64,000 nt of DNA, taken from Aureimonas sp. AU20 (lineage in GTDB: Bacteria; Pseudomonadota; Alphaproteobacteria; Rhizobiales; Rhizobiaceae). Below, in pieces: positions 1-64,000 of this stretch (position 1 is the stretch's first letter; every line of letters starts with the position of its first letter). The DNA is taken from the NCBI RefSeq assembly GCF_001442755.1, contig NZ_CP006367.1:186001-250000 (forward strand). Direction: 5' to 3'. Position numbers and translations under genes: made by a program. The notes beneath the pieces are model-generated. The model did not search any database, was not told the DNA's origin, and saw nothing but the letters and a program-made list of their open reading frames with translations.

Positions 1-111
1 GGCTGCGCCTTCCGCACCCGATGCCCGCTGGCGACCGAAATCTGCGTCAACGTGCGTCCAGAGCTGACGCCCCGTCCCGATGGCGCGCTGGTCGCCTGCC
101 ACCATGCCTAG
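1..111 (+). CDS. C-terminal end of an oligopeptide/dipeptide ABC transporter ATP-binding protein (partial)
   Basis: Only the last 36 codons are inside the window, ending at TAG 109-111. The tail carries the cysteine-rich pattern FRTRCPLA....C followed by a proline and a terminal VACH, which is typical of the C-terminal oligopeptide-binding extension of OppD/OppF/DppD/DppF ATPases (known family feature). These proteins power import of peptides through an inner-membrane permease. The next gene starts inside this one at 104, so the two are translationally coupled, which suggests that the transporter feeds the acylase and peptidase that follow. Which of the two ATPases of such a transporter this is cannot be told. 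Confidence 0.75.
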   Translation, partial: GCAFRTRCPLATEICVNVRPELTPRPDGALVACHHA

Positions 112-2482
112 GACCCGCTCCGTGACCGACGTCTCGACGCAGACCATCCCTCTTCCCGGTCTCTCGGCGGAGGGCGAGATCCGCGTCGATCGCTGGGGCA
201 TTCCCCATATCCGCGCCAGCAACGAAGCCGATCTCTTTTTCCTGCAGGGCTTCAACGCGGCACGCGATCGGCTTTGGCAGATCGACCTGTGGCGCAAGCG
301 GGGCCTTGGGTTACTGGCCGCCGACTTCGGTCCGGGCTACCTAGCGCAGGACCACGCGGCCCGCCACTTTCTTTATCGGGGCGACATGGACGCCGAATGG
401 CGGGCCTATGCCGACGATACGCGGGAAATCTGCACGGCGTTCGCAGCCGGCGTGAACGCCTTTATCGCCCGGTGCGAGCGCGAGCCCGAGCGCTTGGCCG
501 CGGAATTTGCACTGTTCGACACGAAACCCCTCCCCTGGGAGCCGGCCGATGTCGTGCGCATCCGCTCCCATGCGCTGACCCGCAACGGCGTGTCGGAGAT
601 CCTGCGCGCCAACGTCTTAGCGATGGCGGACGCCGAGGCCGACCTCATGCGCTTCGAGATCGACCCGCCGGTGGAGCCCCGCTTTGCGGACGGCATCACG
701 AGCGCCGACGTACCGCTCGAATGCATCCGCCTGTTCAAGCTGGCGACCGCGCCGGTCACCTTCGAGCGAGAGCGCTTGGCTGCCACGCTTGACGACGTTT
801 GGCGCTGGACCGAGGTGACTGACCTCGGCGAAGTCGTACGGCGTGCCGCCGAGGAAGGCTCCAACAATTGGGCCGTTCACCCCTCCCGCACGCGGAGCGG
901 CCGGCCGATCCTCGCGAGCGACCCGCACCGCGCTCATGCCGTGCCCTCGCTGCGCTACCTCGTCCATCTCGAGGCGCCCGGCCTCGACGTGATCGGCGCG
1001 GGCGAACCGAGCGCGCCGGGCATCTCGATCGGCCATAACGCCTCGCTCGCCTTCGGCCTCACGATCTTCGGGGCCGACCAGGAGGACGTCTGCGTCTACG
1101 AGACGAAGGAGAATGACCCCGACCTCTACTGCTACGGCGACGGGTGGGAGGCGATCCGGCGCACGCAGGAGCGCTTCGCGGTGCGCGGCCACGAGGACCA
1201 GCACCTAACCCTTTCCTTTACCCGCCACGGCCCCGTGCTGCACGAGGACACAGGCCGGCGGCGCGCGGTGGCGCTGCGCACCGTTTGGCTCCTGCCGGGC
1301 TCGGCGGCTTATCTCGGCAGCCTATCCTACATGCGCGAGGCCACGACAGTGGCCTTCGCAGCCTCACTCGACCATTGGGGCACCCCGTCGGTCAACCACG
1401 TCGCGGCTGACACGAACGGCGACATCGGCTGGTTCACCGCCGGCTTCACGCCACGTCGGCTCAACTGGCACGGCCTCTTGCCGGTGCCGGGCGACGGCAC
1501 GCACGAATGGGACGGGTTCCTCGCTCCCGAGGAGCTTCCCCACGCATTCAACCCCGAGCGTGGCTTCGTCAGCTCCGCCAACGAGATGAACCTGCCCGCC
1601 GATCGACCGACGGACGCGCCGACGATCGGCCACGAATGGGCCGACGCGAGCCGAGCGCGCCGCATCGAGAGCGTGTTGGAGCGCGACGCGAGCCACACGC
1701 TCGAAGCCTCCATGGCTCTCCAGACCGACACGCACTCGCGGCCCGCCGCGGTCCTCACCAGCCTTCTGAAGGGAGCCGGAACCTCGGACGGCGAGCCGAG
1801 CCGGGCGATCGCGCTCCTTTCCAGCTGGAACCACCATCTCGACGCGGACAGCGCCGCCGCCGCCCTGTTCGAGGTCTGGTGGATGAAGCACCTGCGGCCC
1901 GCCGTCCTCGCGCGCGCCGCCCCCGACCCCGCCTTGCGAAAGCTTCTCTTGCCGGGCGACTTCGACCGAATGCTGTCGATGCTCGAAGATGCTGCGCCGT
2001 TCTGGACGCCCCTTGAGCGCGACGCTCTTCTCCTTGCGACCCTCGCCGATGCCTGGTCGGAATGCGAGAAGCGTCTCGGCTCCGAACCGTCCGCTTGGTG
2101 TTGGGGGACGCTTCACCGTGCCGTCTTCGAGCACGAGGCAAGCGGTGTGAAGCCCCGCGCCGATACCACCTGGGACGTCGGTCCCCTGCCGCTCGGCGGC
2201 AGCCGCTCGACGCCCATGCACGCCGCCTACCGGCTCGACGACTTTGTGGTGAACGCGGGCGCCTCGGTGCGGCTCGTCATGGATGTCGGCGAATGGGATG
2301 CCTCGGTCTGTATCAACGCGCCGGGCCAGTCCGGCGACTCGCAATCGCTCCACTACGCCGATCTCGCCCCGCTCTGGTCGCAAGGGGCGTTCGTGCCGCT
2401 CCTCTACAGTCGCGCCCGCGTGGACGAGGCGACGCAGCAACTCATTCGCCTCGTGCCATCCAGCGGCGGAACTGCACCATGA
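104..2482 (+). CDS. Penicillin acylase (amidase) family N-terminal-nucleophile hydrolase
   Basis: The 792-residue product begins with a family-typical segment (VDRWGIPHIRA, then FLQGFNAARDRLWQIDLWRK) and contains the self-cleavage site G252-S253 followed by NNWAV. In this family the precursor cuts itself before that serine, which becomes the N-terminal nucleophile of the beta chain; the substrates are amides such as penicillins, N-acyl homoserine lactones or N-acyl amino acids. No signal peptide is visible, so a cytoplasmic enzyme is likely, unlike the classical periplasmic penicillin G acylases. The ATG at 104 overlaps the stop of the transporter gene by 8 bases and is preferred over an upstream ATG at 80. 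The stop overlaps the next start (ATGA). The real substrate is unknown. Confidence 0.88.
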   Translation: MPRTRSVTDVSTQTIPLPGLSAEGEIRVDRWGIPHIRASNEADLFFLQGFNAARDRLWQIDLWRKRGLGLLAADFGPGYLAQDHAARHFLYRGDMDAEWRAYADDTREICTAFAAGVNAFIARCEREPERLAAEFALFDTKPLPWEPADVVRIRSHALTRNGVSEILRANVLAMADAEADLMRFEIDPPVEPRFADGITSADVPLECIRLFKLATAPVTFERERLAATLDDVWRWTEVTDLGEVVRRAAEEGSNNWAVHPSRTRSGRPILASDPHRAHAVPSLRYLVHLEAPGLDVIGAGEPSAPGISIGHNASLAFGLTIFGADQEDVCVYETKENDPDLYCYGDGWEAIRRTQERFAVRGHEDQHLTLSFTRHGPVLHEDTGRRRAVALRTVWLLPGSAAYLGSLSYMREATTVAFAASLDHWGTPSVNHVAADTNGDIGWFTAGFTPRRLNWHGLLPVPGDGTHEWDGFLAPEELPHAFNPERGFVSSANEMNLPADRPTDAPTIGHEWADASRARRIESVLERDASHTLEASMALQTDTHSRPAAVLTSLLKGAGTSDGEPSRAIALLSSWNHHLDADSAAAALFEVWWMKHLRPAVLARAAPDPALRKLLLPGDFDRMLSMLEDAAPFWTPLERDALLLATLADAWSECEKRLGSEPSAWCWGTLHRAVFEHEASGVKPRADTTWDVGPLPLGGSRSTPMHAAYRLDDFVVNAGASVRLVMDVGEWDASVCINAPGQSGDSQSLHYADLAPLWSQGAFVPLLYSRARVDEATQQLIRLVPSSGGTAP

Positions 2483-3651
2483 TCTTGCCCGTTGCAGTGG
2501 GAGCGGTCGACGAGGCGGCGCTCCTGCACGAGTTGTGCACCCTTGTGGAGATCGAGACGCCCAGCCGGGACGCCGAGGCGGTGAACCGCCTAGCCGACCG
2601 CATTGAGGCCTATGCGGAACGCCTCGGCCTTGACGTCGAGCGCCGCGCGGGCACGATGGGCTTCGGCGACATCCTCATCCTACGAACGCCCCGCCCGGCC
2701 GGCGACGACGCACCACGCGTCCTGATTCTCGCGCATATCGACACCGTCCACGCAGTGGGAACGCTGGCCGAACGGCTGTCGCTGCGCCGGGAAGGCGACC
2801 GGCTTTACGGTCCCGGCGTCTACGACATGAAGAGCGGTGTCGCGATGGCGATTGAGGCGCTACGCTTGTGCCTGGTCAGCGGCCTCTCCCATCCGGTCGA
2901 TCTCCTGATCGTGCCCGACGAGGAGGTGGGCTCGCCGAGCTCGCGTCCCGCTATCGAGGAACTGGCGCAGGGCGCCATCGCCGCGCTCGTGGTGGAGCCA
3001 GCGCGCGACGGCGGCAAGATCGTGACGGCACGCAAGGGCGTCGGCGTGTGCGACATCACAGTCCGGGGCCGCGCCGCCCATGCTGGCGTGCGGCCGGGCG
3101 ACGGACGCTCGGCGATCCACGCCGCCGCCCGCCTTGTCTTGGAGCTCGAGGCCCTCAACGATCCCGAGCGGGGTGTCACGGTCACGGTCGGTACGATCCA
3201 GGGTGGCACGGGTCGCAACACAGTGCCCGACGAATGCAGGCTTCAGGTCGACCTACGCCTGCCCGACACGACTTCGGCGGACGAAATCCTGGGCAGGATC
3301 CGCGCCTTGCAACCGAGCAACCCGGACATCCACTTCGAAGTTTCCGCCAACCTGAACCGTCCGCCGTTCTCGACCAGCTCGGCCAGCTTGCGCCTGTTCG
3401 ATCACGCAGCCCGCATAGCGGAGGAGCTGGGTTTCCATCTCGAAGGCATGGCGACGGGGGGCGGGTCAGACGGCAACTTCACTGCAGCTCTCGGCATACC
3501 CACCTTGGATGGCCTAGGTGCCGACGGGGCGGGAGCGCATACGCACGATGAGCACATTCTCATCAGCAGTCTTGCTCCCCGAACCACCCTTCTCGCCAAT
3601 CTAATATCGACCATACGACGGGTTGCAGAACTGGATATGCTCAAGGCGTAA
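2479..3651 (+). CDS. M20 family metallopeptidase (carboxypeptidase G2 / acetylornithine deacetylase-like)
   Basis: The 390-residue product has the di-zinc M20 landmarks in order: H86 and D88 in AHIDTVHAVG, D116 in YDMKSG, the catalytic E148-E149 pair in PDEEVGS, the lid-domain histidine in AAHAGV, and a C-terminal metal histidine region HTHDEH around residue 354-359. M20 enzymes hydrolyse N-terminal amide bonds, for example glutamyl conjugates or N-acyl amino acids. The start ATG overlaps the acylase stop as ATGA, so the two are coupled. With the peptide-transporter ATPase upstream, a three-step route (import, deacylation, amino-acid release) is a reasonable inference. An 81-bp repeat begins 12 bases after the stop. 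Confidence 0.9.
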   Translation: MILPVAVGAVDEAALLHELCTLVEIETPSRDAEAVNRLADRIEAYAERLGLDVERRAGTMGFGDILILRTPRPAGDDAPRVLILAHIDTVHAVGTLAERLSLRREGDRLYGPGVYDMKSGVAMAIEALRLCLVSGLSHPVDLLIVPDEEVGSPSSRPAIEELAQGAIAALVVEPARDGGKIVTARKGVGVCDITVRGRAAHAGVRPGDGRSAIHAAARLVLELEALNDPERGVTVTVGTIQGGTGRNTVPDECRLQVDLRLPDTTSADEILGRIRALQPSNPDIHFEVSANLNRPPFSTSSASLRLFDHAARIAEELGFHLEGMATGGGSDGNFTAALGIPTLDGLGADGAGAHTHDEHILISSLAPRTTLLANLISTIRRVAELDMLKA

Positions 3652-3662
3652 CACTGATCCAT

Positions 3663-3743
3663 AGGGGTGGTACACACACCCTCGCAAAGCAGCGCGTAAG
3701 CTATTGTTTTTGTTGTTCCAGCATCAGAAAAGGGGCAATCCTT
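3663..3743 (+). repeat. Left copy of an 81-bp imperfect direct repeat
   Basis: This stretch aligns without gaps to 18300-18380; I count 64 identical bases of 81, and the last 21 positions (CATCAGAAAAGGGGCAATCCT and one T) are identical. The copies face the same way and bracket the catabolic gene cluster. The right copy sits directly upstream of an integrase-gene remnant. The repeat may be a pair of element ends, or a duplicated piece of integrase upstream DNA; it does not look like the 3' end of a tRNA gene. Confidence 0.7.
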
Positions 3744-3764
3744 GACTCGTGACTTGGACACCTA

Positions 3765-4961
3765 TCAGTCGAAGAACCCCTCGTCTTCCTCCCCGAGGTA
3801 GCGCCGTGCTCGCTCTGGTACGAGTTCGACGCCCATGCCAGGGCGGTCCCCGACCGCTATCATACCGTCCACGACGATCGGGTTGGGTAGGCCCTCGACG
3901 ATCTCGCTCCACCAAGGCGGGTCGCCGGTCGTGTACTCGAAAGCGATGAAGTTGTTCGGCAGCGTCGCCGAGACCTGAATCAGAGCACCGAGGCCGAGCA
4001 ATCCGTTGGCGGTACCATGCGGAGCCATGGTGATGCCGTGGAGATCGGCATATTCGCAAATCCACTTCAGCTCGGCGATGCCGCCGACATCAGCGGGGTC
4101 GGGCCCGACGACGTGGACGGCATTCGTCTCGATCAGTTCCTTGAAGTTGTGCCGGAGATAGATCTGCTCGCCCGTATGGATCGGGGTCGTGGATGTGCGC
4201 GTCAGTTCGCGATAGGTGCTCGCATCCACCCAAGGGGTGTAGTCGCCAGACAGGAGGTCCTCGACCCAGAGGAGATTGTAGGGCTCCAGCATCCGTACAA
4301 GGCGGATCGCATCGCCCAGCATCCAGCCGGGCCCGCAGTCAAGGGAGAGGCCCACTTGATCGCCCGCAACCTCCTTCATGGCAGCCACGCAGTCGACGAG
4401 ATGGCGTAGCCCCCGCTCGGTCACCGGCCCCCGGTCGAGGGCGCCGTGGAAGGGGCCCGCCCCCAATTCGCCATAGGTGAAGTTCGGCACCTCGCGCTTC
4501 ATGGGCGAGTGGAACCCGATCGGCTGCTTGATGATGGTGAAGCCCTCCGGGGAGGCCATCATGCGCTGGAGGTCGTCGGCATAGTCCTCGGGCCGGTGGC
4601 CGTTCAGCGGGAAGCGGACCGAGCCGTTGTAGACGCGCACGCGGTCGCGCACCTTGCCGCCGAGCATGCGATGCACCGGCAGGCCGGCGGCCTTTCCCGC
4701 CAGGTCCCAGAGCGCCATCTCGACGACGCTGACGGCGCTGCCCCAAGGCTTGAAGCCGCCGCGCTGGCGGACCTTCAGCATCGTGCGCTCGACCAGCGTC
4801 GCATCCTCGCCGACCAGCGCCTCGCGCAGCGCGAGGATATGCGGCTTCAGGTAGGGCTTCCACGTCTCGGCCTGGGCATAGCCCGACAGGCCCTCGTCGG
4901 TCACGATGCGCACCACGGGACTGCGGCCGATCACGGCGCATTTGAGGTCGGTGATCTTCAT
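3765..4961 (-). CDS. Mandelate racemase / muconate lactonizing enzyme family protein (enolase superfamily)
   Basis: The 398-residue protein has the enolase-superfamily fold order: an N-terminal capping domain up to about residue 120, then a barrel with K145, metal ligands D208 (SLDCG), E234 (WVEDLL) and E265 (HTGEQIY), and H315 (APHG). Enzymes of this type dehydrate or isomerise sugar acids or their lactones after proton abstraction next to a carboxylate, with magnesium. Neither the exact substrate nor the subgroup (galactonate dehydratase, galactarolactone cycloisomerase or other) can be fixed. Its ATG overlaps the stop of the upstream IclR gene (ATGA), so regulator and enzyme share a transcript. 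Confidence 0.88.
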   Translation of the reverse strand: MKITDLKCAVIGRSPVVRIVTDEGLSGYAQAETWKPYLKPHILALREALVGEDATLVERTMLKVRQRGGFKPWGSAVSVVEMALWDLAGKAAGLPVHRMLGGKVRDRVRVYNGSVRFPLNGHRPEDYADDLQRMMASPEGFTIIKQPIGFHSPMKREVPNFTYGELGAGPFHGALDRGPVTERGLRHLVDCVAAMKEVAGDQVGLSLDCGPGWMLGDAIRLVRMLEPYNLLWVEDLLSGDYTPWVDASTYRELTRTSTTPIHTGEQIYLRHNFKELIETNAVHVVGPDPADVGGIAELKWICEYADLHGITMAPHGTANGLLGLGALIQVSATLPNNFIAFEYTTGDPPWWSEIVEGLPNPIVVDGMIAVGDRPGMGVELVPERARRYLGEEDEGFFD

Positions 4962-5761
4962 GCGGCGCGACTCGCTCGCGGGTCCTGAAGGTTGCGGGAA
5001 ACGGCGGCAGCAGTCTCGATCGCGGCCAGGCGGATCGCCTCCATGCGCGCGGGCTCGGTGCCTGCCAGGAAGGGGATGCTGAGGGCGGCGACCACCGCGC
5101 CGCCCGGACCCTGGACCGGTGCGGCGAAGGCGTGGATGCTGGGCGCGTTCTCGCCCTTGTCCTGGGCCCAGCCGAGGCGGCGAATGCGCGTGAGCTCGGC
5201 CTTCAAGCGGCGCGGATCGGTGACGGTGCGGCCGGTGAAGGCGACGAGCGGCCGCGCGAGCCAGCGCTCCAAATCGTCAGGATCGAGATGGGCAAGCAGC
5301 ATCTTGCTCGCCGCGCCCGCATGGATCGGCATGCGCTGGCCGGGCGCGACCGTGAGGGCGTATTCACGCCTTCCTTGAGCGGTGGCGAGCACCAGCACGC
5401 CCTCGCCGTCGAGGACGCTCAGCTTCACGCCCTCTCCGAGATCGGCGGCGAGGCGGTCGAGATGGGGCTGGCCGGCGGCCTGCAGGTCGATCTCGCTTGC
5501 CTGCGAGGCGACATGGGCGGCAAGCGTCAGGAGACGGCGGCCGAGAAGGTAGGCGCCCGCCTCGTTGCGCCGGACCATGTCGTGGCGCTGCAGAGTGTTG
5601 AGGATGCGGTAGACGCCGGTGCGCGGCAGACCGAGGCGCTCCGTGAGGTCGGTGATCGAGAGCCCCTCGGCGCGCTGCTCCAGGGCGGCGAGGAGATCCA
5701 TCATGCGGTCGATGGCGGGGATGGTGTGGCGGCTTGCGCCGCCCTCCTCGGGCATATCCAT
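4958..5761 (-). CDS. IclR family transcriptional regulator
   Basis: The 267-residue product has an N-terminal winged helix-turn-helix (about residues 14-75, with LSITDLTERLGLPRTGVYRILNTL split over the recognition region) followed by an IclR effector-binding domain to the end. The chosen ATG at 5761 gives the usual family length and has AAGAGG about ten bases upstream; a longer reading frame back to 5929 would run through the divergent promoter and is unlikely. IclR proteins are dimers that sense small organic acids. It is the only regulator in the cluster and lies next to the palindrome at 5815-5840, whose twin precedes the transporter operon, so it probably controls both units. Whether it represses or activates cannot be read from the sequence. 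Confidence 0.92.
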   Translation of the reverse strand: MDMPEEGGASRHTIPAIDRMMDLLAALEQRAEGLSITDLTERLGLPRTGVYRILNTLQRHDMVRRNEAGAYLLGRRLLTLAAHVASQASEIDLQAAGQPHLDRLAADLGEGVKLSVLDGEGVLVLATAQGRREYALTVAPGQRMPIHAGAASKMLLAHLDPDDLERWLARPLVAFTGRTVTDPRRLKAELTRIRRLGWAQDKGENAPSIHAFAAPVQGPGGAVVAALSIPFLAGTEPARMEAIRLAAIETAAAVSRNLQDPRASRAA

Positions 5762-5780
5762 GCGCCGAACCTCTTGGCGG

Positions 5781-5808
5781 TTGACAGGAAGACGGGAAAG
5801 CGTAGCAT
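5781..5808 (+). promoter_or_regulatory. Possible sigma-70 promoter for the VOC-to-dehydratase operon
   Basis: TTGACA at 5781-5786 is a perfect -35 box; a weak -10 (TAGCAT, 5803-5808) follows after 16 bases. The palindromic operator starts 7 bases downstream, over the expected transcription start, which would suit repression. The -10 match is poor, so the call is tentative. Confidence 0.4.
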
Positions 5809-5814
5809 CAAATA

Positions 5815-5840
5815 ATGAACTATAAAAGTTCATATTTGAA
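5815..5840. promoter_or_regulatory. Palindromic operator candidate 1 (probable IclR-protein site)
   Basis: ATGAACT (5815-5821) and AGTTCAT (5827-5833) form a perfect 7-base inverted repeat around ATAAA, and the second arm overlaps a further dyad TTCATATTTGAA. Positions 5817-5840 match 9892-9915 at 22 of 24 bases. The site lies between the divergent IclR and VOC genes. Duplication of the same sequence at the only other control region of the cluster supports a shared regulator. Confidence 0.75.
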
Positions 5841-5885
5841 TATGACGACGAAACAGGCGCCCAGCGTCTCCGGGAGGACCGCCTC

Positions 5886-6317
5886 ATGCTGACCGTTTCG
5901 GCCATCGCCCATGTCGCCGTCCGCATCAAGGATATCGACCGAACCCTCGACTTCTACGTGCGCGGCCTCGGCTTCCGGGAGATGCTCCGCCTCGACCGCG
6001 ACGGGCGCCTGTGGCTCGTCTACCTGCGCGTCACCGACGAGCAATTCCTCGAAATCTTCCCGGAAGGCGTCGGCGAGCGCGCGGCCGAGCGCGAGGCGAT
6101 CGGCTACAACCACCTCTGCCTCCAGGTACCCTCGATCGACGGGGCGCTGCGCGAGCTGGAGGCGGCTGGCATCGAGCCGATCCGCCCGAAGGTGCTGGGC
6201 GCCGACGGCAACTGGCAGGCCTGGATCGAGGACCCCGACGGCCACCGGATCGAGCTGATGGAGATGGCGGAGAAGTCGATGCAGGCACAGGCCATCGCAC
6301 GCCTGCGGCAGGGCTGA
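5886..6317 (+). CDS. VOC (glyoxalase / bleomycin resistance / dioxygenase) family protein
   Basis: The 143-residue protein has the paired beta-alpha-beta-beta-beta modules of the vicinal-oxygen-chelate superfamily: [21 protein letters not shown] at the N-terminus and [24 protein letters not shown] in the second half. H9, the histidine of NHLC and a late glutamate are candidate metal ligands. Family members isomerise, epimerise or cleave small substrates around a divalent metal. GGGAGGA nine bases upstream supports the ATG. It is the first gene of the plus-strand operon and, given the enzymes behind it, may act as an isomerase or epimerase in sugar-acid breakdown; that role is inferred from context only. 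Confidence 0.85.
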
Positions 6318-6322
6318 GCGCC

Positions 6323-7459
6323 GTGGCTCGTATCAGCTACCTGACGGATGTCGACTTCGGCGCAGGCAAGGTCGCCACGCTGCCCGCAGCGCTTCGCGAA
6401 GTCGGCATCATTGCCCCTCTCCTCGTGTCGGACCGGGGCCTCGAGGCGAGCGGCCTTCTCGGCCGCATCCAGACACTGATGCCGGACCGCACGATCCTCT
6501 TTCTCGATACGCCAGCCAACCCGACGGAGGGTGCGGTCGATGCCGCGCTCGCCGTCTACCGGCAGGCGGGCTGCGACGGGATCGTGGCGCTCGGCGGCGG
6601 CTCGCCGATCGATCTCGCCAAGGGCGTGGCGCTTCTTGCGACGCACGAGGGGCGGCTCGCGGACTTCGCGGCAATCTACGGCGGCGGCGCGCGCATCACC
6701 GGGACGGTCGCCCCCGTCGTCGCCATTCCGACCACGGCCGGAACGGGTGCTGAGGTCGGCCGCGCCGCCCTCCTGACGCTCGGGGACCATCGCAAGCTCG
6801 GTATCGTCAGCCCTCGCCTCATCCCGCGCCGGGCGATCTGCGACCCGGAGCTGACGCTCGGCCTGCCTCCGAATCTCACCGCCGCCACGGGGCTCGACGC
6901 CCTGTCGCACTGTATCGAGACCTTTCTGTCGCCACGCCTGAACACGGTCGCCGACGCGATCGCGCTGGACGGCGCCGGGCGCCTTTGGCAGCACCTGCCG
7001 CGCGCGGTGGCTGAGGGCGGGGACATCGTGGCCCGCAGCGAGGTGATGCTGGGCGCGCTGCACGGCGGCCTGTCGTTCCAGAAGGGTCTCGGCGCGGTGC
7101 ATGCACTCAGCCACGCGCTCGGCGGACTGCCGGAGCCGCGCCTCCATCACGGTACGCTGAACGCCCTCCTTCTGCCTCCCGTGCTGCGCTTCAACGCGCC
7201 CGCCGTGCCGGAGCGCATGGTGCGCTTGCGGCAGGCCATGGGCCTGACGGCGGACGCCGATCTCGCTGCGGCGGTCGAGGCGCTGAACCGTTCGCTCGGA
7301 CTTCCCCACAGCCTGTCGGCGCTGGGCGTTAGGCGCGACATGTTCGGCTGGGTGGTGGAGCGGGCGCTGGCCGACCACAGCCATCCCACCAACCCGCGTG
7401 CGGCGACCGCCTCGGACTACCGCCAGATGCTGGACGAGGCGATGGGAGACCGGCCATGA
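6323..7459 (+). CDS. Iron-containing (type III) alcohol dehydrogenase family protein, maleylacetate reductase-like
   Basis: The 378-residue product reads from a GTG at 6323, five bases after the VOC stop. It shows the NAD(P)-binding GGGSPID motif (91-97), the PTTAGTGAE segment, and metal ligands D192 and H196 (LDALSH), H260/H264 (VHALSH) and H276 (HHG), all as expected for group III alcohol dehydrogenases. Such enzymes interconvert an alcohol and a carbonyl, or reduce maleylacetate. The length and the HALGG segment look closer to maleylacetate reductase and lactaldehyde-type reductases than to butanol dehydrogenases. Its stop overlaps the next gene as ATGA. Confidence 0.87.
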
Positions 7460-8616
7460 AGATCACGGGGCTGAAGACCTTCGTCGCCAACGTGTCGCGA
7501 ACCAACTTCGTGTTCGTGAAGATCTACACCGACGACGGGATCGAAGGCGTCGGCGAGGCGACGCTGGAATGGAAGACGCGCACGGTCGTGGCCGCGATCG
7601 AGGAGCTGGAGCGCGTCCTCGTCGGGCGCGACCCCTTCGCCGTGGATGCGATCGTGGAGCAGCTTCACCGCGACAGCTACTGGCGCACCGGCGCCGTGTT
7701 TCGTACCGCGCTCGGCGGCATCGAGGCAGCCCTTCTCGACATCAAGGGCAAGGCGCTCGGCGTGCCCGTCTTCGAGCTCATCGGCGGCAAGTATCGCGAG
7801 CGCGTCAGCTGCTACGCCAACCACTGGTTCTTCGGCTCGGTAACGCCCGAGGACCATGCCCAAAAGGCGAAGGCGGCGGTCGCGATGGGCTACCGCGCCC
7901 TGAAATGGGACCCGTTCGATACGGCCGACCTCCAGATGGACCGGCGCCAGCGCCACGCCACGATCGCGATCGTGGAAGCGGTGCGCGCGGCGGTCGGAGC
8001 CGACATCGACCTGATGCTCGACGTCCACGGACGGCTCGACGTGCCGACCGCGATCGCGATGTGCCGGGCGCTCGCCCCCTTCGACCTCACCTGGATCGAG
8101 GAGCCGACGCCCCCTGAGAGCATCGACGCGCTGGCCGAGGTGCGCGCGCACAGCCCCGTGCCGATCGCAGCGGGCGAACGCTTCTTCGAGCCCGCGCGCT
8201 TTCAGGAGGCGCTCGCCAAGCGTGCGGTCGACATCCTCCAGCCCGACGTCTCGCATGTCGGCGGGCTCGGCGAGACCAAGCGCATCGCCCACAACGCCCA
8301 CACCCACCTCATCCCGGTCGCGCCGCACAATCCGGTCGGCCCGGTGATGAACGCGATGACGCTCCACGTCGCGGTGGCGATCCCCAACATGCTGGTCTTC
8401 GAGACCGTGTCGGTGGACGTGCCGTGGCGGCGCGAGCTGGTGCGCGAAACGCTGCGCTTCGAGGACGGGCACCTTCTGGCGCCGACTGCGCCGGGGCTCG
8501 GCGTCGAGCTGATCGAGGAGGCCTGCGCGCGCTTCCCATACGAGGCGACCAACGTGCCGCTCTTCGACGGCTCGATGAACACGACCGGCGTGGCGACCGG
8601 CGACAAGACCTTCTAG
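7456..8616 (+). CDS. Enolase-superfamily sugar-acid dehydratase, galactonate dehydratase-like
   Basis: The 386-residue protein carries K150 (ALKWDPF), D189 and H191 (LDVHGR), E215 (WIEEP), E241 (AGERFF) and H291 (PHNPVGP). The D-x-H on the third strand plus the histidine at the end of the seventh is the catalytic pattern of the galactonate/gluconate dehydratase-type mandelate racemase subgroup (known). It would remove water from an aldonate-type acid to give a 2-keto-3-deoxy acid, using magnesium. It is coupled to the dehydrogenase by ATGA and is clearly different in sequence from the paralogue at 3765-4961, so the island has two distinct steps or two substrates of this chemistry. Confidence 0.9.
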
Positions 8617-8641
8617 GCGATGGGGTTCGGGAGGCGGCGGC

Positions 8642-9823
8642 ATGACACCATCCCTTCTCGTTCGCGGTGGGCGCGTGATCGACCCGGCATCGGGCTTCGA
8701 CGCGGCGACGGATATCCTGGTGCGGGACGGCAGGATCGCCGCCATCGCGCCCGACCTCGCAGCGGAGGAACGGGCCGACGTCCGCGTGGTCGAGGCTGCC
8801 GGCGCGCTGGTCGTGCCGGGCCTCGTCGACCTCCACACCCACGCCTACTGGGGCGGCACGCAGCTCGGCGTCAACGCCGACAAGATCGGGCCGCGCACCG
8901 GCGTCACCACCTAGGTGGACTGCGGCAGCAGCGGTGCGGCGACGCTGGAGGGCTTCCTCTGGCACGTCGTTCGGCCCAGCCGAGTCCGCATCCTTCCCAT
9001 GATCAACCTGTCCTATATCGGCCTCACCGCGGCCGGCCACCTGTCGATGGATGTGGGCGAGCTGCACGACTGGCGCTTTGCGGACCTGCGCGAGATCGAT
9101 CGCGTGCATGAGGCGTTCGGACCCGAGATCCACGGCGTGAAGCTGCGCGCCAGCAACAACGCCTGCGGCGCGAACGGTCCGGTCGTTCTGCCGCTGGCGC
9201 GCGAGGCGGCCGACCGCCTCGGCGTGCCCCTCATGATCCATGTCGGCACCGCGCCGCCGACCATCGACGAGGTGCTGCCCTTCCTGCGCGAGGGCGACAT
9301 CCTCGCCCACATCTACAATGCCAGCGCGGGCGGCTCGGTGCTCGACGGCTCGGGCCGCTTGCGCCCAGCGGTGCGCGAGGCCATGGCGCGCGGCGTGCGC
9401 ATGGATGTGGGTCATGGCGGCTCGAGCTTCTCGTTCCGCATCGCCGAGCGCACCATGGACCAGGGTCTCCTACCCGACGCCATCAGCTCCGACCTCCATG
9501 CCCACAACATCGATGGCCCGGCCGGCAGCCTGCCGGAGGTGATGGCGAAGTTCCTCGCGCTCGGGCTCCCGCTGATCGAGGTCCTGCGCCTTGCCACCGT
9601 CTCGCCGGCAGCCGTCATCCGCCGCCCCGACCTCGGGCGGCTCCAGGTCGGTGGCGAGGCCGATCTGGCGGTGTTCCGCCTGGAAGAGCGCGGCGTCGAT
9701 CTGGTGGACTGCGAGGGCGCCGTGCGGCGCGGCTCCTCGAGCCTTCACAACGTCCTGACCGTCTGCCGCGGCCGGGTGCTGGAAAGCGTCGAGGACGGCC
9801 GCACTGAGGGACGCCGCCACTGA
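8642..9823 (+). pseudogene. Amidohydrolase/deacetylase family metallohydrolase interrupted by an in-frame TAG
   Basis: The reading frame 8642-9823 would encode one protein of 393 codons but holds a TAG at 8912-8914, codon 91. Before it lie the dihydroorotase-like N-terminus and the metal motif DLHTHAYWGG; after it lie VDCGSSGA, a metal lysine region (HGVKLRAS), IHVG, AHIYNA, DVGHGG and SSDLHAH. The stop sits in GVTT-stop-VDCGSSG, where related proteins have a hydrophobic residue, so a single TGG to TAG change is the simplest cause. The 3' part could start at the GTG right after the stop (302 residues) but would lack the first metal histidines. The family includes N-acyl amino acid and N-acetyl sugar deacylases and lactonases. 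Confidence 0.8.
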
Positions 9824-9891
9824 GACTTGAAGAACCGGCTCGGGACTTGACCGTTGACAAGCCGATACTCTCCACGTCACAGTGCATTATA

Positions 9892-9916
9892 GAACTATTT
9901 AAGTTCATATTTGAAC
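9892..9916. promoter_or_regulatory. Palindromic operator candidate 2, upstream of the sugar ABC transporter operon
   Basis: GAACT-ATTTA-AGTTC is an inverted repeat and overlaps a second dyad GTTCA-TATT-TGAAC, so three half-sites are evenly placed. The 24-base core equals the site at 5817-5840 except at two positions. A TTGACA lies at 9854-9859, but no convincing -10 follows at the normal distance. The whole gap 9824-10081 holds no gene. Confidence 0.75.
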
Positions 9917-10081
9917 TTAACAGCAGGACCTCAAGGTCGCCGGAAGAAGCGACGGGGTTTACGTCTCCGCCGGACGCGAGGCGCCGGGCTCGGTCCCGGC
10001 AGCGCATCGCCGGCGCCGGGTATCGACGGACGATCGGCTCATCGCCGCAACAGCGACGAAACCGTCGCAAAGGGAGGAAGC

Positions 10082-11293
10082 ATGTGGAAATCCCTGATAC
10101 GTGCCGGGCTGGCGGGCATCCTCTCCACCCTGACGCTCGGCGGCGCGGCCTTTGCAGGCGAGGTCGTCTGGTGGACCCCCAACTTCAACGAGGCGCGCGC
10201 CCGCGAGCTGGTCGGGAAGTTCCAAGAGAGCCACCCCGGCATCACCGTCAATCTCCAGATCACCACTACCGACGGTCTGCCGCAGCGCGTTCTGACCGCG
10301 CTCCAGTCGGGCGCGGCGCCCGACATCATCGACGTGCAGCACGGCTGGGTCACCGGCTACGCGCAGAACGACCTCGTGCTGCCGCTCGACGACGTGCTCA
10401 AGGACCGCTCGGACTACGTGCCGGCCAGCCTCGACTACGTGACCTACGACAACAAGCTCTGGGGTATGCCCTACCGCATCGAGTCGCTGGCGGTGCTCTA
10501 CAACCGGAAGCATTTCACCGAGGCCGGTCTCGACCCGGCCAAGCCCCCGCAGACCTGGGAGGAGTTGCAGGCCGCCGCCAAGGCGCTCACGCGCGACGGG
10601 CGCTCGGGCTTCGCGATCACGGGCGGCGGCGAGGTCGGCAACACGATCTTCCGCTCCATGCCCTTCATGTGGATGAACGGCGGCGGCATCCTCTCGCAGG
10701 ACGGCAGTAAGGTTCTCGTGAACAGCCTGGAGACGGTGGCTGCGGTCCAGTTCTATACGGACTTCTACAAGAACAAGCTCTCGCCCGCCTCGACGCTGGA
10801 GAATGACGGCACGGCCAACCGCCGCCTGTTCATCGCCGAGAAGGTCTCGATGTACCAGGCCGGCCAGTTCGACGTGAAGTCGATTCAGACCGAGAACCCG
10901 AACATCGACATCGGCGTCATGACCGTTCCCCACCCGGCCGGCAAAGACACCGCGGCGGTGCTCGGCGGCTGGAGCTTCGTGGTTCCGAAGGACGCCAGGA
11001 ACCCCGACGAGGCCAAGGTGCTGGTCGGCTTCCTGTCGGAGTCCGCCAACCAGGGCTTCCTGACCGACACCTTCCCCGCCCGCGTCAGCGCGATGGATCT
11101 GCCGCGCTTCAGCGATCCGATCCTCCAGGTCTACAAGCAGATGCTGCCCTTCGGCCGCCCGGTTCCCAACCAGCGCAACTGGGTGCAGATCAGCCAGGCC
11201 TATTTCGACGGCATCCAGCGCATCCTGCTCGGCGACGAGGACGCCCAGACCGCGATGGACGAGGCGGCCGAGGAGATCGAGGGCCTGCTGTAG
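10082..11293 (+). CDS. Extracellular solute-binding protein, family 1 (sugar ABC transporter)
   Basis: The 403-residue product starts with a Sec signal peptide: a basic start, a hydrophobic stretch and a probable cut after AAFA near residue 25. The mature part shows family-1 binding-protein features, including FNEARARELVGKFQESHPGI, the PDIIDVQ segment and the AVLYNRKHF..AGLDPAKPPQTWEEL block. It would capture a sugar or sugar derivative in the periplasm and hand it to the two permeases downstream. AAAGGGAGG ends about five bases before the ATG, a strong ribosome site; a longer frame from 9911 would run through the operator region and is rejected. Confidence 0.93.
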   Translation: MWKSLIRAGLAGILSTLTLGGAAFAGEVVWWTPNFNEARARELVGKFQESHPGITVNLQITTTDGLPQRVLTALQSGAAPDIIDVQHGWVTGYAQNDLVLPLDDVLKDRSDYVPASLDYVTYDNKLWGMPYRIESLAVLYNRKHFTEAGLDPAKPPQTWEELQAAAKALTRDGRSGFAITGGGEVGNTIFRSMPFMWMNGGGILSQDGSKVLVNSLETVAAVQFYTDFYKNKLSPASTLENDGTANRRLFIAEKVSMYQAGQFDVKSIQTENPNIDIGVMTVPHPAGKDTAAVLGGWSFVVPKDARNPDEAKVLVGFLSESANQGFLTDTFPARVSAMDLPRFSDPILQVYKQMLPFGRPVPNQRNWVQISQAYFDGIQRILLGDEDAQTAMDEAAEEIEGLL

Positions 11294-11352
11294 GCCCCTG
11301 CCCTTCGCCTCTCACGCGGCGGCCGCTTGAGCGCCGCCGTGCCCCTTCCGTG

Positions 11353-12231
11353 ATGCGACCGACGATCGGTGCCGCCATGCAATCCCAGTCCACGGGCTAT
11401 CTCTTCATCCTGCCGGCGCTTCTCGTGTTGGCGATGCTGATCGCCTATCCCGTCGCCTATACGGGCCTTCTCAGCGTCACCGACAGCCGGGGCGCCTTCG
11501 TCGGGCTCGACAACTTCCGCCGCATCCTCGGCGCGCGCGCCACGGGCACCGCGCTTCTCAACACGCTCTGGTGGGTGGCGGGCTCGATCGTCTTCCAGGT
11601 CGTGCTTGGCGTCCTGACCGCGATCCTCCTCAACCAGAGCTTCCGGGGCCGGGCGGTGGTGCGCTCGATCACGCTGATCCCCTGGGTCGTGCCCGGCATC
11701 GTCGCGGCCACGACCTGGGCCTGGATGCTGCATACCGAGTTCGGCATCGTGAACTACATGCTGACCGAGCCGGGCCTCATCGCTCAGCCCGTCGGCTGGC
11801 TCACCAACGGCGACACCGTTCTGCCGGTGATGATCGCGATCAACGTCTGGAAGATGTTTCCCTTCGTCGCGATCATGGTTCTGGCCGGGCTCCAGTCCAT
11901 CCCGAACGACCTCTACGAGGCCGCGCGCATCGACGGCGCGCGCTACTGGGAGGAGGTCTGGTACGTGATGCTGCCCCAGGTGCGCCCGGTGATCGTGGCC
12001 GTCACCCTGCTTCTCGTGATCTGGGCGCTCAACCACATCACCATCATCTACGCCATCACGCGCGGCGGTCCCGCCAACCGCACGCTGATCACCCCGATCC
12101 AAATCTTCCGCACCGCCTTCGAGAGCACGCAGTTCAACGCCGCCGCCGCCCTGTCGGTGATGTTCTTCGCGGTCGCGATCCTGGTGGTCTTCGCCTATAT
12201 CCGCCTGCTCGCGGCGGGAGCGGCCCGATGA
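11353..12231 (+). CDS. Sugar ABC transporter permease, MalF/UgpA type
   Basis: About 292 residues with six predicted membrane segments, starting with GYLFILPALLVLAMLIAYPV. The cytoplasmic EAA loop reads EAARIDGARYWEEVWYVMLP near residue 195-215, the contact site for the ATPase. Start is uncertain: GTG 11350, ATG 11353 and ATG 11377 are all in frame and none has a clear ribosome site. The gene follows the binding protein after about 60 bases and overlaps the next permease by four bases (ATGA). Confidence 0.92.
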   Translation: MRPTIGAAMQSQSTGYLFILPALLVLAMLIAYPVAYTGLLSVTDSRGAFVGLDNFRRILGARATGTALLNTLWWVAGSIVFQVVLGVLTAILLNQSFRGRAVVRSITLIPWVVPGIVAATTWAWMLHTEFGIVNYMLTEPGLIAQPVGWLTNGDTVLPVMIAINVWKMFPFVAIMVLAGLQSIPNDLYEAARIDGARYWEEVWYVMLPQVRPVIVAVTLLLVIWALNHITIIYAITRGGPANRTLITPIQIFRTAFESTQFNAAAALSVMFFAVAILVVFAYIRLLAAGAAR

Positions 12232-13076
12232 GCACGAGCGCCGCCCCCAAGCGCCCCGGTCTGCCGCTGCCCCTGATCTGGCTCGGCTCGCTCGTGCTCG
12301 TCCTTGTCTGCCTGTTCCCGTTTTGGTGGATGGGCCTGTCGTCGATCAAGACGCTGCGCGAGCTCTACACCGTGCCGCCCATCTGGTGGCCGGAGGTGCC
12401 GAGCCTTGAGAACTACCGCAAGGTTCTCTTCGAATCGAACATCCCGCGCTACTTCCTGAACAGTCTCGTCGTCTCGATCGGCTCGACGGGTCTGGCCCTG
12501 ATCCTCGCGATCTTCGCCTCCTACGGCTTCGCGCGCTTCGACTTTCGCGGCAAGCCTCTCCTCCAGTCCTTCGTTCTGATCGGGCAGTTGCTGCCGACCG
12601 CCGCGATCATCGTGCCGCTCTTCATCACGCTGCGCGTGCTCGGCCTCGTGAACACCTACTGGGGCCTGATCCTCGTCTACATGATCCTGACCCTGCCGCT
12701 CTCGGTCTGGATGCTGACGAGCTACTTCCGCGCCATTCCCATGGAGCTGGAAGAGGCCGCGATCATCGACGGCGCCAGCCGGCTCGGCTGCCTGTTCCGC
12801 ATCGTCCTGCCGCTCTCGGTGCCGGGCATCGTGTCGGTCTTGGTCTACGCCTTCGTGACCACCTGGAACGAGTTCATCTTCGCGCTGTGCTTCGCCACCG
12901 ACGCCTCGGTGAAGACGCTGCCCATCGGCCTCGCCGAATTCTCCACCGAGTTCAACACGGACTGGGGCGCCGTGATGGCGGCCTCGGTCATCATGACGCT
13001 CCCGATCGCCCTTCTCTTCCTGTCCATGCAGCGCCTGTTCGTGGGCGGCATGACGGCGGGGGCGACCAAGGGATGA
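12228..13076 (+). CDS. Sugar ABC transporter permease, MalG/UgpE type
   Basis: The 282-residue protein has six membrane segments and an EAA motif (EEAAIIDGASRLGCLFRIVLP, near 175-195), the second half of the transmembrane pore. LENYRKVLF and the TWNEFIFAL signature are typical of the MalG/CarB family. The ATG overlaps the stop of the first permease. The ATPase of the same system is not adjacent but lies two genes further on (13932), with a reductase in between. Confidence 0.92.
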   Translation: MSTSAAPKRPGLPLPLIWLGSLVLVLVCLFPFWWMGLSSIKTLRELYTVPPIWWPEVPSLENYRKVLFESNIPRYFLNSLVVSIGSTGLALILAIFASYGFARFDFRGKPLLQSFVLIGQLLPTAAIIVPLFITLRVLGLVNTYWGLILVYMILTLPLSVWMLTSYFRAIPMELEEAAIIDGASRLGCLFRIVLPLSVPGIVSVLVYAFVTTWNEFIFALCFATDASVKTLPIGLAEFSTEFNTDWGAVMAASVIMTLPIALLFLSMQRLFVGGMTAGATKG

Positions 13077-13105
13077 CGAGCCGCAGCCTGCCGAAAGGAT
13101 CCCGC

Positions 13106-13915
13106 ATGACCCCTTCCATCCCCGCGCTCGGCCTCGGCACCTTCGGGCGAACCGGCAAGGAGGGCTTGGCCGCGCTTCTCGCGGCGCTGGAGCTCGGCTA
13201 CCGCCATCTCGACACGGCGCAGAGCTACGGCACCGAGGAGAATGTCGGCGAGGCCGTTCGCCGCTCGGGCCTGTCGCGCGACGAGGTCTTCGTCACCACC
13301 AAGGTCGCCGACACGAACCTGGCCCGCGCCGACTTCGCTCCCAGCGTCCGCCGCAGCCTCGACACGCTCGGGCTCGACCGGGTCGACCTCCTCCTGATCC
13401 ACTGGCCCTCGGAACGCGACCAGGTGCCCTTCGAGGACTACATGACCGCGCTCGCCGAGGCGAAGGCGGCGGGCCAGACACGGCTGATCGGCGTCTCGAA
13501 CTTTCCGATCGAGCATCTGAAGCGCGTGCGTGACCTCCTCGGCGGCGATGCGCTGGCGACCAATCAGGTCGAGATCCACCCGTTCCTGCAGTCGCCCCAA
13601 TTGCGCGACTTCGCGCGCTCGATCGAGCTGCCGCTGACCGCCTACCAGCCCCTCGCCAAGGGCAGCGTCGGCGAGAACGAGACCATCCGCGAGATCGCGG
13701 ATCGACACGGCGTGACCGCGGCGGCGGTCGCGCTCGCCTTCCTGATGGCGGAAGGGCACATCGTGATCCCCGCCTCCGGCAGCCGCACCAACCTCGAGGC
13801 GAACCTCAGGGCGCGCGACCTCAAGCTCCAACCCGAAGAGATCGATGCCATCCGGCGCCTAGACCGAGGCCAGCGCCGCATCGATCCGGAGAAGTCCCCC
13901 CGCTGGGACGACTGA
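13106..13915 (+). CDS. Aldo/keto reductase
   Basis: The 269-residue TIM-barrel protein has the full catalytic tetrad D36, Y41, K66 and H99 ([23 protein letters not shown]) and a C-terminal NADPH-binding segment [14 protein letters not shown]. It would reduce an aldehyde or ketone, such as an aldose or a 2-keto acid, with NADPH. AAAGGAT five bases before ATG 13106 decides the start; an upstream ATG at 13073 overlaps the permease stop and would add 11 residues. Placement inside the transporter operon points to a role in sugar breakdown. Confidence 0.9.
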
Positions 13916-13931
13916 AAGGGAGGAACGCATC

Positions 13932-14999
13932 ATGGGTTCGGTATCGATCCGCGACGCCCGCAAGAGCTACGGGGCGCTGGAGGTGCTGCATGGGGTCTCG
14001 GTGGAGATCGCCGACGGCGAGTTCGTCGTGCTCGTCGGCCCCTCGGGCTGCGGAAAGTCGACGCTCCTGCGCATGCTCGCCGGGCTGGAGTCCATCTCGG
14101 GCGGCGAGATCGCGATCGACGGGCGCGTCGTCAACGCGCTGGCGCCCAAGGAGCGCGACATCGCCATGGTGTTCCAGTCTTACGCGCTCTACCCGCACAT
14201 GACGGTCGCCGAGAACATGGGTTTCTCGCTCAAGCTCGGCCGCCGGCCGCGCGAGGAGATCCAGGATCGCGTCGGCACGGCGGCGCGCACGCTCAGCCTC
14301 GACGCTCTCCTCGACCGCCAGCCGCGCCAGTTGTCGGGCGGCCAGCGCCAGCGCGTCGCCATGGGGCGGGCCATGGTGCGGGCGCCCGCCGTGTTCCTGT
14401 TCGACGAGCCGCTCTCCAACCTCGACGCCAAGCTGCGCGTCCAGATGCGGGCCGAGATCAAGCAGAACCACCAGCGCCTACGCACCACCACGGTCTACGT
14501 CACGCACGACCAGATCGAGGCCATGACCATGGCCGACCGCATCGTGGTCATGAACGGCGGCCGCGTCGAGCAGATCGGAACGCCGCTCGAACTCTACGAG
14601 CGCCCGGCCAACCTCTTCGTCGCCGGCTTCATCGGCTCACCCGCCATGAACCTCCTGCCTGGGCGGCTCGGTGAGGGCGCGCTGACAGCCGAGGACGGCA
14701 CGCGCATTCCGATCGCGGGCACTTCTCCTGCCCATAGAGGGGCGGCGATCCTGGGCGCCCGGCCCGAGCATATCGTACTCGATCCCGGCGGGGTGCCGGC
14801 CGAGGTGCTGGTGGTCGAGCCGACGGGCGCCGACACGCATGTCACGCTGCGCCTGGCCGGTCAGCCGGTCGTCGGCACGTTCCGCGAGCGCATCACAGCC
14901 CGGCCCGGCGACCAGATGCCCGTGCGGCTCGATCCCGAGCGCCTCCATCTTTTCGACGCCGAGACGGGCCGGCGCCTCGAACAGGGAGGCCGCGCCTAG
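13932..14999 (+). CDS. Sugar ABC transporter ATP-binding protein, UgpC/MalK type
   Basis: The 355-residue ATPase has Walker [10 protein letters not shown] (36-44), Q-loop [10 protein letters not shown], signature LSGGQ (134-138), Walker B FLFDEP (155-160), a switch histidine (YVTHD) and a C-terminal OB-type regulatory domain that includes GARPEHI. This layout is the MalK/UgpC group, which drives sugar importers. GGGAGGA seven bases upstream supports the start. It completes the transporter with 10082, 11353 and 12228. Confidence 0.93.
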
Positions 15000-15001
15000 T
15001 C

Positions 15002-15760
15002 ATGCCCGCCACCTATCCCGACCTTCGCGACCGCACCGTCCTCGTCACCGGCGGGGCATCGGGCATCGGCGAGGCCATCGTGCGGGCCTTTGCGGCTCAA
15101 CGCGCGCGTGTCGGCTTCGTCGACCTCGATGCAGTTGCCGGCGAGCGGCTGGCGTCCGCGCTTTCGGCAGACGGTGGACGGCTCCATTTCGTGCCCGCCG
15201 ACCTTCGGGACATCGCGGCGCTGCAGCGAGCGGTCGGCGAGATCCGCGACACGCTCGGCCCCGTCACGGTGCTTGTCAACAACGCTGCCAACGATGAGCG
15301 CCACCCGACCCCGACCGTCACGCCGGACTATTTTGACGACCGCATCGCGGTGAATCTGCGCCACCAGTTCTTTGCCGCGCAGGCCGTCCTGCCCGACATG
15401 GAGCGGGCAGGCGGCGGCTCGATCGTCTGCATGAGCTCGATCTCCTGGATGGCGGGCTTCGGCGGCATGGCGCTCTACACAGCGTCGAAATCCGCCGTGC
15501 TCGGCCTCGTGCGCTCGCTCGCCCGCGACTACGGACCGGCGGGCGTGCGCGTTAACGCCGTCTCGCCCGGCTGGATCATGACCGAGCGCCAGCTCGCGCG
15601 CTGGCTGACGCCCGAGGCCGACGCCATGCGCGAGGAACGCCAGGCACTGAAGCGCCGGCTCGTGCCCGACGACATCGCTCGCCTCGTCCTGTTTCCCGCC
15701 TCCGAGGAGGCCAGCGCCATCACCGCGCAGAACCACGTCGCCGACGGCGGCTGGGTCTGA
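15002..15760 (+). CDS. Short-chain dehydrogenase/reductase (SDR)
   Basis: A classical SDR of 252 residues: the cofactor motif TGGASGIG at 16-23, N93-N94-A95, catalytic S145/S146, and Y159-x3-K163. D41 after the second strand suggests NAD preference. The C-terminal segment differs a little from the usual SDR ending (FPASEEASAITAQNHVADGGWV). It starts two bases after the ATPase stop. It probably oxidises a sugar, aldonate or lactone in the same pathway. Confidence 0.9.
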   Translation: MPATYPDLRDRTVLVTGGASGIGEAIVRAFAAQRARVGFVDLDAVAGERLASALSADGGRLHFVPADLRDIAALQRAVGEIRDTLGPVTVLVNNAANDERHPTPTVTPDYFDDRIAVNLRHQFFAAQAVLPDMERAGGGSIVCMSSISWMAGFGGMALYTASKSAVLGLVRSLARDYGPAGVRVNAVSPGWIMTERQLARWLTPEADAMREERQALKRRLVPDDIARLVLFPASEEASAITAQNHVADGGWV

Positions 15761-15798
15761 CGCTCGTTTTCTTTCGGCCTGCCTTCGAGGTGCATTCC

Positions 15799-16545
15799 AT
15801 GCAGTCACCATCCGACATCCAGCCGATCATCCGTCCACCGCGCGCTTGGTGCGACGCGCTCGCCGCGATCGGTACGGCGACCTGCAGCAGCGAGCTCAGC
15901 CTCATGGGCATCCGCGATGCGCAAATTCACGGGCCGCGCCCGTTGAAGCTCGGTCGCTCGGTGGCGGGCCCCGCGCTCACGCTCCAGATGATGCCGAAGC
16001 GCGAGGATCTCTACGGCTCGAACGAGTACGAGAACCCGGAGGTCCAGCTCCATCGCCACGTTCTGTATCCTGCGGAGGCCGGCGACATGGTGGTGGTTGA
16101 CGCCCGCGGCGACATGGCGAGCGGCATCTTCGGCGAGATGATGCTGACCTTCCTCGCGGGCCGCGGCGGGTCGGGCGTGGTGGTGGACGGCTGCATCCGC
16201 GATTCAGCCAAGGCGCGCGCGCTCGACCTCGGCATCTGGGTGAAGGGCGTGACGCCGAACTACCATGCGCAGACGAACCTCATCCCCTTCGCCGTCAACG
16301 TGCCGGTCGCCTGCGGCGGGGCGCTCGTCATGCCGGGCGACATCATCGTGGCCGACGACGACGGCGTAGTGGTGGTGCCAGTCGCCATGGCCGAGCAGCT
16401 GATTAAGGGCGCGAGCCAGCACGTCGAGTGGGAGGAGTTCGCACGCCTGCGCCTGTCGCAGGGCGGGGACCTGCGCAAGTACTATCCCCTAACCGAGGCC
16501 GTGCAGGACGAGTATCTTGCTTGGCGTGCCGCCAACCAGGGTTGA
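15799..16545 (+). CDS. RraA family protein, probable hydroxy-keto acid aldolase or lyase
   Basis: The 248-residue protein belongs to the RraA/HMG-aldolase family: the body shows GDMVVVDARGD near 95-105, FGEMMLT (111-117) and VDGCIRDS (129-136), where R134 and D135 correspond to the substrate- and metal-binding pair of 4-hydroxy-4-methyl-2-oxoglutarate aldolase. Such enzymes split 4-hydroxy-2-keto acids to pyruvate plus a keto acid, or decarboxylate. Family members named RraA inhibit RNase E, but the catabolic surroundings favour an enzyme. CGAGG eight bases upstream favours ATG 15799 over GTG 15790. Confidence 0.85.
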   Translation: MQSPSDIQPIIRPPRAWCDALAAIGTATCSSELSLMGIRDAQIHGPRPLKLGRSVAGPALTLQMMPKREDLYGSNEYENPEVQLHRHVLYPAEAGDMVVVDARGDMASGIFGEMMLTFLAGRGGSGVVVDGCIRDSAKARALDLGIWVKGVTPNYHAQTNLIPFAVNVPVACGGALVMPGDIIVADDDGVVVVPVAMAEQLIKGASQHVEWEEFARLRLSQGGDLRKYYPLTEAVQDEYLAWRAANQG

Positions 16546-16585
16546 ACAGCCCCCTCCTTTGCCGACCGATTGGGAGACCGAGCTT

Positions 16586-17084
16586 ATGTACAAGACGCTG
16601 AATGGAACGGTCCACCCGAACGCGGCGGCCGAGGTCGCCGTGCCGGCCGTGCCCGACGACGAGCGGGTCTGGGTGCCGCAGGCCGAGGGGGTCTGGTTCC
16701 GGCCCCTGATGCTCAACACGTTGGCAGGCCAGTGGTGCAATCTTCTTAGGGTGGCGCCGGGCCGGCATCCTGTCGCGCCACCTCCATCCGAACCCCGTGC
16801 ACGGCTACGTCATCAAGGGTCGCTGGCGCTACCTCGAGCACGACTGGGTGGCCGAGACCGGCTCCTACGTCTTCGAGCCGCCGGGCGGGATCCACACGCT
16901 CACCGTGCCGGATGATGTCGAGGAGATGATCACGTTCTTCAACATCACCGGCTCGATGATCTATCTTGACGAGGCGAACCGACCCGTCGGCTACGAGGAC
17001 GTCTTCACCAAGATCGACATGTGCCGCGCCCATTACGACGCGGTCGGACTCGGCCATGACGTCCTCGACCGCTTCATCCGCTAG
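16586..17084 (+). pseudogene. Cupin, 2,4'-dihydroxyacetophenone dioxygenase-like, broken by a frameshift
   Basis: The first part (from ATG 16586, preceded by GGGAG) reads in one frame up to about 16763 with LAGQWCNLLRVAPG; the rest reads in another frame with ILSRHLHPNPVHGYVIKGRWRY and ends FTKIDMCRAHY...DRFIR at 17084. Removing one C near 16758-16765 restores a continuous protein of about 165 residues with a cupin metal motif (RHLHPN..HG). Members of this family are non-haem iron ring- or side-chain-cleaving oxygenases. As it stands the product would be truncated before most metal ligands. Confidence 0.8.
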
Positions 17085-17559
17085 CGCGGATCTTTTCGCG
17101 GGCGCGTTCGAGGGGCGGCACGTCCTCGTGACGGGTGGAACGTCCGGTATTGGCGCGGGCGTCGCGCGTGCATTCCTGCGGGCTGGCGCTCACGTCATGG
17201 CGACGGGGGTTGGCGCGACCGCGGGCGACGACCCAGCGCTCTCCCGCGCGGGTGCTCGATGTTCGCGACGTGTCTGCCGTGACCCGACTCATCGCTGAGT
17301 TCAAGCGCCTCGACATCCTCGTCAACTGCGCAGGCATGATCCGCCCCGGCGAGGAGTTTGACCCGGCCATCTTCGATGCGGTCGTGGACGTCAAACTCGG
17401 TGGGACGATGCGCCTTTGCGCGGCCACGCCCGCATGCCGCTCGGGCGATGGGGCACGCCAGAGGACGTTGCGGGCGCGGTCCTTTTCCTTTGCTCACCCG
17501 AGGCGGCCTTCGTCACGGGTGCGACGCGGACCGTGGACGGGGGGTACTCCGTCGCCTGA
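17056..17559 (+). pseudogene. Short-chain dehydrogenase remnant with frameshift and internal deletion
   Basis: Three pieces of one SDR lie in different frames. From ATG 17056 the frame gives HVLVTGGTSGIGAGVARAF (cofactor site); about 17255 onward another frame gives VLDVRDVSAV...LDILVNCAG; near 17438-17559 a third frame gives [19 protein letters not shown]...TVDGGYSVA and a stop. The middle third, which should hold the serine and the Y-x3-K pair, is missing. The gene therefore cannot encode an active SDR. Its start overlaps the end of the broken cupin. Confidence 0.8.
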
Positions 17560-17586
17560 CCAAACCTTAAACCGATGAGGATTTCC

Positions 17587-18075
17587 ATGACGCCGACCCT
17601 CGACGAACTGCGCCAGGAAGAGGATAGCCTCCACCTGTCTCACTTCGACTACGCGACGGCTTGGGAGCTGGGTTCGTCGCTACGCGCTAAGGCGGTGGAG
17701 GCCGGCCTGCCGGTCGGCATCGAGGTGTTTCACGGCAGCGCTCCGGTCTTCCTGTCGCTTCTGCCGGGCTCCACACCCGACAATGTCGACTGGCTCCGGC
17801 GCAAGCGCGCCGTCGCCCTGCGCTTCCACCACAGTTCGTTGTACATGCGCCGCCTCTGCGAAGCTAAGGGCGTCGAGTTCGCCATGCGCTACCATCTGCC
17901 GGCAAGCGACTTCGTCGCAAGCGGCGGAGCGGTCCCGATCACGGTTCGGGGAAGCGGCGTGGTCGGCGTGGTCACGGTCAGCGGCCTTCCCGACACGGAA
18001 GACCACGCGATGGTCGTAGCGGCCCTGCGCGCCTTGAACGAGGGTCATTCGAGGATCCGTCCTCTCGTTTCATGA
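17587..18075 (+). CDS. Haem-degrading domain (HbpS-like, UPF0303/DUF336) protein
   Basis: The 162-residue protein matches the GlcG/HbpS-type haem-binding fold, and within it the UPF0303 branch, by its pattern SHFDYATAWELGSSLRAKAVEAGLPV, an internal LRRKRAVALRFHHSSLYMR block and the GAVPITVRG..VGVVTVSGLP.EDH ending. Members sit in many catabolic operons without a settled function; some bind haem or cobalamin, others may bind small acids. GAGGA seven bases upstream supports ATG 17587. It is the last intact gene of the island. Confidence 0.8.
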   Translation: MTPTLDELRQEEDSLHLSHFDYATAWELGSSLRAKAVEAGLPVGIEVFHGSAPVFLSLLPGSTPDNVDWLRRKRAVALRFHHSSLYMRRLCEAKGVEFAMRYHLPASDFVASGGAVPITVRGSGVVGVVTVSGLPDTEDHAMVVAALRALNEGHSRIRPLVS

Positions 18076-18299
18076 CAATCGTCCAACGGAAGGGCGACGC
18101 AGGCTTTCCCTCAGAATTTACCGGCCGTTCGCCCGGACTGGGTGGATCAGACCACCGCTTTCGTTCCAACTAGAGAACGAAGGGCCTCTCGCGCATCAAG
18201 ATCGGCGCATATGCGTACTGCACCTTCCTCGGCAGCCTCGCGAGGTACTTGATGCTTCCACAGAGCGACCCTGCCAGACGGCAAGTGGCATCCGTCCAC
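18076..18299. other. Non-coding gap, possible degraded sequence
   Basis: No supported gene. A minus-strand frame at 18147-18332 (61 codons, with a plausible composition and the run WKHQVPREAAEEGAVRI) could be the tail of a lost gene, but I recognise no family and it runs into the direct repeat. Confidence 0.4.
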
Positions 18300-18380
18300 A
18301 GGAGTGGTACACACGACCTTGGAAAGCAACATTCAAGCTGTTGTTTTTGTTAGGGTGGCATCAGAAAAGGGGCAATCCTT
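18300..18380 (+). repeat. Right copy of the 81-bp imperfect direct repeat
   Basis: Gap-free partner of 3663-3743, 64 of 81 identical by hand count, in the same orientation. It lies about 100 bases before the integrase remnant and is followed at once by a dyad (18382-18411). The copy-specific differences are clustered in the middle, with both ends conserved. Confidence 0.7.
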
Positions 18381-18381
18381 T

Positions 18382-18411
18382 CCTGAGCAACAATTCCTCT
18401 GATTGCTCAGG
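18382..18411. repeat. Inverted repeat next to the right direct repeat
   Basis: CCTGAGCAA (18382-18390) and TTGCTCAGG (18403-18411) are perfect 9-base arms with a 12-base spacer. It abuts the direct repeat and precedes the integrase remnant, so it could be a recombinase-binding or control site. No T-run follows, so it is unlikely to be a terminator. Confidence 0.55.
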
Positions 18412-18477
18412 GAAGCGAAAGACTTAAGCGATTACAAGGGATTGCGTGGAGCGACCTGTACAACAGGACTGCACAAC

Positions 18478-18805
18478 ATGCCCCTTGCGATGGCCCGTCC
18501 GATGAAGCTTCCCGGTACTAAAAACCAGCAGTTCGTCCAGCGCATCCCGGCCGACGTAAAGGCGAAGGTGCGGGGGGATGAAGCTAGCAATCCCGCTCCG
18601 GGCCCAGACCGTTGCTATGACGGACTCGCAAACCCTCCCCGACGTTAGCCTTTCGTTTCGGACGACCGATCCCGCAGACCCTAGGAAGGCTCGCGGGCGC
18701 AACCGTGCGCGTCACGAGATGCGCTCCAACATCAAGGGTGCGGCAGGGGTGGTGCGCTACGACGTCAGCCAGAGCCTACCGCAAGGGAGCCTGACCCAAT
18801 TATGA
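18478..18805 (+). pseudogene. N-terminal remnant of a tyrosine recombinase (phage-type integrase), frameshifted
   Basis: The ATG at 18478 opens MPLAMARPMKLPGTKNQQFVQRIPADVKAKV (split here as an N-terminal arm), which resembles the N-terminal domain of integrases of the type MxRPxxLxGs.nyyfRkRvPaDvk. After the G-run 18572-18577 the frame shifts; removing one G joins it to MKLAIPLRA...VSLSFRTTDPADPRKARGR, the next integrase segment (SLRTrDPaeAk). Nothing of the core or catalytic domain (R, H-x-x-R, Y) remains after 18805. It marks a former mobile element at the edge of the island. Confidence 0.7.
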
Positions 18806-18886
18806 ATGTCGAGAGGTAGGGTCGTATCAGAAGGATACCCATAGAGTGCGTTCGTGGTAAGCGCACGAGGCGCGTCATAGCGCTGC

Positions 18887-19189
18887 TCAGACACAAATCC
18901 GAAGATCGTCACGCGGGCGGGCGCCAATTACTCCGCCAAGCGCCGGCACGATGCGGTGCTCGCAAATGCGGGCGATCGAGAAGTCGCCCCTGTCCACTTC
19001 GCGGAAGATGATACGCGAAATCGGAAAACCGGCGATGACAAAGAAGATGTCGACACCCACGAGCCCGCCTGGCAAACGGGCAGCGTGGAACAAAACTGCG
19101 GCCAAGACGGCAATGCAGCGCAACCCGTGGATGTTGGGCCTGTAAGCACGCGGGTCGGCTATGCCCTGTGCCTTCGTAGCTACGATCAT
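18887..19189 (-). pseudogene. Acyltransferase-3 (OafA/YrhL-type) N-terminal fragment
   Basis: About 70 residues match the first part of membrane acyltransferase-3 proteins: YRPNIHGLRCIAVLAAVLFH, then GGLVGVDIFFVIAGF and FSIARICEHRI. Here the catalytic histidine of the RAIAV..FH motif is present. After HRI the sequence diverges and stops at 18887, where a full protein would continue for 300 residues or more. These enzymes acylate sugars of surface polymers. The fragment points away from the intact ligase-carrier-acyltransferase gene at 19405. Confidence 0.7.
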
Positions 19190-19404
19190 TGGCGGAGCGA
19201 GTTCGTAAGCGCGGTCAACTGCACGGCCCGGGGGTTTCTCGCATTATATGGACGCACCCGTTCGGCGTGTCGCCTCTCTCGCAATTGCCGCAAGAGAGGT
19301 ATGCAATGCAATATGTGCTATAGATGATTCAGTAAGCTATCCAGATCCGCGCCATCCTCCACAAAGCCCGGTCTAGCTACATACCAACGCATCGGAGTGT
19401 CCCG

Positions 19405-21876
19405 TTGGACCGTCTAGCAGGAAACATCCCGCCTCGTTCGATCGCCGTGACGGCAGTAATTGCAAAGTCTTCTGTAGACTTCGTGGAGGCGGCGTTCGAA
19501 CTCTATGAAAAGCGCCGACCTTTCTTGATCGTTTCGGCAAGCGGAGTAAGCGAAAAGCGGCCTGGTCTTGAGCTTGTCGATGTGATCGAGCCGGACGACC
19601 GGACGGGTTGGGTATCCGGCTTGCGAAGATTCCCTGGCGGCTCCGATATAGCGCAGGTGACCTTCACCTCGGGTACGACGGGCATGCCGAAGGGCATCTG
19701 TTTAACCTACGAGGCCCTCAACGACACGGTAGAGCGCCTCAATACAGTGATGTCCCTCGACGGTTCCGTGCGCGAGTATGTCGGGGTTCCGCCGAACTAC
19801 TCCTTCGGGTTGGGACGGTTCCGAGCTTGTGCGGCCGTTGGCGGTCAGGCCTTCATCCCCCCACGCGGCTTCGATGTCGGTGAAATCGCCGCCATGCTTC
19901 GGCGTGAAGAAATCAACGCGCTTTCGGCCGTACCGACGCTGCTGCGAATTCTCCTCAAGAATGCCGACGCGATCGGATCGTCCGGGCGCAACATGCGGTG
20001 GATCGAAATTGGCAGTCAGTACATGTCGCGCTCGGAAAAAGAGGCGTTGAAGGCGCTCTTTCCCAATGCGCGCATCGTGCAACATTACGGTTTGACCGAA
20101 GCGTCCCGCACGACTTTCCTCGATTTGACCGCCACGGATGGTGAGGGGCTGGAATCGGTCGGCCGGCCCGTCGGACAGACCCGCGTCGAGATCGCCGAGG
20201 ACGGACGTATCCGCATCTGCGGGCCGCATGTGGCAAAATTCGCTATGGCCGACGGAGCCTTTTCGCCCCTCACGGATGCGGACGGCTGGCTGACCACCAA
20301 CGATCTCGGCGAGATGCGGGACGGCAATCTTTTCTACCAAGGCCGAGCCGACGATCTCATCAATTGCGGCGGCATCAAGATCTCGCCCGAACTGATCGAA
20401 GCCGAGCTGCGCGAGGCGCTTACCCCCTCGCCCGCCGTCTCGCTCGCGCGCATTCCCGATCCGTTGCGCGGGGATGGAATGCTTCTGGCCCATCTGCCGG
20501 GTCCTCATGACGAGGCTGCGTTGCGCGCGGCCACCGAAGCGGTGCTGCGCAAGCGAGGGCTCGTGGTCGGCAATGCGCTGAAGCTAACGCAGGTCGAACG
20601 CTTTCCCGTCACGGCGACAGGCAAGGTGCAGCGGCGCATTCTCGGCGAGAACTTCGTTCGGGAGGAAACCGATCGTTCGCTGCATGACCAGATCGATCGG
20701 GCTATCGCGCCGCAGGACGCCGACACGATACGGGCCCTGTTCGAGGCGGAGTTCAATCGCCCATGTATCCGCGACGAAGACAGCTTCGTTTCGCTCGGGG
20801 GGGATTCTCTGACTTTCGTGGTGATCAGCGCGGCGATCGAGGACCGGTTCGGTAGCTTGCCCAAAGGCTGGGAAGTCCTGCCGCTTGCGAACCTTGAGGC
20901 GCTGTTTCCCAAACCCAGGGAACAGAGTGGCGGGGTCCTCGCCATGCGCTCGATCAGCATGGAAACCGCGATGCGCGCGATCGCGACCCTTATGGTGGTG
21001 GCACACCATACCTTCAAGGCGGAGGTCGGTGCTGGCGTAGACATTCTGATCATGTTGGCTGGGCTCAGCATGGCGCGCGTCCAACGCGCGCGGCTCGTAT
21101 CGTCGAAGCGATGGACGATCCTGCGCGATGTCTTCCTCAAGATCGTGCTGCCCTACTACCTCGTTCTCGTCGCCTTCAGCCTGCGCCGGATGGATGGGAG
21201 CGTCGCGGAGTTCCTGCTGGTCAGCAATTTTGTCGGGCGTGTCGGTAGCTTGCTGACGCCCTTTTGGTTCATTGAGGCTTACATCCAGAGCATTCTGGTT
21301 CTGATTTTATTTGCCTGCATACCAGCGGTCAGAACATTTATTCGCGACCAGCCTGCAAAATTCGGTTTCGCCTTTCTCGCGGCGGCCATTGGCATCAAGA
21401 TCATTGCAATTCTTACGTTCGATCACGACGAACTTCTGAACCGGACGCCCGACCAATTCATCTATCTCTTCGCAATTGGCTGGTGCATATACTTCGCCAA
21501 CACATGGACGCGCACTGCGCTGGTTGTGGGTATCGCCGCCTTTGCGGCATTTCTCAACTATGCTTCGGTGCCTTGGTGGGGCGGTTTTGGGGGTGAAATG
21601 CGTGGTGCTTATAAGTTGGCGGCCGTGATGCTCCTCGTTGCCGTTCCAGTTCTGGTGATGCCGGACTTGGTAAGACGGTTATTCTTGGAAATCAGCTTTG
21701 CAAGTTTTGCTATATATATCTCGCATTCTCTGACCATTCCGCGTCTGCGCGAGGTTATGCCACCAACCATCCTAACAATCGTGTTGGTCGCCATCGGGAT
21801 TGCCATCTCCCACACCATCAAGCTGGCGCTACCCATAGCGAAGACTTATGCAAATCGTCGCGTGCAACAGCGTTGA
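19405..21876 (+). CDS. Fused adenylate-forming ligase, carrier domain and acyltransferase-3 membrane domain
   Basis: An 823-residue protein with three modules. Residues 1-420 are an AMP-forming ligase: FTSGTTGMPKG (87-97), HYGLTEAS (227-234), TTND (297-300), YQGRADDLINCGGIKISP (311-328) and the catalytic lysine K407 in TATGKVQRR. Residues about 435-505 are a carrier domain with the phosphopantetheine serine S468 in LGGDSL. Residues about 512-815 are an acyltransferase-3 domain with roughly ten membrane segments and HH534-535 in the AMRAIA..VVAHH motif. The inferred job is to activate an acid, load it on the carrier and transfer it to a glycan or lipid across the membrane, as the separate Dlt proteins do for D-alanine. 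The TTG start has GGAG seven bases upstream; the ligase N-terminus is short and may have been trimmed. Confidence 0.85.
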   Translation: MDRLAGNIPPRSIAVTAVIAKSSVDFVEAAFELYEKRRPFLIVSASGVSEKRPGLELVDVIEPDDRTGWVSGLRRFPGGSDIAQVTFTSGTTGMPKGICLTYEALNDTVERLNTVMSLDGSVREYVGVPPNYSFGLGRFRACAAVGGQAFIPPRGFDVGEIAAMLRREEINALSAVPTLLRILLKNADAIGSSGRNMRWIEIGSQYMSRSEKEALKALFPNARIVQHYGLTEASRTTFLDLTATDGEGLESVGRPVGQTRVEIAEDGRIRICGPHVAKFAMADGAFSPLTDADGWLTTNDLGEMRDGNLFYQGRADDLINCGGIKISPELIEAELREALTPSPAVSLARIPDPLRGDGMLLAHLPGPHDEAALRAATEAVLRKRGLVVGNALKLTQVERFPVTATGKVQRRILGENFVREETDRSLHDQIDRAIAPQDADTIRALFEAEFNRPCIRDEDSFVSLGGDSLTFVVISAAIEDRFGSLPKGWEVLPLANLEALFPKPREQSGGVLAMRSISMETAMRAIATLMVVAHHTFKAEVGAGVDILIMLAGLSMARVQRARLVSSKRWTILRDVFLKIVLPYYLVLVAFSLRRMDGSVAEFLLVSNFVGRVGSLLTPFWFIEAYIQSILVLILFACIPAVRTFIRDQPAKFGFAFLAAAIGIKIIAILTFDHDELLNRTPDQFIYLFAIGWCIYFANTWTRTALVVGIAAFAAFLNYASVPWWGGFGGEMRGAYKLAAVMLLVAVPVLVMPDLVRRLFLEISFASFAIYISHSLTIPRLREVMPPTILTIVLVAIGIAISHTIKLALPIAKTYANRRVQQR

Positions 21877-22363
21877 GGATGTGCCTGTCTCAAACAAGGT
21901 TCCAGCTTTGAGCCTTACCAAGCTCACTGGTTCTTCTGATGCTTAAGGTCTGAACGGGTAACCGGGCGGCCCTAAGCGAGGGCTTTTCCCTTTGCACAAT
22001 TCCGCAAACTCGGTGGCTGTAAATTTAGCCGCCGATGACAAGCTTGCCCACGCGCTACGCGTTACCAAAGCAGATCGTATAGGTCGCGCCGAAAAACCAG
22101 TCGGCTTTAACTGGCAGTTTGCTGCGATCGCTCGTTTCATTTGGATGATGTCTTGAAAATTTAAGCGCCATTGTTCGCGGAACCATCTTTTCTACAGTTC
22201 GGTGCGCTCTGCCAGTAGGGCGGTGCACCTCATAGACATCTTCGGAAACGTCCAAACGAAGTCTTTTCCGGCCGCTGCGACCAACAGATCGCAGCGGGGA
22301 ACGTAGCATCAGCGCCCTACGAAGACGCGCCATCGCGCCCAGATGCCGACCCTAAGCCCGGCG
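21877..22363. other. Intergenic stretch without a supported gene
   Basis: About 490 bases between two genes that converge here. Short frames exist on the minus strand (21943-22140 and 22055-22333), but their composition is poor, they overlap each other and I recognise no family. I see no tRNA-like fold or clear terminator. Confidence 0.5.
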
Positions 22364-22756
22364 TCAGCGCTCCGATAGCGTCGGCGTTTCAGCGCCGGCC
22401 AAGTCTTCGCGGTCGTGCAGATAGTCCGAAAGCGCCGTGCGCCGGCCTTCCCAGGCATCCGACATCACAGCCTGAATCTGGCGCGCACGCTCGGCCCAGG
22501 CGGGGGAGCGGAAGTGGGGGGGCTCGCGCACGGTCACGTCGTCCACCCGATTGCGCACCAACCGGCAGCCCAAAACTTCCAGGCCGAGCACGAAGTCTTC
22601 CACCGACAGGTCGGACGAGACGGGATAGTCGGCAATATTGACCTCGCGCACCGGAAACAGCCGGCCGCGCAGGATCACGGGCACGAAGCCCGGCGAGGTC
22701 TGGCAGATGCGAAGGACGACGGCGGTTTCAGGATCGGACAGGAAGGAATGGCTCAT
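22364..22756 (-). CDS. Hypothetical protein coupled to the HWE kinase
   Basis: A 130-residue soluble acidic protein that I do not recognise. Visible features are a strand-rich N-terminal half (AVVLRICQTSPGFVPVILRGRLFPV) and a helical C-terminal half (AERARQIQAVMSDAWEGRR). It starts three bases after the kinase stop, so it is co-translated with it. It has no receiver-domain aspartate pattern, so it is not an ordinary response regulator. A role as partner or modulator of the kinase is possible from position alone. Confidence 0.7.
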   Translation of the reverse strand: MSHSFLSDPETAVVLRICQTSPGFVPVILRGRLFPVREVNIADYPVSSDLSVEDFVLGLEVLGCRLVRNRVDDVTVREPPHFRSPAWAERARQIQAVMSDAWEGRRTALSDYLHDREDLAGAETPTLSER

Positions 22757-22759
22757 GGG

Positions 22760-25700
22760 TCACGTCTCCTCGTCCATCTCGAGTTCGCTCAAGGGTGCGG
22801 TGATGCGGCATCGAAGGCCGCCCGGATCGTATGCGAGATCGACCGCGCCGCCCGCCGCGCCCGACAGGCCCATGCCGACCAGCCGCGTGCCGAAGCCCTT
22901 GCGGCTGGGCGGCACGACAGGCGGACCGCCCGTCTCGCACCAATCGAACTCCAGCATGGGCGAAAGGCCGCTGGCGGACGGAGTCACCGACCAGCGGATC
23001 GTCACCCGTCCCTCGGGAACCGAGAGAGCGCCGTATTTGACCGCATTGGTGGACAGCTCGTGGGCGATCAGCGCCAGCGCCATCGCGGCCTTGGGGCCGA
23101 TCAGCACGCTCGGCCCCTCTAAGTCGATCCGCCCGCCGGGATCGTGGGCGGACACCGCGCCGCGCACGATGGCCTCGACCGATCCTGAATCGTGCTGGCC
23201 AATCAGGAGGATCTCGTGCGCGTGCGACAGCGCCTGGATGCGCTGGGAGAGCGTGACGCGCGCGGTCTCGATGTCGGTGGCCGAGCGCAACGTCTGCGTC
23301 GCGATCGACTGCACAACGGCCAGCGTGTTCTTCAATCGGTGAGAGAGTTCGCGCGCCAGAATGCGCTGCTGCGCTTCGGCGCGCTTGCGATCCTCGATCT
23401 CGCTGGCGCAGACCACCGCGCCGCGCAGCCGCCCGGTGGCGTCGCGGATGGCTTCGCCCACGACCTCGATCCAGACCCGGCTGCCGTCCGGGCGCTCCAG
23501 CTGCATTTCCAACGTGGCGCGCTCGGCCTCCCCTTTGAGGATGCGCGGCAGCGGGCAGGCGGACGGGTCGATGGTCCGCCCCTCGCCGTCATAGGCGAGG
23601 AAGAGATGGTCGCCGCCCGGCGCCAGGACGCTGGCGGCCGTGCGGCCGAGGATGGTTTCCATGCGCCGATTGCTGGCGATGACGCGGCTCGTCTTCGCCT
23701 CTGCCAGAAGAACGCCCAGCGGTAGGGCCTGGACCAGCGTAAGAAGGCGCCGCTCGTTGTCGCGCAGCAGCGTTTCGACGCGCCCGCGCTCGATGGCGGC
23801 GCGAATGCGCGCGGCGGCTTCGCTGACGAAGGCGAGTTCCTCCTCCGTCCAACGTCGCGGCCGCGTGTCGCCGACCTCCAGCACGGCCACGAGCCGGCCG
23901 CCTTCGGTCACGGGATGCCGGATGGAGGCGCGCAGGTCCCCCTCCCCTGCCCCGGATTCGCTGGCGTCTTCCACGGCGATCGTCTGGCCCTGACCGAGCC
24001 TCGCCTCGAGAGTGAGGCCCGACGCCTCTCCGCCGGATTGCGAGCTGGCCGGCGCTTCGCCCCGGCGCCATTCGTGGCGCAGGGAGGGCGTGCCGTCTGG
24101 AGTTACGCCGCAATAGGCGGCCTGCGCCACCTGCAGCGCGCCGCCGACCAGTTCGGCCGCGCCGCGAAGCAAGATGGCCTCGTCGTCATGGCGTAGGAGA
24201 AGGTCGCCGAGCCGGGCCAGCGCGTCACGTCGCGCTTCGGACTTGGCGCGGTCGGTCACCTCGACAAACAGGGCCGTGAACCCGTCCTGCCCCGCGGGCT
24301 GCACGACGCCCTCAAAAGAGCGGCCCATGGCCTCCACCGTTCGCAGGAAGCGCAGCGGCTTCTTTTCCTCGACGGCGGCGGCGGCGCCCTTCACCCATTC
24401 CGGGCCGAGATCTGGAAACAGCTCCCGCACCGTGCGGCCGATCACGGCCTCAGCGGACAGGCCGGTCAACTCGCACCAGGCGCGGTTCACCGCCTCGTAG
24501 CGCCAGTCCACCACCGCGCCCGCCTCGTCGCGCAGGAGCCGGCCGAGCACGAAGCCTTCCTGCAGTTCCTCGAACAGCTCGCGCCACTTGCGCTCGCTGG
24601 CGCGCAGGCTCTCGTCGGCATCCATCCGCTCGCGCATGATCGACAGGAAGCGCGCCACGGTGGCGAAGAAGGCGACCGTCTCCTCGTCGAACGGCTTCGC
24701 CTCGTGCCGGCTGAAGGACAGGACGCCCTTGGCGACGCCCTGGCTGAGGATCGGGAAGCCGGCATAGCTGTCGAAGCGCATTTCGCGCGCGATGGCGTGG
24801 CGCGGCTCGTCGCCATCGAGAAGGCTGGAGAGAATCAGCGGTTCTCCGGTTTGCGCCACGATGCCGCAGAGCGGCCATTCCACCGAGGTCTCGGTCAGGC
24901 GCCGGCGCGTGTCCTCGTCCAGGCCGATCTCATGGGTGAGAAAGAGGTGGCAGCCATCGGGCGCGATGTCGAACAAGCAGCATTCGTCGAAGCCGATGAT
25001 CTCGGCCCCCGCCTGCAGAATGGGCCGCAGCCCGTCGCCCGTGGTCGGGGCCGAAAGCAGCGCCGCCGAGACTTCCGCCAGAAGCGCCAGTCGGTGCTCG
25101 CGCTGGCGCTCGGCCGTGCGGTCGCGCAGGATCAGCAGCGAGCCGATGGGCTCGCCGGTTTCGGACACGAGCGGGCGCGTTTCGCTGGAGGCAAGGAAGC
25201 GCGAGCCGTCCCGGCGCGGGCGCCAGCCCTCGCGCAGCGCGTGCCCCTCGCTGCGGGCGCGGGCAAGATCCTGCGCCGGCACGCCGTTCGCCCGGTCCTC
25301 GCGGGTGAACAACCGATCCGCCGAGGCGCCGAGCATCTCGTCCTCGCCCCAGCCGAGAATCGCCTCCGCGCCCCGGCTCCAGGCGGTGATGCGCCCGTCC
25401 CGGTCGAGCGAGAGGATCGCATGGTCCAGCGCGCTGTCGAGAATCATCCGATGATGCCGGTCGACCTCGCGCTTCTGCAGAAGCGCGCGGTCGCGGTCGG
25501 CCACCGCCCGGCGCAGTTCGAGCTGGCTCATGACCTGCCGCGACAAGGCGACGAGCCCTTCGAGCTCGCCCGTGCTCAGGGCGGCGGGCCGGGCCACGTG
25601 GTCCAGCACGCAGAGCAAGCCGAGCACCTGGCCGGCGGGCGTCACCAGCGGCGCGCCGGCATAGAATCGCAGATGCGGCTCGCCGGTGACCAGCGTGTTT

Positions 25701-26053
25701 TGGCGCGTGCGGGGGTCGAGGGTGAGGTCGGGGATGATCAGCGGCTCGGTCTGCGACAGGACATGCCGGCAGACGGACTGCTCGATCGGCGTCTGGCAGG
25801 GGTCGAAGCCGGAGCGCGCCTTGAACCATTGCCGGTCCTTGTCCACAAGGCTGACCAGCGCGACAGGAGCGCGGCAGAGCGTGCGCGCCAGGAGCACGAT
25901 GTCCTCGAAGCCCTGCTCGGGCTGTGTGTCGAGAATGCCGTATTCGGCAAGCGCCGCCAGCCGCGCGGCCTCCGCTGCGCGCCCGTCTTCCCCAGCGCCC
26001 CGGTCTTTCCCGGCGCCCAGGTCTTCCCCAGCCCCTGCCGGCTCGTCTCTCAC
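22760..26053 (-). CDS. HWE-family sensor histidine kinase with alternating GAF and PAS domains
   Basis: A 1097-residue protein without membrane segments. Domains in order: GAF about 36-180, PAS 203-315, GAF 322-475, PAS 486-600, GAF 608-755, PAS 766-885, HWE kinase 896-1090. The kinase has H905 (RELSHRLKN), the N-box HELSTNAVKYGALS (998-1011) and W1038-x-E1040 followed by GFGTRLV, which define the HWE family common in Hyphomicrobiales. The first GAF resembles those of bacteriophytochrome-like sensors but no bilin cysteine could be assigned. The frame stays open far upstream to 27079, opposite a HAD gene; GTG 26053 with AGGGGG upstream is the best start. No response regulator is adjacent. Confidence 0.88.
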   Translation of the reverse strand: MRDEPAGAGEDLGAGKDRGAGEDGRAAEAARLAALAEYGILDTQPEQGFEDIVLLARTLCRAPVALVSLVDKDRQWFKARSGFDPCQTPIEQSVCRHVLSQTEPLIIPDLTLDPRTRQNTLVTGEPHLRFYAGAPLVTPAGQVLGLLCVLDHVARPAALSTGELEGLVALSRQVMSQLELRRAVADRDRALLQKREVDRHHRMILDSALDHAILSLDRDGRITAWSRGAEAILGWGEDEMLGASADRLFTREDRANGVPAQDLARARSEGHALREGWRPRRDGSRFLASSETRPLVSETGEPIGSLLILRDRTAERQREHRLALLAEVSAALLSAPTTGDGLRPILQAGAEIIGFDECCLFDIAPDGCHLFLTHEIGLDEDTRRRLTETSVEWPLCGIVAQTGEPLILSSLLDGDEPRHAIAREMRFDSYAGFPILSQGVAKGVLSFSRHEAKPFDEETVAFFATVARFLSIMRERMDADESLRASERKWRELFEELQEGFVLGRLLRDEAGAVVDWRYEAVNRAWCELTGLSAEAVIGRTVRELFPDLGPEWVKGAAAAVEEKKPLRFLRTVEAMGRSFEGVVQPAGQDGFTALFVEVTDRAKSEARRDALARLGDLLLRHDDEAILLRGAAELVGGALQVAQAAYCGVTPDGTPSLRHEWRRGEAPASSQSGGEASGLTLEARLGQGQTIAVEDASESGAGEGDLRASIRHPVTEGGRLVAVLEVGDTRPRRWTEEELAFVSEAAARIRAAIERGRVETLLRDNERRLLTLVQALPLGVLLAEAKTSRVIASNRRMETILGRTAASVLAPGGDHLFLAYDGEGRTIDPSACPLPRILKGEAERATLEMQLERPDGSRVWIEVVGEAIRDATGRLRGAVVCASEIEDRKRAEAQQRILARELSHRLKNTLAVVQSIATQTLRSATDIETARVTLSQRIQALSHAHEILLIGQHDSGSVEAIVRGAVSAHDPGGRIDLEGPSVLIGPKAAMALALIAHELSTNAVKYGALSVPEGRVTIRWSVTPSASGLSPMLEFDWCETGGPPVVPPSRKGFGTRLVGMGLSGAAGGAVDLAYDPGGLRCRITAPLSELEMDEET

Positions 26054-26254
26054 GGCGCACGCCCCCTGCTGCCCGAAGGCCTCTGCGCGTTCGTAACTTC
26101 CTTTTCGCGCGATGGAAAGTCGCTTCGCGGCCACAGGGGCCGGCTTCGGTATCTCCGGTTGTACTGGGGAGACACTGGCGAGACAAGCTCTGTCGGGTCG
26201 GTCAGGCGACCCTACAAAAGATGGACGAGCCAACCCATCAAAGAGGCCTCGACC

Positions 26255-26929
26255 ATGCGCATCGAACCCGCCTTCCTCTTCGATCTCGACGGCACGCTGG
26301 TGGACAGCGTCTATCATCACGTTCTCGCCTGGCAGGAAGCGCTGGACGCGGAGGGCATCGACCTTTCGGTCTGGCGCATCCATCGCAAGATCGGCATGAG
26401 CGGCGGCTTGTTCACCAACCAGTTGCTGCGTGAGACCGAGACCGACATCAGCCCCGAACTCCTGGAGCGCCTGCGCCAGCGGCACGCGGCGGCCTATGGC
26501 CGGCAGGCCGATCGCATCCGGCCGCTGCCCGGCGCGCGCGCCCTCCTGCAGACGCTGACCGACGCCGGCATCAAATGGGCGATCGCCACCAGCGGACGCA
26601 TGGAAACGGCCTCGCACAATCTCGCAGCCCTCGGCGTCGATCCGGCCAAGGTCCCCGTCATCACGCGCGATCTGGTGAAATACGCCAAACCCGACCCGGA
26701 CCTTTTCCTTGCCGCAGCCGAGCGTCTCGACACGCCGATCGAGACGGCCATGGTGATCGGCGATTCCATTTGGGACATGCTCGCCGCGCAGCGCTGCCGG
26801 GCGCTCGGCGTCGGCCTCCTGTGCGGGGGTTATGGGGCGGGCGAGTTGGAGCGCGCGGGCGCTTACCGCGTCTACGAGGACCCCGCCGACATGCTCGCCC
26901 ATCTCGACGAGGTCGGCGGTCGTCTCTAG
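26255..26929 (+). CDS. HAD family hydrolase (phosphatase-like)
   Basis: The 224-residue protein has motif I FDLDGTLVDS (D10, D12), motif II in WAIATSG, the motif III lysine in YAKPDPDLF and motif IV IGDSIWDM. An alpha-helical cap lies between motifs I and II, which puts it among subfamily I (phosphoglycolate phosphatase / beta-phosphoglucomutase-like) enzymes that dephosphorylate small metabolites. AAAGAGG eight bases upstream decides the ATG; the long open frame upstream from 24704 is antisense to the kinase and is not coding. It is transcribed divergently from the kinase. Confidence 0.9.
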   Translation: MRIEPAFLFDLDGTLVDSVYHHVLAWQEALDAEGIDLSVWRIHRKIGMSGGLFTNQLLRETETDISPELLERLRQRHAAAYGRQADRIRPLPGARALLQTLTDAGIKWAIATSGRMETASHNLAALGVDPAKVPVITRDLVKYAKPDPDLFLAAAERLDTPIETAMVIGDSIWDMLAAQRCRALGVGLLCGGYGAGELERAGAYRVYEDPADMLAHLDEVGGRL

Positions 26930-27078
26930 CGGCGCGTTCGGGGCGGCTGGGGCTTCCTCGCTTTTCCCGCGCGCCGACGCTGCGGGCATTGAATCTGCCG
27001 AGGGCTTTAGAGCCGAGGCTGGGACTGGCAGTTCCGTTGCGGCAACGCCGCCTTTTCGCCTCTGCGCCGCGCCGGGCA

Positions 27079-28017
27079 TCAGCCGCGCTCGCCGCGCAGG
27101 AAGGCGGCGATGTCGTCCATCAGCCTGTCGGCGCGTTTAATTCGCCCGTTCATCTGGAGAAAGGCGTGGATCATGCCGTCGTATCGCCGGTGCGTCAGCG
27201 GCACGCCGCAGGCGTCTAAGCGTCGGCCGAAGGCCTCTCCCTCGTCGCGGAGCGGGTCGGCTTCGCATGTCGCGAGGAAGCAGCAAGGGAGGCCGGCGAG
27301 ATCATCGGCAAGCAGCGGCGAGGCGGTGGGAGTGAGCCGGTCGGCATGGCGCGGCACGGACTGGTCGGCCTCGTAGCGCAGCGAATCGCGCGTCATGATC
27401 CGCCCTTCGTTCTCACGCAGCGAGGGCCATGCGCGCGTGTCGCGAAGATCGGTGTTGGGATAAAGGAGAACCTGCGCCTCCGGCAGCGGGCTCGCGCCCT
27501 CGCGGCGTAGAGCCCGCGCGGTGGAAGCGGCATAGAGGCCGCCGATGGAATCTCCGCCGATCGCCCAGCCAGCCGCTGGCAGGCCGAGCCCGCCGCCGAC
27601 GAGAAACCGCGCGGCATCGAGGCAATCCTCTTGCTGGCCGGGATAGCGCGTTTCGGGTGCCAGACGGTAGCCGACCGAGGCGACCACGCGTCCCGTGCGC
27701 TCGGCCAGCGCCAAGAGCGGCGCTTCGTGCGTGTCCAGCGACCCGGCGATCGCGCCCCCGCCGTGGAACCAAAGGAGGAGCTTCTCCCCATTGGCCGGGC
27801 GGTAGAGCCGGAGGGGAATGGCGTGCCCGCCGCGCCCGGGCGCCTCCGTCTCTTCAATGCGGACCGAGGCCGGCGGCGGGGCGGAGAAGCGGGCCAGCGA
27901 GGCCGTGTCGGATCGCGCCTGGGCCAGTTTCTCGGCGGCGTTGCGCGGGTCGGGGCGCCCCTTCGCAGCCCGCTCGATCTCGCGCAGCACCGCCTCGGCC
28001 TCGGGGTCGATCCTCAT
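27079..28017 (-). CDS. Alpha/beta hydrolase, hormone-sensitive lipase family esterase
   Basis: The 312-residue protein has the oxyanion motif HGGG (85-88), nucleophile S157 in GDSIGG, an acid in CEADPLRDEG and a histidine in GMIHAF near the C-terminus. This is the family IV (HSL) lipolytic arrangement, usually cytoplasmic carboxylesterases for short-chain esters. It stands where rpsO and pnp usually follow truB in related genomes, so the conserved block ends at the terminator between the two. Natural substrate unknown. Confidence 0.9.
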   Translation of the reverse strand: MRIDPEAEAVLREIERAAKGRPDPRNAAEKLAQARSDTASLARFSAPPPASVRIEETEAPGRGGHAIPLRLYRPANGEKLLLWFHGGGAIAGSLDTHEAPLLALAERTGRVVASVGYRLAPETRYPGQQEDCLDAARFLVGGGLGLPAAGWAIGGDSIGGLYAASTARALRREGASPLPEAQVLLYPNTDLRDTRAWPSLRENEGRIMTRDSLRYEADQSVPRHADRLTPTASPLLADDLAGLPCCFLATCEADPLRDEGEAFGRRLDACGVPLTHRRYDGMIHAFLQMNGRIKRADRLMDDIAAFLRGERG

Positions 28018-28052
28018 GCGTCGTCCTCATCCGGTTGGCCCGGACAAGCAAA

Positions 28053-28081
28053 GGCCCGGCCGCTTCTAAAGCAGCCGGGCC
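28053..28081 (-). terminator. Probable terminator downstream of truB
   Basis: GGCCCGGC (28053-28060) pairs with GCCGGGCC (28074-28081); the interior adds GCTT/AAGC after one mismatch, leaving a 3-base loop. On the minus strand it follows truB by about 35 bases. The run after it (TTGCTTG) is only weakly T-rich. Confidence 0.55.
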
Positions 28082-28115
28082 GAAGAAGGTTTCGCGCTTC
28101 AGCGAAATCGTCGCT

Positions 28116-29099
28116 TTAGCCGCGCCCGCCGAAGACGCGCTTGGGATGGAAGGCGCCCTGGTCGATCGAGCCCAGCGCGACGAGGCGGCCGTGGCCGGTC
28201 GCATAGGCTTCCTCGCAGAAGGCCGGCGCGTCGCGCCCGCGCAGGAGAACCGGGTTGCCCGAAAGGACCCGGCCCGCCTGGTCGTCGCTCAGCGCCACCT
28301 CGTAGAGGTCCGACAAAGCGGTGGCTGCGTCGAGCACGAACTCGTCCAGTGCCTCGAAGCGCACGACGCGCGGGCGGGCGCCGGAATCGATCGCCTCCTG
28401 CGTCAGCTCTTCCAGCCCTTCTTCCGCCGCGTCCATCAGGTCGTCCAGCGTGATCAGGTCGTCCTCGTCGAAGGCGCCGACGCGAACGCGGCGCAGTTCG
28501 GTGACATGGCCGAAGCAGCCCAGCTCGCGGCCGAGATCGCGCGCGATGGAGCGGACATAGGTGCCCTTGCCGCAATCGGCCTCGAACACGGTCGTGCCCT
28601 CGTCCATGGAGACGATCTCGAGCCGGTGCACCGTCACGGTGCGGGCGGCGATCTCCACCGTCTCGCCGGCGCGCGCGAGGTCATAGGCGCGCTCGCCGTC
28701 GATCTTGATGGCGGAGAAGGCCGGGGGCACCTGCTGGATCTCGCCGATGAAGGCGGGAAGCCGCGCCTCGACATCGGCCCGGCTCGGGCGCATGTCGGAG
28801 GAGTTCGTCACCGGGCCTTCCGTGTCGTCGGTCGTGGTCTCGGCGCCCCAGCTCACCGCGAAGCGGTAGGTCTTGCGCCCATCCATGACGAAGGGAACCG
28901 TCTTGGTGGCATCGCCGAGCGCGATCGGCAGCATGCCGGACGCCAGCGGATCGAGCGTGCCGGCATGGCCCGCCTTCTGCGCGAAATACAGCCACTTGAT
29001 CTTGGCGACCGCCTCGGTGGAGCCCATGCCCACCGGCTTATCGAAGATCACCCAGCCCGAGATCGGGCGCCCCTTCGGCTTCTTGCCGCGCCGTGCCAT
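28116..29099 (-). CDS. truB: tRNA pseudouridine(55) synthase
   Basis: The 327-residue enzyme makes pseudouridine 55 in the T-loop of tRNAs. The catalytic aspartate is D50 in [12 protein letters not shown]; the substrate and thumb motifs [25 protein letters not shown] and [15 protein letters not shown] follow. Its ATG overlaps the rbfA stop by one base. It is the last gene of the ribosome-maturation block. Confidence 0.97.
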
Positions 29100-29527
29100 C
29101 AGCGTTCTTCCTTGTTGTCGTCTTCGCCTTCAGTAGCTTCCAGGTCTCGCATCACGTCGGGCGAGCGCAGAAGCGCGTCGATCCGGGCGTAATTGTCGAA
29201 ACTGTCGTCCTCGCGGAAGCGAACCTCGGGCATGTACTTCATCTGCCGAAGAGCCGGCGAAAGCCGTCCCCTCAGATATTTCGCGTGCCCGTTGAGGGCC
29301 TCCACGAAAGGCTTCATCTCGCTCTGGCCGAGCACCGTCACATAGGCCGTGGCGAGCTTCAGGTCGTTCGACATGCGAACTTCCGACACGGTGATGACGG
29401 CGCGTTCCAGGAGCGGGTCGCGCAGGTCCCCCCGCTGCAACGTCTCGGTCAGCGCGTGGCGGACCTTCTCGCCCACCGACAGCTGGCGCTGCGACGGCCC
29501 CTTGGGAGTCTTGGCGTGTTTTGCCAT
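29099..29527 (-). CDS. rbfA: Ribosome-binding factor A
   Basis: A 142-residue 30S maturation factor with a KH-like fold: [40 protein letters not shown] and the [27 protein letters not shown] block are family hallmarks. The ATG at 29527 has AAGAGG seven bases upstream and is preferred to a frame that begins 18 codons earlier. It sits between infB and truB as usual. Confidence 0.96.
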
Positions 29528-29857
29528 GTTTGCCTCTTGCAACGCTGCGCCGCCGGCCGCCCCCTCGGGGAGCGACCGCACCGGTTCGAACGGAGATGTT
29601 TCCAGCTCAGCGACGTCCTGCCGCCTTCATCTGAAGGCAAGCGACTTCCATCCACGCACGAAGAGAAGAGCCCGGCGTCGCCGCCGGGCTTCCAAGTCCA
29701 CTCTCGGACGGGAGGCCCGGCCCGAGCCGGTCGCCCCATCGTGCGTGCCGACATGGCCTTTTCGAGGCCAGTGTTCGGCATTCGACGCTTCCGCCCCCAG
29801 GAGTATCTGAACCAGACCTCGTGGGGCGCGGGCCGGTCAGCCGGCCCGCCTTGGGTG
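29528..29857. other. infB-rbfA intergenic region
   Basis: 330 bases without a gene. It contains the infB terminator hairpin at 29669-29690; the rest upstream of rbfA should hold a promoter, but I see no convincing -35/-10 pair. Confidence 0.5.
29669..29690 (-). terminator. Intrinsic terminator after infB
   Basis: AGCCCGGCG and CGCCGGGCT are perfect 9-base arms with loop TCGC. On the minus strand the stem is followed by CTTCTCTTCG, a pyrimidine-rich tail. It would separate the rimP-to-infB unit from rbfA-truB. Confidence 0.6.
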
Positions 29858-32800
29858 TTACAGCGTGCGGGCGATGTGCTCGACGCGGAAGTTCTCGATG
29901 ATATCGCCCTGGCGAATATCGTCGTAGTTCTGGAAGGCCATGCCGCACTCCTGGCCGCCCGGCACTTCGGACACTTCGTCCTTGAAGCGCTTGAGCGTCT
30001 TGAGCGTGCCCTCGTGGATGACCACGCCGTCGCGGATGAGGCGGACGCCCGCACCACGTTCGACCTTGCCTTCGGTGACGCGGCAGCCCGCGACCTTGCC
30101 GACCTTGGTGATGTGGAACACCTCCAGGATCTCGGCATTGCCGAGGAACGTCTCGCGACGTTCGGGCGAGAGAAGACCCGACATCGCCTGCTTCACGTCA
30201 TCCACCAGATCGTAGATGATGTTGTAGTAGCGGATCTCGATGCCTTCGCGCTCGGCCGCCTGACGGGCCTGGGCGTTGGCGCGGACGTTGAAGCCGATGA
30301 TCGCGGCCTTGGAGGTCGCGGCCAGCTGCACGTCGGACTCGGTGATGGCACCGGCGCCCGAATGCACGATGCGGGCCTGTACCTCGTCCGTGCCGAGCTT
30401 TTCGAGGGCCACGTTGATGGCCTCGACCGAACCCTGCACGTCGCCCTTGATGAGCAGCGGGAAGGTCTTCAGCCCCGTGTCCTGCAGCGTCATCATCATC
30501 TGCTCGAGCGAGCCGCGCTGGCCGGCGGACTTAGCCACCGCCTTCTCGCGGGTCAGACGCTGGCGATACTCGGTGATCTCGCGGGCCTGAGCCTCGTCCT
30601 TCACCACGGCGAAGCGATCGCCGGCGCCGGGCGTGCCCTGCATGCCGAGGATTTCCACCGGGGTGGAGGGACCGGCCGACTTCAGCTGACGGCCCTTGTC
30701 GTCCACCAGGGCGCGCACGCGGCCCCACTGGTCGCCGGCCACCACGATGTCGCCCTGGCGCAGCGTTCCGGCTTGCACGAGGGCGGTCGCGACCGGGCCG
30801 CGGCCGCGGTCGAGCTGCGCCTCGATGACGACGCCTTCGGCGGTGCGCTCGGGATCGGCCTTGAGGTCGAGAATTTCGGCCTGAAGGATGATGGCCTCGA
30901 GCAGCTTGTCGAGATTGGTGCCGGCCTTGGCCGAGACCTCGACGTCGAGCACTTCACCGCCCATGGATTCCACGAACACCTCATGCTGGAGGAGGTTCGT
31001 GCGCACCTTCTGCGGGTCGGCGCCCGGCTTGTCGATCTTGTTGATCGCCACGATGATCGGGACGCCGGCCGCCTTGGCATGGCTGATCGACTCGATCGTC
31101 TGCGGCATGACGCTGTCGTCCGCCGCCACCACGAGGATGGCGATGTCGGTCGCCTGGGCGCCGCGAGCACGCATGGCCGTGAAGGCCTCGTGGCCCGGCG
31201 TGTCGATGAAGGAGATCAGGTGACCGTCCTGCTCGACCTGATAGGCGCCGATATGCTGCGTGATGCCGCCGGCCTCGCCGGACACGACGCTGGTCTTGCG
31301 GATCGCGTCGAGCAGCGAGGTCTTGCCGTGATCGACATGGCCCATGATCGTGACGACCGGGGGACGCGACACCAGCTTCTCGGGGTCGCTGGCGACGTTG
31401 AAGATGCCGGTTTCGACGTCCGACTCCGCCACGCGGCGGGGCGTGTGGCCGAATTCGGTCGCGATGATCTCGGCGAGATCCGCGTCGATCACGTCGCCGG
31501 GCTTCATCATCTGCCCCTGCGCCATCAGATACTTGATGACGTCCACCGCCCGCTCGGACATGCGGTTGGCGAGTTCCTGGATGGTGATGGTCTCGGGGAT
31601 GATCACTTCGCGGGAAATCTTCTCACGGGCCTGGTTCTGCTGCGAACGCTTGAACTTCTCCTGACGGCGACGCATCGAGGAGAGCGAGCGACCACGCGCG
31701 TCGTCGTCCGACAGGGCGCGCTCGACATTGACGCGGCCTGCGCCGCGACGGTCGTCGGTGCGCGAGCGGGTCGGCTTGGGCGTCTCGACGACCACGGCGC
31801 GGCCCGGAGGGCCACGACGGGCGCCGGCGGGGCCGCGACGATCGTCCTCGTCGTCCGCACGGGTCTTCTTGGTCAGGTCGGTGCGGCCGGCCGGGCGCAG
31901 GCCCAGACCGTCGTCCACCGGCGGCGGGCCGGGAATGACCTCGGCCGGCTTGGCGCGACCCGTGGTCTGCGGACGGGCGGCTGCGCGGCGCGCGGCGTCC
32001 TCCTCGGCCTTCTTGCGGGCGGCGGCCTCCATCTCGAGACGCGCGGCTTCCTCGGCCTGACGGCGCTCGGATTCCTCGCGCTCGGCGCGGCGACGGTCAT
32101 CTTCCGCGATGCGGCGCGCTTCTTCGAGCTGGAACAGGCGGCGGTCTTCGACCTCGCGCTGCTTGGCCAGCTCAAGCGCGCGGCGACGCGCGTCCATTTC
32201 CTTGGACGACAGGTCCGACAGGACCGCGCCGCGCGGCTGGCGCGCGCCCGGCGCAGCGTTCTGCGCCGGGCCTCGGGCGCCCGTCTGGGGCTGGCCCGGA
32301 CGGTTCGGCTGGCCGGGGCGACCATTGTTGGCCCCGGCGGGGCCGCCGGAGCGAACGCCGTTGTTGTAGGTACCGCCGGCCGAGCCGGGGCGAGCGCCCG
32401 CTGGGGCGCCGGGGCGGGCCGCGCCGGGCGCGCCGCCCGGACGATGGCCGTCGGTGCGGCCGGCCGGGGCGCCGGGGCGCTGCGGAGCGCCCGTGGCGGG
32501 ACGCGCGGCGGCAGCGGCGGTCGGTGCGGCCGTCGTGGCGGCGGGAGCCTGGACGGGCTTGATGGATTCGGGGGCGGCGGGCTTCAGGGTGTCGGCTCTC
32601 GGGGGTTCGGTCACGGAAACGGGGGTCGGCGCGGCAGGCGCGTCGACAGGTGCCGGAACGGCGGCAGCGGCCACCGGTTCGGAAACGGGGGCGGGAGCCG
32701 GCGTCTCGGCCACGGCCGGCGCGCTCACGGGCGCGGCCGGAGCGCTGACGGTCTCGGCGGCGGGCGCCTGCGCGGGAGCTTCGGCGGCAACGGTGGGAGC

Positions 32801-33163
32801 GGCAACAGGCGCGGCCTCAGCAGCCGGAGCAGCGGGCGCGGCGACCGGGCGATCGGGCGGCACCGGCGCCTGCGGGTTCTCGGCGGCGCGAGCGAGCGCT
32901 GCCTGCTGGGCGGGCGTCAGAGCCGGGCGCGGCGCGGCCGGGGCGCTGGGGGCTGCGGCCTGCGCTGCGGGCGCGGCGGCCTTCGCGTCCTCGGGCTTGG
33001 AGAACTTCCGCTTCTTGGTCTCGACGACGACATTGTTCGTCCGCCCGTGAGAGAAGCTCTGCCGGACGGTCGAAGGCGCGGCTGCGCCCCCCGTCTTCAG
33101 GGTCAGGGTCTTCTTCGGGGTGACGCTCAGCGTCTTGTCGTCGCCAGATTTCGTGTCGCTCAT
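29858..33163 (-). CDS. infB: Translation initiation factor IF-2
   Basis: A 1101-residue GTPase that brings initiator tRNA to the ribosome. The N-terminal 470 residues are low-complexity (alanine, proline and charged repeats, then an arginine-rich region); the IF2 N-terminal domain precedes the G domain with [15 protein letters not shown] (about 603-617), DTPGHEAF and NKIDKP. The length is long but normal for Hyphomicrobiales because of the N-terminal extension. It ends the rimP-nusA-ylxR-infB operon. Confidence 0.97.
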
Positions 33164-33262
33164 ATATGCTTCCGCTTCCTGCGCGGGATCTGATCCTCGC
33201 GCCCATTATCCGTGCCTAGAGCATTTCGCAACCAAGCTTTGTTGTTGAACATCGATACGGTC

Positions 33263-33931
33263 TCATGAGTCGGGCGGGCTTTCGCCGTCCCGACCGGCCT
33301 TCTCGCCCCGATAAGCGCTGAGCGCTTCGAGACGTTTGACGAGGGCCATCCCGGCGCTGCCGGGCAAGATGGCTGCGTGTACCACGTTTTCCCCGCCAAG
33401 GGCCAAACTCATTTCGTCGGCTCCGAGCAGACGAAACATCGGCGTCGGCCGCGCTCGCCCCGAAACCTCGCCGGCATGGCGGGCGCCGTCGAGCTTGCGC
33501 ACGCCGTCGGGCGCCGCGTCGCTGGCATGGAGGCTCGCCGCCGCCTTGCCGGTGCGCAGCGCCGCGTCGACCTTGGCCGAGCCGGTGACGACCTGCCCCG
33601 CCTTGCGGGCGAGCCCGAGCGAGCCGAGCGCCGAGCGCACCAAAAGCGCGTCGAGATCGTCGGCCAGCGTTTCCAGGCCCGACACGTCCTGCTTCAGCGC
33701 GCGCGAGAAGATGCGACGCTTGACGGCAAGCTCCACCACCTCGCGGCGGGCCTCGACATGGGCGCCCCGCCCCGGCAGGCGGCGCTTGAGGTCAGGCACG
33801 AGGCGGCCGTCCGGCGCGGCGACGAAGCGCACGAGGAGATCGGCCTCGAGCGAGCGGCGCGACACGATGCACATGCGCCCGTTCATCACCGCCTCCTCCA
33901 GTCCGTCATCCAACATCTCGCTCGTCGTCAC
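33263..33931 (-). CDS. RNA-binding protein with YlxR (DUF448) and L7Ae-like domains
   Basis: The 222-residue protein begins with a YlxR-type domain (CIVSRRSLEADLLVRFV..PDLKRRLPGRGAHV), which binds RNA, followed by an L7Ae/YlxQ-like domain with LGLARKAGQVVTGSAKV. The two are separate genes in many bacteria and fused in alphaproteobacteria. It lies 20 bases after nusA, as expected. Its cellular role is not well settled; association with RNase P and with transcription has been reported for YlxR elsewhere. Confidence 0.93.
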   Translation of the reverse strand: MTTSEMLDDGLEEAVMNGRMCIVSRRSLEADLLVRFVAAPDGRLVPDLKRRLPGRGAHVEARREVVELAVKRRIFSRALKQDVSGLETLADDLDALLVRSALGSLGLARKAGQVVTGSAKVDAALRTGKAAASLHASDAAPDGVRKLDGARHAGEVSGRARPTPMFRLLGADEMSLALGGENVVHAAILPGSAGMALVKRLEALSAYRGEKAGRDGESPPDS

Positions 33932-33951
33932 GCCTTGCCTAACCTCTTGCC

Positions 33952-35553
33952 TCAGACCGTGGTTTCATCCTCGGCGCCTTCGAGGTCCTCTTCGACCTCG
34001 TCGGGCGCTTCCTCGACCCAGCCCGCCTTGACGCGGGCCTGCATGATCATGGCCTCGGCGTCCGTGCGGCTCAACTCGAAGGCGGACAGCGCGCCGGTGA
34101 AGCGCTTGGTCTCGCCGTCCTTGCGCTCGCTCCAGCCGACCAGATCGTCCGCCGCACAGCCCGCGAAGTCCTCGACCGTCTTCACGCCGTCCTCGCCGAG
34201 CGCGACCAGCATCTGGGTCGTCAGACCCTCGATCTCGCGAAGCTCGTCTGCGACGCCCAGCGCCTTGCGCTTCTCGTCCAGTTCCGCCTCGCGGCGGTCG
34301 AGATAGTCCTTGGCGCGGTTCTGGATCTCGGCGGCCGTGTCCTCGTCGAAGCCCTCGATCGAGGCGACGTCGCCGAGATCGACATAGGCCACTTCCTCGA
34401 CCGTCGCGAAGCCTTCGGAGGCGAGGAGCTGGCCGACCATCTCGTCGACGTCCAGTGCTTCCATGAACAGGGCCGAACGCTCGGCGAATTCCTTCTGGCG
34501 ACGCTCGGATTCTTCCTGCTCGGTGAGGATGTCGATATCCCAGCCCGTCAGCTGCGAGGCGAGGCGGACGTTCTGTCCGCGGCGGCCGATCGCAAGAGAC
34601 AATTGGTCATCGGGAACCACGACTTCAATACGCTCGGCGTCCTCGTCCAGCACCACTTTCGCGACCTTGGCCGGCTGAAGGGCGTTGACCAGGAAGGATG
34701 CGGCTTCCGGCGACCAGGGAATGATGTCGATCTTCTCGCCCTGCAGCTCGGCCACCACGGCCTGCACGCGCGAGCCGCGCATGCCGACGCAGGCGCCGAC
34801 CGGGTCCACCGAAGAATCGCGCGAGATGACGGCGATTTTGGCGCGCGAGCCGGGGTCGCGGGCGACCGCCTTGATCTCGATCACGCCGTCGTAGATCTCC
34901 GGCACTTCCATGGTGAAGAGCTTGGCCATGAACTGCGGATGGGTGCGCGACAGGAAGATCTGCGGCCCGCGCGGCTCGCGGCGTACGTCGTAGACGAAAG
35001 CGCGCACGCGGTCGCCATAGCGGAACAGCTCGCGCGGGATCTGCTCGTCGCGGCGGATGATGCCCTCGCCCTTGCCGAGATCGACGATGACGTTGCCGTA
35101 TTCGACGCGCTTCACCGTGCCGTTGATGATCTCGCCGACGCGGCCGATGAACTCCTCGTACTGCTTGTCGCGCTCGGCCTCGCGCACCTTCTGCACGATG
35201 ACCTGCTTGGCCGACTGGGCGGCGATGCGGCCGAACTCCATCGGCGGCAGCTGCTCGGCGATGAAGTCGCCCGGCTCGGCGTCGGGATTCTTGTCGCGGG
35301 CGAGCTCGAGATAAATCTGCGTGTTGGGGTCCTCGACATCCTCGACCACTTCGAGGAGCCGCTGCAGCTTCATCTCGCCGGTCTTGGTGTTGATGTCGAC
35401 GCGGATATTGGTTTCCTGGCCGTAACGCGAACGCGCCGCCTTCTGGATGGCGTCGGCCATGGCGGCGATGACGATCTCGCGATCGATCGACTTTTCCCGC
35501 GCGACGGCATCCGCGATCTGCAGAAGCTCGAGCCTGTTCGCACTGACTGCCAT
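33952..35553 (-). CDS. nusA: Transcription termination/antitermination protein NusA
   Basis: The 533-residue factor has an N-terminal RNA-polymerase-binding domain, an S1 domain (GTVKRVEYGNVIVDLGKGEG), two KH domains (DPVGACVGMRGSRVQAV, LAIGRRGQNVRLASQLTGW) and acidic C-terminal helix-hairpin-helix repeats. GAGGAGA nine bases upstream supports the ATG. It sits between rimP and ylxR. Its operon leader carries an intrinsic terminator (36382-36407), a possible point of self-control. Confidence 0.97.
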   Translation of the reverse strand: MAVSANRLELLQIADAVAREKSIDREIVIAAMADAIQKAARSRYGQETNIRVDINTKTGEMKLQRLLEVVEDVEDPNTQIYLELARDKNPDAEPGDFIAEQLPPMEFGRIAAQSAKQVIVQKVREAERDKQYEEFIGRVGEIINGTVKRVEYGNVIVDLGKGEGIIRRDEQIPRELFRYGDRVRAFVYDVRREPRGPQIFLSRTHPQFMAKLFTMEVPEIYDGVIEIKAVARDPGSRAKIAVISRDSSVDPVGACVGMRGSRVQAVVAELQGEKIDIIPWSPEAASFLVNALQPAKVAKVVLDEDAERIEVVVPDDQLSLAIGRRGQNVRLASQLTGWDIDILTEQEESERRQKEFAERSALFMEALDVDEMVGQLLASEGFATVEEVAYVDLGDVASIEGFDEDTAAEIQNRAKDYLDRREAELDEKRKALGVADELREIEGLTTQMLVALGEDGVKTVEDFAGCAADDLVGWSERKDGETKRFTGALSAFELSRTDAEAMIMQARVKAGWVEEAPDEVEEDLEGAEDETTV

Positions 35554-35616
35554 GTGTCTCTCCTCGTCGAAAGCCCGAAGAAGCGCTCAGAAGGCTCGTT
35601 CGGCTTCGCGGTTCAT

Positions 35617-35635
35617 GCCCGCGCGGGGCGCGGGC
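35617..35635. other. Perfect GC hairpin in the rimP-nusA gap
   Basis: GCCCGCGC and GCGCGGGC are perfect 8-base arms with loop GGG, about 65 bases upstream of the nusA start. No T-run follows on either strand. It may be an mRNA stability or processing element. Confidence 0.4.
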
Positions 35636-35692
35636 GCTTGTGCCAGTCCGGGCTGCTCCCGAAGGATCACCCGGCGCGATCGTCGTGCCGGC

Positions 35693-36289
35693 TCAGCCGG
35701 CGGAGGCGTCTTCGCCCTCGTCCTCGTCGTCCACGGACTGGCCGCGCGCCTTGCGCGCGTCCTTATCGGCCTTGAGCGAGGCAGCCAGAAGCTCGTCGGT
35801 CAGGATCAGCCGCGCTTCGGCGATGGCGTCGAAGGGAATCTCGACCACGGCCTCGCCATCGTCGGCGGCCACGCCGTCGCGCTCCAGCCGGATGCCGTCG
35901 GCGTCCACATTCGTCACGCGGCCGCGAAACCGCTTGCGGTTCGCGACGAGGCGGCCCGTCTCCAGCTTCAAAAGCTGGCCGGACCAGGTCTCGAAATCGG
36001 TCTTGCGCACCAGCGGCCGGTCGATGCCGGGCGAGGAGACTTCCAGGTGATAGGCGCGGTCCATCGGATCGTCGACGTCGAGAACGGGCGAGACGGCCCG
36101 ACTCACGGCCTCGCAATCCTCGACCGTCATCGTGCCGTCGGGGCGCTCGGCCATGATCTGCAGCGTCGCGCCGTTCATCGCCGAAACGCGCACGCGCACG
36201 AGCCGGTAGCCGACCTGTTCCATGGCGGGTTCCACGATCGCGGCAATGCGCGCTTCGAGGCCTTGTTCGATGATGATGCGATCCGTCAC
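35693..36289 (-). CDS. rimP: Ribosome maturation factor RimP
   Basis: The 198-residue protein helps assemble the 30S subunit. Family marks are [31 protein letters not shown] and [14 protein letters not shown]. The C-terminal tail is extended and acidic, common in Hyphomicrobiales. It is the first gene of the nusA-infB operon, about 140 bases downstream of the predicted transcription start. Confidence 0.96.
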
Positions 36290-36381
36290 GAAGTCTCCGA
36301 TGGTTCATTCCTGCCGAGCGGCGCCGGTTTCGTCCGGCCTCCACCCGCCATGCCCCACGATCGCGATCTTCCTAACAAAAA

Positions 36382-36407
36382 AGAGCGGGACCGGGTGGAC
36401 CCACTCT
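36382..36407 (-). terminator. Intrinsic terminator in the rimP leader
   Basis: On the minus strand AGAGTGGG pairs with CCCGCTCT (one T-G wobble) around a 10-base loop and is followed at once by TTTTTTG. It lies about 25 bases after the likely transcription start of the rimP operon and 84 bases after trmB. It can end metK-trmB transcription and would also have to be passed by rimP transcripts. Confidence 0.75.
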
Positions 36408-36437
36408 CAACGACCGTATCGCAGAGGATTTGCCTGT

Positions 36438-36466
36438 CATATACCCCTCGAGCCCCCCTCTGGCAA
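36438..36466 (-). promoter_or_regulatory. Predicted sigma-70 promoter of the rimP-nusA-infB operon
   Basis: On the minus strand TTGCCA (36466-36461) and TATATG (36443-36438) are separated by exactly 17 bases. The -35 box is part of a perfect hairpin GGCAAGCC-TTGC-GGCTTGCC (36462-36481). The terminator at 36382-36407 lies just downstream. Confidence 0.6.
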
Positions 36467-36490
36467 GCCTTGCGGCTTGCCCGCGCGCCG

Positions 36491-37204
36491 TCAGAGGCGG
36501 CGGAAGGTGAGATAGGCGCCCTTGCGCCCCTCGCGATGCGCCTTGGCCTCGTAGCGCGTGCCCGGCCAGCCGGCATAGGGCGTGTGCCAGTCGGCCGGCC
36601 CTTCGGCCAGCCATTCGAAGCTTTCGTGGCCCCGCACGTGCTGCAGCGTCCAGTCCACATAGGTCTCGATGTCGGACGCGAAGCGGAAGCGCGCGCCGGG
36701 CTTCAGGACACGGGCAAAGCGCTTCAGCGTGCGCTCGTTGACGAAGCGGCGTTTCCAATGTTTCCGCTTCGGCCAGGGGTCGGGATAGAAGAGGTCGATC
36801 CCGTCCAGCGAGGCGTCCGGCAGCCAGTCGAGCAGCATCGTCGCGTCGTCGTCGAACAGGCGCAGGTTCGCGCGCGGCTCGGCTTCCAGCGCCACAAGCA
36901 TCTTGGCCATGGAATTGCGGAACGGCTCGACGCCGATGAAGCCGGTGCCGGGATGGCGGCCCGATTCCAGATGCAGATGCTCGCCGCCGCCGAAGCCGAT
37001 TTCGAGACGCACGGCCGGGACCTCCGCCTCGAACAGCCCGGTCACGTCCGCCGGCGCGGGCTGGGCAAGGTCGAGGCCGAGCGTCGGCATCCGCTCGGCC
37101 AGGAGATCGGCCTGGAGCGGACGCAGGGTCTTGCCGCGAGAACGGCCGAAGAAGTTCTCGCGGGTTCTCGCCTTCGGGGCGTTGACGCGGCGTTCAGCGG
37201 CCAA
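36491..37204 (-). CDS. trmB: tRNA (guanine-N7-)-methyltransferase
   Basis: The 237-residue SAM-dependent enzyme methylates G46 in tRNAs. It shows the SAM site [21 protein letters not shown], and the [19 protein letters not shown] signature of TrmB. The only start that keeps the conserved [10 protein letters not shown]-terminus is a TTG at 37204, which overlaps the last 11 bases of metK; GAAGG seven bases upstream supports it. It is therefore coupled to the gene that makes its cofactor. Confidence 0.95.
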
Positions 37205-38405
37205 GGGCGGCCTTCAGCTTCGACGTGAGGTCCGTGCGCTCCCAGGAGAAGGAGCCGTCGCGGCCGGGCTTGCGGCCGAAATGGCCGTAGGCGGAGGTCT
37301 TGGCGTAGATCGGCTTGGTGAGCTGGAGATGCTCGCGGATGCCGCGCGGCGTCAGGTCCATGACCTCGCGCAGCACCTTCTCCACGTCCGCTTCGTCCAC
37401 CGTGCCGGTGCCGTGCAGGTCGACATAGACCGACAGCGGCTCGGCGACGCCGATCGCGTAGGAGAGCTGGATGGTGCAGCGGTCGGCGAGCTTGGCGGCG
37501 ACCACGTTCTTGGCGAGATAGCGCGCGGCATAGGCGGCCGAGCGGTCCACCTTGGTCGGGTCCTTGCCCGAGAAGGCGCCGCCGCCGTGCGGCGCCGCGC
37601 CGCCATAGGTGTCCACGATGATCTTGCGGCCGGTGAGGCCGGCGTCGCCGTCCGGGCCGCCGATCACGAACTTGCCGGTCGGGTTCACGTGCCAGACGCA
37701 ATCCTTGGCGATCGCCAGATCGGCCACGGCCTCGCGCACGAAGGGCTCGACGATGGCGCGCACGTCCTTCGAGTTTAGGGATTCGTCGAGATGCTGGGTC
37801 GACAGGACAATCGAGACGATCTCGGCCGGCTTGCCGTCCTTGTAGCGCACGGTGACCTGCGTCTTGGCGTCCGGGCCGAGCTTGCCGGCGTCGCCTTCGC
37901 CATTCTTGCGGGCGGTGGCGAGGCGCTCCAGAATCTTCTGGGCATAGAAGATCGGCGCCGGCATGAGGTCGGCCGTCTCGCGGCAGGCATAGCCGAACAT
38001 GATGCCCTGGTCGCCCGCGCCCTCGGTGTTCTTCTCAGCGCCCACGTCCACGCCTTGGGCGATGTCGGCGGACTGCTCGTGCAGGAGGACGTCGATCTTG
38101 GCGGTCTTCCAATGGAAGCCGTCCTGCTCGTATCCAATGGCCTTCACGGCCTTGCGGGCCGCCGAGCGGACCTTGGACTTCAGGCGGCCGGGCTCCACCG
38201 AGCAGCGCACTTCGCCGGCGATGACGATGCGGTTGGTGGTGGCGAGCGTTTCGCAGGCGACGCGCAAGAGAGACGGGTCCATACCGGTCTTGCGCGCTTC
38301 CTTGTAGAGAAGATCCACGATCTCGTCGGAGATGCGGTCGCAAACCTTGTCGGGGTGTCCTTCGGAGACGCTTTCCGAGGTGAAGAGGTAATCGCTGCGC
38401 GCCAT
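37194..38405 (-). CDS. metK: S-adenosylmethionine synthetase
   Basis: The 403-residue enzyme makes SAM from methionine and [19 protein letters not shown] at the N-terminus, the [10 protein letters not shown] motif and [22 protein letters not shown] are the family signatures. I looked for known SAM-sensing leader motifs in the 150 bases upstream and found none; that gap holds a terminator for the regulator gene (38494-38525). Confidence 0.97.
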
Positions 38406-38493
38406 CTGCGTGGAGATCTCCCGTGCGGTCGGCGCAAAGCCCGACCTGCCGCCTCACCCGCGCGAGGTCGCGGGCTCGCCGGGGTTAGAAAAT

Positions 38494-38525
38494 GAGGGCT
38501 CTTCGCGCAAGCGAAATCTGCCCTC
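38494..38525 (-). terminator. Terminator between the PraR/PhrR-type gene and metK
   Basis: On the minus strand GAGGGC pairs with GCCCTC, and an inner TTCGC-TTGC-GCGAA adds five pairs; ATTTTCT follows. It would end transcription of the upstream regulator gene and separate it from metK. Confidence 0.6.
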
Positions 38526-38558
38526 ACACCCCCGCGAAACGAGGTAAAACGTGCCGTT

Positions 38559-38981
38559 TCAGCTGTTTTCGGGTTCGTCCTCGAGCGAGCCGAGCGAGCG
38601 CACGAGATCGAGAACGCGGCGGCGAACCTTGGGGTCGGCGATGCGCGCGAAGGCGCGCGTCAGCTGCAGCGTCTCGCTCGAATTGTAGCCGTCATGGACG
38701 AACTCCTTCGGCGGTTCCTGCATCCCGTTGACGGTGGCGGGCGGATTGTCGAGCCCGTCGAAGAAGAACGCGACGGGGACGCTGAGAACCTCGCTGATGT
38801 TCTGCAGCCGGCTGGCGCCGATCCGGTTCGTGCCCTTCTCGTATTTCTGGATCTGCTGGAACGTGATGCCCAGATGTTCGCCGAGCTTCTCCTGGCTCAT
38901 GCCCACGCTCGTGCGCCGCAATCGCAGCCGCGCGCCCACGTGGACGTCGACCGGATTGGGTATCTTCTTCACATCTGCCAT
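38559..38981 (-). CDS. XRE-type helix-turn-helix regulator, PraR/PhrR-like
   Basis: The 140-residue protein has an XRE helix-turn-helix at about residues 18-72 (MSQEKLGEHLGITFQQIQKYE) and an alpha-helical C-terminal part (LQLTRAFARIADPKVRRRVLDL). The N-terminus IPNPVDVHVGARLRLRR and the location between lnt and metK match the rhizobial regulators called PhrR or PraR, which respond to acid or tune biofilm and quorum-sensing genes in some species (known for relatives). AGAAGG upstream of ATG 38981 decides the start. Confidence 0.88.
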   Translation of the reverse strand: MADVKKIPNPVDVHVGARLRLRRTSVGMSQEKLGEHLGITFQQIQKYEKGTNRIGASRLQNISEVLSVPVAFFFDGLDNPPATVNGMQEPPKEFVHDGYNSSETLQLTRAFARIADPKVRRRVLDLVRSLGSLEDEPENS

Positions 38982-39113
38982 TGCCGCCTTCTGCCCGTTA
39001 CCCCACCGGAGCCTTCGGCTCGGCCCGCGCCGTCGCAAGTCCACCGAACGATGCGGAACCAATGATAGAGGTATTCCTGCAGATGAATTGGTTAGGGGCC
39101 GTCCGGCTTGGCG

Positions 39114-40760
39114 TCAATCAACCGTATGGCGAAATCGGACCACACCCATGATTGCCAAAAAGGCAGCAATGGCCCAAAGCGCGAAAAAGAGGCTCTCCCC
39201 CATTTTCGCGTAGAGCGTCGGGGCGCCCGGCAGAGGCAAAACGGCGTCCACCGCGCCGCCCTGGCCGAGCGCCAGACCCGCCACGGGGCGCCCCGCCGAA
39301 TCAGTCACGATCGAGATTCCGGTGTTGGCCGCGCGCACCAGCGGCAGGCCGAGGGCGACGGCGGTGAGCTGCGCCTGCCGCAGATGCTGATAAGGGCCGG
39401 GGGTCTGCCCGTACCACGCGTCGTTGGTCACGTTGAGAATGAAGTCGGGCCGCTCGCCGCCCCGTTCGATCTCGCCGGGAAAGATGATCTCGTAGCAGAC
39501 GAGCGGCAGGAAGCGCGGCCCCCCTGCCCCGGCCGGCAGCAAGCGGCGAGAAGCGCCGGCCGAGAAGCCGCCTGGCAGATGCGTCAGCTGGTTGACGCCC
39601 CAGCGCTCCAGCACCGCCTGGAACGGCAGGTACTCGCCGAAGGGCACGAGATGCAGCTTGTCCTGCGCGTCGAGGATCGTGCCGTCCTCGGCGATCACGT
39701 AGATCGAGTTGAAGAAGCGCGCGCGGGCGCCCTCGCCTTCCATGCGCGTCGCCCCGGCGATCAGCGTATCGCCGGGCGCAAGCGTCTCGGCCAGGCTTCC
39801 CACCGCGTCGGGGCGCTGGGTGAGGATAAAGGGAAAGGCGGATTCGGGCCAGATCACGAGGCGACGGCCCGGCGCGTCGGACGGCGCCTGGGCGGTCTCG
39901 TCCGCGCCTTGCAGGATCGGCTCCGGCGGGCGCGGGCCGGCGGTCAGCTCCAGCTGGCGCGCGAAGATGCGCTCGGCCTCGGCCGGGTCCCATTTCTGTC
40001 CCTGCAGGATGTTGGGCTGTACGAGGCGCAGCGCGACCCCCGGCACGTGACCCGTCGGCGCCTGGGATAGGTGCCAAGCGCCGAAGCCGACATGCAGGGC
40101 GACGAGCACCGCCCCGAGAGCGGCCGCAAGACCCCGACCGCGCGTGGGATAGGCCAGGAGCGCCGGCAGCGAGAAGACGAAGAGCGAGACGAGGGTCAGC
40201 CCGTTGAGGCCGATCAAAGAGACCGAACCCATGAGCATCGGCACCGGGGCGGCGATGGCGCCGACCGTGTTCCACGTGAATCCCGTGAAGAGCACGCCGC
40301 GCAAAAATTCGAACAGGGCGAGACTGGCCGCCAGCGCGGCCAGCCGGGCCGGTCCGTCGCTCCAGACGAGGCGCGCCAGCGCCGTCGCCAGACCCCAGTA
40401 GACGGCGAGCGCGGCCGGCAGGGCGAGGATCGCGAGCGGCAGCGCCCACCAGAACTCGGCCGCATCCACCAGCATGGCCGCGCCCAGCCACCAGAGGCCG
40501 GCGACGAAGTAGCCGAAGCCGAAGAGCCAGCCGACGCGGAAAGCCGGCCAGGAGCGGCGCAGCAGCCCCGCGCCCGGCGCGCCGCTGGCGCCGTCCACCA
40601 GCCAGACCAGGATGGGAAAGGACACGAAGCCGACGGCCGGCACGTTGAAGGGCGCGAGCCCCAGGACCAGAAACGCCCCCGCGAGACAGGCGATGGCCGC
40701 CCGCGTCCAGCCATCGCTCAAGATGATGCGCCCCGCCAGACGCTGAAGTCCCGTTTGCAA
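39114..40760 (-). CDS. lnt: Apolipoprotein N-acyltransferase
   Basis: The 548-residue inner-membrane enzyme adds the third fatty acid to lipoproteins. About eight N-terminal membrane segments (to about 235) precede a nitrilase-like domain with the catalytic triad E306 (WPESAFPF), K368 (DKLHLVPFGEYLPF) and C422 (LVCYEIIFP). A last membrane segment closes the protein. The neighbour pair lnt and PhrR-type regulator is conserved in rhizobia. Confidence 0.96.
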   Translation of the reverse strand: MQTGLQRLAGRIILSDGWTRAAIACLAGAFLVLGLAPFNVPAVGFVSFPILVWLVDGASGAPGAGLLRRSWPAFRVGWLFGFGYFVAGLWWLGAAMLVDAAEFWWALPLAILALPAALAVYWGLATALARLVWSDGPARLAALAASLALFEFLRGVLFTGFTWNTVGAIAAPVPMLMGSVSLIGLNGLTLVSLFVFSLPALLAYPTRGRGLAAALGAVLVALHVGFGAWHLSQAPTGHVPGVALRLVQPNILQGQKWDPAEAERIFARQLELTAGPRPPEPILQGADETAQAPSDAPGRRLVIWPESAFPFILTQRPDAVGSLAETLAPGDTLIAGATRMEGEGARARFFNSIYVIAEDGTILDAQDKLHLVPFGEYLPFQAVLERWGVNQLTHLPGGFSAGASRRLLPAGAGGPRFLPLVCYEIIFPGEIERGGERPDFILNVTNDAWYGQTPGPYQHLRQAQLTAVALGLPLVRAANTGISIVTDSAGRPVAGLALGQGGAVDAVLPLPGAPTLYAKMGESLFFALWAIAAFLAIMGVVRFRHTVD

Positions 40761-40864
40761 ATCGCTTCCCCTCCCTGGGCCGGCAAGGCCGGTCGCAGCG
40801 CCGATAAAGGCGCGCGATCCATTCGTCTAGAAGGACAAGCTTTCGCAGAGCCGGGGCGGCGCGC

Positions 40865-41893
40865 CTATTGCGCGAGTTCGGGCGCCGCGCCTTCGGGGAA
40901 CCGCACGATGCGCAGGCGCTTGACGCGGCGCGGATCGGCTTCCAGCACCTCGATCTCGAAGCCGGGCACGGCCTCGATCACGGCGCCGACCTCCGGCAGG
41001 CCGCCATGCGCATGGACCACCAGACCGCCGATCGTCTCGGCCTCTTCCTCGAAGCGGCTGACGTCGAAATCGGCGCCGACGATCTTGCTGATATCCTCCA
41101 GATCGGCGCGCGCGTCGGCGTAGTAGACCCCGTCGCCCGCATGGGTGACGAGCACCTCCTCGTCGTCGTGCTCGTCCTCGATGTCGCCGACGACGATTTC
41201 GAGAATGTCCTCCAGCGAGACGAGACCGTCGGTCCCGCCATATTCGTCGATCACCAGCGCCATCTGGATGTGGCTCGCCTGCATGCGCGACATCAGCTCG
41301 GCCGCGTGCATGGAGGGCGGCACGAAGAGCACCTGTCGAAGCAGGCCGAGTTCGGAGATCGTTTGGTCGAGATCGACGCGAGCGAGGTCGAGCGTCGAGC
41401 GCACCGGCGCGCCTTCGATGGCCTTGTCGTGGCCGAAGCACAGGGCGGCGCGCGTGATGTGGCCCATCATGTCGCGGATGTGGACCATGCCGAGCGGATC
41501 GTCGAGCCCTTCGCCGTAAACGGGCATGCGCGAGCGGCCGGTTTCCTCGAAGCGGGCCATCAGTTCGGCCAGCGTCGCCGTGATCGTCACGGCGTCGATT
41601 TCGGTGCGGGACACCATGACGTCCTCCACGCGCAGGCCGTGGAGCTTGAGAATGTTGGTGAGCATCAGGCGCTCGCCGGGCGAGAAGCCCGTGGCCTCCC
41701 CGCCGCCGCCCACCAGGGCTTCCACCAGTTCCTCGCGCAGCGAGGGCGGAACGCGGGGCCTCAGGAAGGTGACGAGCTGCTCGAAGAAACCGGGCTCGTC
41801 CTCCCGCGGCCGCCGCCGACTTCGTCCGTCCGGCGCCTCTGGCGTCAGGCGCTCGCCCGAGGGCGTCTCGTCCTGATGTTGGGTCATGCTCAT
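40865..41893 (-). CDS. CorC/HlyC family CBS-domain protein
   Basis: The 342-residue soluble protein has a paired CBS domain (LRVEDVMVSRTEIDAV..., RQVLFVPPSMHAAELMSRM) and a C-terminal transporter-associated domain (DFDVSRFEEEAETIGGLVV). It resembles CorC, linked to magnesium and cobalt efflux, and proteins annotated as hemolysin-like; no membrane domain is present. The ATG at 41893 overlaps the ybeY stop (ATGA). The frame is open further upstream, but that is antisense shadow. Confidence 0.93.
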   Translation of the reverse strand: MSMTQHQDETPSGERLTPEAPDGRSRRRPREDEPGFFEQLVTFLRPRVPPSLREELVEALVGGGGEATGFSPGERLMLTNILKLHGLRVEDVMVSRTEIDAVTITATLAELMARFEETGRSRMPVYGEGLDDPLGMVHIRDMMGHITRAALCFGHDKAIEGAPVRSTLDLARVDLDQTISELGLLRQVLFVPPSMHAAELMSRMQASHIQMALVIDEYGGTDGLVSLEDILEIVVGDIEDEHDDEEVLVTHAGDGVYYADARADLEDISKIVGADFDVSRFEEEAETIGGLVVHAHGGLPEVGAVIEAVPGFEIEVLEADPRRVKRLRIVRFPEGAAPELAQ

Positions 41894-42438
41894 GAGGGCA
41901 GTCTTTCGTTGGTGCGTTGATCGGCGACGAACTCGGCGTCGCCGTAGGGATCGGGGATGCCGAGGCCGGCCAGGATGCGGATCTCGGCGGACTCCATGTC
42001 CTCGGCATCCTCGTCCGTCTCGTGGTCGAAGCCGAGAAGATGCAACATTCCATGCACAAGCAGATGACGGACATGGTCCGCCGCGCTCTTGCCTTCCTCG
42101 GCCGCCTCGCGCTCGCAGGTTTCGGCCGCGAGCACGAGATCGCCGAGCAGCGGCCCCGGCGCGTCGCCGGGCGCAAGGTCGCTCATGGGAAAGGACAGGA
42201 CGTTGGTCGGCTTGTCCTTGCCGCGCCACTCGCGATTGACCTCGCGAACCTCGGCGTCATCGGTCAGCGTGACGGAGACTTCGGTGTCGAGATCGGCCGC
42301 AAAACCCTGGTCGCGCGCCACTGCATTCACGGCCTCGCGCACCAGGGGCTCGGGATCGCCCTTCAGAATGGCGCGCCAGAGATCGCACTCCTCTGATAGG
42401 AGAATGCGCGGCGCGCCGGGTTGTCGCCCGTCCGTCAT
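41890..42438 (-). CDS. ybeY: Endoribonuclease YbeY (16S rRNA maturation)
   Basis: The 182-residue metalloenzyme matures the 3' end of 16S rRNA. The zinc site H129-x3-H133-x5-H139 (HGMLHLLGFDH) is intact. The frame NVLSFPMSDLAPG upstream of it is also typical. Its ATG overlaps the phoH stop, and its stop overlaps the corC start, so three genes are tightly coupled. Confidence 0.96.
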   Translation of the reverse strand: MTDGRQPGAPRILLSEECDLWRAILKGDPEPLVREAVNAVARDQGFAADLDTEVSVTLTDDAEVREVNREWRGKDKPTNVLSFPMSDLAPGDAPGPLLGDLVLAAETCEREAAEEGKSAADHVRHLLVHGMLHLLGFDHETDEDAEDMESAEIRILAGLGIPDPYGDAEFVADQRTNERLPS

Positions 42439-43475
42439 GACCGGCCGTTCGCCTGGCTGCGCTTCTGCGTGGCGTCGCCCTCGTAGGCCTCGACGATCGA
42501 CTGGACGAGGCGGTGACGCACGACGTCCTTGGATTCGAAGCGCACGGAGACGATGTTGGACACGCCGTCGAGAATGCGCAACGCCTCGACCAGGCCTGAG
42601 GTCTGGCCCGGCGGCAGGTCGATCTGCGACGGATCGCCCGTCACCACCATGCGGGCGTTTTCGCCAAGGCGCGTCAGGAACATCTTCATCTGCATCGAGG
42701 TCGTATTCTGCGCCTCGTCGAGGATCACCGCCGCGTTGGTCAGCGTGCGGCCGCGCATGAAGGCGAGCGGCGCGATCTCGATGGCGCCGGCGGCAAGCGC
42801 CCGCTCCACCTTCTCGGCCGGGATCATGTCGTAGAGCGCGTCGTAGAGTGGGCGCAGATAGGGATCGACCTTGTCCTTCATGTCGCCCGGCAGGAAGCCG
42901 AGCCGCTCGCCCGCTTCAACAGCGGGGCGCGACAGGATGATGCGCTCGACCTGCCCGCGCTCCAAAAGCTGGGCGGCGTGGGCGACGGCGAGATAGGTCT
43001 TGCCCGTGCCGGCCGGGCCGACACCGAACACGAGCTCGGCCCGGTCCATGGCGCGCATATAGGCGTCCTGGGTCGGGGTGCGGGCGTGAATGGTCTTCTT
43101 GCGGGTCGAAATCTGGGCGAGCGAGATGCGGCCCTTCTTCTCCAGCGTCGGCAGCACGAGCTGGTCGTCCTGCGCCACCGCCATGCGGATGGCGCCCTCG
43201 ACGTCGGAGGGGCCGATCTCGGCGCCGCCCTGCAGCCGGCCGTAGAGGAAGTCCAACGCGCGCCGGGCCTGCTCGCTGGCGGTCGGGTCGCCCTTCAGCT
43301 CCACCTTGTTGCCGCGCGCCCGCGCGTCGACATGCAGCTTCTGCTCGATCAGGGCCAGATGCTCGTCGAACTGCCCGAACAGGGCGCCGGCGAGCCGGTT
43401 GTCGTCGAAGGTCAGTACGAGATGGGCCATGTCCGACGCGCCGGAGACCGGTGACATGCCGCGCGCTGCCTTCAT
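42435..43475 (-). CDS. phoH: PhoH family ATPase
   Basis: The 346-residue protein has a short N-terminal KH-like part and a P-loop ATPase domain with GPAGTGKT (153-160) and ILDEAQN. PhoH/YbeZ proteins work next to YbeY in rRNA processing. It overlaps the miaB stop and the ybeY start by ATGA junctions. Confidence 0.95.
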
Positions 43476-44902
43476 GCGATCTTCCTTAAAGGTGGCTCCG
43501 CCGCCACGGGGGCGGGGTCGGGAGCGTCAACCGGCTCGGCGCCGGCGGCCATGAGGGAATTGGTCATGCTCGCGGACACGCGAACCGAAACGATGTCGCC
43601 GACCTCGCCTGCCGACGTGGGCACCACGACCGGCAGAAGGAAGGGCGAGCGGCCGATCATCTGGCCGGGATGGCGCCCCGACTTCTCGATCAGCACCTCG
43701 GTGTCGCGCCCCACGAAGCTTTCCTGGAAGGCCACCTGCTGCTCGCGGATCAGCGCCTGGAGCCGGTCGAGCCGCTCGGTCTTGACGCTTTCGGGCACGT
43801 GACCGTCCATCGTCGCGCCCGGCGTGCCGGGGCGCGGCGAATATTTGAACGTGTAGGCGGCGGCGTAGCGAACCTCGCGCACCAGCTCCAGCGTCGCCTC
43901 GAAATCGGCGTCGCTCTCGCCGGGGAAGCCGACGATGAAATCGCCCGACAGGGCGATGTCGGGCCGCGCGGCGCGAATGCGGTCGAGGAGGCTGAGATAG
44001 TCGGCCGCCTTGTGGCGCCGGTTCATCGCCTTGAGAATGCGGTCCGAGCCGGACTGCACGGGCAGATGCAGATAGGGCATGAGCGCGCGAAGGTCGCGAT
44101 GCGCCTCGATCAGGGCCTCGTCCATGTCGCGGGGATGCGAGGTCGTATAGCGCAGCCGAGCGATGCCGGGAATTTCGGCCAGCTCGCGCAGCAGCGAGGC
44201 GAGACCGCCATCCTCCGGGCCCCAGGCGTTGACGTTCTGCCCGAGCAGGGTCAGCTCGCGCACGCCCGCCTCGGCCAGCCGCCGCGCTTCGGCCAGGATC
44301 GCCGCGCGCGGGCGCGAAACCTCCGCGCCGCGCGTATAGGGCACGACGCAGAAGGTGCAGAACTTGTCGCAGCCTTCCTGGACGGTGACGAAGGCGGCGA
44401 CGCCCCGCTGGCGGATTTCCTTGGCCGAGGGGTTCGGCAGATGCTCGAACTTGTCCTCCACCGCATAGTCGGTCTCGATCACGCGCTCGCCCTTGGCGAC
44501 GCGGGCCAGAACCTCCGGTAGCCGGTGGTAGGTCTGCGGGCCGACCACGAGATCGACCACGGGCGCGCGGGCGATGATCTCCGGCCCTTCAGCCTGGGCC
44601 ACGCAGCCGGTGACGCCGATGCGCATCTCCTGGCCGAGCGCGGCGCGCTCCGCCTTCAGGACGCGCAGCCGGCCCAGTTCGGAATAGATCTTCTCGGCCG
44701 CGCGCTCGCGGATATGGCAGGTGTTGAGGAGCACGAGGTCGGCGTCCTCGACGCTGTCGGTCGGCCGGTATCCGTCCTTGGCCAGTGCGTCGCCCATGCG
44801 CTGGCTGTCGTAGACGTTCATCTGGCAGCCATAGGTCTTGATGAAGACCTTGCGCCTGTTGTCGGCCGGCTCGATGCCTCGTTCGTCGATCGTCTCGCTC
44901 AT
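43472..44902 (-). CDS. miaB: tRNA-2-methylthio-N6-dimethylallyladenosine synthase
   Basis: The 476-residue radical-SAM enzyme adds the methylthio group at A37 of tRNAs. C26, C62 and C100 bind one iron-sulfur cluster, C178-x3-C182-x2-C185 (CDKFCTFC) the radical-SAM cluster; a TRAM domain ends the protein. The ATG at 44902, with GAAGGA just upstream, removes about 50 non-conserved residues of the longer frame. Confidence 0.97.
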
Positions 44903-45130
44903 GCGTCCTTCGTGATGCAAGCTGAGGCGAAACCGCCCCGGCCAGCTTCTATCGCGGCCCCGCCGATCCTGATGTCCGAAAGGATCCTGTCCCGACGGGG
45001 TCCGACACGGCACCTTGCGAGCCGCGCCGCCCCAACCGGAACGCGCAGCCAACCTTCTTGCCTTCCCTTCTATATCAGCCGGCGGGGGGGAGCGCGCAAG
45101 CCGGGTTTCTCGGCAAACGACGCTTTGCCT

Positions 45131-45997
45131 CTAACGGATGCTTTCGTCGCAGCCGCGCAGACTGCGCAGAAGCAGCGCCGAGACCACGGTTTCGCAGCGC
45201 CGGGCGACGGCCTTGCGGTCGCTTTTGGCATCGAAGAGGATCGGCTCGCCGAAGCGGATTTCGGCATCCACCGCCCCTTCGCGTAGGAAGGCGAGGAGAT
45301 GCGGCCCGAGTTCCACGTCGCCCGGCCAGGCCGCGAGCGGGCGGCCATAACGGCCCATCGCCATGCCGTTGGCCTTGGTATAGGCGATCGATACCGGCTG
45401 AACCGAGACCGCCTCCTTGCCCGAGCGGCGGAGCGAGGCCTGCGCGGCGCCGAACAGGGCGGTCTTGAAGGGCAGGACGCGGTTGCCGTCCGAGGTCGTG
45501 CCTTCCGCAAACAGAACCATGGCGTCGCCGGCGTTCAGCCGCTCGCCGATCGCGTCGGCCTGCTCGCCGGTGCGCCCGCGCGCTTCCCGCTCGACGAAGG
45601 TGGTGCGCTGCAGCTTGGCGAGAAGCCCGAAGACCGGCCAGGTGCCAACCTCGCTCTTGGCGATGAAGGACAGGGGCATGACGGCGCCGAGCGCCACGAT
45701 GTCGGCCCAGGACTGGTGGTTGGCGACGATCAGCAGCGGGCGCCCCTCGGCGGGCGCGCCGGAAATGTGGAGGCGCAGGCCGATCAGCCGCGCGGCGACG
45801 CGGTGCCAGACGAAGGGAAGCCGGCGCGCGAGCGGCCAGCCGCGACGGATCGCCAGGATCTGCAAGGGTCCCAGCACGACGGTCATCACTGCAAGAACGA
45901 AGGCGATGAAGACGAGGCGCAGCGTGCCGAGCGGATCGCGCCGTCGCGCGGGTTCGCTCACCGGTAGGACCGGCTCGCCGAGGCGCGCTTCAGTCAC
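45131..45997 (-). CDS. Lysophospholipid acyltransferase family protein (PlsC/OlsA-like)
   Basis: The 288-residue protein has one or two N-terminal membrane segments (about 27-50), then the acyltransferase motifs NHQSWAD (H94-x4-D99), FVEREARGR and AEGTTSDG. It would acylate a lyso-lipid, either lysophosphatidic acid or lyso-ornithine lipid. OlsB, the first enzyme of ornithine-lipid synthesis, is in this window at 61897, so an OlsA role is possible but unproven. It overlaps the start region of rimI's stop by eight bases. Confidence 0.9.
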   Translation of the reverse strand: MTEARLGEPVLPVSEPARRRDPLGTLRLVFIAFVLAVMTVVLGPLQILAIRRGWPLARRLPFVWHRVAARLIGLRLHISGAPAEGRPLLIVANHQSWADIVALGAVMPLSFIAKSEVGTWPVFGLLAKLQRTTFVEREARGRTGEQADAIGERLNAGDAMVLFAEGTTSDGNRVLPFKTALFGAAQASLRRSGKEAVSVQPVSIAYTKANGMAMGRYGRPLAAWPGDVELGPHLLAFLREGAVDAEIRFGEPILFDAKSDRKAVARRCETVVSALLLRSLRGCDESIR

Positions 45998-46511
45998 GCA
46001 GGGCTCGTTTCAGGATCAGGGCGCTGGTGCGCGTGCCGTCCGGTCCGGCGTAGTAGGCGGGGCGACGGCCCACTTCCTCGAAGCGCAGGCGGCGATACAG
46101 CGCCAGAGCGGCCGCGTTGGTCTCCTCCACTTCGAGGAACAGCGAGGCGGCGCGCTCGGCGTGGAGATATTGCAGGGCGTTGTCCATGAGAAGGCGGCCG
46201 ATGCCCTTGCCGCGCGCCGCCTTGTCCACGGCGATGGTGAGGATTTCGGCCTCGTCCACCGTGAGGCGCGCCAGGACGACGCCCACCGCCGTGTGGTTGT
46301 TTTCGGCGCGCACGATGAAGCCGAACGTGCCCCCCTGCCCCAAGAGCGAGGCGAACTCGTCGCCCGACCAGGACTGGGTGAAGGCTTCCGAATGGATTTC
46401 GGCGGCCTCGTCGAGATCGTCCAGCCCGAGCGGCATGGCCACGTAGCCGGAGGGGCCGAGAAGGCCGTCCCAGAAGGACAGGGTCCAGGCGAGGGGGAGA
46501 TACCAGTACAT
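45990..46511 (-). CDS. rimI: Ribosomal-protein-S18-alanine N-acetyltransferase-like GNAT protein
   Basis: The 173-residue GNAT enzyme has the acetyl-CoA loop VDKAARGKGIGRLLMDNAL and the C-terminal EVEETNAAALALYRRLRFEEVGRR typical of RimI. The N-terminal 25 residues (YWYLPLAWTLSFWDGLLG) are extra and hydrophobic, so the true start may be M26 near 46436; I keep the longer form because the frame is open and no stronger site was seen. It follows tsaB after about 130 bases. Confidence 0.88.
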   Translation of the reverse strand: MYWYLPLAWTLSFWDGLLGPSGYVAMPLGLDDLDEAAEIHSEAFTQSWSGDEFASLLGQGGTFGFIVRAENNHTAVGVVLARLTVDEAEILTIAVDKAARGKGIGRLLMDNALQYLHAERAASLFLEVEETNAAALALYRRLRFEEVGRRPAYYAGPDGTRTSALILKRALRD

Positions 46512-46639
46512 GCTTCTCTCCGAGAAGAGGTCGGGCGTCCATTCTGCGCCTCGCCCCTTTCCGCATCATTATGCTGCCGATGAAGGCAGATCCGCTAGTG
46601 CGTCTTTGCGTCAGGCTCGGGCCAGCCTCAGGCCCAAGC

Positions 46640-47329
46640 TCAGGCTTGAGCCGCCGCGCGCAGGCCGAGCGGCGTCTGCGCCTTGGCGTCGGCGCCGCGC
46701 AGATAGAGCGGCAGCGGCGGGGCGCCGGGCTCGCGCCGAGCGGCGAGCCGCGCCAGAGCGGCGAGCGAGGCGAAGCGCCGGTCCGGCAGGAAGGACGCCG
46801 CGCCCGCGCCCAGCGCCTCGCGCGCGATCTCCGCGCCCGTGCCGACGACGCGCAGGCCCGCACCAACCGCGCCGATGAAAGCGCCGAGCGCCTCCGGCGT
46901 CACCGCTTCCGGGGTCAGCAAGGGGTCTCCGCCTTGCGCGAAGAGCGCGGCATAAAGCTCGCCGCGCCTGGCATCATGGACAGCCAGAACCGGCCCTTCG
47001 CCCCATTCGGGCTCGGCCAGCGCCTCCAGCGTCGAGATGCCGACGGCGCGAAGGCCGAGGCTGAGTTCCAGCCCGCGCACGGCGGCGACGCCGACGCGAA
47101 TGCCGGTGAACGAGCCCGGCCCGATGCAGACGGCGAGCTTGCCGATCTCGCTCCAGTCCGCACCCGCCTCAGTGAGGACCTCTTCGATCACGCCCATCAG
47201 CCGCTCGGCATGGCCGCGCCCGATCTCCTCCTCGCGGATGGCCGCGAACGTGCCGTCCGACAGGCGAAGCAGCGCGGCGGAGCAGCGCTCGTTGGCGGTG
47301 TCGATCGCCAGAAGCAGGTCCTTGCCCAT
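46640..47329 (-). CDS. tsaB: tRNA threonylcarbamoyladenosine biosynthesis protein TsaB
   Basis: The 229-residue protein is the partner of TsaD in making t6A37 of tRNAs. The N-terminal half is well conserved (LLAIDTANERCSAALL, GRGHAERL, GPGSFTGIRVGVAAVRGLEL); the C-terminal half is variable, as usual. It lies 15 bases downstream of the nfu gene, in the known order nfu-tsaB-rimI. Confidence 0.95.
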   Translation of the reverse strand: MGKDLLLAIDTANERCSAALLRLSDGTFAAIREEEIGRGHAERLMGVIEEVLTEAGADWSEIGKLAVCIGPGSFTGIRVGVAAVRGLELSLGLRAVGISTLEALAEPEWGEGPVLAVHDARRGELYAALFAQGGDPLLTPEAVTPEALGAFIGAVGAGLRVVGTGAEIAREALGAGAASFLPDRRFASLAALARLAARREPGAPPLPLYLRGADAKAQTPLGLRAAAQA

Positions 47330-47343
47330 GCGATGGCCTCGGA

Positions 47344-47925
47344 TCAGGCCGCTTCCATCGCTTCCACGGCTTCGACTTCCGGCACGAAATGGCGCAGCAG
47401 GTTCTCGATCCCGTGCTTCAGCGTGGCGGTGGAGGACGGGCAGCCCGCGCAGGAGCCGCGCATGTTCAGGAAGACCACGCCGTCGCGGAAGCCGCGGAAG
47501 GTGATGTCGCCGCCGTCCTGCGCCACGGCCGGGCGCACCCGCGTGTCGAGCAGTTCCTTGATCGTGGAGACGACGGCCTCGTCACCCTCCTCGAAGAACT
47601 CCTCGCCCGAGTCCGACGCCAGCGCGCCGCCGGCCGCCGTCGGCGCCATGACCGGCTCGCCCGACAGGAAGTGCTCCATGATCGCGGCGAGGATGGCGGG
47701 CTTGAGATGAGCCCAGTCCGTCGCGTCCTTGGTCACGGTGATGAAGTCGTAGCCGAAGAAGACGGCGGTGACGCCGCTGACCGCCATGAGCTTGCCGGCG
47801 AGCCGCGAGCGCGCGCCCGCCTCGGCCGGCTCCAGGAACTCGGCCGTGCCGTTTTCCAGAACCACCCGGCCGGGCAGGAACTTCAAGGTCTGCGGATTGG
47901 GCGTGGATTCGGTCTGGATGAACAT
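47344..47925 (-). CDS. NifU-family iron-sulfur carrier (Nfu)
   Basis: The 193-residue protein has an N-terminal Nfu domain (FIQTESTPNPQTLKFLPGR) and a C-terminal NifU domain with C-x2-C in GSCAGCPSS, which holds a transferable 4Fe-4S cluster. The ATG at 47925 begins the conserved N-terminus; the longer frame to 48165 runs into the divergent transporter promoter. Confidence 0.95.
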   Translation of the reverse strand: MFIQTESTPNPQTLKFLPGRVVLENGTAEFLEPAEAGARSRLAGKLMAVSGVTAVFFGYDFITVTKDATDWAHLKPAILAAIMEHFLSGEPVMAPTAAGGALASDSGEEFFEEGDEAVVSTIKELLDTRVRPAVAQDGGDITFRGFRDGVVFLNMRGSCAGCPSSTATLKHGIENLLRHFVPEVEAVEAMEAA

Positions 47926-48137
47926 GGCGGGCGTCCGATCTGGGAGAAACGGGGCAAAGAGCAAGCGTTGTCCTGGAGATAAGCCCCCGCGCCCCGCGCC
48001 GCAAGCGCACAGACCCCGTGCGGGCCTGTCCGCACCGTCCACCGGATCGGCCTCTTTTGCGGATGCCACGCAACGAAGCCGCCCCGCCGCGCCTTTCCCC
48101 GACACAGGCGGGGGTCGAACAGGGGGACTGGGCCGAC

Positions 48138-49118
48138 ATGGCTTCACATTCGGGACCATCGCCATCCGGCGCGTCGTCGGGGTCGAAGGTGGTCATCTAT
48201 GCCGCGCTCGCCGGCAATTTTCTGATCGCCGTCACCAAGTTCGTCGCAGCCGGCTTCACCGGCTCCTCGGCCATGGTCAGCGAGGGCGTCCACTCGCTGG
48301 TGGACACGGGCAACGAGCTGCTGCTCCTCTATGGTCTCAGCCGCGCCGCCCGGCCCGCCGACCGCACGCATCCGCTCGGCCACGGGCGCGAGCTCTATTT
48401 CTGGACCTTCATCGTCGCGCTTCTGGTGTTCGCGCTCGGCGCGGGCGTCTCGATCTACGAGGGCGTCCAGCACATGCTGGCGCCCGAGCCGATCGAAAAC
48501 CCGATGGTCAACTATATCGTGCTCGGCCTGTCCTTCCTGTTCGAAGGCTTCTCCTGGTTCGTGGCGCTCAAGGAGTTCCGCGTCACCAAAGGCCGACTCG
48601 GCTATATCGAGGCGGTGAAACGCTCCAAGGACCCCACCACCTTCACGGTCCTGTTCGAGGACAGCGCGGCGCTGATCGGCCTCGCCATCGCCTTCACGGG
48701 CATTCTTCTCTCGCAGCTTCTGGACATGCCCTGGCTCGACGGCGCCGCCTCGGTAGGCATCGGCCTCGTCCTCGCCGCCACCGCCCTGTTCCTGGCGCGC
48801 GAAAGCAAGGGGCTTCTGATCGGCGAGGCCGCCGCGCCGGCCACGCAGGCCGCCATCCTCGCGATCGCCGAGCGCGACCCCGGCATCCACAGCGCCAACG
48901 GCGTCGTCACCGTGCATCTCGGCCCGACCCAGATCGTCGCCGCCCTCAGCGCCGAGTTCGAGGACGCGCTCACCGCACCCGAAATCGAAGCCTGCGTGCG
49001 CCGCATCGAAACGGCCATCCAGGCCGAACACCCCGAGATCACCACGCTCTTCGTCAAGCCGCAGACGCACGGCACCTTCGCCGCGAGGGCCGAGATCATC
49101 GAGGCGCAAAGCAACTAG
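48138..49118 (+). CDS. Cation diffusion facilitator family transporter
   Basis: The 326-residue inner-membrane protein has four to six membrane segments. The first metal-site motif is degenerate (SEGVHSLVDTGNELL), followed by HPLGHGRELYFW and a second site FEDSAALIGL; the C-terminal domain resembles other CDF proteins. Such proteins export zinc, iron or manganese with proton antiport. AGGGGG stands about 12 bases before the ATG. It is transcribed away from nfu. Confidence 0.9.
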   Translation: MASHSGPSPSGASSGSKVVIYAALAGNFLIAVTKFVAAGFTGSSAMVSEGVHSLVDTGNELLLLYGLSRAARPADRTHPLGHGRELYFWTFIVALLVFALGAGVSIYEGVQHMLAPEPIENPMVNYIVLGLSFLFEGFSWFVALKEFRVTKGRLGYIEAVKRSKDPTTFTVLFEDSAALIGLAIAFTGILLSQLLDMPWLDGAASVGIGLVLAATALFLARESKGLLIGEAAAPATQAAILAIAERDPGIHSANGVVTVHLGPTQIVAALSAEFEDALTAPEIEACVRRIETAIQAEHPEITTLFVKPQTHGTFAARAEIIEAQSN

Positions 49119-49149
49119 GCGGGGAGCGACTGAGCCCACCTCTCGCTTC

Positions 49150-49641
49150 TCAGCAGAGGCTTTCGATTTCCTCGTCGGTCAGCGTCGCCGGCACGATCGT
49201 CACCGGGATCGGAAAGGCCGAGGCCGAGCCCGCCACGGCCGAGACCAGCGGCCCCGGCCCGTCCGCCGCCTCGCCCGCCGCCAGAACCAGGATCGCGATT
49301 TCGCGGTCCGCCTCGATCAGGGCGCGGATCTCGTCCGCCGTCTGCCCCTCGCGCAGGATCGTCTCGGGCTCGATGCCCACCTCGGTGCGGACCTCCTCCG
49401 CCACCCGCGACAGGCGCGTTTCCGCCTCTTCCTGCGCTTCGGCGCGCATGATGTCGCCGACGCCCAGCCATTGCGTGAAATCCGCCGCGTCGATCACATA
49501 GAGAAACACCGCCGCGCCGCCGCTGGCCTTGGCGCGCCGCGCCGCATAGGCCGCCGCCCGCCCGCATTCGGGCGTCTCGTCGATGATCGCCAGAAATTTG
49601 CGCCGCCCGCCCGCGTCACGCCCGAGTCGCTTGGATACCAT
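49150..49641 (-). CDS. Universal stress protein
   Basis: The 163-residue USP domain protein has a Rossmann-like start (RKFLAIIDETPECGRAAAYAARRA), a central helix and a C-terminal PIPVTIVP strand. The glycine-rich ATP loop of some USPs is not clear (ILVLAAGEAADGPGPLV). Its place between trpS and nfu is conserved in Hyphomicrobiales. Confidence 0.92.
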   Translation of the reverse strand: MVSKRLGRDAGGRRKFLAIIDETPECGRAAAYAARRAKASGGAAVFLYVIDAADFTQWLGVGDIMRAEAQEEAETRLSRVAEEVRTEVGIEPETILREGQTADEIRALIEADREIAILVLAAGEAADGPGPLVSAVAGSASAFPIPVTIVPATLTDEEIESLC

Positions 49642-49699
49642 GGCGCGACCATGCCAGCCCCGCCGCCGGCCGGCAAGCCGGGCGGATGCGGGAGATGGG

Positions 49700-49879
49700 C
49701 GGGGCTACCGCCCCGAGCCCCGTCCGGGAATGACTTCCCGGACCCTTCCTTTCTTTTGGGACCTTTTCCCTGATCCGGAAGGGCCGGCGGCCCTTCCGGA
49801 TCAGGGACACAAGCCAAGAGAAAGAGGGGTCCAGGGGAAATCATTTCCCCTGGCAGGGGTGCGGGGGCAGCGCCCCCGC
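49700..49879. repeat. Cluster of five perfect hairpins between trpS and the USP gene
   Basis: Within 180 bases there are five perfect inverted repeats: CGGGGC/GCCCCG (49700-49715), 9-base arms GTCCGGGAA (49722-49743), 19-base arms starting TCCCTGATCC (49767-49807), 10-base arms CCAGGGGAAA (49831-49853) and 8-base arms GCGGGGGC (49861-49879). The second is followed by a T-rich run. The cluster is downstream of trpS on the minus strand. It looks like a repetitive extragenic palindromic element or a stacked terminator. Confidence 0.75.
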
Positions 49880-49899
49880 CGATCCCGCTTCCGCCCCAC

Positions 49900-50964
49900 T
49901 CAGCCCAGCAGGCCGAGGATGGACTTGACGTCGGCGAGCGTCCGGTCGGCGATGGCGCGGGCGCGGTCGGCACCGTCCTTGAGGACGCGGTCGATCTCGG
50001 CGGGGTCGGCGAGGATGCGCCGCATTTCGCCGGCGATGGGGGCGAGCTTATCAACGGCGAGATCGGCGAGCGCGGGCTTGAACTCGGAGAAGGGCCGGCC
50101 GCCGAACTCGGTGAGGATATCGGCCTTGGAGCGATCCGTGAGGGCGGCATAGATGCCGACGAGATTGTCGGCCTCCGGGCGGCCGGCGAGACCGGGGACT
50201 TCGGAGGGCAGCGCGTCCGGGTCGGTCTTGGCCTTGCGGATCTTGCGGGCGATGGTCTCGCCGTCGTCGGTGAGGTTGATGCGCGAAAGGTCGGACGGGT
50301 CCGACTTCGACATTTTCTTGGAGCCGTCCTTGAGGCTCATGACGCGCGTCGCCGGCCCTTCGATCAGGGGTTCGGCGAGCGGGAAGTAGCCGTTCACGGT
50401 CTGCTCACCCATGGCCATGGGCACACCCAGGCCCTGCGCCTCGATGCGGGCGGAGAAGTCGTGGTTGAACTTGGTGGCGATGTCGCGGGTGAGCTCGAGA
50501 TGCTGCTTCTGGTCGTCGCCCACGGGCACGTGGGTGGCGCGGTAAAGGAGGATGTCCGCGGCCATGAGGCTGGGATAGGCGAGCAGGCCGAGCGAGGCGT
50601 TCTCGCGGTCCTTGCCGGCCTTGTCCTTGAACTGGGTCATGCGCGTCATCCAGCCGATGCGGGCGACGCAGTTGAACACCCAGGCGAGCTCGGCATGGCC
50701 GGCGACGGCGCTCTGGTTGAAGACGATGTGGCGCTTGGGGTCGATGCCGGCGGCGAGATAGGCGGCGGCGATCTCGCGCGTTTGCTGGGCGAGATCGTCC
50801 TGCACCAGCTGCGCGGTCAGGGCATGAAGATCCACGACGCAGAAGAGGCAGTCCTGCGTTTCCTGCAGGGCGACGAATTTCTGGATGGCGCCGAGATAGT
50901 TGCCGAGATGGAGATTGCCGGTCGGCTGGATGCCGGAAAAGACGAGAGGCTTGAAATCGGCCAT
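49900..50964 (-). CDS. trpS: Tryptophanyl-tRNA synthetase
   Basis: The 354-residue class I synthetase has the HIGH-type motif GNLHLGN (16-22) after VFSGIQPTG and the KMSKS loop after GSK. The N-terminal ATG 50964 begins MADFKPLVF, the conserved start; a longer frame upstream is not conserved. It is separated from murJ by a small plus-strand gene. Confidence 0.97.
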
Positions 50965-51374
50965 GGGCAAAGCTCCGCAGACAAAGGGGCCAAGCGCCGG
51001 CCCGTTGGCCGCGCTTATGGCGAAGCGAAGCTCCGCCCGCAAGCGCCGCGCGCCGCGCGAGCCCGGCCGAGAGGGCGCTGGGGTTGGGCGCAGAAGCCGG
51101 GACGGAACCGGTTGGGGTCAATTGCCCTCAGTCTCTGGCCCGGTCACCTCGCCGCGAATGGGCAAGCCAAGGCATCAGCCTCGACTGCACTTGGCGTCTC
51201 ACGATCGTCGCAAGATCACTCAGCGGCCCTCCCCCGCCGAGGTGTCAAACAATCTCCAAGGCTCGGCCGAGACGGGGTTTCGGCGGAACCAAGGGCTGCG
51301 GCATCGCGTCTTCCCTTGCATGCCCGGCGCGGGGAGACCCGCCCGAGGCCCCCATTTTCACGAGGAGAGACGAC

Positions 51375-51884
51375 ATGGGCTTTTTCGATCGCATCCGGGA
51401 CAAGATCTTCGGCAGCGCCGAGGCCGCCGAGCCAGCGCCCGCCCCTGCCGCACCGAGCCCGGCGCCGGCCGGCGGCGCTTCGGCCTCCACGGGCGGCGCG
51501 CCGGCTGCCCCGCAGCCTGCCCCCTCTTCGGCCCCCGCCGCTCCGGCTTCGGCGCCCGCCACGTCGGCCGCTCCCGCCACCGCGCCGGCCGGCGCTGGCG
51601 CTGGCGCCTCGCAGGCGCCGAGCGCTTCGGTGGATGTCGCGGCGATCCTGGAGGGCAAGGCCAAGGCGGCCGGCCAGCCGCTCGACTGGCGCCATTCGAT
51701 CGTCGATCTTCTGAAGCTGCTCGACATCGACTCCAGCCTGAGCGCCCGCAAGGAACTGGCGGAGGAGCTGCACTATACCGGCGACACCGGCGACTCGGCG
51801 GCGATGAACACCTGGCTGCACAAGGCGGTGATGAAGAAGCTCGCCGAGAACGGCGGACAGGTGCCCGCCGAGCTTCGCGACTAA
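51375..51884 (+). CDS. DUF3597 domain protein with an alanine/proline-rich linker
   Basis: The 169-residue protein has a short head MGFFDRIRDKIFG, a linker of about 75 residues made almost only of alanine, proline, serine and glycine, and a C-terminal domain of about 75 residues (VDVAAILEGKAKAAG, DWRHSIVDLLKLLDIDSSLSARKELAEELHY), which is the DUF3597 domain. The domain resembles a small helical fold of unknown job found widely in proteobacteria. GAGGAGA upstream supports ATG 51375. It faces murJ. Confidence 0.88.
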   Translation: MGFFDRIRDKIFGSAEAAEPAPAPAAPSPAPAGGASASTGGAPAAPQPAPSSAPAAPASAPATSAAPATAPAGAGAGASQAPSASVDVAAILEGKAKAAGQPLDWRHSIVDLLKLLDIDSSLSARKELAEELHYTGDTGDSAAMNTWLHKAVMKKLAENGGQVPAELRD

Positions 51885-51908
51885 GAACCTGAGCGAGAGG
51901 CCGGTGCT

Positions 51909-53522
51909 TCAGGCACGCTTGGAGCGCCGGCCCTTCAGAAGATTGCGCACCATGCCGCGGTCCGCCGCCCCGGTGGCGAGCGCCAAACCGAAATAGACCA
52001 CCATCGAGACGGCGACGATGGCGAGGATCGCCGGCCCCTGGATGTGGGCCCCGGCGCCCGTGGCGAGATAGGGCGAGAGCTGGCGCATCATCACCAGCAC
52101 CACGCCGCCCATGGCCGCCGCCGACAGGACCACGAGCAACGAGCGCTTCACCAGCGCCGTGTCGACATGCCAGAGACCCTGGCGGCGCAGGCCCTCGAAG
52201 AGAAGCCAGGCGTTGAGCCAGCCGGCGAGCGTGGTGGCGAGGGCAATGCCCTGCTCGGCATAGAACCAGAACAGCACGAAGGAGAGGATCGTGTTGGCGA
52301 GCGCCGAAAGGCCCGTCACGATCATCGGCACGCGCGTGTTCTCGCGCGCGAAATAGCCCGGCGTGAAGACCTTGATGAGCACGAAGGCGGGCAGGCCGAG
52401 CGCGTAGAGGCCGAGCACGGCGGCGACCTCGTGCGTCGTCTCGGGCAGGAAGGCGCCGCGCTCGTAGATCAGGCGGATGATCGGCTCGGGCATGACGTAG
52501 AGCGCGATTGCCGCCGGCACGGTGAGGAAGAGGGCGAATTCCAGCGAGCGGTTCTGCGTGTGCTGCGCTTCCTCGGCGCGGCCGGCCTTCAGCGCGCGGG
52601 CGAGCTCGGGCAGGAGCACGACGCCGATCGCGACGCCCACCATGCCGAGCGGCAGCTGATAGGGTCGGTCGGCATATTGCAGGATCGACACGGCGCCCGG
52701 CTTGTAGGAGGCGATGGCCTGCCCGACGAAAAGGTTGATCTGCGTGATGCCGCCGATCAGCGCGGCGGGGCCGGCCAGAATCAGGAGGCGCTTGAGCGCC
52801 GGCGTCCAGCGCGGTCGGTGCAGCGCGACGGAAAAGCCGGCCATGCGCATGGCGACCGTCACCATGAGAAGCTGCGCGACGCCCGCGAACAGGACGCCCC
52901 AGCTCATCAGGAAGCCGATCGTCTGCTGGCTCGAGCCCTGCCACCAGCACCAGGCCAGAACGCCGATCAGCGCGAAGTTGAGGATGGTCGGCGCGGCGGC
53001 GGCGGCGAAGAAGCGGCGGAAGGCGTTGAGAATGCCCGACACCATCGCCATCATCGACATGCAGGCGAGATAGGGGAACATGATGCGCGAGAAGGCGACC
53101 GTGATCGCGTAGCGCTCCTCGCAGCTGATCTGCTGGCCGAGCGTCTGCGGATCGTCGATGCAGGCGGCAAGACCCGGCGCGATGATCGTCTTCACCAGGG
53201 CCGGCATGAAGACCATGGCCGCGATCGTGACGATGAGAAGGACGGTGAAGAGGGTCGAGAAGATCTCGGTGGCGAAGCGCCGCGCGCCGTCCTCCCCCTC
53301 CTCCTCCAGCGAGCGGGCGAAGAGCGGAATGAAGGCGGCGTTGAAGGCCCCTTCCGCGAAGAGCCGGCGGAACAGGTTGGGAAAGCGGAAGGCGAGGTTG
53401 AACGCGTCCGCCACCGGGCCGACGCCCAGGGCCGAGGCCATCATCATCTCGCGGGTAAAACCGAAGACGCGGGAAATCAGCGTCGCGCCACCGACCGTGG
53501 CGAACTTCTTCAACAGGCTCAA
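51909..53522 (-). CDS. murJ: Lipid II flippase MurJ
   Basis: The 537-residue protein with about 14 membrane segments flips peptidoglycan precursor lipid II. The start MSLLKKFATVGGATLISRVFGFTREMMMA and the FRRLFAEGAFNAAFIPLF block are family marks. The only start that gives the conserved N-terminus is TTG 53522, which overlaps the glnD stop by four bases. The frame is open far upstream, but that part is antisense shadow of glnD. Confidence 0.96.
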   Translation of the reverse strand: MSLLKKFATVGGATLISRVFGFTREMMMASALGVGPVADAFNLAFRFPNLFRRLFAEGAFNAAFIPLFARSLEEEGEDGARRFATEIFSTLFTVLLIVTIAAMVFMPALVKTIIAPGLAACIDDPQTLGQQISCEERYAITVAFSRIMFPYLACMSMMAMVSGILNAFRRFFAAAAAPTILNFALIGVLAWCWWQGSSQQTIGFLMSWGVLFAGVAQLLMVTVAMRMAGFSVALHRPRWTPALKRLLILAGPAALIGGITQINLFVGQAIASYKPGAVSILQYADRPYQLPLGMVGVAIGVVLLPELARALKAGRAEEAQHTQNRSLEFALFLTVPAAIALYVMPEPIIRLIYERGAFLPETTHEVAAVLGLYALGLPAFVLIKVFTPGYFARENTRVPMIVTGLSALANTILSFVLFWFYAEQGIALATTLAGWLNAWLLFEGLRRQGLWHVDTALVKRSLLVVLSAAAMGGVVLVMMRQLSPYLATGAGAHIQGPAILAIVAVSMVVYFGLALATGAADRGMVRNLLKGRRSKRA

Positions 53523-56407
53523 GGAACGATTCCGAAGGCGACCGGCGAGGGCTTGGCGGTGGCGGAGGACAATTCGCCCTCCGGGCTGTCGAACACGGCG
53601 AGGAGCCGCCGGCGGATGCGATCCGCCCGGCCCTCGCCGATGATCTTCAGGCCCAGGAGGTCGGTGACGTAGAACACGTCCACCACCTTTTCCCCGAAGG
53701 TGGTGATGTGGGCGGAGCGGATGTCGAGCGACAGGTCCGAGATCGCGCCCGTGAGATCGGCCAGGAGGCCCGGCCGGTCGAGACCCTCGACCTCGATCAC
53801 GGTGAGGCGGTTCGACAGGTCGTTGCGCACGTCGATGCGCGGCTCCACGGCGAAGCTCTTGGTGGAGCGGGCCGGGCGGCGGCGGGCGAGCAGCGCGGGA
53901 ATGGCCTCGCGCCCGTTCAACAGCGACTCCACCGTCTTGGCGATGCGCTCGGCGCGGCGCAGCTCGTCGGCATCCTCGGCGAAGTCCCGGTTGATGGTGA
54001 CGATGTCGAGCGCGCGCCCGTCGGTCATCGTGAAGATCTGCGCGTCCGCGATGTTGGCGCCGGCCGCCGCGCAGGAACCCGCGATCAGCGAGAGAAGGCG
54101 GGGATGGTCGGGAGCGAGCACCGTGATCTCGGTGACGCCGCGGAACTTGTCGGTGCGCGCCACGGTGGAAAGGCTTCGCCCGTCCCGATCGGCCGCCTCG
54201 ATGAACTCGGCGTGGCGGACCTGATCGTCCAGCGGGACGGTGAGGACGTAATTGTCGTAGTGCTGGTCGACGCGGGCCGCGCGCCGCTCCTCCGGCCAGT
54301 CCTTCAGCCGCTCGGCCAGTTCGCGCCGTCCGTAATCGGCGCGCTGGCGGCGCGAGGTCTCGGAATAGCCGCCGGTCAGCATCAGCTCGGTTTCCGCGTA
54401 GAGCGTGCGGATGAGCTGGCCCTTCCAGTTGTTCCAGACGCCGGGGCCGACGGCGCGGATGTCGCAGACGGTGAGAAGGGTGAGGAGCTTCAGCCGGTCC
54501 AGCGTCTGCGCCCGCTCGGCGAAGTCGCGGATCGTCTTGCGGTCCGTCAGATCGCGCTGCTGCGCCGTCATGGAAAGGGTCAGATGCTCGCGCACCAGCC
54601 AAGCGACGAGCTCGGTCTCGCGCCCGTCGAGGCCGAGGCGCGGGCAAAGCTCCTCGGCGATCTCGGCGCCGGCCACGGAATGATCCTCCGGCCGACCCTT
54701 GGCGATGTCGTGCAGGAGAAGCGCGACATAGAGCGGAACGCGGTCGCGGATCGTCTCCACGAAGCTGCTGGTCATCGGCAGCTCGCTCGCCAGTTCGCCA
54801 TGCTCCAGCCGCGAGAAGCAGGCGACGGTGCGCAAGAGATGCTCGTCCACCGTGTAGGAATGATACATGTTGAACTGCATCATCGACACGATCTTGCCGA
54901 ACTCGGGGATGAAGCGGCCGAGCACGCCGGCCTCGTTCATGCGTCGTAGGTGCAACTCGGGATTGTGCCGGTCAGTCAGCACGTCCAGAAACAGGCTGTT
55001 GGCTTCGGGGTTGATCCGCACCGCGCCGTCCAGAAGCCGGAGCGAGCGGCGCACGAGCTTCAGCGCGTCCGGGTGATATTCCAGCTGGTGAACGGCGGCG
55101 AGCTTGAACAGGCGCAGGAGGTTCACCGGATCGTCGGTGAAGACGTTGCGGTTCGCCACCGTGATGCGGCCATTGTCGGTGAGGAAGGCCAGCGTTCCCG
55201 GAATCTGCCGCGCCCGGCGGCGGAAGGAGCGCACGAGGCCGCGCAGGCCCGGCGCGTCCTTGGCGTTCTCCTCCTCCAGCGCGGCGCAGAAGATGCCGGT
55301 GAGATCGCCCACGTCCTTGGCGATCAGGAAGTAGTGCTTCATGAAGCGCTCGACATCCGTCAGGCCGGGATGGGACGTGTAGCCGAGCCGGGAGGCGATC
55401 TCGGGCTGAAGGTCGAAGGACAGGCGCTCCTCCGGCTTGCCCGTCAGAAAATGCATGTGGCAGCGCACGGCCCAGAGGAAATCCTCGGCCTTCTCGAACA
55501 GACGCGCTTCGCGCCGGGAGAAGACACCGGCCGCCACCAGTTCCTCGCGCGTGTCGACGCGGTAATGATCCTTGGCGATCCAGAAGAGCGTGTGCAGGTC
55601 GCGCAGGCCCCCCTTGCCCTCCTTCACGTTGGGCTCGACGAGATAGCGCGTGTCGCCGGACTTGCGATGGCGCACGTCGCGCTCGGCGAGCTTGGCGGCG
55701 ATGAAGGCGCGACCCGTTCCCGCCGTTACCTCGGCGTCGAAGCGCCGGCCGAGATCCTCGAACAGGGCCTTGTCGCCGCAGATCAGCCGGCGCTCCAGAA
55801 GCGCGGTGCGGATGGTGAAATCCTCGGCCGAAAGGCGCACGCACTCCTCCACCGAGCGCGTGGCATGGCCGACCTTCAGCCCGAGGTCCCAGAGGAGATA
55901 AAGCAGATATTCGGCGACCTGCTCGCCCAGCGCGGTCTGCTTGTAGGGCAGGAGAAACAGGAGATCGATGTCGGAGCCCGGCGCCAGCGTGCCGCGCCCA
56001 TAGCCGCCGACAGCGCAGATCGCCATGCGCTCGCCCGCCGAAAGGTTGGGCGAGCCGAAGACATGGTGCAGGGCGAAGTCGTGGACGGCGCGGATCAGCT
56101 CGTCCTGCAGATGCGAGATGCGCGCCGCGCAGAGAAGACCGCCGCCATCCTCGAACAGGAGGCGTTCGGCGGCCTTGCGCCCTTCGGCGTTGACGCGCTT
56201 GAGAATGGCGAGGACCTCGGCCCGCGCCTCCGCCCGGTTGGCGCCCGTGCCCGTCTCGTCCGTGTCCAGAACCTTCAGCGCCGCGCGCAACGCCTCGCCG
56301 TCGACGATCTCGCCCGCGCGCAGATCGGTCTGGGACGAGGCGACCTGCCGGGCTTGCGCCGACCGGGTCGGCCGTTCGCGGCTGGACAGGATCGGTTGCG
56401 CAGTCAT
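53519..56407 (-). CDS. glnD: Bifunctional [protein-PII] uridylyltransferase / uridylyl-removing enzyme
   Basis: The 962-residue nitrogen sensor has a nucleotidyltransferase site GGYGRG..PGSDIDLLF (134-151), an HD phosphohydrolase domain (LLHDIAKGRPEDHS) and two C-terminal ACT domains that bind glutamine. It adds UMP to and removes it from PII proteins. It precedes murJ with overlapping coding ends. Confidence 0.97.
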   Translation of the reverse strand: MTAQPILSSRERPTRSAQARQVASSQTDLRAGEIVDGEALRAALKVLDTDETGTGANRAEARAEVLAILKRVNAEGRKAAERLLFEDGGGLLCAARISHLQDELIRAVHDFALHHVFGSPNLSAGERMAICAVGGYGRGTLAPGSDIDLLFLLPYKQTALGEQVAEYLLYLLWDLGLKVGHATRSVEECVRLSAEDFTIRTALLERRLICGDKALFEDLGRRFDAEVTAGTGRAFIAAKLAERDVRHRKSGDTRYLVEPNVKEGKGGLRDLHTLFWIAKDHYRVDTREELVAAGVFSRREARLFEKAEDFLWAVRCHMHFLTGKPEERLSFDLQPEIASRLGYTSHPGLTDVERFMKHYFLIAKDVGDLTGIFCAALEEENAKDAPGLRGLVRSFRRRARQIPGTLAFLTDNGRITVANRNVFTDDPVNLLRLFKLAAVHQLEYHPDALKLVRRSLRLLDGAVRINPEANSLFLDVLTDRHNPELHLRRMNEAGVLGRFIPEFGKIVSMMQFNMYHSYTVDEHLLRTVACFSRLEHGELASELPMTSSFVETIRDRVPLYVALLLHDIAKGRPEDHSVAGAEIAEELCPRLGLDGRETELVAWLVREHLTLSMTAQQRDLTDRKTIRDFAERAQTLDRLKLLTLLTVCDIRAVGPGVWNNWKGQLIRTLYAETELMLTGGYSETSRRQRADYGRRELAERLKDWPEERRAARVDQHYDNYVLTVPLDDQVRHAEFIEAADRDGRSLSTVARTDKFRGVTEITVLAPDHPRLLSLIAGSCAAAGANIADAQIFTMTDGRALDIVTINRDFAEDADELRRAERIAKTVESLLNGREAIPALLARRRPARSTKSFAVEPRIDVRNDLSNRLTVIEVEGLDRPGLLADLTGAISDLSLDIRSAHITTFGEKVVDVFYVTDLLGLKIIGEGRADRIRRRLLAVFDSPEGELSSATAKPSPVAFGIVP

Positions 56408-56518
56408 GGCGTCGCCTTCTCGTCGGGTGGTTCGCGCTATAGTGCATTTCCCGACATGTCAAAAGCTTAACGGCTTCGCCCTGCCATCCGACCCCGCCGG
56501 CGCGCGCGAACAGGCCGG

Positions 56519-57364
<846 letters not shown>

Positions 57365-57498
57365 GCGGTGCCATCCTTTTCCGTTCGCCGGCCGGGCCGG
57401 CTTGTCGAAAAGGGAATCGGCGGGGCCGCGCCCGCGTTCCCGCATGGCTGCCTCCCAAGCCCTGCGAACGGTCAGCCGGCTACGAGCCCCTTCGTGCG

Positions 57499-60270
57499 TC
57501 AGCCCTTGGCGGGCTTCGCCGCCAAGGCTTTCAGGCGATAAAGCGCCTCCAGCGCCTCGCGCGGGCTCATCGCGTCCGGGTCCACCTCCGCCAATGCCTT
57601 CAGCGCGGCGGGCGTCTCGGCCTCGGCCGGCCGGCGGTTGAGCGCGGCGAAGAGCGGCAGATCGTCGATGAAAGCGGTGCGCTTTTCGCCCTGCTCGCTC
57701 TTTTCCAGCTGGGTCAGCACCTGCCGGGCGCGCTCCAGAACGGCCGGCGGCAGGCCGGCGAGCCGCGCCACCTGAATGCCGTAGGATCGGTCGGCGACGC
57801 CGGCCGTCACCTCGTGGAGGAAGATCACCTCTCCCTCCCATTCCTTCACCCGCACGGTGACGTTGGCGAGCCGCTTCAGCCGCGCGGCGAGCGCTGTCAT
57901 CTCGTGGAAATGCGTCGCGAAGAGCGCGCGGCAGCGGTTCACCTCGTGCAGGTGCTCCACCGCCGCAAACGCGATGGAGAGCCCATCATAGGTCGCCGTG
58001 CCCCGGCCGATCTCGTCCAGCACCACGAGCGTCCTTTCGCTCGCCTGATTCAGAATCGCCGCCGTCTCGACCATCTCGACCATGAAGGTGGAGCGGCCCT
58101 CCGCCAGATCGTCCGAGGCGCCGACGCGGCTGAACAGGCGGTCCACCACCCCGATATGGGCCTTGGTGGCCGGCACGTAGGAGCCGATCTGCGCCAGCAC
58201 GGCGATCAGCGCGTTCTGGCGCAGGAAGGTGGACTTGCCGCCCATGTTCGGGCCGGTGATGAGCCAGATGGCGCCGGCCTCGCGCTTGGCGCCCGTGCCG
58301 GCGGGGGGCGAGAGATCGCAATCGTTGGCAACGAACTGGCCGCCGCCGGACGCCTTCAGCGCCGCCTCCACCACGGGATGGCGCCCGCACTCCACTTGGA
58401 AGGCAAGGCTTGCGTCCACCACAGGGCGCACCCAATCGCCCGCCACGGCGAGGTCCGCCAGCGCGGCGGTCACGTCCACCAGCGCCAGAGCCGCGCTCGC
58501 CGCGCGCAGGGCCTCGGTCGCCCCCAGCACCTCGCCGCGCAGCGCATCGAACAAGGCGAGCTCGATGCGCAGCGCCTCCGCCGCGCTCTGGGCGATGCGG
58601 GTTTCGAGATCGCATAGCTCCACCGTGGTGAAGCGCATGGCGGAGGCGAGCGTCTGGCGATGCGAGAAGCCGCTGTCGGGCGCGAGCAGCGAGGCGCCGT
58701 GAGCTTCCGGCACCTCGACGAAATAGCCCAGCACGTTGTTGTGCCGGATCTTTAGGGAGCGGATGCCGCTTTCCGCGCAGTAGCGGCCCTGGAGATCGGC
58801 CACGACCTGCCGGGAATGGTCGCGCAGCGCCAGCGCCTCGTCCAGCGCCGCATCGGCGCCGGCCCGGATGAAGCCGCCGTCGCGCCGCTGCAGCGGCAGC
58901 TCGTCCCGCAAGCTGGCGCGCAGGCGGAAGCGAAGCGCTTGCGGCAGGGCGGCGAGCGAGCGGCCGGCCTCCATAAGCTCCCAGCTCAGCTCCCCCTCGC
59001 TCAGAAGCTCGGCCATGACGCTCGCCCGCTCCAGCCCTTCCGCCACGGCGCCAAGATCGCGCGGGCCGCCCCGGTCGAGCGCCAGACGCGACAGCGCGCG
59101 CTCGGTGTCGGGCAGGCCCTTCAAGGCGGCGCGCAGCTCGGCGGCGAGCGCGGGGTCGGCCAGGAGGCCGGCGACGCTGTCCTGCCGCCGGGCGATGGCG
59201 GCGGGGTCGGTCAGAGGCCAGGCGAGGCGGCTGGCGAGAAGGCGCGAGCCAGCGCCCGTCACGCAGCGGTCGATCGTCGCCAGAAGCGAGCCCTGGCGCC
59301 GGCCGGACACGGTGCGCGAAAGCTCGAGGCTCGCCCGCGTCGCCGGGTCGATCACCATGAAGGAGCCGGCCTCGACCCGCTCGGGCCGCTCCAGCGGCGG
59401 GCGGGCCTTCAGCTGCGTGCGTTCGAGATAGGACAGAAGCGCCGCACCGACCGAAAGCTCGGCGCGGCCGAAGGCGCCGAACCCGTCCAGCGTCGAGACG
59501 CCGAAGAAGCGTTGCAGCCGCTCGGCGCTGGTGGCGGCGTCGAACAGGCTCGCCGGCTCGAAGCGCACGCGCCGCCCCAGCCGGCGCAGGAGCGGCTGCA
59601 GCGTCTCGTCCTCGCGCAGGCCGTCGGGCACCACCAGTTCGGCCGGCTCCAGGGCCACCACGTCGGCGAATATCCGGTCCGGCGCGGACGGGGCGATGCG
59701 GAACTGGCCGGTGGAAAGGTCGGTCCAGCCGAGCGCGACCTGCCCGCTCTCGCCGCCGACCCGCGAGAGCGCGGCCAGGAAGTTCGGCCGGCCGGGCTCC
59801 AGAAGCGTTTCCTCGGTGATCGTGCCGGGGGTGACGAGGCGCACGACCTCGCGCTTCACCACCGACTTGCCGCCGCGCTTCTTGGCCTCGGCGGGGTCCT
59901 CGACCTGCTCGCAGACGGCGACGCGGTAGCCTTGGGCGATCAGCTTGTCGAGATAGTCGTCGGAGGAGACGACCGGCACGCCGGCCATCGGAATATCGGC
60001 GCCCTCGTGCTTGCCGCGCCGGGTCAGCGTGATGCCGAGCGCGCGCGAGGCCTCCACCGCGTCGTCGAAGAACAGTTCGTAGAAATCGCCCATGCGGTAG
60101 AACAGGAGGCAGTCGGCATGGCGCGACTTGATCTCCAGGAACTGCGCCATCATCGGCGTCGGCGCGCCGCCCTCGCCCCTCGTCTCCGGCAATGCCTCGG
60201 GCAAGGCCGCGCCGCCCGTGGCGGGATCTTTGGGGCGGGCGGCGGGGTCGGGTCGGATCATGTCCAGCAT
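57499..60270 (-). CDS. mutS: DNA mismatch repair protein MutS
   Basis: The 923-residue protein recognises mismatches. Residues around 40-60 hold the [11 protein letters not shown] mismatch-binding motif, and the ATPase has GPNMGGKST near 676, [14 protein letters not shown] and the ATHFHEM switch. A 35-residue N-terminal lead is not conserved; the start could also be the ATG at 60261. Stop at 57499; the next gene on the strand follows after about 135 bases. Confidence 0.96.
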
Positions 60271-60520
60271 TCCGGCAAACTAGCGGTTTTCCGGCGCCCA
60301 GGGAAAGCCGCGCTGGCCGGGCGCCGGGGCTTGCGCCCGAAATCCACAAGCCAGCCCCCGCGTTCAGGCGCCATTCAGTGCGCGCGCCCTAGAAAAGGGG
60401 CAACGAGACCGGCAAGCGCTCTCCCCGCCCGCCCCGCGTTGGCATCACAGGTCATGCCCCCTATGATGCACCGCACGGACCCAAGCGCTCGGGCAGCGCC
60501 GCGTGAAAGGCAGTACGAGA
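60271..60520. other. Divergent intergenic region mutS / DUF1236 gene
   Basis: No gene seen. It should hold divergent promoters for mutS and the small secreted protein; I could not identify boxes with confidence. Confidence 0.4.
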
Positions 60521-60817
60521 ATGATGAAGACAGGGAACGGAGCGCGTCTGGCGGGCATGGTGTTGGCCATCGGCCTCGCATTCGCCGCCCAGGGCGCCTC
60601 GGCGCAGACCGCGCCGCCGGTGAACGCCCATCAGTTCGCCGTGGACCATCCCGTGCCGGACGTGTCGCTGCGCCTCGCGCCGACGCTCGGCGCCTCGGTT
60701 CCCGCCCAGGTGCAGCTCGCCGCCATCGAGGGCACCAAGGACTACGGCTACTTCTACTATGAGGGCCGGCCGGTGATCGTCGACATGGCGACCCGCTCCA
60801 TCGTGCGCGTCGACTGA
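60521..60817 (+). CDS. Small secreted DUF1236-type protein
   Basis: A 98-residue protein with a Sec signal (basic start, LAGMVLAIGLAFAAQGASA, cut near residue 29). The mature C-terminal half (VPAQVQLAAIEGTKDYGYFYYEGRPVIVDMATRSIVRV) fits the DUF1236 domain of alphaproteobacterial periplasmic proteins, function unknown. AAAGG ten bases upstream supports ATG 60521; ATG 60524 is a close alternative. Confidence 0.82.
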   Translation: MMKTGNGARLAGMVLAIGLAFAAQGASAQTAPPVNAHQFAVDHPVPDVSLRLAPTLGASVPAQVQLAAIEGTKDYGYFYYEGRPVIVDMATRSIVRVD

Positions 60818-60842
60818 CCGCAGACATTCGACACAAAGGGAC

Positions 60843-60863
60843 GGGCGGGGCTCGGCTCCGCCC
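60843..60863. terminator. Bidirectional terminator between convergent genes
   Basis: GGGCGG and CCGCCC with an inner GC/GC pair after one wobble, loop TCG. It lies 26 bases after the DUF1236 gene and 33 before the stop of the outer-membrane gene. Confidence 0.5.
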
Positions 60864-60895
60864 TTCCCCAAGACTGGCGTGAACAGACCCGCCGA

Positions 60896-61549
60896 TCAGC
60901 CGCCGAAGCGGAAGCTCGCCCCCAGCACGATCTGGTTGGTAAGGATGTCGGTTTCGAGCGAGCCGCCGCCTTTGAGGTCTGCCTCGTTGTGGCTGTAGCT
61001 CAGCTTGTACTCGCCGAAGACGGAGAGAAAGTCGGTCACGCTCACGTCCGCGCCGGCCAGCGCCTGAACGGCCGGGCCGGTCACCTGATATTCGAAGGTC
61101 CGTGGGCCTCCCGCTTCCTGATACTCGACATGCGGAATGGCGACGCCCGCGCCGAGCCCGGCATAGGGCGTGAGGCGGCCCATCGGATCGGCGCGATACA
61201 GCGCGTTGATCGTCAGGAGATTGAGCCCGTCGGTAAATTCGAGCGTCTGCACGCCCATCGGCAGCGGATCGGCGGCGACTTTGGCATGGGCATAGTCCAG
61301 CGCCACGCCCCAATGCGGGTGGCCGAGATCGTTTGCCCAGGCCGTGGCGCGCACGCCGTAGAAGGGCGCGCCGCTTTCGAAGGTGCGCCCGTCCCACTCG
61401 ACGTCGAGACGGCGCGTCGAGGGCGCGTTGGCCACGTCCACCGTGCTGTCGAAGGAGAAATTGTATCCGCCATAGGCGGAGATGACGTACTCCGCCCGGG
61501 CCGAGCCGAGAGTGGCGAGCAGGGCGAGGCAGGCTAGCGGAAGACGCAT
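60896..61549 (-). CDS. Outer-membrane beta-barrel protein, lipid A oxidase (LpxQ)-like
   Basis: A 217-residue protein with a signal peptide (MRLPLACLALLATLGSARA) and alternating strands that end with FRF. The body matches what I recall of rhizobial lipid A oxidase LpxQ: PFYGVRATAW, HWGVALDYAHAK, LEFTDGLNLLTINALYR, AGLGAGVAIPHVE and FEYQVTGPAVQALAG. LpxQ oxidises the proximal glucosamine of lipid A in the outer membrane. The start is fixed by AGGAGGTGATC in front of ATG 61549. A PHO-box-like sequence lies 73 bases upstream. Confidence 0.72.
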   Translation of the reverse strand: MRLPLACLALLATLGSARAEYVISAYGGYNFSFDSTVDVANAPSTRRLDVEWDGRTFESGAPFYGVRATAWANDLGHPHWGVALDYAHAKVAADPLPMGVQTLEFTDGLNLLTINALYRADPMGRLTPYAGLGAGVAIPHVEYQEAGGPRTFEYQVTGPAVQALAGADVSVTDFLSVFGEYKLSYSHNEADLKGGGSLETDILTNQIVLGASFRFGG

Positions 61550-61896
61550 CGGATCGATCACCTCCTATCGGCCGGCGATGGAGTCTTCGCCGCGCTTGAG
61601 GGGATGGGCTAGCGCGCGCCGATGACAGGGGCGTTACAGTGCGTTGCAGGAAAGTGACGGTGGACCGCAGACGTGTCACACGGGTCTCGCCCGTGCCAGC
61701 AACCTCTCGCGCCTCTGGGGCCGCACCCACGCCCAGGCGGGAACATGATCCTTTGCCGGCAAAGAAACGGTGCGAAGGAGAAGGGCGCGGAGCGAAGCCG
61801 AGCGACCCCGCCGCCAGACCGGCGAGGCCAGACCCTTTGCCGAAGCGCCGCATGCCGCCAGCGATACGAGATGCCGGCATGCGACGCGACGCGTCC
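61550..61896. other. Intergenic region olsB / lpxQ-like gene
   Basis: About 345 bases without a gene. It holds the PHO-box candidate (61622-61639) and a perfect 14-base palindrome CTTTGCCGGCAAAG (61751-61764). Short frames here are shadows. Confidence 0.5.
61622..61639 (-). promoter_or_regulatory. PHO-box-like PhoB site upstream of the LpxQ-like gene
   Basis: On the minus strand CTGTAAC-GCCC-CTGTCAT gives two 7-base direct repeats at the 11-base period of PhoB boxes; the consensus repeat is CTGTCAT. A third, weaker repeat CTGCAAC lies 10 bases further upstream. The box ends 73 bases before the start codon, a usual place for an activator site. Confidence 0.55.
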
Positions 61897-62796
61897 TCAG
61901 GCGGCGAAGCGCGTGCCTTCGGCGCCGAAATGCTGGATGTAGCGCGGGTTGATGTTCTTCACCGGCACCACGACGCAGACATCCGTCGTGCCGAACTGGT
62001 GATCCACCACCGCGTCCTCCCCGACATAGCCGCCGAGGCGCAGATACCCTTTGAGAAGCGGCGGCAGGCCGCCCAGCGCGCGCTTGGCGTCGAGGCAGGC
62101 GACGGTGGAGCCGACGCGGGCGCGCCGACCCGAAACCGCCGCGACGCGCCATTCCTCCGGCGCCGGGGCGTGGTCGCGCAGGAAGGCGAGCGGCGCTTCC
62201 AGCGCGGCGAGATCGGTGCCGCTCAGCGAAGCGCAGCCGAACAGAACGTCGATCCGGTGCTGCTTCACATAGGCCCAGATGCCCTGCCAGAGCAGTTCCA
62301 CCGTGCGCTTGCCGCGATAGCTCTTGAGCACGCAGGAGCGGCCGAGCTCCAGGAAGCGCGCGCCGGGATGGCGGCCGACCAGGGCGTCGATCTCGAATTC
62401 GCCGGCCGTGTAGAAGCCGCCGGCCAGCGCCGCCTTTTCCTGGCGCAGGAGGCGATAGGTGCCGACGATGCGCGAGCCGGCGGGCCGGGTCGTGTCGATG
62501 ACGAGAAGATGGTCGCAGAACTTGTCGAAGCCGTCGCGGTCGCGCCGCGTCATCCGCTGGAAGGCGGTGGGCTTGGCGCTCATCTCCTCGTAGAAGACGT
62601 TGTAGCGCAGCTGCTGCGCCTCGCGCAGCTCGGCGCGCGAGCGCGCCAGGCGCACCTCCAGCTCGCAGAGGCGACCGAGCACGGGAGCCAGCGGATCGAA
62701 GGGGGCGGGGCGGCCGAGCTTGATGCGGACGCCGAACGGCTGCCGCAGCCGAACGGGTTGTGCCTGCGTCACGTCGATATGCTTGAAAGCACCCAT
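61897..62796 (-). CDS. olsB: L-ornithine N-alpha-acyltransferase OlsB
   Basis: The 299-residue GNAT-fold enzyme transfers a 3-hydroxyacyl chain from ACP to ornithine, the first step of ornithine-lipid synthesis. LREAQQLRYNVFYEEM, DKFCDHLLVID, FLELGRSCVLKSYRGKRTVELLWQGI (split in the text as ELGRSCV and YRGKRTVELLW) and the late VKNINPRYIQHFG are family marks. The length is normal for rhizobial OlsB. OlsA would be needed for the second acyl chain; the PlsC-like gene at 45131 is a candidate. Confidence 0.9.
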   Translation of the reverse strand: MGAFKHIDVTQAQPVRLRQPFGVRIKLGRPAPFDPLAPVLGRLCELEVRLARSRAELREAQQLRYNVFYEEMSAKPTAFQRMTRRDRDGFDKFCDHLLVIDTTRPAGSRIVGTYRLLRQEKAALAGGFYTAGEFEIDALVGRHPGARFLELGRSCVLKSYRGKRTVELLWQGIWAYVKQHRIDVLFGCASLSGTDLAALEAPLAFLRDHAPAPEEWRVAAVSGRRARVGSTVACLDAKRALGGLPPLLKGYLRLGGYVGEDAVVDHQFGTTDVCVVVPVKNINPRYIQHFGAEGTRFAA

Positions 62797-62915
62797 TCGA
62801 TCGTCCTCCGGCCCTTGTTCCTGACAGCAACTGCCATATGCCGTGCTCGCGACTCTTTCATGACGTAAACCATAGTGGGACGCAAACGGTCACGCGGTTG
62901 TTGCCTCTGCGACAT

Positions 62916-63935
62916 TCATCCGCCCGCCACACGCGTCGCCTCCGCGACATCGGCGACCACGACACGGCCGCGTACCCCGCCGTCCAGAAGCCGGCGCGCG
63001 GTGGGCACGATGTCGGCAAAGCCGATCTCGGTGACGAGATCCGCCAGGAGGCTCGGGTCGAGATCTTCGGCCAGCCTATCCCAGGCCCGGCGGCGCTCGG
63101 CCTGCGGAGCGTAGACGGAATCGATGCCGAGAAGCGCGACGCCGCGCAGGATGAAGGGCGCGACACTTGCCGGCAGGTCCATGCCGCCGGCAAGGCCGCA
63201 GGCGGCCACCGCCCCGTCCCGCTTCGTCATGGACAGGAGATTGGCGAGCGTGTGCGAGCCGACGCTGTCGATAGCCGCCGCCCAACGCTCGCGCGCCAGC
63301 GGCTTGCCCGGCCCCGACAACTCGCCGCGCTCGATGATTTCGACGGCGCCCAGCCCGCGCAGCCACTCGCCCTCCTCCGGGCGGCCGGTGGAGGCGACGA
63401 TATGCCAGCCGCGCCGGGCCAGAAGCGCGACGGCGACCGAGCCGACGCCCCCGGAAGCGCCGGTCACCAAAGCCGGGCCGCGCTCGGGCGTCAGCCCGAA
63501 ACGCTCCAACGCCAGGACGGACAGCGCCGCCGTGTAGCCGGCTGTACCGAGGCCCATCGCATCCCGCGCCGAGAAGCGCGCCGGCAAAGCCACGAGCCAG
63601 TCCGCCTTCACGCGGGCAAGGCCGGTATAGGCGCCCCAATGCGTTTCGCCGAGGCCGAAGCCGTTCAGCACCACCTTGTCGCCCTCGCGCCAGAGGGGCG
63701 AGCGGGAGGCGGCGACCGTGCCGGCGAGATCGACGCCCGGCACCATGGGCCAGTGCCGCACCACGGGGGAGCGACCGGTCAGCGCGAGCGCGTCCTTGTA
63801 GTTGATCGTAGTGGCTTCGACCGCCACGTCGACGTCGCCGTCCATCAGGTCGGCCGGGGTGAGGACGGCCTCCTCGACCAGCGTTTCGCCGCCCTCGCCC
63901 TTTTGCAGCCGGATCGCCCGAAACTCGCCCGCCAT
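62916..63935 (-). CDS. Acryloyl-CoA reductase-type MDR oxidoreductase (AcuI/YhdH)
   Basis: The 339-residue zinc-free medium-chain reductase has TINYKDALALTGR, VPGVDLAGTV, the cofactor motif VTGASGGVGSVAVALLA and AACGLAGGMDLP, as in AcuI/YhdH. These enzymes reduce acryloyl-CoA to propionyl-CoA with NADPH and detoxify acrylate. GGGAGAG upstream of the ATG supports the start. A partial gene ends just upstream. Confidence 0.9.
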   Translation of the reverse strand: MAGEFRAIRLQKGEGGETLVEEAVLTPADLMDGDVDVAVEATTINYKDALALTGRSPVVRHWPMVPGVDLAGTVAASRSPLWREGDKVVLNGFGLGETHWGAYTGLARVKADWLVALPARFSARDAMGLGTAGYTAALSVLALERFGLTPERGPALVTGASGGVGSVAVALLARRGWHIVASTGRPEEGEWLRGLGAVEIIERGELSGPGKPLARERWAAAIDSVGSHTLANLLSMTKRDGAVAACGLAGGMDLPASVAPFILRGVALLGIDSVYAPQAERRRAWDRLAEDLDPSLLADLVTEIGFADIVPTARRLLDGGVRGRVVVADVAEATRVAGG

Positions 63936-63957
63936 GCCAGCTCTCCCGAATGGATCG

Positions 63958-64000
63958 TCAGGTCTTGTCGTTCGCCGCCGTCCCGTCCGATGTCTTGGGC
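63958..64000 (-). CDS. C-terminal end of an unknown gene (partial)
   Basis: Thirteen codons on the minus strand end in TGA at 63960-63958 (tail PKTSDGTAANDKT). The frame stays open to the window edge and the reductase starts 23 bases after it. The piece is too short to name or to prove coding. Confidence 0.3.
   Translation of the reverse strand, partial: PKTSDGTAANDKT

Follow-up and report, generated by a model that had tools for sequence, protein, structure and literature searches.

One open reading frame in the window, the 64,000-nucleotide stretch of the Aureimonas sp. AU20 genome analyzed here, encodes an 823-residue protein that joins an adenylating (ANL) ligase, a phosphopantetheine carrier domain and an acyltransferase-3 membrane domain in a single chain (Table 1). 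By analogy, the protein is best read as the acyltransferase-3 counterpart of the Dlt system, and would acylate an exported glycan. We consider it fairly probable that it is a self-loading, carrier-fed acyltransferase, acting most likely on a sugar of such a glycan. This reading is built on features observed here: the domains, the catalytic residues, the fold models, two lineages of ligase among the relatives, the lack of an RXXR motif and one relative, in a glycan cluster, with the fusion split in two. The three-domain fusion is not a one-off; it is a scattered and widespread family.

The gene and its product

The reading frame begins with a TTG and contains no internal stop codons. Pfam recognized, in order, AMP-binding (PF00501, residues 77-268, E 2.4e-27), PP-binding (residues 440-483, E 9.8e-7) and Acyl_transf_3 (residues 522-802, E 4.3e-10, 39.6 bits against a cut-off of 31), all three exceeding their curated cut-offs. 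The domain search suggested in the preliminary description thus found all three domains, and its central claim of a single chain combining them is confirmed by the intact frame and the three Pfam families. None of the best 25 of 94 NCBIfam models reached its cut-off for the protein, so neither library has a name for the fusion. The AlphaFold model of the whole protein has a mean pLDDT of 88.7 and a pTM of 0.60, the latter leaving the arrangement of the domains unsure.

Table 1. Features of the ligase-carrier-acyltransferase-3 gene and its immediate surroundings (positions in the window).
Feature	Position	Strand	Evidence
Whole gene, 823 aa, ligase - carrier - acyltransferase-3	19405..21876	+	ORF reading, Pfam, AlphaFold model
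GGAG, likely ribosome-binding site, 7 nt 5' of TTG	19394..19397	+	sequence reading
Adenylating (ANL) ligase domain, residues 13-422, without usual first ~35-65 residues	19441..20670	+	
K407, ligase catalytic lysine	20623..20625	+	51/51 in alignment
Carrier (phosphopantetheine attachment) domain, residues 440-483	20722..20853	+	PF00550, 29.4 bits, cut-off 20.8
S468 in GGDSL, phosphopantetheine attachment serine	20806..20808	+	51/51 in alignment
Acyltransferase-3 membrane domain, residues 522-802	20968..21810	+	PF01757
R524-X10-H535, acyltransferase-3 motif	20974..21009	+	both residues 51/51 in alignment
Degenerate N-terminal fragment of ordinary acyltransferase-3, outside the system	18887..19189	-	PF01757 16.6 bits, cut-off 31

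Conservation was judged in an alignment (A5) of 51 rows, consisting of the window protein and 50 of the 67 sequences prepared from 80 loci, which are themselves the best 80 of at least 497 loci confirmed by an alignment scan of named genomes. Left outside the alignment were L074 (incomplete), L080, L081, L083 and L086 (other C-termini) and 12 more for thinning. K407, S468 and H535 are present as had been claimed, each invariant among the 51 proteins, and the catalytic region previously placed at H534/H535 can be narrowed to H535, the histidine of the R-X10-H motif.

The ligase and its likely cargo

The P-loop, YGxTE, ribose Asp and A10 motifs of the ligase, the last carrying the catalytic lysine, correspond to T88-S89-G90, Y228-G229-T231-E232, D300 and K407, and all were found in 51 of 51 aligned proteins. 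The protein had been credited with every motif of an AMP-forming ligase; the motifs are indeed intact, but the usual N-terminal ~35-65 residues are missing and the N-terminal subdomain is incomplete, with residue 12-13 of the model aligning with residue 46-77 of solved single-domain ligases. Among the 25 relatives of the same type ("short-N") with a usable start, a count that omits L082 and L084 as incomplete, the frame extends at most 20 residues 5' of the match in 17 and 27 to 129 residues in the other eight. Because the open frames of relatives in other genera begin at about the same place, a local truncation is unlikely and was rejected, and the short N-terminus is, to judge from these comparisons, probably a trait of a subfamily rather than local damage. 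These data also bear on whether the gene is decaying, with a truncated ligase start, debris around it and an inactive product. The missing N-terminal residues, the fragmentary surroundings and a frame-broken relative in Neorhizobium galegae would fit decay, but given the similar start in other genera, the retention of all catalytic residues, the full reading frame and the good fold model, we consider it very improbable.

In ligases that activate amino acids (TIGR01733, DltA), an Asp holds the alpha-amino group. At the corresponding position, set by alignment with LgrA, all 51 aligned proteins have Gly (G135), which favors a cargo that is not an amino acid. The cargo had been proposed to be an amino acid or an organic acid; on this alignment an alpha-amino acid is disfavored and an acid without an alpha-amino group is favored. 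The Dlt system consists of the ligase DltA, the carrier DltC and the MBOAT transferase DltB, and an aminoacylation of the same kind, in which the ligase would load an amino acid for the membrane domain to attach to a surface polymer, is improbable given the Gly at this position. The DltA models, too, scored far below their cut-off against the protein (54 versus 559.85 bits), although this was likewise the case for all 25 of the best NCBIfam models. The best whole-model Foldseek match was the A-PCP didomain of McyG (4r0m). The AU20 genome has two matches to phosphopantetheinyl transferases, whose open frames measure 154 and 227 aa.

The membrane domain and its donor

As ligases had filled the fold search with the whole model, the membrane domain was modeled separately. 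It has ten long helices, judged by eye to be membrane helices, and folded alone it resembles HGSNAT and GWT1 and was assigned the TmAT fold by our fold test; Foldseek by itself gave no match below E 0.1 for this model. No MBOAT structures were among its best 50 matches, which excludes nothing, and no MBOAT family was found by Pfam in the 823-aa protein at E 0.01, the domain being PF01757. The passages of PMC12423673 on fold describe MBOAT proteins, including DltB, as structurally distinct from TmAT. Both the Pfam assignment and the HGSNAT/GWT1-like model bear out the earlier view that the transferase belongs to a family other than MBOAT.

The R-X10-H motif in TMH1 of acyltransferase-3 proteins is described in the relevant part of PMC9833829. 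A second motif, RXXR at the cytoplasmic face of TMH3, is reported to be highly, though not absolutely, conserved and has been modeled as holding the CoA phosphate; it is absent from TMH3 of the window protein. In a pattern count of 92 carrier proteins, not all independent since some genomes were counted twice, RXXR occurred once, at another proline, and R/K-X10-H was missing only from L083, which ends in a thioesterase. The 92 include L083 as well as L080, L081, L084 and L086, which have another membrane domain; the pattern failed in eight of the 80 loci (L085, L087-L090, L100, L108 and L126). In the alignment-based motif count TMH1 of L001 was not located, and both of its motifs are visible by eye. 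Ordinary acyltransferase-3 proteins had RXXR in 24 of 33 cases and lacked it in nine. Scores among the fused membrane domains are far higher than those they reach against 34 ordinary acyltransferase-3 proteins, a sample representing the AU20 genome (8) and near relatives (26) rather than all bacteria. Fourteen further PF01757 matches were seen in the AU20 genome (5.21 Mb), among which a pair at C1:2981480-2982417 looks split between two frames.

The mutual likeness of the fused domains, together with their lack of RXXR, fits a phosphopantetheine carrier rather than CoA as the donor, although the missing motif is no proof of this, since nine of the 33 ordinary proteins are also without it. R524, likewise modeled on the CoA 3'-phosphate, is retained in the window protein, and a review of acyltransferase-3 proteins (PMC9558356), where it discusses donors of other members, favors CoA over ACP. 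We give about even chances to the proposal that the fusions form a separate acyltransferase-3 clade, fed by a built-in carrier, that has lost its grip on the CoA phosphate and to which unrelated ligases were attached at least twice.

Distribution of the fusion and exchange of its modules

The genome-wide survey for the same architecture that had been recommended found many relatives in several phyla. The best 80 of at least 497 loci of the alignment scan include members in other Alphaproteobacteria, two cyanobacteria, Hydrogenophaga and several Actinomycetota; two of them counted as ligase-carrier-acyltransferase-3 proteins, L064 and L078, are below the PF01757 cut-off (29.9 and 15.6 versus 31 bits). 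At least six other proteins in 121 genomes of the family match the ligase, carrier and membrane domain at 28-31% identity, from residue ~80. A carrier-membrane profile, applied at E 1e-20 to 398 genomes of the phylum, matched at least eight besides AU20; these belong without exception to the same class, and one of the matches is a stand-alone membrane domain. Both sets of counts are lower bounds, as at most eight (family) and four (phylum) candidates per genome were scored in most genomes. The closer plasmid relatives found by tblastn are in Novosphingobium resinovorum pSA1 (41% identity) and Paracoccus zhejiangensis (38%, "AMP-binding protein", the usual annotation of members in plasmid records), and more distant ones are in Rhizobium, Sinorhizobium, Leisingera and Arthrobacter. 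The Neorhizobium galegae plasmid copy has 37% identity and a broken frame; in pNgVX (L041, ~14001-16109) the broken frame is annotated as two genes, with intact relatives elsewhere.

A tree of the ligases of 51 proteins separates 16 short-N from 35 long-N members by a very long branch (support 100/100). The acyltransferase-3 tree does not split in this manner and calls for four changes between the types, at least two forced by its starred branches. Single placements in it are unsure because of long branches, on which the window protein, L078, L102, L093, L139 and L127 are situated. Ligases of the two types score 35-60 bits against each other, compared with 94-122 bits for either against 22 plain ligases (medians, six queries). 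The plain ligases were preselected for scoring well against the window protein, which favors them for short-N queries, but the three long-N queries were also nearer to them despite this. As each lineage is nearer to plain ligases than to the other, ligases joined the carrier-transferase unit, or were exchanged on it, at least twice; a single common origin of the ligases of all fusions was rejected on the tree split and these scores.

The window protein itself combines a short-N ligase, 47-52% identical to those of its kin, and a membrane domain whose nearest counterpart is in a long-N member, L091 (36%). Short-N ligase-carrier units also precede a thioesterase in L083 (Methylophaga, 9989-12226), hexapeptide domains in L085 (9962-12058) and L089 (9974-12115) (Cellvibrionaceae, Endobugula), whose carriers at 20.2 bits are just under the cut-off of 20.8, and a divergent membrane domain, below the acyltransferase-3 cut-off, in L080 and L084. 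In L081, L086, L088 and L090 they are followed by a long membrane-like C-terminal domain with no Pfam match, possibly a further branch of acyltransferase-3; R-X10-H is retained in L081 and L086, the two looked at. Judged by these architectures, the C-terminal domains behind the short-N ligase-carrier appear to be interchangeable.

Genomic context and the acceptor

Glycan genes were counted up to ~10 kb on each side of the loci, for which L077, L080 and L091 supplied the queries, and at least two kinds were required. They were found at one of 17 short-N loci with the full three-domain architecture (itself a query source), at five of 10 short-N loci whose C-termini differ or are unresolved, at two of 53 long-N loci (one a query source) and at none of 20 control stretches of the AU20 genome, one of which had a single kind. 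Of these eight positive loci, five had supplied no queries. Outside this count, in L209 (G355), a ligase-carrier frame (6295-8262) overlaps an acyltransferase-3 frame (8255-9271) in another frame, and its neighbors are a priming sugar transferase, three glycosyltransferases and two sulfotransferases. The L209 carrier is recognizable by its GGDSL motif only, with no Pfam match. We take L209 as the fusion naturally divided into two genes, or else as a fused gene with a frameshift, which would look similar.

Surface decoration, the role originally suggested for the protein, is supported by this split version in a glycan cluster, while the window locus itself has no glycan genes in its stretch. 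That few close relatives are in glycan clusters counts against a carrier-fed acylation of glycans. The protein might instead be a synthetase of a single module that makes a small secreted molecule, its membrane domain acylating an exported metabolite and not a surface glycan. CmmA, MdmB and CarE act in this way on antibiotics, antibiotic-modifying acyltransferase-3 proteins are described in PMC9558356 and PMC9833829, and the annotated records and ORF clusters showed no partner gene common to unrelated loci, which also suits this alternative. We consider it unlikely, as no biosynthetic cluster was recognized beside the gene in a general reading of its neighborhood, and as glycan genes adjoin the split relative along with several of the sister architectures. 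Within close kin, the Sinorhizobium/Ensifer loci have one chromosomal neighborhood in common and several Rhizobium loci share YcaO/TfuA-type genes. In Rhizobium bangladeshense (L044, 11644-21435) a long-N member precedes genes for an AAA-type ATPase and for YcaO-like and TfuA-like proteins, a pairing that recurs in related loci.

Arrival of the gene

The gene is present in only one of 21 genomes of the genus, and its GC content is 59% (membrane domain 55%) compared to 68% for the window. The left flank (~1.5 kb) has a 91% match in two of the 21 genomes and the right flank a 70-85% match in two others, with no genome among the matches listed having both flanks side by side. The proposal of horizontal arrival fits these data and gains support from the restricted occurrence and lower GC. 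The integrase remnant reported nearby was not upheld, having no Pfam family and, for its 29-aa core, no tblastn match in plasmids; the second acyltransferase-3 fragment does have a match, but a weak one, well under the cut-off (Table 1). The gene lies intact among degenerate coding fragments in an island-like stretch (18060-22370), the two flanking blocks of which occur separately in other genomes of the genus. To the right of the island, 22763-27079 encodes a large histidine kinase of the HWE type that contains several GAF and PAS domains.

Proposed mechanism and significance

In the mechanism that we propose, the cytoplasmic ligase domain would convert ATP and a carboxylic acid without an alpha-amino group into an acyl-AMP, and the acyl group would then be loaded onto the phosphopantetheine arm at S468. 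The arm would then present its thioester, as a substitute for acyl-CoA, in the pore of the acyltransferase-3 domain to which it is attached. Close to H535 the acyl group would pass to an acceptor on the outer side of the membrane, the likeliest being a sugar in a glycan that the cell exports. We infer the direct donation by the carrier, the direction of transfer, the acceptor and the class of acid.

Dlt would share with this scheme the activation, the phosphopantetheine carriage and a transfer across the membrane from a carrier, not CoA. Unlike Dlt, which is divided among separate proteins and uses an MBOAT transferase and D-alanine, the window protein is one chain with a PF01757 domain and a ligase without the amino-acid Asp, so that the contrast originally drawn with the split DltA/DltC/DltB system is sound. 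The epsilon-poly-lysine synthetase is likewise an adenylation-carrier-membrane chain, but polymerizes lysine via C-domain-like tandem domains where the window protein has acyltransferase-3. NRPS didomains such as McyG A-PCP and the EntE-EntB fusion (3rg2) also place a carrier after a ligase; the window protein differs in having no condensation domain in Pfam, a membrane acyltransferase as the release step and Gly for Asp. With OafB, OatA, ExoZ and OpgC its membrane domain shares PF01757, R-X10-H and ten helices; it differs in its position behind a carrier and ligase and in lacking RXXR in TMH3. For DltB, the part of PMC12148441 on transfer describes passage across the membrane from DltC and not from CoA. 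Where PMC9558356 and PMC9833829 treat acyltransferase-3 fusions and donors, the fusions described are with SGNH, alanine racemase and, in Eukarya, others, and the donors named are acyl-CoA. A description of the three-domain fusion was not found in titles and abstracts of the mostly open-access literature.

If true, the carrier-fed clade would be an acyltransferase-3 answer to DltB, independently arrived at, and would widen the range of acyl groups reaching cell surfaces; cells could modify the glycans they export with acids that have no CoA pool. The modular relatives, with the same ligase-carrier and different C-termini, make donor and acceptor specificity separable, and a compact one-chain system with its cargo covalently attached by the enzyme itself offers a test of how acyl groups pass across the membrane in this fold.
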